33,972 bases of DNA from Bacteroidales bacterium (GTDB taxonomy: Bacteria > Bacteroidota > Bacteroidia > Bacteroidales > JAIPAH01), in the NCBI GenBank assembly GCA_021740175.1, contig JAIPAH010000020.1, positions 1 to 33,972 on the forward strand, in the 5' to 3' direction. The translations under genes and the position numbers were made by a program. Under the pieces are notes generated by a model, which searched no databases, was not told where the DNA came from, and saw nothing but the letters and a program-made list of their open reading frames with translations. This document shows positions 1 through 33,972 of this stretch, in pieces. Each line of letters starts with the position of its first letter. Position 1 is the stretch's first letter.

Positions 1-2
1 CT

Positions 3-287
3 GAAACTGCAACGGTTTCCTTCGGTTCGGATGCACCGGCCGATAAGGGTGATGCGATAAGCCTTTACCCGAATCCGGCCAGCGATTACGTCAAGCTGGA
101 TGTAACCGATAATGTAGAGTCTTACAGGGTTCTCAACACTGTAGGGCAACTGCTTATCGATAAGCAAGTAAATGGTGAGGACATTATCAATGTAAATACC
201 GAGCGATATGAGCCCGGTACATACATGGTACAGTTCATCACTAACGACGGCGATGTGGTAACCAAACGATTCGTTCTGGTTAAATAA
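3..287 (+). CDS. C-terminal end of a secreted protein with T9SS type A sorting domain (5' truncated by window edge)
   Basis: Open frame from window start: ...ISLYPNPASDYVKLDVTDNVESYRVLNTVGQLLI...YEPGTYMVQFITNDGDVVTKRFVLVK*; YPNP motif and terminal basic KRFVLVK typical of Por secretion C-terminal domains. Confidence 0.85.
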   Translation, partial: ETATVSFGSDAPADKGDAISLYPNPASDYVKLDVTDNVESYRVLNTVGQLLIDKQVNGEDIINVNTERYEPGTYMVQFITNDGDVVTKRFVLVK

Positions 288-307
288 TCGCCCGCTTTAG
301 AATATTT

Positions 308-340
308 AAAAGGCCGCTTGTTTTCAAGCGGCCTTTTTTA
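308..340 (+). terminator. Rho-independent-type terminator
   Basis: aaaaggccgcttgttttcaagcggccttttttatttt: GC-rich perfect stem plus T tract, just after the stop at 287. Confidence 0.85.
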
Positions 341-530
341 TTTTTAGAAAACTTCCTTCTACAACTCAAAAATTTTATGATATTTAAGAATAATAGATAA
401 ATTCTATGATTTGAATAGGGGTTTATTGGTTTTGAGTTGTCTTTATTATAAGATTTTAACATATAATTAACTAAGTAAATCACGAACGGCTTTCATTAAC
501 CCCATAGGTAGCCCAAAAAACGAAAAGCTT

Positions 531-2510
531 ATGTTAACAACCAATTTTACAGCACGTAGAAAAAAGCGTCTACTCCACCCCCTCCTGATATTTATCGTAT
601 TCCTTTTACCCCCGGTAGCTGTGCACGCCCAGGCAGCTTCACCGGGGGTAAAATACTCCCTGAACATGCAGGGTTCGGTGGATTGTGATGACGTTACACT
701 GACATGGAATGAGGCTTCAGAAAAAAAGGGTGATTTATCAGATAGACAGTCAGCCTATAATCTTTATCGAGGGGATTCCCTTTTGAACCAGGAACCCATA
801 CAGGACACAATTTACCTTGATCAAAATGTGCATGTCGGAAATTACATGTACTACCTGGAGGTGATATCCGGCAGCTTTGAACGACAGGATTATTCCGACT
901 CAACCGAAGTGGAGGTAGAGCAATATTATGGGGAAATCGATATGAATGTTGATAATCTTTCCTTAAGTTGGTCCCTGGAAAATGAAAATGTTCAGAATGC
1001 AGAATTCACCGGATATACTATTTATCGTGAAGGGGTACTGATTCAGGAAGATTATCAATCTGAATTTTTTATTTTGTATGAACCGCCGGAAGTGCCCCGG
1101 CAATATTGCGTAGAGGCTAATTATTCCAATGGTTGTACCAGCCAGATGGCATGCGATTCGGTTTACCCGGTTTCGGACTCATTGTTTCCTCCCCAAAACT
1201 TTGAGGCTTCGGTTGATCCTTATCCCGTATCGACAAGTCTTCAATGGAATACACCGGAGTCGAGCACTAATAACCTGGAAGGCTATAAATTATTCAGATT
1301 TCTTCAGCCACATATTGATGATCCGGATGAATGGACGCTTGTTGAAGAAGATATCGATGATACCACCTATACCGACACGAATTGGGACAACCTGAGCTGG
1401 GGGCTATATGGCTATGCGCTAAAAGCGGTCTACCAGGAAGGAAATTCTGTAGCCGTCAAATCGGATAGTTTGTGTAATGATTGTATGAGTCAAGTTTTTT
1501 TCACACTAAACCCTATACCTGATTTACCATTGGATAGCGTATATATTGAACTAAGCCAGTTTGATGGTTCATTTAATATTAGTGGATATTATGGAGATAT
1601 TGATAATTATATGCTTATATTTAAAGGGTCATATTCACTGATGATGAAAGGCACTAAAACCGGGCCGGCTTATTATTGGAGTATCGAAGTTCATGAGGGG
1701 GCTTTTATCATTAATCCGACTTTCTATCTAAGAAAGCCCCGATATCTCAGCACGATCACAAATTGCAACAACGTTGTTCTGGAGTGGGATTGGACCTTCT
1801 TAGATAATGATCCGGAAGTCATCGACATGTTGGCCGGTTTTAATGTTTACCGCAACGATTCTTTGATAACTTCCGAGCCGGTAGATTCCACCTGGTTTGT
1901 CGATGAAGATTTGCCTATCGGTGAATATGAATATTATGTTACGGCGGCTTTTAAAGATAGTACCGAATCCCAGGCGCAGGACACTATACCTGTATCCATA
2001 ACAAAAGATTATGGCAACACCGGCATCCAAATTGCCGAAAGCCATATTAACTGGGAAATCAATGACACGACACAAGTAGAGGTAGCAGGTTATAACTTAT
2101 ATAAAAACGAAGAGCTGATAGGTGAGATGTTAGATACCGTATCGATCGCTTTTGAATACCCGGATGAAACCGGCGAATATGCCTACTGTGTCGAGCCCGT
2201 TTTTGCAGATAGCTGCACTGGCCGGAAAGCTTGCGATACAATAAAGACCACAGCAGGTATAAATGCATCTGAGCTTTCGGACTTCATTCGGATTTACCCA
2301 AACCCAACCCAAGCTAAGCTCCATGTAGAATCCCCTGAGAAAATTATTAACGTTCGGTGTTACAATTTGAAGGGAACTAGAATATTCCGTCGACAGAAGG
2401 CGCGAAAGGATTTTACATTACAAACCCACCGGCTCAGTCCGGGGATGTACTATCTTCACTTTATTTCTGAAGAAGGAAGGACGGGTGTGAAGAAGATCGT
2501 AGTGGAGTGA
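531..2510 (+). CDS. Secreted multi-domain protein with fibronectin-III-like repeats and T9SS type A sorting domain
   Basis: 659 aa, signal peptide (RKKRLLHPLLIFIVFLLPPVAVHAQA), repeated Ig/FN3-like segments (YNLYRGDSLL, GYTIYREG, FNVYRNDSLI, GYNLYKNEEL), C-terminal IRIYPNPTQAKLHV...GVKKIVVE. Confidence 0.85.
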   Translation: MLTTNFTARRKKRLLHPLLIFIVFLLPPVAVHAQAASPGVKYSLNMQGSVDCDDVTLTWNEASEKKGDLSDRQSAYNLYRGDSLLNQEPIQDTIYLDQNVHVGNYMYYLEVISGSFERQDYSDSTEVEVEQYYGEIDMNVDNLSLSWSLENENVQNAEFTGYTIYREGVLIQEDYQSEFFILYEPPEVPRQYCVEANYSNGCTSQMACDSVYPVSDSLFPPQNFEASVDPYPVSTSLQWNTPESSTNNLEGYKLFRFLQPHIDDPDEWTLVEEDIDDTTYTDTNWDNLSWGLYGYALKAVYQEGNSVAVKSDSLCNDCMSQVFFTLNPIPDLPLDSVYIELSQFDGSFNISGYYGDIDNYMLIFKGSYSLMMKGTKTGPAYYWSIEVHEGAFIINPTFYLRKPRYLSTITNCNNVVLEWDWTFLDNDPEVIDMLAGFNVYRNDSLITSEPVDSTWFVDEDLPIGEYEYYVTAAFKDSTESQAQDTIPVSITKDYGNTGIQIAESHINWEINDTTQVEVAGYNLYKNEELIGEMLDTVSIAFEYPDETGEYAYCVEPVFADSCTGRKACDTIKTTAGINASELSDFIRIYPNPTQAKLHVESPEKIINVRCYNLKGTRIFRRQKARKDFTLQTHRLSPGMYYLHFISEEGRTGVKKIVVE

Positions 2511-2550
2511 GGAGATAGTGTCGGTTCATGAAAATCTCATTTCCGGGTAA

Positions 2551-2817
2551 CAAAATATCCGTAAGAATGAGATGTAAAAATATATGTTTATTATCATTTG
2601 ATCATGAGATATTATTTAGATTTCTCAGTCGCTTCGCTCCATCGAAATGACTCGATTTAGTGGAGTAACAAAAAAAAAGGTCGGGCGGACGCTATAAAAA
2701 TTTACAAAGGTGTCCGCCCGACCTTTTTCCTCCCTCTCCAAACTTGTGGCAATTCATTTCGAACAAATCACGGAGCGATAGCGGAGTGATGCCGTGAGAA
2801 ATCTGACGGATATTTTG
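2551..2817. repeat. Composite inverted repeat of REP-like intergenic sequence around a terminator hairpin
   Basis: caaaatatccgt (2551-2562) is inverted at 2806-2817 (acggatattttg); agatttctcagtcgcttcgctccatcgaaatga (~2619-2651) has a diverged inverted counterpart at ~2751-2804. Confidence 0.6.
2674..2728. terminator. Bidirectional terminator-like hairpin
   Basis: aaaaaggtcgggcggac ... gtccgcccgaccttttt, ~17 bp stem with flanking A/T tracts. Confidence 0.75.
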
Positions 2818-3159
2818 CCAAACGTGCCATACGTATAAGGACGGGATTTTAATTGTTTTAACTACATTGTTTTAGGTAGTATTTATGTTAACACCTCAAT
2901 CATATAAATCAATTAAGCACCTGATAACTATTTATTTTGTTTTTTCGACCCCGGCAGCGTCCGACGAAAGATAGGCTTGCCGGGTCTTGTTTTAATATCC
3001 CTTGTTATCATTTTCTTCACCTTAGTAACCAGAAGTTTGTAGAAACCTTCTTTTTTGTAGCATCCTGCTAAATTAATAAACCCAATGTGCCAAAGACTAG
3101 GGCCTATCTATCTTTCTTCACTCATAAATCCCTATCTTTGCCTACTTAAAGTTGAAGAT

Positions 3160-5100
3160 ATGCATTCGGTTTCCAATTTATCCATACATTTTACGGGAGA
3201 GTTTATTTTTGATGGGATCACGTTTAATGTCGACGATCGCGATCGCATTGGCCTGGTCGGCAAAAACGGAGCCGGCAAAAGTACGTTGCTGAAGATTCTT
3301 GCCGGCCAGATTGAACCCAATGAAGGGACCATAGCCTCCCCGGATGGGGATACGGTCGGGTATCTTCCCCAGGAACTCAAGGTGGAAAGCGATACGACGG
3401 TTTTCAAAGAAGCCTTGCATGCTTTTGATGAGCTGAAAAAACTGGAAAAACAGATACACGCCATTACTACCGATATCTCTACGCGCCAGGATTATGAGTC
3501 GGCCTCCTATATGAAACAAATAGAAAAACTGAATGAACTCAATGACCGCTTTAACCTGAAAGGCGGACATAATATTGAAGGGGATACCGAAAAGGTTTTG
3601 CTTGGCTTAGGCTTTAATCCCGAAGATTTTGACCAGCCGGTTAAAATTTTTAGCGGGGGATGGCAAATGCGTATTGAATTGGCGAAGATTTTGCTTCAAC
3701 GCCCTGATTTGCTTCTGCTTGATGAGCCTACCAATCACCTGGATATCGTCTCCATTCAATGGCTGGAGCAATTCCTCAAAAACTACCAGGGTGCCGTTAT
3801 GCTGGTATCTCACGACCGGGCATTCCTTGATAATGTGACCAATCGTACGATAGAAATCACGAATAAGAAAATATATGATTTCAGCACTTCATACTCGGGA
3901 TATGTGAAACAAAGGGAGGAGATCCGCCAGCAGCAAATAGCGGCCTATGAAAATCAACAGAAGGAAGTCGCCCAGATGGAGCGGTTTATTGAAAGGTTCC
4001 GCTATCAGGCTAACAAGGCCAGCCAGGTACAAAGCCGGGTAAAGATGCTTGAGAAGATGGAAGAAGTGGAGATTGACGATAAGGATACCCGGCATATCAC
4101 TTTCTCTTTCCCGCCGGCACCTCGCTCCGGCAAGGTGGTATTTGAAGGGCAGGGGGTGACCAAATCATTCGGTGATAACCTGGTGCTTAGAGGATTGGAT
4201 TTTATTGTGGAAAGAGGTGATTTTGTGGCGTTTGTCGGAAAAAACGGGGAAGGGAAGTCAACGCTCAGTAAAATAATTGTTGGCGATCTGGACCATCAGG
4301 GGGAGGCGAAGCTGGGGCATAATGTGAAAATCGGGTATTATGCCCAAAACCAGTCGGAATTACTGGAAGAGGAAAAAACAGTTTTCCAGACGATAGATGA
4401 TGAAGCTACCGGCGAACTGCGTAAAAAAGTAAAAAACATCCTCGGGGGATTTCTTTTCAGTGGAGACGACCTTGACAAAAAAGTGAAAGTACTTTCCGGA
4501 GGCGAAAAATCCCGCCTGGCCCTGGCTAAGCTACTGCTGGAGCCGGTCAACCTGTTGGTGCTTGACGAACCCACCAATCACCTGGATATGCGCTCGAAGG
4601 ATATTCTGAAACATGCCCTGCTGCGATTTGACGGAACATTAATCATTGTTTCCCACGACAGGGACTTTCTGCATGGATTAACGAACAAAATCTATGAAAT
4701 AAAAAATCATAAGATTAATTATTTCATGGGAGATGTGAATGAATACCTGGAGAAAATGAAGCTGGAGACCCTTGACCATCTGGACTTGAAAGAGCGGGGA
4801 ACGCAGGGGAAGAAGCAGAAGGATAAAAAACCCGGGAAAGGGAAGCAGGAGCACCTGGAGCGTAAGGAGAAAGAGAAAAATCTGCGTAAAACCAAAAAGC
4901 AGATAGAACAATATGAGGCTAAAATAGAGGCTCTGGAATCCGAGATTGAACATATGGATGAAATCCTCTCAGAACCTGAAAAAAATGCTGAGAAAATAAA
5001 TTCGGAAGGGTTGTACAAAAAATATGAGCAGAAGAAGAAAGAGCTGGCCGAAACAATGGAAAAGTGGGAGGCGTTGCATGAGCAACTGGAATCAGACTAA
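3160..5100 (+). CDS. ABC-F family ATP-binding cassette protein
   Basis: Two ABC domains: Walker A GKNGAGKST / GKNGEGKST, signature FSGGW / LSGGEKSRLALAK, LLLLDEPTNHLD twice, charged linker and coiled-coil C-terminus; internal ATG at 3160 (MHSVSNLSIHFTGEFIF) is the likelier start. Confidence 0.93.
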   Translation: MHSVSNLSIHFTGEFIFDGITFNVDDRDRIGLVGKNGAGKSTLLKILAGQIEPNEGTIASPDGDTVGYLPQELKVESDTTVFKEALHAFDELKKLEKQIHAITTDISTRQDYESASYMKQIEKLNELNDRFNLKGGHNIEGDTEKVLLGLGFNPEDFDQPVKIFSGGWQMRIELAKILLQRPDLLLLDEPTNHLDIVSIQWLEQFLKNYQGAVMLVSHDRAFLDNVTNRTIEITNKKIYDFSTSYSGYVKQREEIRQQQIAAYENQQKEVAQMERFIERFRYQANKASQVQSRVKMLEKMEEVEIDDKDTRHITFSFPPAPRSGKVVFEGQGVTKSFGDNLVLRGLDFIVERGDFVAFVGKNGEGKSTLSKIIVGDLDHQGEAKLGHNVKIGYYAQNQSELLEEEKTVFQTIDDEATGELRKKVKNILGGFLFSGDDLDKKVKVLSGGEKSRLALAKLLLEPVNLLVLDEPTNHLDMRSKDILKHALLRFDGTLIIVSHDRDFLHGLTNKIYEIKNHKINYFMGDVNEYLEKMKLETLDHLDLKERGTQGKKQKDKKPGKGKQEHLERKEKEKNLRKTKKQIEQYEAKIEALESEIEHMDEILSEPEKNAEKINSEGLYKKYEQKKKELAETMEKWEALHEQLESD

Positions 5101-5242
5101 GCTTGCGAAATATTTTGGAACACGGATTCCGCTGATTTTCAAATGCGGATATGTGCGGATATTTTATTATATTTAAAATCAACCAATTTTATTCAATTCG
5201 CGTTCTATACACAAAGGCTGATCAGTTAAATCTGTGTGCTAT

Positions 5243-6220
5243 TCACGCCTCCCTCTTATCCAGATAATCTACTATAGCCAGTAGCGTTCCCTTCCGGCCC
5301 TCGGAAATGTTGATGGCATCCAGGGATTGGATAGCCGCTTTTTGATATTTTTTGACAGATTTTTGTGTCTCCTCACGGATATTAAGCTGATTAAAAATCT
5401 CCAAAACCGCATTGAGTTTCTCTTGTTCATCCCAGTTCTTTGTTCGGTCAAAATAATAATTCAGACTTTCTTTCTGCCTTTCATTCGCCAATTCAAAAGC
5501 TTTTATGAGTAGGTAGGTTTTTTTATTCGTCACAATGTCATTGCCGGTTTGCTTACCGAACATTTCCTGGTCGGCATATGCATCCAGCAGGTCATCTTTA
5601 AGCTGAAAAGCAATACCCAGGTTTTTCCCGAATTCGTAGATACGCCGCAGGTCTTCCTCTGAAGCTGCTCCAATAATTCCCCCGATTTTTAGACTCGCCC
5701 CCAGTAGCACGGCTGTTTTCAGCCGTATCATTTTGATATACTCCTGTTCGTTTACATGGGTGCGCTCTTCAAAATTCATATCATACTGTTGTCCCCGGCA
5801 AACTTCAATCGCAGTTTCAGTAAATACGCTGTGAATTTCCGGCAGCTTTTCTTTCTCCGCTTTTCCTATGTATTCGTATGCTTTGGCAAACATGGTGTCG
5901 CCTGAAAGAATCGCCACATTGGTGTTCCATTTTGTATGGACACTCGGATTACCTCTGCGCATTGGTGCCTGGTCCATAATGTCATCATGCAGCAGCGTAA
6001 AATTATGAAACAATTCAATTCCGATTGCAGCATTGAGTGCATCGCTGAGTGTACCCCCAAAAAGTTCGCAGGAGGCAAGACAGAGCACCGGCCGTAAGCG
6101 TTTCCCTCCCAGCCTTAAGGTGTAATCGATAGGGGCGTACAAAGTAGATGGTTCACCTGTAAAGGTCTCTTTTTCAATAACGTTGTTGAAATATTGCTGC
6201 AATGTCTGGAAACCGTGCAT
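5243..6220 (-). CDS. Polyprenyl synthetase family protein (trans-prenyltransferase)
   Basis: GGKRLRPVL, first Asp-rich motif LLHDDIMD, second Asp-rich region FQLKDDLLDAYAD. Confidence 0.93.
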   Translation of the reverse strand: MHGFQTLQQYFNNVIEKETFTGEPSTLYAPIDYTLRLGGKRLRPVLCLASCELFGGTLSDALNAAIGIELFHNFTLLHDDIMDQAPMRRGNPSVHTKWNTNVAILSGDTMFAKAYEYIGKAEKEKLPEIHSVFTETAIEVCRGQQYDMNFEERTHVNEQEYIKMIRLKTAVLLGASLKIGGIIGAASEEDLRRIYEFGKNLGIAFQLKDDLLDAYADQEMFGKQTGNDIVTNKKTYLLIKAFELANERQKESLNYYFDRTKNWDEQEKLNAVLEIFNQLNIREETQKSVKKYQKAAIQSLDAINISEGRKGTLLAIVDYLDKREA

Positions 6221-6223
6221 AGT

Positions 6224-7093
6224 CTATATTTTGGATTTAAGAATTTGTAAAAGATATTCTCCATAGCCACTCTTTAGCAAGGGCTGAGCGATTTTTTCCA
6301 ATTGTTGGCCGTCAATATATCCCTTGCGGTAGGCCACTTCTTCGATACATCCGATTTTAAGCCCCTGGCGTCTTTCCACCACTTCCACAAATTGTCCGGC
6401 GTCCATCAGTGAAGCGAAGGTCCCTGTGTCCAGCCATGCGGTTCCACGCCCGAGAATGCCGACATGGAGGTCCCCCCGCTCCAGGTAGGTGCGGTTTATA
6501 TCGGTAATTTCATATTCCCCGCGGTTGCTTTTGCCGATATTTTTGGCAATGTCAACCACTTCGCTGTCATAGAAGTAAAGACCGGGCACAGCAAAATTGG
6601 ATTTGGGCTGCTGCGGCTTTTCCTCAATGGATATGGCTTTATGGTTTTTATCGAATTCCACAACGCCATATCTTTCGGGATCAGATACATGATAAGCAAA
6701 AACAACGCCCCCTTCCGGGTCATTATGACTCATCAGCAACTGCTGAAGGCCGCTGCCGTAAAAGATGTTATCGCCCAGGATAAGAGCCACCTTGTCGTTG
6801 CCGACAAAATTTTCACCGATAACAAATGCTTGAGCCAGTCCTTCAGGATTGGGCTGCTCGGCATATTGAAAATTACAGCCGATGCGGCTGCCGTCACCCA
6901 GCAATTTTTGAAAAGCTGGTAAATCATGGGGAGTTGAGATGATAAGGATATCTTTGATACCTGCCATCATAAGGATCGATAACGGGTAATAAATCATCGG
7001 TTTGTCGTAAATCGGCATTAGTTGCTTACTGACGGCAAGTGTTAGTGGATGGAGCCTTGTCCCCGATCCACCGGCTAGTATAATCCCTTTCAT
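6224..7093 (-). CDS. rmlA: Glucose-1-phosphate thymidylyltransferase
   Basis: [78 protein letters not shown]. Confidence 0.95.
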
Positions 7094-7148
7094 ACATCTA
7101 TTTTTTTTGATTCGGCAACTAAGATAAAAAATTCAGCCGATTTAGGGT

Positions 7149-9593
7149 TTAGCTGTCCTGTTTTGCTGCTTGCTGGAAGCCGGTTTTTTGCTCTACCTTC
7201 TCAGCCTCCGGGTTTGATTTTTCTTCTCCGTTTGTGGTTTCCTCGCCATTCTTAAATATTTTGAACATCGGATTGTTGAAGGAGCGGGTGGTTATCCATT
7301 TATCAAGCGTTAAGATCAAGGAAGGTAGAATTAGCAGATTGGATAAAACGGCTACCAGTAAAGTAAAGGATACCAAATACCCGATAGCTTCTGTCCCGCC
7401 AAAGCCTGACAATGTGAAAATGGCAAAGCCAAAGAAAAGAACAATCGAAGAATAGACCATACTGTAACTGGTTTCGCGCAAGGCATTGATAACTGAAATT
7501 TTAATGTTCCAGCCATGATGCTTCAGCTCCATGCGGTATCTCGAAAGAAAATGGATAGCATTATCCACCGAAATCCCTAATGCAATGCTGAAAATTAGAA
7601 CCGTGGAGGGCTTCAACGAGATGGCAAGATAGCCCATCAACGCTGCCGTCATAAGTTGGGGAAGCAGGTTGGGCACCAGCGAAACGGCCACCATTTTTCC
7701 TGAAGTAAACAGCAGGGCCATAATAATCCCAATGGCGGCAAGAGCAATAACCAAGCTGTGCAGCAGGTTGGTTATCATATATTCCGTACCCCGCATATAA
7801 ACGACCGTTGTTCCTGTCAGATTCACATCGAATTTATCGGGAGGAAAGATAGCATCTACTTTTGGCCGCAGTCCGTCTTTGATTTCCGCCATTTGGTCTG
7901 TGCCGATATCAGCCATCTGAACGCTTACCCGCGTCTTTTGCAGGCTGCTGTCCGTAAAGGATGACAGGATTGTATTTTTATGTTCGGATGACTGTAAGTC
8001 GGGGAGATAGGACATTATAAAATTTTTCTCCCGGGCATTCGGGATGGAGTAATAGTCGGGATTCCCATTGTAAAAGGCTTGCTTGGCAGCTTTTGAGACC
8101 TCCGCTACAGACAGGGGTTCGGAAAATTGGGGATAAATGGCCAGGGTATCCTGCAGGCGCTCTATTTTTTGAAGGGTGGAAAGGCGCATCACCCCGTTAG
8201 GTTTCTTTGTATCGATCGAAATTTCAAAAGGCAGAATGCCATTCACCTGTTCCTGCATAAAAACCATGTCTTTATACACTTTGTCATTCGACGAAAGATC
8301 GTCAAACATTTTGCTGTTTGTCTGCATCTGCATTACACCTGCAACCCCCATGATTACAACGATTGCTGCGGCAATGTAAATGGCGTTTCTGCGCTTGAGC
8401 ACCAGCCAAAGGATGTTATCGATGATTTTGTTGGTGGCTTTATTGTCTAAATGCTTGATATGTCTCGCATTGGGAGGCTTGACAAAGCTGAAAAATATCG
8501 GAATAAGCAACAACGACAGCAGGAAAACAGCCATGATGTTGATAGAGGCCACAACACCAAATTCCACCAGCAGCTTGTTACCTGTGATGATAAAGGCAGC
8601 GAATCCTACAGCGGTGGTAAGGTTCGTCAGGAAAGTTGCATTCCCCACCCGTCGCACAACCCGCGACAGGCTTTTGATTTTATTGCCGTGGGACCGGTAT
8701 TCATGATGATATTTGTTAAGAAGGAAAATGCAGTTCTCGACCCCGATAACAATGAGCAAGGGGGGAAGAATACCCGTCAGAATGGTGATTTTGTAATCCA
8801 AAAGGGCCATCGTCCCCAGCAGCCATACCACGCTTATAACGACAATAAGCATGGGAATCAACACCGCTTTCAAGGAGCGGAAGAAAAGGAACAAAGCCAC
8901 CGAGGCAATGACCAATGCGAGCAGGATGAAGTAATTGAGTTCATTTTGGATTTTTTGGGTGGTAAGCGTCCGGATATAGGGTAGCCCCGAATAGTGAAGA
9001 TTGACACCGTGCTTTTCGCCGAAAGGTTCTATCTTATTTTTGATCTTTTCAATCAGTTTTACCCGCTTCTTGTTGTTGAGCAATTCCTTATCCAAAGAAA
9101 TCATCATGATGGCGGAATGCTTTTTCTTGTTGAAAAGCATGTTTTCGAAAAGCGGTTGATTGTAAATGATTTGCCTGAGGCTATCAAGCTCTTTCTGTGT
9201 CTCCGGTTTTTTGGTAATGATGGGTTCAAAGTCAAATTTATGGGTGGCTTCATTTTTATACAGGTGATAAATACGTGCCGGCGACAACACTTGCTTAACC
9301 CCTTCCGTTTCTTTCAGCTCATAGGTTAAGTCATACATGTCATTAAAGAAATCCAGTTCAAACAGCCGCTCACTCTGCAACCCTGTAAACATGATGTTGC
9401 CGTCTTTGCCAAAGGTTCTCTTGAACTCTTCATACACGATGCTGGTAGAGTCATCATCAGGGAGCATTTTAGTAAGTTCATAGGAGAGTTTAATATCTTG
9501 GGCCTGGTAGGCAAAGAACCCGGTGATAATAACTATTCCGCTCAGGATAACAATCCGTGAACGTAAAATGAACCGTACAATATATTTCCACAT
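7149..9593 (-). CDS. RND superfamily / MMPL-type transporter (predicted exporter)
   Basis: 814 aa, two TM bundles each after a large loop; GILPPLLIVIGVENCIFLLNKY and FSIALGISVDNAIHFLSRYR motifs characteristic of MMPL/SSD RND proteins. Confidence 0.9.
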   Translation of the reverse strand: MWKYIVRFILRSRIVILSGIVIITGFFAYQAQDIKLSYELTKMLPDDDSTSIVYEEFKRTFGKDGNIMFTGLQSERLFELDFFNDMYDLTYELKETEGVKQVLSPARIYHLYKNEATHKFDFEPIITKKPETQKELDSLRQIIYNQPLFENMLFNKKKHSAIMMISLDKELLNNKKRVKLIEKIKNKIEPFGEKHGVNLHYSGLPYIRTLTTQKIQNELNYFILLALVIASVALFLFFRSLKAVLIPMLIVVISVVWLLGTMALLDYKITILTGILPPLLIVIGVENCIFLLNKYHHEYRSHGNKIKSLSRVVRRVGNATFLTNLTTAVGFAAFIITGNKLLVEFGVVASINIMAVFLLSLLLIPIFFSFVKPPNARHIKHLDNKATNKIIDNILWLVLKRRNAIYIAAAIVVIMGVAGVMQMQTNSKMFDDLSSNDKVYKDMVFMQEQVNGILPFEISIDTKKPNGVMRLSTLQKIERLQDTLAIYPQFSEPLSVAEVSKAAKQAFYNGNPDYYSIPNAREKNFIMSYLPDLQSSEHKNTILSSFTDSSLQKTRVSVQMADIGTDQMAEIKDGLRPKVDAIFPPDKFDVNLTGTTVVYMRGTEYMITNLLHSLVIALAAIGIIMALLFTSGKMVAVSLVPNLLPQLMTAALMGYLAISLKPSTVLIFSIALGISVDNAIHFLSRYRMELKHHGWNIKISVINALRETSYSMVYSSIVLFFGFAIFTLSGFGGTEAIGYLVSFTLLVAVLSNLLILPSLILTLDKWITTRSFNNPMFKIFKNGEETTNGEEKSNPEAEKVEQKTGFQQAAKQDS

Positions 9594-9815
9594 ACTACTT
9601 TTCGCTCAAGTCCAAACTTTTATCCGTGTAGCTCCCATAAAAATAGCCTGCTAAAATACGTTATTCTGCTTGTTTTAAAAAAAGGGTAGAAAGTTAAGAT
9701 TCACTAAGAAAGTCATGTTGCATAATTTTTTCTTTATGTATGGGTTATCATTTCAAAAATTCATTTAAATTTATTTTGCAAAAAGGAAATTTGAAATAAA
9801 TCTGTATTCACTATC

Positions 9816-11057
9816 ATGAAGAAGAATATTTTTTACCTTTCACTTTTGGGAGCCATTATTGTGGGTTTAATCCTCTATTTTACCCTCCCTGAAGAGTCCG
9901 AGCAGCGTCAAATGCTCGTTCCCGTGAATTATGGCGAATTCAAAATTACCGTAACCACAACCGGCGAATTGGAGGCCGAAAATTCGCAAGCCATTCATGG
10001 CCCCTCCGATGTTAGGAAATTCGGTATCTATCGGATGGAAATTAATGATATGGTTCCCGACGGGACTGTGGTAGATTCAGGGGAATGGGTGGCTACCCTG
10101 GATAAAAGTGAGTTGACGACTAAGAAGCAAGACCTGGAATCGGAACTCGACAAACTGGAGTCGCAATACACTCAAACTCGCCTGGACACGTCTATGAAAT
10201 TGCGTCAGGCACGGGAAGAATTGATTAACCTGGAATATAATGTTAAAGAACAGGAAATCAGGGTGGAACAATCGAAGTTTGAACCCCCGGCCACCCAGCG
10301 GAAAAGAAATAATGACCTTAAACAAGCCAAAAGAAAATTACAGCAAGCCCACGAGAGTTATGAGTTAAAACTGGAAAAAGCCCGTGCCGACATGCAGGAA
10401 GCTGCTGCTGCACTCGAGAAAAAGAAGCGTCGTTATAAGGAATTGAAGCAAACTATGAAGCAATTTCGTGTGACTGCCCCTGAGTCAGGGATGGTTGTAT
10501 ATAAACGCACACGGGATGGAAAAAAGAAAGGTGCGGGTAGCCAGATATCGACGTGGCGCAACGTCGTGGCTGAATTACCCGACCTGTCGGAGATGATCTC
10601 TAAAACCTATGTGAATGAGGTGGATATAAGCAAGGTGGAGGAAGGTCAGAAAGCTTTTATCGGGATTGATGCCTTCCCCCAGAAGGAGTATCCCGGAAAA
10701 GTTATTAATGTCGCCAATATCGGGCAGCAGATGAAAAACAGCAATGCCAAAGTCTTTGAGGTGGAGATAGAACTGGAGGAAGAAGATGAAGTATTGCGGC
10801 CGGCTATGACAACCAAGAATGAAATCATTACCGAAGTGTACGATAGTGTACGATATGTTCCCCTTGAGGCAGTATTTCATGATGAAGATATCTCTTACGT
10901 GATTGCGGAGAGCAACAGACGCTATGAAGTGAAGCTGGGGAAAAGCAACGAAAACGAAATCATTATTGAGCGAGGGATATCCAGCGATAAAAAGGTGTAT
11001 ATAAAACCGCCGGACGATTATGAATCGCTGGAAATGGTAAGGTTAAAAAACGAGTGA
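9816..11057 (+). CDS. HlyD/MacA-type efflux periplasmic adaptor subunit
   Basis: N-terminal TM, central coiled coil (SELDKLESQYTQTRLDTSMKLRQAREELINLEY...), VTAPESGMVVYKRTRDG lipoyl-like half-motif, beta-barrel region; stop overlaps next start. Confidence 0.88.
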   Translation: MKKNIFYLSLLGAIIVGLILYFTLPEESEQRQMLVPVNYGEFKITVTTTGELEAENSQAIHGPSDVRKFGIYRMEINDMVPDGTVVDSGEWVATLDKSELTTKKQDLESELDKLESQYTQTRLDTSMKLRQAREELINLEYNVKEQEIRVEQSKFEPPATQRKRNNDLKQAKRKLQQAHESYELKLEKARADMQEAAAALEKKKRRYKELKQTMKQFRVTAPESGMVVYKRTRDGKKKGAGSQISTWRNVVAELPDLSEMISKTYVNEVDISKVEEGQKAFIGIDAFPQKEYPGKVINVANIGQQMKNSNAKVFEVEIELEEEDEVLRPAMTTKNEIITEVYDSVRYVPLEAVFHDEDISYVIAESNRRYEVKLGKSNENEIIIERGISSDKKVYIKPPDDYESLEMVRLKNE

Positions 11058-12421
11058 TTTTGGAACGAATAAGATACCTTCTCAACATAGCACTTGAAGC
11101 GGTTTTTTTGAATCGAACACGCTCTATTCTCACAGCTTTGGGAATAGTTTTCGGAGTGGCTGCTGTTATTGCCATGCTTGCCATTGGCCGGGGTGCTAAA
11201 AAGGAAATCCTCGAACAGATTGAAATGGTGGGGGTGAATAATATTGTAATTACACCGGTGAGCGATGATAAAAGTAACGGGGATGACGGAGATGAAGAAG
11301 GAGGGGGGCAACAAAAAGAATCCAGGGAAAAATATTCGCCGGGCCTTACTTTTGAAGATGCGCAAAGTTTTGCCAGGCTGATCCCTTCGGTGAAACAAGT
11401 GAGTCCCCAGGTAAGCTATGATATACCTGTCGTTAGAAAACAGGAACAGGTCAATACGACGTTAACGGGGGTAAATCCGAATTTTTTTGAAGTCTTCAAT
11501 CATGCTTTATATAAAGGTTCCTTTTTTTCCGAACAGCAAATACAAAAAGGGGCGCCGGTTTGTATAATCGGCCCCGGGCTTAAGGCTAAACTTTTTAAGA
11601 AAGAAGCACCCATTGGAAAACGTATTAAATGCGGCCCTGTTTGGATGAAGGTCATCGGCGTGCTTAAAAGAAGGGATTACAAGAAGGAAGCCAGCGAAGA
11701 TTTTCGTATCCGCAACACCAATAAAAATATTTATGCTCCCATCAAAACGGTTTTGGTTCGTTTTAAGGATCGATCGGTGGTTACCGGCGGGATGCTGCAG
11801 GGAACGAATAAAGGCAATCAAGCCGGTGCATCCGGTTTTATCAATTCCAACAAAGAAAAACAACTGGGTAATAACCAGCTTAACAAAATAGTGGTTCAGG
11901 TAGAAAACAGCGAGCAACTTTCGGCGACGCGTGATGTAATAGAGCGGATGCTGCTGCGACGTCATAATGAGAAAAAAGATTTTGAGATTACCATTCCGGA
12001 GCTACTGCTGCAACAACAACAGCGAACCAAAAACATTTTCAATATTGTGCTGGGCGCCATCGCCAGTATCTCGCTGCTTGTAGGAGGAATAGGTATTATG
12101 AACATCATGCTGGCCTCCGTGATGGAGCGCATCCGTGAAATCGGAATACGTCTCGCCGTGGGTGCACGCAAACGCGATGTAGTTTTCCAGTTCCTGGCCG
12201 AGGCTACCATTATAAGCGTGATAGGGGGATTGATGGGGATTGTATTGGGCGTCGTCCTGGCAAAACTTATCAATGAGCTGGCAGGCATTGCCACCATTGT
12301 TAGCCTGGTTTCCATTATCGTATCTTTCGGGGTGGCCGCCGCCGTAGGCATCGTCTTTGGCTGGATGCCCGCCCGCAAAGCAGCACAGCAGGACCCTGTC
12401 GAGTCGCTGAGGTATGAGTAG
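11054..12421 (+). CDS. MacB-like ABC transporter permease (FtsX-like, MacB_PCD)
   Basis: LNIALEAVFLNRTRSILTALGIVFGVAAVIAMLAIGRGAKKEIL and C-terminal SLLVGGIGIMNIMLASVMERIREIGIRLAVGARKRDV...GWMPARKAAQQDPVESLRYE; GTG start overlapping upstream stop; no ATPase domain. Confidence 0.93.
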   Translation: MILERIRYLLNIALEAVFLNRTRSILTALGIVFGVAAVIAMLAIGRGAKKEILEQIEMVGVNNIVITPVSDDKSNGDDGDEEGGGQQKESREKYSPGLTFEDAQSFARLIPSVKQVSPQVSYDIPVVRKQEQVNTTLTGVNPNFFEVFNHALYKGSFFSEQQIQKGAPVCIIGPGLKAKLFKKEAPIGKRIKCGPVWMKVIGVLKRRDYKKEASEDFRIRNTNKNIYAPIKTVLVRFKDRSVVTGGMLQGTNKGNQAGASGFINSNKEKQLGNNQLNKIVVQVENSEQLSATRDVIERMLLRRHNEKKDFEITIPELLLQQQQRTKNIFNIVLGAIASISLLVGGIGIMNIMLASVMERIREIGIRLAVGARKRDVVFQFLAEATIISVIGGLMGIVLGVVLAKLINELAGIATIVSLVSIIVSFGVAAAVGIVFGWMPARKAAQQDPVESLRYE

Positions 12422-12456
12422 GGCGTTTTTAAGTTTGTAGGTTTTTAAGTTACTAA

Positions 12457-12536
12457 GTGTTTAGGTGCGTAAGTGTTTAGGTGCGTAAATGTTTAGGTGC
12501 GTAAATGTTTAGGTGCGTGAGTGTTTAGGTGTTTAG
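12457..12536. repeat. Tandem 16-bp repeat (about 5 units) within a longer 8-nt periodic G/T-rich tract (~12424-12597)
   Basis: gtgtttaggtgcgtaa / gtgtttaggtgcgtaa / atgtttaggtgcgtaa / atgtttaggtgcgtga / gtgtttaggtgtttag. Confidence 0.9.
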
Positions 12537-12781
12537 GTTTTTAAGTTGTTTGTGTTCAAGTGTTTATGTGTGTAGGTGTTTAAGTTTTTATGTTGGTAAA
12601 ATTGTCAATCGTTATTTGACTTGTCCTGAGATAATTTGATTTGAATGTTTTAAGTATTTAGGAGGGTAACACCGCACCTTTGCGAGGTCAGGCTTATGTT
12701 TTTCGTCTGAAATGTAAAGTATATTTCCAAAGGAGAGTCAATTTAATTAACTGTTTAACAGTGAATTATTTAAATTATATG

Positions 12782-12839
12782 AAAATTTCGATTCAAACCG
12801 AAAAATTCAAACAAAAATTTCGTTTGAAACCGAAAAATT
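12782..12839 (+). promoter_or_regulatory. Pair of 26-bp direct repeats upstream of DUF4143-type ATPase (possible operator)
   Basis: aaaatttcgattcaaaccgaaaaatt (12782-12807) and aaaatttcgtttgaaaccgaaaaatt (12814-12839), 2 mismatches, 32 bp apart start to start. Confidence 0.5.
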
Positions 12840-12865
12840 TATATTTTTAAAGAAAATTACTTAGA

Positions 12866-13990
12866 ATGATTTCCAGAAAACTATTGAAGTTAATAAATCC
12901 AAGAATGGATGATTCAAAGGTGATCATCATTTTAGGACCTCGTCAATCAGGTAAGACGACCCTACTGCAGGAAATAGTACGTGATAGTGACAAAAATGTG
13001 TTATGGTTGAATGGAGATGAGTCTGATGTAAGACAGCTTTTATCTAATCAAACTTCCACCGCCCTGAAATCCTTAATCGGAAATCACAACTGTCTGGTAA
13101 TTGATGAGGGACAGCGAATTGAGAACATTGGACTTTGTATTAAATTGATTCACGATAACATTAAAGGCGTAAAAGTCGTTGCAAGTGGTTCCTCTGCTTT
13201 TGAATTGGCAAATAAAATCAACGAACCACTAACGGGTAGAAAATGGGAGTTTTTTCTGTACCCACTTTCATATTCGGAAATGTCGGATCATCAAGGCAGA
13301 ATGAACGAGCGGCGATTATTGGAACACCGTCTGATTTATGGTTACTACCCGGAAGTAGTTACAAGTCCTGGTAACGAAAAAATGATTCTACAGCAAATCT
13401 CAGATAGTTACCTTTACAAGGACTTACTCACCTGGGAAAACATTAAAAAACCGGACCGGCTGGAATTGTTGGTGCAGGCCTTGGCATTTCAGGTAGGTAG
13501 CCAGGTTTCCTATCATGAGCTAGCCCAAACTACAGGTCTCGACAAAGAAACTGTTGAAAGATATATGCTTTTGCTGGAGAGGGCTTTTATCATTTTTCGT
13601 TTACCCTCTTTCAACAGAAACCTGAGAAATGAGCTCAAAAAAAGCCGCAAGATATATTTTTTTGATAATGGACTTAGAAATGCCATTGTGCGGAATTTTA
13701 ATCCTCTGGGGATTAGAAATGATGTCGGTCAGTTATGGGAGAATTTTATTATCAGCGAAAGGGTTAAGCACATGCAAGACAAAGGCATTTTAGCCAATCA
13801 ATTTTTTTGGAGAACACATAGTCAACAGGAAATTGACTATATCGAAGAAAGGGAAGGTATGCTTTATGCCTATGAAATGAAATGGAAGGCTAAGAAACAT
13901 TATCGCTTTCCGGCTGCTTTCCGTAAAGCTTATCCTAACAGTGAAAGCTCTATAATAACGCCGGAAAATTTTGAAGAGTTTGTAGGTTAG
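12866..13990 (+). CDS. AAA/DUF4143-type ATP-binding protein
   Basis: IIILGPRQSGKTTLLQEI Walker A, LVIDEGQRI Walker B-like, KVVASGSSAFELANKINEPLTGR, C-terminal FWRTHSQQEIDYIEEREGMLYAYEMKWKAKK. Confidence 0.92.
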   Translation: MISRKLLKLINPRMDDSKVIIILGPRQSGKTTLLQEIVRDSDKNVLWLNGDESDVRQLLSNQTSTALKSLIGNHNCLVIDEGQRIENIGLCIKLIHDNIKGVKVVASGSSAFELANKINEPLTGRKWEFFLYPLSYSEMSDHQGRMNERRLLEHRLIYGYYPEVVTSPGNEKMILQQISDSYLYKDLLTWENIKKPDRLELLVQALAFQVGSQVSYHELAQTTGLDKETVERYMLLLERAFIIFRLPSFNRNLRNELKKSRKIYFFDNGLRNAIVRNFNPLGIRNDVGQLWENFIISERVKHMQDKGILANQFFWRTHSQQEIDYIEEREGMLYAYEMKWKAKKHYRFPAAFRKAYPNSESSIITPENFEEFVG

Positions 13991-14080
13991 TTGAATGATT
14001 CGTCAAGGTTTAGAATTTAACGAATGATGAGTATTTTATAGAATATTCAATTTGGTAATTATTTAGCTGGCATAAAAAAT

Positions 14081-14175
14081 CTGTGAAAATCAGTTCAATC
14101 TGTGTCATCAGTGTTCTATTGTTTTTCAATAATGGCACACTGATTTAACTGATGATACTGATTCACACTGATCAA
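14081..14175. repeat. Imperfect inverted repeat, intergenic
   Basis: aatctgtgaaaatcagttcaatctgtgtcatcagtgttctattg facing caataatggcacactgatttaactgatgatactgattcacactgat. Confidence 0.6.
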
Positions 14176-14241
14176 GCCTAAATAATTGCGACTTCTCCAA
14201 CAAATCGATTTTTCCGAATAAATATATGCAAAGCCATTTAA

Positions 14242-14439
14242 AATGCCTGGAAATCGCAGCAGGAAGTCCCCGCCAACACCCCGCTTTCCGACAAAATCAG
14301 CAAAGAGCTCAAAAAGCGGGGATTTCAGTTTATCGGCACCACCGTTATCTACGCCCACATGCAGGCCACCGGCATGGTCAACGACCATACTGTCGATTGT
14401 TTTAGGTATGAGGAGGTGAGGAGGTTGGGAGGGGTGTAG
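14242..14439 (+). pseudogene. tag: C-terminal relic of DNA-3-methyladenine glycosylase I
   Basis: Forward frame reads NAWKSQQEVPANTPLSDKISKELKKRGFQFIGTTVIYAHMQATGMVNDHTVDCFRYEEVRRLGGV*, matching the conserved Tag C-terminus (SDxxSKxLKKRGFxFxGxTxxYAxMQAxGxVNDH); in-frame TAA directly upstream, no N-terminal part present. Confidence 0.85.
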
Positions 14440-14453
14440 GATCATGTTTAGCA

Positions 14454-15701
14454 TCATCCCAAAAACATGGCAGCATGAATCGCGATAATGTTGTCAGAGA
14501 AATATTGGGTTTCCGGATCATTGGAGAGAATAAATGCTTTCTTTACCGGTTTGTTTAGTAATTTATCCAAGCCTTTGAGATGCCGGGCATCCTTATTGGA
14601 AATCTTTTCAGTCATCTTAATTTCAAAAGCATAATAATACTCAGGAAACTCTATAAGTAAATCTATTTCCTTCCCGTCATGGGTGTGTAAATGATACAAA
14701 GATCTTTGTTCGCCGATAGTGCGCATTTGTTTGAATAGTTCAGATACAATTAAACTTTCAAATTCATAGCCTGTTAATCCCCCTTTTTTCTGGAGTATAG
14801 CTTGTATAATCCCTTGATCGAGAAAATGAATCTTCGGCATTTTTGATAGTCGCTTGTTTAGATTCTGTGCCCAGGCAGGTATTATCACTGATTGGTAACT
14901 CAGCTCAAAGTACCTCAGATAGCGTTGAACCGTTTTTGTTGTAATTCCCAGTTTTCGGCCCATATCAGAAGCATTAATCAGAGTGGCTGTGTTGATGGCT
15001 ACATATCGCTGAAGATTGAGAAAAGGTTCCAGGTCTCTGAAGGCTGCCAAATCTCTTATATCACGTTCCAGATAGGTTTTGACATAATTTGTAAGCCAAT
15101 TGAACTTTTCTTCTTCTGAGAGTTCAGGATCTGAAACGGCCGGATACGATCCAAAATGCATCAAATGTTCCCAGGCTTTCTGTTTCTCTGTCATATGGTT
15201 GTCCAAATGAAAGGTAGGTAAATATTCAGTAGTATTCCTGCTCAACAGTTCCTTTTGAAAAAGTGAATCTTCGATAGGATCATCCCACGACTCGGTCTTT
15301 AATTCAGGTAATGTCAAAGGGTAGACTTCCAGAAGATTGCTTCTTCCTGCCAGGCTTTCCCGTACCTTTTCCATTAACAGTAGCTGGCTTGAACCAAGCA
15401 ATATGTAGCGGGGCATTTCGAATTGATCGTACACTGATTTTATGCTCTCGATGAGCTCGGGTTCTTTTTGTATTTCATCCAGAACAGCAAATGGATATAG
15501 TTTCGACCATTGCTGAGCCGTAAGTTTACGGTAATTACTTCTCATTACAGGATCTTCAATGGAGATATACTGGTAATCAGGAAAGAGTCTGCGTATTAAG
15601 GTGGTTTTTCCTGTTTGCCTGGCACCAGTCAATACAATTATTCTTCCCGTCTTTAAAGAATTGATTCTTCTTATCTGTGCGGAAATTCGCCGATTTTTCA
15701 T
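14454..15701 (-). CDS. AAA_14/DUF4143-type ATP-binding protein
   Basis: IIVLTGARQTGKTTLIRRLFPDY, AVLDEIQKEPELIESIKSVYD, YILLGSSQLLLMEKVRESLAGRSNLLEVYPLTLPEL, C-terminal LHTHDGKEIDLLIEFPEYYYAFEIKMTEK. Confidence 0.93.
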   Translation of the reverse strand: MKNRRISAQIRRINSLKTGRIIVLTGARQTGKTTLIRRLFPDYQYISIEDPVMRSNYRKLTAQQWSKLYPFAVLDEIQKEPELIESIKSVYDQFEMPRYILLGSSQLLLMEKVRESLAGRSNLLEVYPLTLPELKTESWDDPIEDSLFQKELLSRNTTEYLPTFHLDNHMTEKQKAWEHLMHFGSYPAVSDPELSEEEKFNWLTNYVKTYLERDIRDLAAFRDLEPFLNLQRYVAINTATLINASDMGRKLGITTKTVQRYLRYFELSYQSVIIPAWAQNLNKRLSKMPKIHFLDQGIIQAILQKKGGLTGYEFESLIVSELFKQMRTIGEQRSLYHLHTHDGKEIDLLIEFPEYYYAFEIKMTEKISNKDARHLKGLDKLLNKPVKKAFILSNDPETQYFSDNIIAIHAAMFLG

Positions 15702-16099
15702 AGGTCATAGTTTTACTAGTAACTCCTAATATGTCTTTAGACAAAGGTACAGAATATTAGTTATAAATCGTATATTTCTTCCAATATATACGCTATTTTA
15801 TGGCTTTAAATACCATAACTTACGCTTAAAAACAGATTTATTGATTGAGATAATATAGCCATAATCCTCCTTAATGCATCCCATATAAGAAACTAAGAGG
15901 CCGTCCAGAAAGAAAAAAGTTTCCGCTGAAGCAATTTGATACCCACCCATATAAACTAAAACTTAATGATATTGGGCAGCTTTCCCGGTTATTCGACAAA
16001 AAAAATTAAAGGGCAAAAGTTGTTGGATATTCTCGCTGACGGTTTGAACGGCCCCATGACATTATTCTACAAAAAAATACTAAATAATTTCATTTTGAT

Positions 16100-16395
16100 A
16101 AAAAAATCTTATATTAGACCCATCGATGAAAAAGAGCCGATCCCCGGTTTGTTTTTACCGTGTAACAAACCGGCCCTGGAGAGAATACGAATAAATATTC
16201 ATCGATATTTCCAAAATTTCCAACGAGGAGTAGCACAAGGCGAAAAAAATGACAAAAACCGCGGCAATGCGGAACGAAATTGATATGTCAAATATACGAA
16301 AAATACTAATAATTATTAAGAAATATTTAACAAAATATGTTAGATAAAACTTGACTTTGTTTTTTTGAATTAGTATTGCAAGTACAGAAGAAAAT
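16100..16395 (+). repeat. Promoter cassette repeat, copy A
   Basis: tatattagaccca...ccggtttgtttttaccgtgtaacaaaccgg...caacgaggagtagcacaaggcgaaaaaaatgacaaaaaccgc...cttgactttgtttttttgaattagtattgcaagtacagaagaaaat; same sequence at 18119 and 20577. Confidence 0.92.
16351..16379 (+). promoter_or_regulatory. Putative Bacteroidota-type promoter in cassette A (TTGACTTTG ... TAGTATTGC)
   Basis: TTGAC at 16351, TAGTATTGC at 16371, close to the TTTG/TANNTTTG consensus; spacer has a T7 run. Confidence 0.55.
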
Positions 16396-16445
16396 CTTCT
16401 GCCTCCGAGTGCGCATAGGAGAAAGTTAAATTAAACCTTTGTATA

Positions 16446-17039
16446 ATGCGAATTACAACAACTTTTGCTTCAATAATAATCTTAATTTTCAGTTTGGTTT
16501 TTATTAGCTGTGAAAAATAAAATTCTAATGATAAGCTCAATTCTGAAAATCAAAATGAAGAAAATACAATTCATCAAAGATCTAATAGAATTGATGAATT
16601 AATGAGTTACTATTATCAACAGGCACAAAAAAATACAAGTAGAGGTCCATTTGAGGATATATGGAACTGGATGGTGTCCCATGCAGGTGTGCATGGTGAC
16701 CGTTCATACGATCTGCCTTGTGGTCCTTGTCCTGGAATATGTATTGGTATCAGATTTACTCCAGTGGATGATGATTATCTTTTAACCCAGGAAGAATATG
16801 AAAATGGTAAAAGGCTATTGGAAATTGGATTTTTTAATGATTCAACTTTGGGTGTAAATTTTAAACATAAAGGGTTTGTAGAAAATGATACGTTATTTGT
16901 AGACCAAGACTATAATATTGGTGATGAGGCATCTGAATTATACAATAAAGACTCAATAATTATTGAAAAAGGTGCTTATCCTGTAACGTACTCTCAAAGT
17001 AAAAATGGTAGCACGATTGTGGATATAAAAAGTTATTAA
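16446..17039 (+). pseudogene. Small lipoprotein interrupted by an in-frame TAA (16518-16520); the ORF track keeps only 16602-17039
   Basis: MRITTTFASIIILIFSLVFISCEK*NSNDKLNSENQNEENTIHQRSNRIDELMSYYYQQAQKN...; lipobox ISC, stop and remaining 145+ codons are all in one frame. Confidence 0.65.
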
Positions 17040-17062
17040 ATTGTATTAATGATTAGTTTATT

Positions 17063-17099
17063 ACCTGCTTAAGAATTTAAATTCTTGAGCAGGTTTTAT
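17063..17099 (+). terminator. Terminator-like hairpin
   Basis: acctgcttaagaatttaaattcttgagcaggttttatt, near-perfect inverted repeat plus T-rich tail. Confidence 0.75.
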
Positions 17100-17118
17100 T
17101 CTTTAAAGTTTATTAGTA

Positions 17119-17748
17119 ATGAATAAAAGGAAATTGGCAAGACTATATTTTATAGTGACCATGATTTTTATAATATCTGGTTGCACCCTGCTTTTACCAT
17201 TTTATGGAGTTAAAAGCCCACGATTTGAAAGTATCAATAAACAAAAGGAGATTTTATCAAAATACAACTGCGATACATCGAATTTGTATTTTATAGATAC
17301 GAACTACTACGATAGTCTGGATTACAATGAGAAATATGCCATCAATACATACAAGCTAAAGAAAGGAGCTGGTGCCTCGGCCATTCAACTGCGTATGTAT
17401 AATTCTCAGGGAGCGTTTACATCCGGATGGTCTCAATGCTTCGGGAAAGCGGACAGACATAGGATTTTTGATTCTGTACCGTTTTTAAACAATAAGGATT
17501 TGCCTGTAAATCAAAAACTTTCGCTTCAGAATGATTTAAAAATGTTTCAAGTTTCAGAAGAAAAAAGAAAACAGATTTTGAGTGAAGCGCGTAATCACGA
17601 TTATACGATTGTCCTCATCTGGGTCGGGTATGCAGGAGTTTTCACAAAACGAACATTGCGAAATTTAAGCCAGTATCAGGAAGAAAATCCCGAACATGAT
17701 TTCTTTGTTTTGAAAATGAATCTTACTGCAAGGTATCATTACGAATGA
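17119..17748 (+). CDS. Hypothetical lipoprotein
   Basis: MNKRKLARLYFIVTMIFIISGCTLL lipobox; no family recognised. Confidence 0.75.
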   Translation: MNKRKLARLYFIVTMIFIISGCTLLLPFYGVKSPRFESINKQKEILSKYNCDTSNLYFIDTNYYDSLDYNEKYAINTYKLKKGAGASAIQLRMYNSQGAFTSGWSQCFGKADRHRIFDSVPFLNNKDLPVNQKLSLQNDLKMFQVSEEKRKQILSEARNHDYTIVLIWVGYAGVFTKRTLRNLSQYQEENPEHDFFVLKMNLTARYHYE

Positions 17749-17781
17749 TGGTCTGTACTTTTTGCAAAAAAAACGGAATAT

Positions 17782-17853
17782 CCCGGTGCTTCGCACCTCA
17801 GGGATTCAATGGGGGCATGTTTTAGCTACAAATATTCAGGTGCTCCGCACCTT
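17782..17853 (-). repeat. REP-like short palindromic intergenic element, minus orientation
   Basis: cccggtgcttcgcacctcaggg and tagctacaaatattcaggtgctccgcacctt; reverse complement aaggtgcggagcacctgaatatttgtagcta matches the elements at 18005 and 33787. Confidence 0.7.
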
Positions 17854-18004
17854 CAATTACGGATAGCCCATGATTGTCTGTAATTTAGGGATTGATTTTC
17901 GTTGATACGCTGCGGTTTGAATTTGTTTATTCTAATTTTATTCCGGTTTATAATCGCAATCATCTTCGTTTTCTCTCTAAAAAATTGTTGGGGAATAGGG
18001 TTTT

Positions 18005-18080
18005 CAGCTGCGGAGCAGCAAAATATTTGTAGCTAAAGATACCAAAATCCCCGTCCAAAAGGTGCGGGGCACCGTAACCT
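18005..18080 (+). repeat. REP-like short palindromic intergenic element, plus orientation
   Basis: cagctgcggagcagcaaaatatttgtagctaaagataccaaaatccccgtccaaaaggtgcggggcaccgtaacct. Confidence 0.75.
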
Positions 18081-18118
18081 CCTTCCGCTAAAAAAACCAG
18101 CAAAAAAATTTCATTTTC

Positions 18119-18416
18119 ATTAAAATAATTTTATATTAGACCCATTGATGAAACGTGAGGCCGACCCCCCGGTTTGTTTTTACCGTATAACAAACCGGCC
18201 CTGGAGAGAGAAGACGAATAAATATTTCATCGATAAATCCATAGATTTCCAACGAGGAGTAGCACAAGGAAAAAAAATGACAAAAACCGCAGAAATGCGG
18301 GGCGAAATTGATATGTCAAATATACGAAGAATACTAATAATTATTAAGAAATATTTAACAAAATATGTTAGATAAAACTTGACTTTGTTTTTTTTTGAAT
18401 TAGTATTGCAAATACA
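18119..18416 (+). repeat. Promoter cassette repeat, copy B
   Basis: Strongly similar to copies A and C, including hairpin ccggtttgtt/aacaaaccgg (18169-18178 / 18189-18198) and promoter TTGAC-TAGTATTGC (18379-18409, T9 spacer run). Confidence 0.92.
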
Positions 18417-18653
18417 GAAGAAATAAAAATGAAAGGAGGTAATGGCAGTCTTCAGCTAATTATGATTGAGTTTTTATGAATGAAGCAAATTAATTCATAA
18501 AAGGGTGAACCCGGCATCTTATCCCAGGGCTGCTAACCGGGCGGTAAACCGGTTTAAGAGAAAAAAGCACATTACAATGAGCAAAAAGAATTTTGTGGAA
18601 TTTTCCGCTCACGTAATGTGCCTTAATTGTAAAACGTTACAAATATAAGTATT
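18417..18653 (+). promoter_or_regulatory. Long structured 5' leader of peptide gene 1 with two abutting tiny ORFs
   Basis: MKGGNGSLQLIMIEFL* (18429-18479) abuts MKQINS* (18480-18500); stem gcacattac/gtaatgtgc (18567-18575 / 18613-18621); near-identical block at 20868-21103. Confidence 0.65.
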
Positions 18654-18893
18654 ATGAAACGAAAAATCATTGCATTTTTTATAGGAACAGCCTTTTTTAT
18701 TGGGGCTATTGGACTCGGTATTACATCAGAATCTGAACCCGACATGATAATCCAAAACTCCAAGGCTCTTGCAGAGAGTGATCCGGGACAGGATGATTTT
18801 ACCCTGTGTGCAGGTGAAGAATGGTACTGTGATGAGTATTCTGATGGTACACCTATTTATGGTATTAATGTCTTTTGGCAATTAGTGTTCTAA
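18654..18893 (+). CDS. NVEALA-like small secreted peptide precursor 1
   Basis: MKRKIIAFFIGTAFFIGAIGLGITSESEPDMIIQNSKALA|ESDPGQDDFTLCAGEEWYCDEYSDGTPIYGINVFWQLVF; hydrophobic leader, NSKALA motif, paired with a paralogue at 21104. Confidence 0.85.
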   Translation: MKRKIIAFFIGTAFFIGAIGLGITSESEPDMIIQNSKALAESDPGQDDFTLCAGEEWYCDEYSDGTPIYGINVFWQLVF

Positions 18894-19087
18894 ACTAATA
18901 GTAATTATATAGGGCATTCATCCTAAATGTTATATTTTTTTTAGCTAAATTATTTCTTACTATTTATTTTAATCTAAATAGTCAGAAAAAAACCTTTTAA
19001 ATTTTGAGCATTATAGGTATGGATGTCCTATATATTTATTTTAGGAAGATATTAATTATATTAAAAACAATACTAAAAAGTAAGATT

Positions 19088-20161
19088 ATGAAAATTAAAA
19101 TTCTGAAAAATATTCCAATAATAATATTCATAGTACTTATAAGTAATCTTCATATAAGTTGTACAAAAAATAATGAAGAAAAATCACCTTTGAAAGCTTT
19201 TCGTGATTCTACACTTATTCAGGGGAATCAATTAAAAATTAGCAGTGAACATATTGGTGAAGCCACATATTCTCTATTAATAGATTCAATACTAGTCATT
19301 AAAGATACAAAAAATACAGATTATGCATTCCATTTAATCAATATCAATAAGAAAAAGTATACAAAATCATTTGGTAAGAAAGGCAATGGACCGAAAGAAT
19401 TAGCTCATCCTATGGGTTTAAATAAGAATATTCAATCAGAGAATATAAATACTTATGCATCAACAAAAAACAAAATTTTTACTTATAATGTTGACTCCTT
19501 GCTGCAAAAAAATGATTATAAACCCTATTATATAAAAAAATTCATGGGCGAGTTTTTAATGCCAGTGCAAATACAAAATGGGCTATTTATAACTACCGGT
19601 CCTTTTGAAAAGGGTAGATATCGATTAACAGAAAGTGCACAGAACTTGAACAAATTTATATTTGATTATCCTGTTGATTCTGAACATGAAGAGGCCCCCA
19701 ATGAGTCTAAAAGTATGGTTTATCAGGGGAGATTTAAATTACAACCTGAAGGGAAACGTTTTGCTTTCGCAACAAATAGAGCAGGGATTTTGGAAATTTT
19801 TCAAGCTAATAACGGCACAATATCTAAGGTTATAGACCAGCATTTTTACAATCCCGACTACAAAGTTCAATCAAAGTATTCTGTTCCTATTTACCCCAAT
19901 AATAAAATGGGCTTTACAGACATGAGTGCCACAAAAGATTATTTGTATGTCCTTTATTCAGGGAGGACGATTTTAAAGTATAGGAAAAAATTCTTATACG
20001 GAAAACATGTTTTGGTATTCAATTGGCAGGGAACCCCAATAAAACACTATAAGTTGGATAAAGCTGTGCGATGTATTAGTGTGAACAAAACTAACAGCCT
20101 GCTTTATGCCTGGGCAGCCTTGCCCGAGCCGGCCTTACTGGAATATGCTTTTAACCATTAG
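19088..20161 (+). CDS. BF3164-like 6-bladed beta-propeller (TolB-like) lipoprotein 1
   Basis: MKIKILKNIPIIIFIVLISNLHISCTKN lipobox; KSFGKKGNGPKELAHPMGLN motif; paralogue of 21436-22515; ATG at 19088 preferred over 19004. Confidence 0.8.
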   Translation: MKIKILKNIPIIIFIVLISNLHISCTKNNEEKSPLKAFRDSTLIQGNQLKISSEHIGEATYSLLIDSILVIKDTKNTDYAFHLININKKKYTKSFGKKGNGPKELAHPMGLNKNIQSENINTYASTKNKIFTYNVDSLLQKNDYKPYYIKKFMGEFLMPVQIQNGLFITTGPFEKGRYRLTESAQNLNKFIFDYPVDSEHEEAPNESKSMVYQGRFKLQPEGKRFAFATNRAGILEIFQANNGTISKVIDQHFYNPDYKVQSKYSVPIYPNNKMGFTDMSATKDYLYVLYSGRTILKYRKKFLYGKHVLVFNWQGTPIKHYKLDKAVRCISVNKTNSLLYAWAALPEPALLEYAFNH

Positions 20162-20177
20162 CAGATCTAAAAAAATC

Positions 20178-20435
20178 ATGATAAAGAAAACAGCCATGCA
20201 TGTTAAACTCACAGTGGTCATTGTCTTCATCTTATTAGTAGCCGGATATGTGTGTAATAACTCATCGCAAAGGAGCCAGGCTATACAGAAAAAAGTGAAG
20301 CAATACCATGACAAAAAAATATTGCTCCCGTTTTCTGATAGCGTGTTATATAATAATGCAGTTGTATCATTTGGAAATAACCCACGAAACCAGAAGATTT
20401 ACCTAAGTAAAACCAAAAACACATCGCATGCTTGA
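20178..20435 (+). pseudogene. Truncated thioredoxin-like lipoprotein (paralogue of 22536-23132 lacking the Trx domain)
   Basis: N-terminus SSQRSQAIQKKVKQYHDKKILLPFSDSVLYNNA matches the full copy, then continues into sequence homologous to the full copy's downstream intergenic region (RNQKIYLSKTKN); CGSC domain absent. Confidence 0.8.
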
Positions 20436-20576
20436 ATCTGTAGCTAAAGATATAAAACCAACATCCAAAAGGAAGCCGCCCAAAAACCATCAGGGATGGA
20501 TATTTAGCAACAATTTTTTTAGACGACCCCGTAACCTTTTTCCGCTAAAAAACCAACAAAGAATTTGTTTTTCATT

Positions 20577-20867
20577 AAAATTATTTTATATTAGACCCAT
20601 TGATGAAACGTGAGGCCGACCCCCGGTTTGTTTTTACCGTGTAACAAACCGGCCCTGGAGAGAATACGAATAAATATTCATCGATTTTCCAAAATTTCCA
20701 ACGAGGAGTAGCACAAGGCGAAAAAAATGACAAAAACCGCGGCAATGCGGAACGAAACGGTATTGTCAAACATATAAAAATAACTAATAAATTTTAAGTA
20801 ATTTTTAACAAAAAATTTTAGGTAAAACTTGACTTCTTTTTTTTTTGAATTAGTATTGCAAGTACAG
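20577..20867 (+). repeat. Promoter cassette repeat, copy C
   Basis: Same cassette: hairpin ccggtttgtt/aacaaaccgg (20624-20633 / 20643-20652), promoter TTGAC-TAGTATTGC (20829-20859, T10 spacer run). Confidence 0.92.
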
Positions 20868-21103
20868 AAGAAAATAAATATGAAAGGAGGTAATGGCAGT
20901 CTTCAGCTAATTATGATTGAGTTTTTATGAATGAAGCAAAGTAATTCATAAAAAGGTGAACCCGGCATCTTATCCCAGGGCTGCTAACCGGGCGGTAAAC
21001 CGGTTTAAGAGAAAAAAGCACATTACAATGAGCAAAAAGAATTTTGTGGAATTTTCCGTTCACGTAATGTGCCTTAATGTAAAACCTAACAAATATAAGT
21101 ATT
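20868..21103 (+). promoter_or_regulatory. Long structured 5' leader of peptide gene 2
   Basis: MKGGNGSLQLIMIEFL* (20880-20930) abuts MKQSNS* (20931-20951); stem gcacattac/gtaatgtgc (21018-21026 / 21064-21072). Confidence 0.65.
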
Positions 21104-21358
21104 ATGAAACGAAAAATAATTGCATTTTTTATAGGAACGGCCTTTTTTATAGGGGCTATTGGGTTTGGAATCACATCAGAATCAGAGTCAAAGCTTTTAA
21201 TTAATAACTCAGAGGCTTTAGCGGAAGACAATCACGAAAATGATGAAAAAATATGTATGGAAATGAATGATACGTATTGTGAATATGCTGATGGTACTCC
21301 AAGCGAGGGACCCGTTGGTTGGAGAGATTTAGATAGTCCTACGATAGGAGATATGTAA
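21104..21358 (+). CDS. NVEALA-like small secreted peptide precursor 2
   Basis: MKRKIIAFFIGTAFFIGAIGFGITSESESKLLINNSEALA|EDNHENDEKICMEMNDTYCEYADGTPSEGPVGWRDLDSPTIGDM. Confidence 0.88.
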   Translation: MKRKIIAFFIGTAFFIGAIGFGITSESESKLLINNSEALAEDNHENDEKICMEMNDTYCEYADGTPSEGPVGWRDLDSPTIGDM

Positions 21359-21367
21359 ATATATAAT

Positions 21368-21400
21368 AGAAGGATAGATTACCAATCTATCCTTCTTCTT
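21368..21400 (+). terminator. Perfect 13-bp hairpin between peptide gene 2 and propeller gene (terminator/attenuator-like)
   Basis: agaaggatagatt-acc-aatctatccttct followed by tctt. Confidence 0.7.
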
Positions 21401-21435
21401 ACCAATCATTACAATTAAATAAAATAGTGTTATAT

Positions 21436-22515
21436 ATGAACAATACATTTCTAATAGGTTTATTATACCTGATAAGCGGGTGTGTGTTACTTTTTATAAA
21501 CACCTCTTGCGAGAGAGAGGTGAAGGAAACTGATCCCATTAATTCATTCAATGATTCTACCATAATTAAGGGTCGAAAAATGAATATTGATAATAATGCC
21601 ATAGGAGAAGCTATTTCGTCATTTTTAATTGATTCTATATTGATACTAAAAGACCTTAAAAATCCGAAATATAATTTTCATCTAATAAATATCAGACAAG
21701 AATCTTACATCAAAAAATTTTGTATTAAAGGAAAAGGCCCAAATGAGTTTGCATTTCTCATGAATTTAAATTCTAATCCAAAAAAGCATCGGTCCTTTAA
21801 TACATTTTCTAGATTGGATAAAAAAATAATAACTTTTGATTTAGATTCATTAATGTTTCAAAAAAGATATAGACCTGATATAATTAAGACGTTCAAAAAA
21901 AACTATATAATGCCTGTAATGTTACAAAATGATTATTTTATTTCCACAGGTCCGTTTAAAAAAGGAAGATATCGTTTAAGCGATAATTCTTTGCATACTC
22001 ATAGATATAAATATCATTATCCTTACGATCCAGAAAAAAATGATGTTTCCCGGACTACAAAAAGTATAATTTATCAGGGACAATTTATATTGCAACCAAA
22101 TGGGAGTCATTTTGCATTTAGTACCCCTAATTGTGGTATACTAGAAGTCTTTAAAGCAAAAGAAAATTCAATACGTATAGTAACTAAACATCATCATTTT
22201 AATGCTAAATATGAAACAAACAAAACAGGAACTAAGGCTGGATTGGTTATGGAAAATAAGATGGGTTTCTCTGACATGGGTTCGTCAAAAAATTATCTAT
22301 ATGTTCTATATTCGGGTAGACTCTTAAGTAAGTATACTGATGAATCATTATATGGTAAGCATATCCTTGTTTTTAATTGGGAAGGCGAACCCATAAAACA
22401 CTATAAACTGGACAAAGCGGTGCGGTGTATTAGTGTGAACAATACAGACAGTCTGCTTTATGCCTGGGCTGCATTGCCTGAGCCGGCTTTGCTGGAGTAT
22501 TCATTAAATCATTAA
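21436..22515 (+). CDS. BF3164-like 6-bladed beta-propeller (TolB-like) lipoprotein 2
   Basis: MNNTFLIGLLYLISGCVLLFINTSCERE; KKFCIKGKGPNEFAFLMNLN; C-terminus HYKLDKAVRCISVNNTDSLLYAWAALPEPALLEYSLNH nearly identical to copy 1. Confidence 0.82.
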   Translation: MNNTFLIGLLYLISGCVLLFINTSCEREVKETDPINSFNDSTIIKGRKMNIDNNAIGEAISSFLIDSILILKDLKNPKYNFHLINIRQESYIKKFCIKGKGPNEFAFLMNLNSNPKKHRSFNTFSRLDKKIITFDLDSLMFQKRYRPDIIKTFKKNYIMPVMLQNDYFISTGPFKKGRYRLSDNSLHTHRYKYHYPYDPEKNDVSRTTKSIIYQGQFILQPNGSHFAFSTPNCGILEVFKAKENSIRIVTKHHHFNAKYETNKTGTKAGLVMENKMGFSDMGSSKNYLYVLYSGRLLSKYTDESLYGKHILVFNWEGEPIKHYKLDKAVRCISVNNTDSLLYAWAALPEPALLEYSLNH

Positions 22516-22535
22516 CTTAAGTAAAATGTTTGTTT

Positions 22536-23132
22536 ATGATAAGAAAATCAGCTATGTATAATAAAAATACATTAGCATTAACAATTATTTTCATTTTATT
22601 GATTATTGGTTATGGATGTAAAAACACATCGCAAAGGAGCCAGGCTATACAGGAAAAAGTGAAGCAATACCATCACAAAAAAATATTGCTCCCGTTTTCT
22701 GATAGCGTATTATATAATAATGCAATGATTCCAGTGGGTCAAACGAATCTAAAAAAAGGCGCTATTAAAGTGAGCACTTATATCGACGGGCAGTGTGGCT
22801 CATGCCTGAAAACGTTAACCAACTGGAAACCTTTGATAAGCCTTGCCAAAAAGCACCATGATTTTCAAATTCTTTTTTACGTATATGCCTTTAGCCGGGA
22901 TGAATTTATTCAATATTACTATCCCGAATCGATTCATGAATACCCGGTTATGTTTGATACTCAGAAAAAGTATTTAAAACGAAATGAATTATCGGAATAT
23001 GAAGACTACAAAACGTTTTTATTAAACGGTGATAATGAAGTTACACTGGTCGGAAATCCTGCACGCAGCGAAAAGCTTATGGCGTTGTACGAGCAGGAAA
23101 TTATTAAGCGGCTGAATGCTGCTGACCAATGA
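22536..23132 (+). CDS. Thioredoxin-like lipoprotein
   Basis: Lipobox-like IIGYGCKN; STYIDGQCGSCLKTLTNWKPLISLAKKHHDFQILFYVYA with CGSC (CxxC) in Trx-like context; start MIRKSAMYNK uncertain by a few codons. Confidence 0.78.
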   Translation: MIRKSAMYNKNTLALTIIFILLIIGYGCKNTSQRSQAIQEKVKQYHHKKILLPFSDSVLYNNAMIPVGQTNLKKGAIKVSTYIDGQCGSCLKTLTNWKPLISLAKKHHDFQILFYVYAFSRDEFIQYYYPESIHEYPVMFDTQKKYLKRNELSEYEDYKTFLLNGDNEVTLVGNPARSEKLMALYEQEIIKRLNAADQ

Positions 23133-23202
23133 TCCGGTTGAAAGATTTGGAAATAAGCAGCGAAACAAATATATTTATTTAAGTAAAACCAAAACAAATC
23201 CC

Positions 23203-24324
23203 ATGCTTGAAACATTACTATTTCCTTGGAAATCTCCTATAACGCATAAAACATTCGTGTTGCTTTTTATTCCTTTTCTTTTCCTGGTCTCGTGCCGGTC
23301 GGGAGATGAAAATAGGCAAGAGCAGGCCAACAGGCAGGGTATGGAAGAGAAAAACAAGGTGGATACCCTGGTGCTTCGGGAAAAGACATTTTCCAGGGAA
23401 TTAACCGGTAATGGCAAGCTTGCTGCGGTGCAAAAAGCGAAACTTCGTTTTGGCGTGTCGGGTGAACTAAAAAAGATAGGGGTCCAAAACGGGCAGCAAG
23501 TACAGGAAGGACAAATGCTAGCCAAACTGAAAGACTTTTCTTACCGAAATGCGTTAAAAGAAGCACGTACCCGGTTAAATAAAGCAAAGGTGAGTTTACA
23601 AGATGTGCTGATAGGACAGGGTTATAACCCGGAAGATACCGCGTCTGTCCCGGATAATTTTATGGAAATAGCGAAAATAAAATCCGGGGTGGAAGATGCC
23701 CGGACGAAACTTGCCAAGGCTCGTCATCAATTAAAAATGACTTCCCTTTCGGCTCCTTTCCCAGGGGTAGTTGCCAATATTGAAAAAAAAGAATTTGATA
23801 AAATTGACGCCTCTGAAAATTTTTGTTTGCTTATTAATAACAACCGGTATCATGTGGTTTTTAAAGTACTTGAGTCGGAGCTTGATGAACTGGCACTCCA
23901 TAAAACCTTTATGGCCAAAACCATGACAGGAGACAGCTACAAGGGCAGGATTACTCATATTAATCCTGTGGTTGACGAAAACGGGCTAGTTACGGTGCGG
24001 GGACTGATAGATAATAAGAGAGGGCAACTCGTTGAAGGAATGAATGTAAAAGTAACCGTCAGAACAAAAATCCCCGGGAAACTGATTATCCCAAAAAGGG
24101 CATTGGTATTGAGACAAAACAAAGAAGTAGTCTTTACCCTGAAACACGATAGTATTGCTATATGGAATTATGTAACCACAGGAGAGGAAAACAGTAAATA
24201 TTATACTATCAAAGAAGGCCTTGATAGGGGGGATACGGTGATTGTTTCAAATAATATAAACCTGGCTCATGAATCGATTGTTGAAGTAGAATCGCCGCAA
24301 CAGCCAAAACAAACGACAAGGTAA
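23203..24324 (+). CDS. Efflux RND transporter periplasmic adaptor subunit (lipoprotein)
   Basis: MLETLLFPWKSPITHKTFVLLFIPFLFLVSCRSGDEN lipobox; GELKKIGVQNGQQVQEGQMLAKL and LSAPFPGVVANIEKKEFDKIDASENFCLLI lipoyl halves; ORF-track start 23116 is too early. Confidence 0.92.
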   Translation: MLETLLFPWKSPITHKTFVLLFIPFLFLVSCRSGDENRQEQANRQGMEEKNKVDTLVLREKTFSRELTGNGKLAAVQKAKLRFGVSGELKKIGVQNGQQVQEGQMLAKLKDFSYRNALKEARTRLNKAKVSLQDVLIGQGYNPEDTASVPDNFMEIAKIKSGVEDARTKLAKARHQLKMTSLSAPFPGVVANIEKKEFDKIDASENFCLLINNNRYHVVFKVLESELDELALHKTFMAKTMTGDSYKGRITHINPVVDENGLVTVRGLIDNKRGQLVEGMNVKVTVRTKIPGKLIIPKRALVLRQNKEVVFTLKHDSIAIWNYVTTGEENSKYYTIKEGLDRGDTVIVSNNINLAHESIVEVESPQQPKQTTR

Positions 24325-24328
24325 CCTT

Positions 24329-27300
24329 ATGGTGAAGTTCCTGGTAGCACGCCCAATAGCAGTTTCGATGACCTTTCTTGCTTTCATTATCATGGGAAGT
24401 TTTGCTATGACACGTCTTCCGGTATCGCTGATGCCGGATGTGGCGATTCCGGAAATGACGGTGAAAATCGATGGCAAGGATATGCCCGTCAGGCAGTTGC
24501 AGAATGGCGTGGTCAGGCCTCTACGAAGACAGTTGATGCAAACGCCTCATTTGAAATCTCTCAAAAGTGAAGCACGGGATGAAAGTGCCGTATTTCACCT
24601 GGAGTTTGAGTATGGCACCAATGTGGATCTGGCTTTTATCGATGTCAACGAAAAGATTGACCGGGCCATGAATTTTCTGCCCGATGATTTACCCCGGCCA
24701 AGGGTCATAAAAGCCAGAGCCTCTGACATCCCGGTTTTTTATTTGAATATAACTGCGAAAGAGGCGTATTTGAATGCTCAATCATCAAAGACACGAGAGG
24801 TTTCCAGTCGTTTTGTTGAGCTGAGTAATTTTGCTGAAAGGGTCATAAGAAAGCGATTGGAGCAGCTCCCGGAAGTAGCTATTGCTGATGTTAGCGGAAC
24901 AGTAAATACGGAAATTGCTATTATCCCGGACAAGCAAAAGCTGCGATCACTCAATATGCATTATTCTGATATTGAAACAGCCATACATGCTAATAATTTA
25001 AAGCTGGGGACAATAGTTGTGAAAGATGGGATCTATCAATACAACTTACGGTTTGATAAAACACTGAATAGCAAAGAAGATATTGAAAAAATTACCCTGA
25101 AAGCAGGAAATAAAACATTGGAGCTGCAGGAAATAGCTAATGTAAAGGTGCGCCCGGCAAAGCGCAGCGGGCTTGTAACTTCACAAGGTCAGGAAGCCGT
25201 TTCATTAGCTGTTATCAAAAAATCCGGTGCCCGCATGGAAGATATGCAGCAATCTTTGAATACCCTTATCAAAAATTTTCATGCGAAATACCCTAATCTG
25301 CAATTCCAGGTGATACGTGACCAAACAAAACTATTGGATTATTCTATCCACAATCTTGGAAACACTTTGTTGTTAGGGGCAATTCTTGCTTTTGTCATCA
25401 TGTTCTTGTTTTTACGCGATATACGCACCCCCCTGTTAATTGGTATCAGTATTCCTGCTTCGCTGATCATAAGTATTTTGCTCTTCCACGTATTCGGCAT
25501 ATCGGTCAATATTATTTCACTCTCCGGGCTGGTACTTGGACTGGGGATGATGATTGACAATTCGATCATTGTTATAGACAACATCACACAGTATATAGAC
25601 CGGGGGCATTCGCTTGTTGATGCATGCATTCAAGCCACCAATGAGGTTATTCGCCCTTTGTTGAGTTCAGTGCTTACTACCTGTGCCGTATTCATACCGC
25701 TTATCTTTATCAGCGGACTGGCAGGGGCCTTGTTCTATGATCAAGCCATGGCAGTGGCTATCGGGTTGTTTATTTCTTTCTTTGTATCCATTACCCTGGT
25801 GCCGGTTTATTACAAGCTGGTGTTCAGAAAAGACCGGGAAAAACGAATTTGGTTGGGGAAACAGGTTAAGGGGTGGAATTACTATTCATCTTACGAGAAA
25901 GGATTGAATAACGTATTGCGTCACCGGAGCGTTATGACGGGAATATTCTTATTGATTGTGGTAGGCGGCCTATTCTTTTATCGGGCTATTGACAAAGAAA
26001 AGATTCCTCAAATCAAACATAATGAGATGTTTGTTTCATTGCAATGGAATGATAAAATCAATGTTGCGGAAAATAAACGGCGCTCGCTCATGTTGCTTAA
26101 ACAAATCGATACCCTTATTGAGCAAACCTCCGTTTATGCAGGCTCGCAACAGTATTTGATGAATTTGAATAATATCAACGCGCCGAATGCTTCTAAGATA
26201 TATATCAAATTTCAGGACAGTAAAAGCGTCAAAGTAGCCAGACAAAATATCAGAACGTTTTTTAGGAAAAATTACCCGGAGGCGCATTTCGATTTCTTAC
26301 CCCCCGAAAATGTTTTCGAACTATTGTTTTCTGAAGATAAGCCGCCCCTTGTAGCCCGCATTATGCCTTACGAAAAGGAGCAAGGGCTGGATTACTCGCA
26401 GGTTAATGCGTTGCTGCATCAAACAGATAACCGGTTTGATGCTTTTAATTTTTCCGCTGTCCCCGCCCGCGAACATATAGAAATAGCTCTGGATGCGGAG
26501 CGTTTGAAGATATATGATATTAAGCGAGAGCAGGTCATAAACAAACTGAGAACTTTGTTTAATGAATACCAGGTGTCCGATATCAAAAACAGCCGGCATT
26601 TTATGCCAATTGTACTGGCTCATAGCCAGGAACCCATGTTTAATTTGATAAATCAGGCAAAAATAAAAAACGAGAATAAGCAATACATTCCCTTGAAGGA
26701 AGTGTTAGCAATCCGTTATTCAAAAGATTTTAAGACAATAACTTCCGGAGAAAACGGAGAATATTATCCCTTAGTGTTTCATGTTGAAAAAGAGAAAGTA
26801 TCGGATGTTCAGAGAAAAATCGAAAATTTCCTGGCTCGTAAAGCGTATGATGTCACCTGGCATGGCAGTATTTTTTCCACTCAGCAAATGGTTGAAGAAA
26901 TATTGATCATTCTGCTCATATCTTTGTTGCTTCTGTATTTTATTCTTGCCTCCCAATTCGAATCGCTGAGTCTACCTTTTATCGTTCTCCTGGAAGTACC
27001 TATGGATATAGCCGGCGCGCTTTTTTTATTGTGGTTGATGGGCGAAACCTTAAATATCATGTCCTTAATCGGGATTATCGTAATGGCGGGTATAATTATT
27101 AATGATTCGATATTGAAGATCGACACAATCAACAGGTTGCGGTATAAGGGATACACTTTAACTGAATCGCTTTTTATAGGGGGAAAAAGACGGCTTAAAC
27201 CCATATTGATGACCAGCCTGACGACGATTATGGCCATGCTTCCCTTTTTATTTATATCAGGAATGGGTTCTGATCTGCAAAGGCCATTGGCAGTTGCTGT

Positions 27301-27397
27301 CATAGGAGGTATGGCAATTGGTACATTTGTTAGCCTTTACTTTATTCCATTATTTTACTATTTGCTTAAGCGTCCCACTCAAAAATCTTTACACTAA
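24329..27397 (+). CDS. Efflux RND transporter permease subunit (AcrB/MdtB-like)
   Basis: 1022 aa; MVKFLVARPIAVSMTFLAFIIMGSFAMTRLPVSLMPDVAIPEMTV; LVLGLGMMIDNSIIVIDNI; GIIVMAGIIINDSILKIDTINRLR. Confidence 0.95.
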   Translation: MVKFLVARPIAVSMTFLAFIIMGSFAMTRLPVSLMPDVAIPEMTVKIDGKDMPVRQLQNGVVRPLRRQLMQTPHLKSLKSEARDESAVFHLEFEYGTNVDLAFIDVNEKIDRAMNFLPDDLPRPRVIKARASDIPVFYLNITAKEAYLNAQSSKTREVSSRFVELSNFAERVIRKRLEQLPEVAIADVSGTVNTEIAIIPDKQKLRSLNMHYSDIETAIHANNLKLGTIVVKDGIYQYNLRFDKTLNSKEDIEKITLKAGNKTLELQEIANVKVRPAKRSGLVTSQGQEAVSLAVIKKSGARMEDMQQSLNTLIKNFHAKYPNLQFQVIRDQTKLLDYSIHNLGNTLLLGAILAFVIMFLFLRDIRTPLLIGISIPASLIISILLFHVFGISVNIISLSGLVLGLGMMIDNSIIVIDNITQYIDRGHSLVDACIQATNEVIRPLLSSVLTTCAVFIPLIFISGLAGALFYDQAMAVAIGLFISFFVSITLVPVYYKLVFRKDREKRIWLGKQVKGWNYYSSYEKGLNNVLRHRSVMTGIFLLIVVGGLFFYRAIDKEKIPQIKHNEMFVSLQWNDKINVAENKRRSLMLLKQIDTLIEQTSVYAGSQQYLMNLNNINAPNASKIYIKFQDSKSVKVARQNIRTFFRKNYPEAHFDFLPPENVFELLFSEDKPPLVARIMPYEKEQGLDYSQVNALLHQTDNRFDAFNFSAVPAREHIEIALDAERLKIYDIKREQVINKLRTLFNEYQVSDIKNSRHFMPIVLAHSQEPMFNLINQAKIKNENKQYIPLKEVLAIRYSKDFKTITSGENGEYYPLVFHVEKEKVSDVQRKIENFLARKAYDVTWHGSIFSTQQMVEEILIILLISLLLLYFILASQFESLSLPFIVLLEVPMDIAGALFLLWLMGETLNIMSLIGIIVMAGIIINDSILKIDTINRLRYKGYTLTESLFIGGKRRLKPILMTSLTTIMAMLPFLFISGMGSDLQRPLAVAVIGGMAIGTFVSLYFIPLFYYLLKRPTQKSLH

Positions 27398-27398
27398 C

Positions 27399-28463
27399 AT
27401 GAAGCTATGGGTATACATAAAACGATGGGTTAAATGGCCCCTTTTTTTCTTAGTCGTTTTTCTTTTGGCTATTCTTTGCCGGATTTTTCTTTTCGGCATT
27501 TATACCATTCCATCCGGTTCTATGAAAAACACTCTTCTCCCGGGCGATATGATTTTTGTAAACAAAATAATATATGGCCCTGCCATTCCCAAGTCTTTAC
27601 ATGATGTTCCGTGGCTGAAAGTATTTGCGAAAAGTCCCCGTAATGTATCAAATAATGATGTTACAAAACTTGAAGGATTTAAGAAGATAAGTCGTAACGA
27701 TGTGGTAGTTTTTAAACCACCGGGGAAAAAACAAGTATATGTAAAACGATGTGTGGGGTTGCCTGGAGATCGAATAAAGCTTGAGGGGGACAATTTGTTG
27801 ATTAATAATAGATTAATAACATCTTCCGGGAATATTTTTTATGAATACTTAATCTATTTTAATCAAAAGGTAAAAATGCAAAAATTTGTCAAAAATGAGC
27901 ATCAAGGAATTGTTCGGATATCAGATTCAATAGGTTATGCAAGTGTTTCAAAGGATGTAAAAACACAATTGATGCGTAAAAGCGCTGTAGATTCTGTAAA
28001 ATTAAAAACACAATCACTGAAAAAACAAGGCTATAATAATTTGTATGAAATAGATGCTTTTAAATCACAGAAAAACGAGCGCTCTCAATTTGTGGCTTAC
28101 GGCAGGAAGAATAATTGGAATACTTTTGATTTCGGACCTTTGTATATACCTGCAGAAGGAGAAACAATTAGCCTGAACCTTGATAATGTTGAGTTTTACC
28201 GTAAGATTATTGAGCAATACGGGAATCATTCACTACGAATAGAGAACGGCGAGATTTATATTGACAATAAGAAAAGCTCCATTTATGAATTTAAGCAAAA
28301 TTACTATTTTATGTTAGGCGATAACAGACATCGTTCAAAGGATAGCCGAACATGGGGTTTTGTTCCTGAAAATCGTATAATAGGCAAGGTAGTGATGATA
28401 TTATATTCCTGCAATAAGGGCAAAATGAATTGGGAAAGGACGTTGAAAAGCATTAATAAGTAA
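27399..28463 (+). CDS. Signal peptidase I (S26 family)
   Basis: N-terminal TM; IPSGSMKNTLLPGDMIFVNKIIYG (catalytic Ser region), RNDVVVFKPPGKKQVYVKRCVGLPGDRI (catalytic Lys region), YFMLGDNRHRSKDSRTWGFVPENRIIGK. Confidence 0.93.
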   Translation: MKLWVYIKRWVKWPLFFLVVFLLAILCRIFLFGIYTIPSGSMKNTLLPGDMIFVNKIIYGPAIPKSLHDVPWLKVFAKSPRNVSNNDVTKLEGFKKISRNDVVVFKPPGKKQVYVKRCVGLPGDRIKLEGDNLLINNRLITSSGNIFYEYLIYFNQKVKMQKFVKNEHQGIVRISDSIGYASVSKDVKTQLMRKSAVDSVKLKTQSLKKQGYNNLYEIDAFKSQKNERSQFVAYGRKNNWNTFDFGPLYIPAEGETISLNLDNVEFYRKIIEQYGNHSLRIENGEIYIDNKKSSIYEFKQNYYFMLGDNRHRSKDSRTWGFVPENRIIGKVVMILYSCNKGKMNWERTLKSINK

Positions 28464-28516
28464 GTGAAAGATATTGTTTGGTAACAATGGGAAGAATAAA
28501 ACGGAATGATTGATAA

Positions 28517-31500
28517 ATGAGTGAAAGCGTGGATAAATATAATGATGATAAGACCAAAAAAGGACCTTTGTCGGCATTTTCGATAATCATGGTTTTCATT
28601 CTTTTATCGGTAGTAGGTATTGGCTTAATACCACGTCTTAACATTAGTTTGGTTCCTTCGCGTTCCCTGCCTTCCGTTACGGTGAATTTTAATTGGCCGA
28701 ATGCTTCGGCCCGTATTATTGAATCACGCGTTACAGGGAAATTGGAGGGTCTTTTCAGTCGAATGAAAGGAATTGAAAATATCGAATCCAAAACCATGCA
28801 TTCCAAGGCCTCCATAACGGTTTCTTTTGAAGAAAATATCAATATGGATGCCGCTCGTTTTCAAATCGCTTCCTATATTCGCCAGGCCTATCCCAAACTT
28901 CCCAAAGAAGTATCTTATCCTGTTTTATCGGTTAATAACCCTGATGATGAAGACCGGAAATTACTCTCCTATGCTATCTATGGTTCGGCACCAAGTCATT
29001 ACATCAAAAAATTTACCCAGGACAACATTAAGTCTCAGATTACAAAAATCAAAGGTATACATGAGGTTCGTGTATATGGAGCTACACCCTATGAATGGTT
29101 TATCACCTACGATCCCACAAAAATTCAAAAGCTGAATATTAGCCCACAAGATATTCAAAAGGCCATAAAAGAATGGTTCACTACCCAAAATATTGCTTAT
29201 GTATCGGTTAAACAGGAGAGGCAATTCAAACAAAAATATCGTTTACGGCTAAAAACAGGGCTAAAAACCAGGAAAGCATGGCATGATATTCCCGTAAAGA
29301 AACATAAATCGCGCATCATCTACCTGGAGGATATTGCCGGAGTAAAATTTAAAAAAAGTGCTCCTTCTTCCTATCATCGGATTAATGGCCAGAATACCGT
29401 TAATATGGTTGTCACTCCCGAAAGTCGTGTCAATATGTTGAAATTGGCTGACCAGGTCAAAACGCAAATCGCTTCTTTGCAAAAGACCCTTCCTCCGGGG
29501 TATTCGATTAGGAAAATGTATGATGCCACATCTTATATTAATAAAGAAATCAGGAAAGTAGGCATTCGTGCTATTATTGCTGTTGTGGTTCTGCTGCTTT
29601 TTGTCTTGCTTATCAGCCGTCAGCTAAAATACTTATTGCTCATTACCATAACGCTCGTAACAAATCTCGCTATCGCCGTTATTTTTTACTATGCTACCCG
29701 CCTGGAAATTCATATTTATTCCCTTGCCGGAATGACCATATCACTGGGCATCATTATCGATAATAGCATCATTATGACTGATCATTTAAGACATCATGCT
29801 AATAAAAAAGCTTTCCTTTCGATATTGGCGGCCACTTTAACAACTATCGGGGCTTTAAGTCTGATTTTCTTTCTCAACCAAAATCAACAACTCAAGCTGA
29901 TAGATTTCAGTCTTATTATAATAATTAATCTGGGGGTGTCCCTTTTTATCGCCTTGTTTTTTATTCCTTCGTTACTCGAAAAAATCGATATCCGGCCTCG
30001 ACGCACTCCCCGGTTTATTAAAAGGCAACGTCGTATTATAAAATTTTCGCATATCTATTATTCCTGGATAAGGTTGCAACTCAAATATAAATGGATTTTT
30101 GTCTTGTTGTTAGTTCTGGCTTTCGGTACGCCTGTTTATATGCTACCAGGAAAAATCGACAACAACACATGGGGGGCACAGGTGTATAATAGCACGTTGG
30201 GTAGTGAGTGGTATAAAGTTCATCTTAAGAAATGGGTGAACACCTATTTGGGAGGTTCCTTGAGGCTATTTACACAAGAGGTGTATGAGGCATCGTTTTA
30301 TAGTCAACCCGAGCGGACTAAATTGTTCGTGACAGGGAAAATGCCCGAAGGGTCAACCATAGAACAGGTGAACGCAACATTTAAAAAAATGGAGGATTAT
30401 TTGAGCAGATTTGATGAGATTGATATGTATACTACCGATATCCGAAACTATCGAAATGCCAGGATATCCATTTATTTTAAAGAAAAATATGAAAAACAAT
30501 TCTTTCCATTTATACTTAAAGGAAAGCTCATTACCAAAGCCAATAACCTGGGTGGAATGGATTGGACGGTTTATGGAGTAGGTAAGGCGTTTAATAATGC
30601 GGTAAATACAAATTACAAAGATTCGCGAATTTATGTTTATGGATACAATTACGAACAGTTATACCGGTATGCCGAAAAACTAAAATCCGAACTTAACAAA
30701 AACAACCGTGTCAGAGACCTGGCAATACGCGGGGAGAGTTCATGGCGAGCTCCTCCTCTCAGACATAAAATTCTGGTTAGGTTAGATGAAATGTCTATGA
30801 GTAATCTTAATTTTTCATCGGCTGAAGTTTATTCGGTTCTAAAACAAAAAACCATGCAGCCCGCGCCTTTTGGAAAATTATACATAAACAATCAGCTGCA
30901 AACGGTTAATATCCAGTCGAGTAATTCTGATTTTGATACATGGCAATTGAAGCATTCACCTTTAATCAAAGATGAGCGGATGCTAAAGCTCTCAAATGCA
31001 GGTAAAATAGAAAAAGTTTCAACAGGGAATAATATTTTTAAGAAGAACCAGGAATATCGGTTAGCTGTTGAATTTAATTTTGCAGGTCCGGCCGCATTGA
31101 AATCTAAGGTAGTGGATAATCACGTCGATAAAATGAATAACTCGCTTCCGCTTGGTTATCATGCCCAGCCTCCCCATCATTTAATGTTTTCACAAGGAAA
31201 AAGTTCAAATAAGATTTGGATCCTTGCCGGAATTCTTTCTATTATTTTCTTTATATGCGCGATTCTTTTCGAATCATTGAAAAAGCCTTTCGTTATTTTA
31301 TCTCTCGTACCGATGTCCTTTGTCGGGGCATTCCTTACCTTCTATTTTTTTGATATCAATTTTGACCAGGGCGGATATGCTTCGTTTATTCTTCTAGCCG
31401 GAATTACTGTAAACTCTTCTTTGTATATCATCAATGAGTTTAATAATCAACCGGCACGCAAGAACAATGTAGAACTTTATCTAAAGGCTTTTCATTATAA

Positions 31501-31684
31501 GATAATTCCTGTTCTGCTAACCATTACTTCGACCATATTGGGATTGATACCCTTTCTGTTAGGCGGGCAGAATGAAGTTTTTTGGTTTGCTTTTGCGGCC
31601 GGTTCAATAGGAGGATTAATTTTCTCCCTTTTAGGAGTGTTCATATTTCTACCGGTATTTTTACTAAAGAAAAGACACCAATAA
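28517..31684 (+). CDS. Second efflux RND transporter permease subunit
   Basis: 1055 aa; LNISLVPSRSLPSVTVNFNWPNASARIIESRVTGKLEGLFSRMKGIENIES; MTISLGIIIDNSIIMTDHLRHH; ILLAGITVNSSLYIINEFN. Confidence 0.93.
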   Translation: MSESVDKYNDDKTKKGPLSAFSIIMVFILLSVVGIGLIPRLNISLVPSRSLPSVTVNFNWPNASARIIESRVTGKLEGLFSRMKGIENIESKTMHSKASITVSFEENINMDAARFQIASYIRQAYPKLPKEVSYPVLSVNNPDDEDRKLLSYAIYGSAPSHYIKKFTQDNIKSQITKIKGIHEVRVYGATPYEWFITYDPTKIQKLNISPQDIQKAIKEWFTTQNIAYVSVKQERQFKQKYRLRLKTGLKTRKAWHDIPVKKHKSRIIYLEDIAGVKFKKSAPSSYHRINGQNTVNMVVTPESRVNMLKLADQVKTQIASLQKTLPPGYSIRKMYDATSYINKEIRKVGIRAIIAVVVLLLFVLLISRQLKYLLLITITLVTNLAIAVIFYYATRLEIHIYSLAGMTISLGIIIDNSIIMTDHLRHHANKKAFLSILAATLTTIGALSLIFFLNQNQQLKLIDFSLIIIINLGVSLFIALFFIPSLLEKIDIRPRRTPRFIKRQRRIIKFSHIYYSWIRLQLKYKWIFVLLLVLAFGTPVYMLPGKIDNNTWGAQVYNSTLGSEWYKVHLKKWVNTYLGGSLRLFTQEVYEASFYSQPERTKLFVTGKMPEGSTIEQVNATFKKMEDYLSRFDEIDMYTTDIRNYRNARISIYFKEKYEKQFFPFILKGKLITKANNLGGMDWTVYGVGKAFNNAVNTNYKDSRIYVYGYNYEQLYRYAEKLKSELNKNNRVRDLAIRGESSWRAPPLRHKILVRLDEMSMSNLNFSSAEVYSVLKQKTMQPAPFGKLYINNQLQTVNIQSSNSDFDTWQLKHSPLIKDERMLKLSNAGKIEKVSTGNNIFKKNQEYRLAVEFNFAGPAALKSKVVDNHVDKMNNSLPLGYHAQPPHHLMFSQGKSSNKIWILAGILSIIFFICAILFESLKKPFVILSLVPMSFVGAFLTFYFFDINFDQGGYASFILLAGITVNSSLYIINEFNNQPARKNNVELYLKAFHYKIIPVLLTITSTILGLIPFLLGGQNEVFWFAFAAGSIGGLIFSLLGVFIFLPVFLLKKRHQ

Positions 31685-31686
31685 GT

Positions 31687-33267
31687 ATGAAACGATTATA
31701 TTTACAATTGAAAAATCACGGGTTGTATTGCACGATGCTTCAAAAGCAAACGTTATTCATGAAATCGAAGATAAGGTTATCAGTTATGAGGAAAATCTCC
31801 GTTTTAATTTTTGCCTTGGTGCTTTCTGCTCAAGGAATATCCCAGGAAGAAACGCGCTACCTTACTCTGGAGGATGCCATCGCCATAGCCAAGGAAGAAT
31901 CGCCTGATGCGCTGGCGGCCAAGCATAAGTTCCGGAGCAAGTACTGGGAGTATAACACTTTTAAGGCCACCTATCGCCCCAAGCTGAACCTGGATGCCAC
32001 ACTTCCTAATTTGGAAAAATCTATCCAAAGCATCCGACAGGATGATGGTAGCTACATCTTCGGCTCTTCCGAGTCCGCTTTTTCTTCCACCAATATGGAG
32101 CTATCGCAGAAAATCGGTTTTACCGGGGGCGAAGTATTCCTGCGTTCGGGAATCGAGCGCCTAGACCAGTTTTATGGTGATTCGACGGTTACCTCTTACC
32201 GGACCAACCCTGTTAACATCGGCTTGCAACAACCCTTGTTTGATTTTGTCCCCTACAAATGGGATAAAAAGATTGAACCGCTCAAATACAAGGAAGCTAA
32301 ACAAAGCTACATCGAATCAATGGAGCAGGTGGCCCTGAAGACCACCAACCTGTTTTTTGATGTGCTGTTGGCCCAGATGCAGCATAAAATCAACAAAATC
32401 AACCAGGCCAACAATGATACATTATATGAAATTGCCAAAGGGCGCTACAATATCGGAACCATAGCCGAGAATGAGCTGCTGCAGCTGGAGCTTCAGCTAT
32501 TGAAATCCAATGCAGCCGTGGAAGAGTCGAAGTTGGACCTCGAGAATAAGCTATTTCAACTAAAGTCGTTTTTAAAGTTCCCCGAAGAGACCTCTGTTGA
32601 ACTTGTACCCCCTAAAGAAGTACCCAGGTTTGATGTGGGAGCGCAACAGGCCGTCCGGCAGGCGCGTGATAACCAATCCAAAGCCCTGGCTTTTGAGCGC
32701 CGGCTCATGGAAGCCAACCGGGATGTTAACAAGGCACGGAAGCAAAATCGCTTTAGCGCTGAAATACAAGCCGTATACGGTCTAACGCAGAAAGCATTGG
32801 ATTTTACGGATGCCTACAACGATCCTTCCGATCAACAGCGTTTATCGGTAGGGATTAGCGTGCCAATCATAGACGGGGGCCTGGCCAAAGGAAAAATCCG
32901 GATGGCCGAGTCGAACCGCGAGCTGGTCCGCAGCGAGGTGGAGCAAGACCGCATCGATTTCCGCCAGGAAGTCTACCTCCAGGTCATGCAGTTCAACATG
33001 CAGGACAACCAGCTGCGCATCGCCGCCAAAAGCGATACGGTAGCCCGCAAGCGTTACAACGTCACCAAACAGCGCTACATGATCGGCAAAATCAGCATCA
33101 CCGAACTCAACATCGCCCAGGAAGAAAAAGACAACGCCCAACTGGGTTACATCCGCGCCCTCTACGACTACTGGCGCAATTATTACCAGCTTCGCAAACA
33201 AACCCTCTACAATTTCCGGGATAATCAAGAAATCCAGGTCAATCCCGAGGAGTTGCTGGAGAAGTAG
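31687..33267 (+). CDS. TolC family outer membrane efflux protein
   Basis: LTLEDAIAIAKEESPDALAAKHKFRSKYWEYNTFKATYRPKLNLDATLP; KTTNLFFDVLLAQMQHKINKINQANNDTLYEIAKGRYNIGTIAENELLQLELQLLKS; IGKISITELNIAQEEKDNAQLGYIRALYDYWRNYYQLR. ATG 31786 (MRKISVLIFALVLSAQGISQEE) is an alternative start. Confidence 0.92.
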   Translation: MKRLYLQLKNHGLYCTMLQKQTLFMKSKIRLSVMRKISVLIFALVLSAQGISQEETRYLTLEDAIAIAKEESPDALAAKHKFRSKYWEYNTFKATYRPKLNLDATLPNLEKSIQSIRQDDGSYIFGSSESAFSSTNMELSQKIGFTGGEVFLRSGIERLDQFYGDSTVTSYRTNPVNIGLQQPLFDFVPYKWDKKIEPLKYKEAKQSYIESMEQVALKTTNLFFDVLLAQMQHKINKINQANNDTLYEIAKGRYNIGTIAENELLQLELQLLKSNAAVEESKLDLENKLFQLKSFLKFPEETSVELVPPKEVPRFDVGAQQAVRQARDNQSKALAFERRLMEANRDVNKARKQNRFSAEIQAVYGLTQKALDFTDAYNDPSDQQRLSVGISVPIIDGGLAKGKIRMAESNRELVRSEVEQDRIDFRQEVYLQVMQFNMQDNQLRIAAKSDTVARKRYNVTKQRYMIGKISITELNIAQEEKDNAQLGYIRALYDYWRNYYQLRKQTLYNFRDNQEIQVNPEELLEK

Positions 33268-33469
33268 GTTGGCGCGAATTACGCGGATTATTGGGAAGAG
33301 ATTACGCGGATTTTGGAAGGGAATTAAGCGGGTTTTTGCGCCCGCCCAAACAACTGATGTCATTCAGTCGGGCGGGGATTAAGATGCTTTATCGAATAGC
33401 AAATCGCAGTCCGCCGGTGAGTTAAATGATTTGCTAATGAGACGAAGAATCAATACCTTTGAAGATAAG

Positions 33470-33814
33470 ATGCAAAAGATTTTAAAAGATAATATTGAAA
33501 AGATAAGACACCTATGCGCAAAGCATAAGGTAAAGTACCTATATGCTTTTGGTTCGGTATGCACCAACAACTTTGATGCATCAAGCGATATCGATTTGTT
33601 GGTTTCATTTTACCCAATGGATTATGCCGATTATGCCAACAATTATTTTGAACTCGTTGAAGAATTAGAGAAGCTATTGGATAGACCCGTTGATTTAATT
33701 ACGGACAAGTCGCTTTCCAACCCCTATTTCATTGAATCCGTCGATAAAACAAAAATCCTCATCTATGAATACGGGGATAAAAGAACCAGCTGCGGAGCAG
33801 CGCAATCTTTGTAG
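33470..33814 (+). CDS. Minimal nucleotidyltransferase (MNT/MntA-like domain)
   Basis: YLYAFGSVCTNNFDASSDIDLLVSF (GS..DxD), ...LEKLLDRPVDLITDKSLSNPYFIESVDKTKILIYE; last ~10 codons and stop lie in a REP-like element. Confidence 0.82.
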   Translation: MQKILKDNIEKIRHLCAKHKVKYLYAFGSVCTNNFDASSDIDLLVSFYPMDYADYANNYFELVEELEKLLDRPVDLITDKSLSNPYFIESVDKTKILIYEYGDKRTSCGAAQSL

Positions 33815-33864
33815 CAAAAGAAGCCACCAACCTAACCTGCCAAAGGTGCGGAATACCGTAATCT
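33787..33864 (+). repeat. REP-like short palindromic intergenic element, plus orientation
   Basis: cagctgcggagcagcgcaatctttgtagcaaaagaagccaccaacctaacctgccaaaggtgcggaataccgtaatct, similar to 18005-18080. Confidence 0.75.
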
Positions 33865-33972
33865 TTAAATATTGTTTGCTATACGGATAGTGATTTTTAT
33901 TGTGAAATTTATTAGTTAATTTTGTTTTATACTGAGAAATTAAATTATGAAACATAAAAAACCTTTCTTTTT

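What the first reader, a model, noticed from the sequence alone, without database searches (positions are those of the whole stretch)
27399..28463. Signal peptidase I gene embedded between two RND permease genes
A complete S26 peptidase with Ser and Lys motifs starts 2 nt after the stop of RND 1 and is followed 53 nt later by RND 2. Housekeeping signal peptidase genes are not normally inside efflux operons, so a dedicated substrate is plausible, and the AxA-containing peptides in the same run are the obvious candidates. It also has a long insert (~residues 85-290) between the catalytic Lys region and the GDN motif.
Basis: partly seen in the sequence, partly recalled or inferred. Interest (0 to 1): 0.62.

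Follow-up and report, generated by a model that had tools for sequence, protein, structure and literature searches.

The report
Dedicated signal peptidase for secreted peptides
This gene is a second, specialised copy of the enzyme that trims export signals; it sits in a Bacteroidota operon with small secreted peptides and a double efflux pump, which suggests an undescribed route for maturing and exporting peptides.

Summary
A complete type I signal peptidase (27399-28463, Ser41/Lys116) lies 1 nt after RND1 and 53 nt before RND2. The assembly (about 80% complete) has one other lepB, a dapB-linked housekeeping gene. The long insert is not special, because the housekeeping LepB has it too.

The same module recurs in Flavobacteriaceae and Bacteroidales: small leader peptides, beta-propeller lipoproteins, CxxC thioredoxin-fold lipoproteins, HlyD-RND1-S26-RND2-OEP. 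In Bacteroidales the peptides are NVEALA (PF14055). Most leaders have the AxA site 17-27 residues beyond the hydrophobic core, rarely Q at +1 (3/34), and an even number of core cysteines.

Best reading: the S26 enzyme is dedicated to these peptides, which are oxidised in the periplasm and probably exported by the RND pair. Linkage and phylogeny are shown; cleavage and RND transport are inferred. Exceptions: some S26-linked loci have ordinary short leaders, and one long-leader genome has a single S26. No paper found describes it.

The parts
27399..28463 (+). Type I signal peptidase (S26A, Ser41/Lys116), specialised paralogue
24329..27397 (+). RND1 permease (ACR_tran, 597 bits)
28517..31684 (+). 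RND2 permease, a distinct RND subfamily that recurs with RND1
31687..33267 (+). TolC-like outer-membrane efflux protein (OEP); true start may lie further downstream
23203..24324 (+). HlyD/RND periplasmic adaptor, probable lipoprotein (ORF opens at 23116; ATG at 23203 is the likelier start)
   Evidence: start read from sequence
18654..18893 (+). Leader peptide 1: h-region 5-23, AxA at 38-40 (NSKALA|ESD), 2 Cys in core
21104..21358 (+). Leader peptide 2: same leader, NSEALA|EDN, 2 Cys in core; weak NVEALA PF14055 match (E=0.15, below cut-off)
19088..20161 (+). TolB_like 6-bladed propeller lipoprotein paired with peptide 1
   Evidence: PF15869, 110 bits; start read
21427..22515 (+). TolB_like 6-bladed propeller lipoprotein paired with peptide 2
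   Evidence: PF15869, 110 bits
20178..20435 (+). Truncated copy of the thioredoxin-like lipoprotein of cassette 1; the CxxC domain is missing
22536..23132 (+). Thioredoxin-fold lipoprotein with conserved lipobox Cys28 and CxxC (Cys87-Cys90)
18100..18445 (+). Upstream repeat block of cassette 1 (about 90% identical to that of cassette 2; a third copy at about 16048-16395)
20560..20910 (+). Upstream repeat block of cassette 2

Best explanation
The gene encodes a dedicated type I signal peptidase of a peptide maturation and export system found across Bacteroidota. Small leader peptides are made from cassettes (peptide + propeller lipoprotein + thioredoxin-like lipoprotein) and inserted by Sec through their hydrophobic core. 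The S26 enzyme then cuts at an AxA site that, in most of these leaders and in both window peptides, lies 17-27 residues beyond the hydrophobic core, far from the usual cut site. The released peptide (usually 2, 4 or 6 cysteines) is disulfide-bonded with help from the CxxC lipoprotein and leaves the periplasm through the HlyD-RND1/RND2-OEP pump. Shown here: gene content, recurrence, the single S26 lineage, leader geometry, even cysteine count, CxxC/thioredoxin fold. Inferred: that this S26 rather than LepB cuts, that the RND pair carries the peptide, and the role of the propeller (receptor, immunity or surface display).
For: S26 plus peptides plus propellers recur beside RND1/RND2/HlyD/OEP in Flavobacteriaceae and Bacteroidales. 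S26 lies beside NVEALA cassettes found only through the peptide model (L213, L214, L216, L220, L221, L223). The linked S26 form one side of a branch, 98/95, in 97% of bootstrap trees. Linked genomes carry an extra S26, whereas nine RND1/RND2 genomes without a linked S26 have exactly one. Leader c-region: 34 leaders, median 23 residues; +1 is Q in 3/34 against about 71% of SPase I substrates in the phylum (PMC10653852). Core Cys count is mostly even (28 of 33 with Cys), and the partner lipoprotein has CxxC and a TlpA/ResA-like fold. The catalytic dyad is invariant in the alignment. In the window the S26 is in the same tight operon (gaps 1-53 nt).
Against: Four S26-linked loci (L127, L128, L174, L178) have ordinary short leaders, so long leader and dedicated S26 do not map one to one. 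G108 has a long NVEALA-like leader and one S26 only, and G121's extra S26 is a tandem copy behind lepB. Many RND1/RND2 systems do without S26. Cleavage sites are inferred from AxA, and loci are related by descent. The window peptides fail the PF14055 cut-off. There is no direct evidence that RND moves a peptide.
Confidence: 0.66

Rival explanations
1. S26 is dedicated to the peptides, but the RND1/RND2 pump exports something else (drug, lipid, metal), or the peptides act in the periplasm or outer membrane and are not exported.
For: In several NVEALA loci S26 and the cassettes lie without adjacent RND genes (L214, L216, L220, L223). RND pumps are best known for small molecules (general knowledge).
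Against: Most loci found with RND2 as the query also carry peptide/propeller cassettes, including several in genomes without an extra S26, so the pair tracks the peptides more widely than S26 does.
Confidence: 0.24
2. The S26 gene is a redundant housekeeping signal peptidase captured by chance in an efflux operon; LepB cuts the peptides as well.
For: Extra S26 copies (tandem behind lepB) are common in Bacteroidota. RND1/RND2 systems without S26 evidently manage with LepB. G108 has a long leader with one S26.
Against: One deep lineage confined to these loci in the sampled set; repeated linkage over several families; absent where leaders are short in the genomes of L132-L136 and L138.
Confidence: 0.08
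3. The peptides are bacteriocins and the paired propeller lipoproteins are their immunity proteins; S26 and RND are the processing and secretion apparatus. This is a functional refinement of the best explanation, not an alternative to it.
For: Regular pairing of peptides with divergent propellers; duplicated cassettes with variable cores.
Against: Nothing here shows killing; propellers as receptors for a peptide pheromone, or as surface-display partners, fit equally well.
Confidence: 0.3

Closest known systems
Bacterial signal peptidase I (LepB, MEROPS S26A)
   Same: Ser/Lys dyad, GDN..SxDSR box, N-terminal membrane helix, beta-rich insert; fold search returns E. coli LepB first
   Different: Operon-bound paralogue in a separate lineage from dapB-linked lepB; proposed substrates are a few peptides
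SipW (Bacillus subtilis dedicated signal peptidase for TasA/TapA, PMC4551309)
   Same: A dedicated type I peptidase encoded with its substrates
   Different: SipW is of the ER type with a Ser/His dyad (general knowledge); the window enzyme has Ser/Lys. Substrates and export route differ
NVEALA peptides (Pfam PF14055) with TolB_like propellers (PF15869)
   Same: Leader geometry (long c-region ending in ALA/AxA), cassette order peptide then propeller, linkage to the same S26 lineage in related genomes
   Different: Window peptides score at most 12 bits against a cut-off of 27; Pfam gives no function or machinery
Tripartite RND efflux pumps with two permeases in one operon (MdtABC type)
   Same: HlyD adaptor, two RND permeases, TolC-like channel; both keep the TM4 Asp
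   Different: Operon holds leader peptides, propellers, a thiol lipoprotein and a signal peptidase; peptide cargo proposed
Double-glycine peptide exporters (PCAT/MFP/OMP) of Bacteroidales RiPP clusters (PMC10352776)
   Same: Leader removal plus tripartite export of small peptides
   Different: There an ABC transporter with its own peptidase moves the peptide from the cytosol; here Sec, signal peptidase, then RND from the periplasm

Membership tests
Type I signal peptidase (PF10502 / TIGR02227) | Score above curated cut-off | tested here: met
   147.1 vs 22.9 bits; 144.6 vs 47 bits
Type I signal peptidase (PF10502 / TIGR02227) | Catalytic Ser and Lys, GDN/SxDSR box | tested here: met
   Ser41, Lys116, G307 D308, D315 S316 R317 invariant
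Type I signal peptidase (PF10502 / TIGR02227) | Membrane anchor with periplasmic catalytic fold | tested here: met
   Helix 2-30 then beta fold in the model; Foldseek top hits are E. coli LepB
Type I signal peptidase (PF10502 / TIGR02227) | Signal peptidase activity | not testable with these tools
   Needs an assay
SipW / ER-type signal peptidase | His in place of the catalytic Lys | tested here: not met
   Lys116 present
Ni-SOD maturation protease SodX (TIGR02754) or TraF (TIGR02771) | Score above curated cut-off | tested here: not met
   33.2 vs 63.25 and 23.9 vs 100.25 bits
NVEALA peptide family PF14055 (for the window peptides) | Score above gathering cut-off 27 bits | tested here: not met
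   12.2 bits for peptide 2, none for peptide 1; none in genome
NVEALA peptide family PF14055 (for the window peptides) | Long leader ending in N-x-E/K-A-L-A, peptide followed by a TolB_like propeller | tested here: met
   NSKALA / NSEALA, c-region 17; PF15869 downstream
RND permease (PF00873) | Score above cut-off for both permeases | tested here: met
   597 and 367 vs 28 bits
MdtBC-type heteromeric RND pump | The two permeases assemble in one trimer | not testable with these tools
   Only co-occurrence is known

The most novel reading that the evidence does not exclude
A two-step secretion route for ribosomally made disulfide peptides in Bacteroidota: Sec insertion, release at an unusually distant AxA site by a dedicated signal peptidase, oxidation by a dedicated lipoprotein, and export from the periplasm by a dual-permease RND pump, with a cognate propeller lipoprotein for each peptide. 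It would give the NVEALA family a pathway.
Probability: 0.42. Interest if true: 0.78.

Novelty: new variant of a known kind. Interest (0 to 1): 0.6.

Why it matters
NVEALA-type peptides and TolB_like propellers occur in Bacteroidota, apparently including gut Bacteroides, and I found no paper giving them a function or pathway. A dedicated signal peptidase and a dual RND pump tied to them would make processing, secretion and function directly testable, and would add ribosomal peptides to the proposed cargo of RND pumps. The long c-region leaders also question how far from the membrane helix a type I signal peptidase can cut.

Tried and rejected
The idea that the insert marks a special enzyme was rejected: the housekeeping LepB has it. 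The idea that a dedicated S26 is needed exactly where leaders are long was only partly upheld: a hand tally gave 13 of 14 long-leader genomes against 4 of 11 short-leader genomes with an extra S26 (Fisher p = 0.007; lineages not independent), with exceptions G108, G121, G323, G1141, G1229 and G1266. PF14055 found nothing in the window's genome. Rfam found no credible RNA element in the repeated upstream blocks. OEP signal peptides were tried as a control for the c-region measure, but start codons were too uncertain. Searches for NVEALA and for the B. theta locus tags found no functional paper. An AU test did not finish; the careful tree, in which the linked group is already one side of a branch, made it less pressing.

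Full report
WHAT IS THERE. The ORF at 27399-28463 is a complete type I signal peptidase: 354 aa, PF10502 147 bits, TIGR02227 above cut-off. Alignment to E. coli LepB structures gives Ser41 and Lys116 as the catalytic dyad, and the GDN..SxDSR box is intact. The AlphaFold model (mean pLDDT 82) has one N-terminal helix and a beta fold whose best PDB matches are E. coli LepB. It lies 1 nt after RND1 and 53 nt before RND2. The run is peptide 1, propeller 1, truncated thiol lipoprotein, peptide 2, propeller 2, thiol lipoprotein, HlyD, RND1, S26, RND2, OEP (18654-33267), all on the + strand.

PARALOGUES. The genome (3.43 Mb in 239 contigs, 79.7% complete) holds one other S26 gene, 502 aa, behind dapB, the position that lepB has in nearly all Bacteroidota loci fetched here. 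That housekeeping enzyme also has a long insert between the Lys box and GDN, so the insert is not a mark of the operon copy.

RECURRENCE. A genome scan with the protein gave mostly dapB-linked lepB, but also S26 beside RND genes in Flavivirga aquimarina, Flavobacterium resistens, an uncultured Flavobacteriaceae and a Bacteroidales MAG. Searching with RND2 found further loci. RND1, RND2 and HlyD recur with small leader peptides, propeller lipoproteins (PF15869, DUF4221, DUF5128) and redoxin-like or DUF1573 lipoproteins. S26 is beside them in about 20 loci and absent in others (L131-L139, L176, L177, L179).

LINK TO NVEALA. In Bacteroidales loci L151 and L152 the peptides are bona fide NVEALA (..DLALANVEALA..; over the PF14055 cut-off). 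Independently of RND or S26, PF14055 found 8 of 197 genomes of the order; one of the eight hits (G053) is inside a 568-aa frame and probably spurious. In G105, G164, G074 and G106 an S26 of the same lineage lies beside NVEALA-type peptide and propeller cassettes, sometimes with no RND adjacent. G012 has such S26 genes on other contigs.

PHYLOGENY. In a careful tree of 56 S26 proteins the 24 system-linked ones are one side of a single branch (UFBoot 98, SH-aLRT 95, 97% of bootstrap trees); dapB-linked and tandem copies are on the other side. A 79-row quick tree agrees. The window copy is a long branch within the linked side (37% best identity). The main caveats are the unknown root and unequal composition in a few rows.

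SUBSTRATE EVIDENCE. In 34 leaders the AxA site lies 14-27 residues beyond the hydrophobic core (17 in the window, median 23), against the few residues of textbook signal peptides (general knowledge) and 2-7 in most peptides of RND1/RND2 genomes lacking an extra S26. The residue after the cut is Q in 3 of 34, where about 71% of SPase I substrates in the phylum have Q (PMC10653852). A hand tally gives an extra S26 in 13 of 14 long-leader genomes and 4 of 11 short-leader ones. Exceptions: L127, L128, L174 and L178 are S26-linked with short leaders; G108 has a long leader and one S26. Cut sites are inferred, and the 34 include a few doubtful rows (L135, L176, L211 7664).

REDOX AND TRANSPORT. Cores hold an even number of Cys in 28 of 33 Cys-containing cases. 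The partner lipoprotein keeps a lipobox Cys and CxxC across relatives and models as a thioredoxin fold closest to DsbE/ResA. RND1 and RND2 are two subfamilies; both keep the TM4 Asp, but only RND1 keeps the polar ND in TM10. That they carry the peptide is inferred from co-occurrence.

LITERATURE. No paper in the searched library mentions NVEALA. A B. thetaiotaomicron iron-stimulon table lists BT0662 O-antigen ligase, BT0663 hypothetical, BT0664 6-bladed propeller, BT0667 signal peptidase I and BT0669 RND adaptor, with changes that are not significant (p about 0.1-0.4; PMC10434189). This looks like the same locus type in a model gut organism; I did not read its sequence.

VERDICT. New variant of a known kind (a dedicated SPase plus a tripartite pump), in a combination for which I found no description.

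Noticed in passing
L043, L129, L130, L150, L151, L152, L169, L213, L219, L220: A Wzy_C (O-antigen ligase type) plus TPR membrane protein recurs beside the peptide systems; such proteins include O-oligosaccharyltransferases, so peptide glycosylation is conceivable. None is adjacent in the window.
   Followed up: partly
L149, L150, L151, L152, L171, L172, L173, L213, L214, L216: A 600-700 aa protein with weak transglutaminase-like or F5/8 type C matches recurs in the same neighbourhoods, often next to S26.
   Followed up: partly
window 16048-16395, 18100-18445, 20560-20910: Three copies of a roughly 330-nt block (about 87-90% identical) precede the two peptide cassettes and ORF 16602-17039; no credible Rfam match. 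Points to cassette duplication or shared regulation.
   Followed up: partly
window 20178-20435: The cassette 1 thiol lipoprotein is truncated and joined to sequence resembling the segment ahead of HlyD, as if the cassette was duplicated with a deletion.
   Followed up: no
L131-L139, L176, L179: RND1/RND2 peptide systems without an adjacent S26 mostly have peptides with ordinary signal peptides (short c-region); a natural comparison group.
   Followed up: partly
L180 17781-17978 (G1148:C13:175787-176167): S26-like remnant with an internal stop beside an RND1/RND2 system: apparent loss of the linked S26.
   Followed up: no
window 12866-13990 and 14454-15701: Two ATPase-like proteins with Walker-type GARQTGKTTL/GPRQSGKTTL motifs lie upstream of the peptide cassettes on opposite strands.
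   Followed up: no
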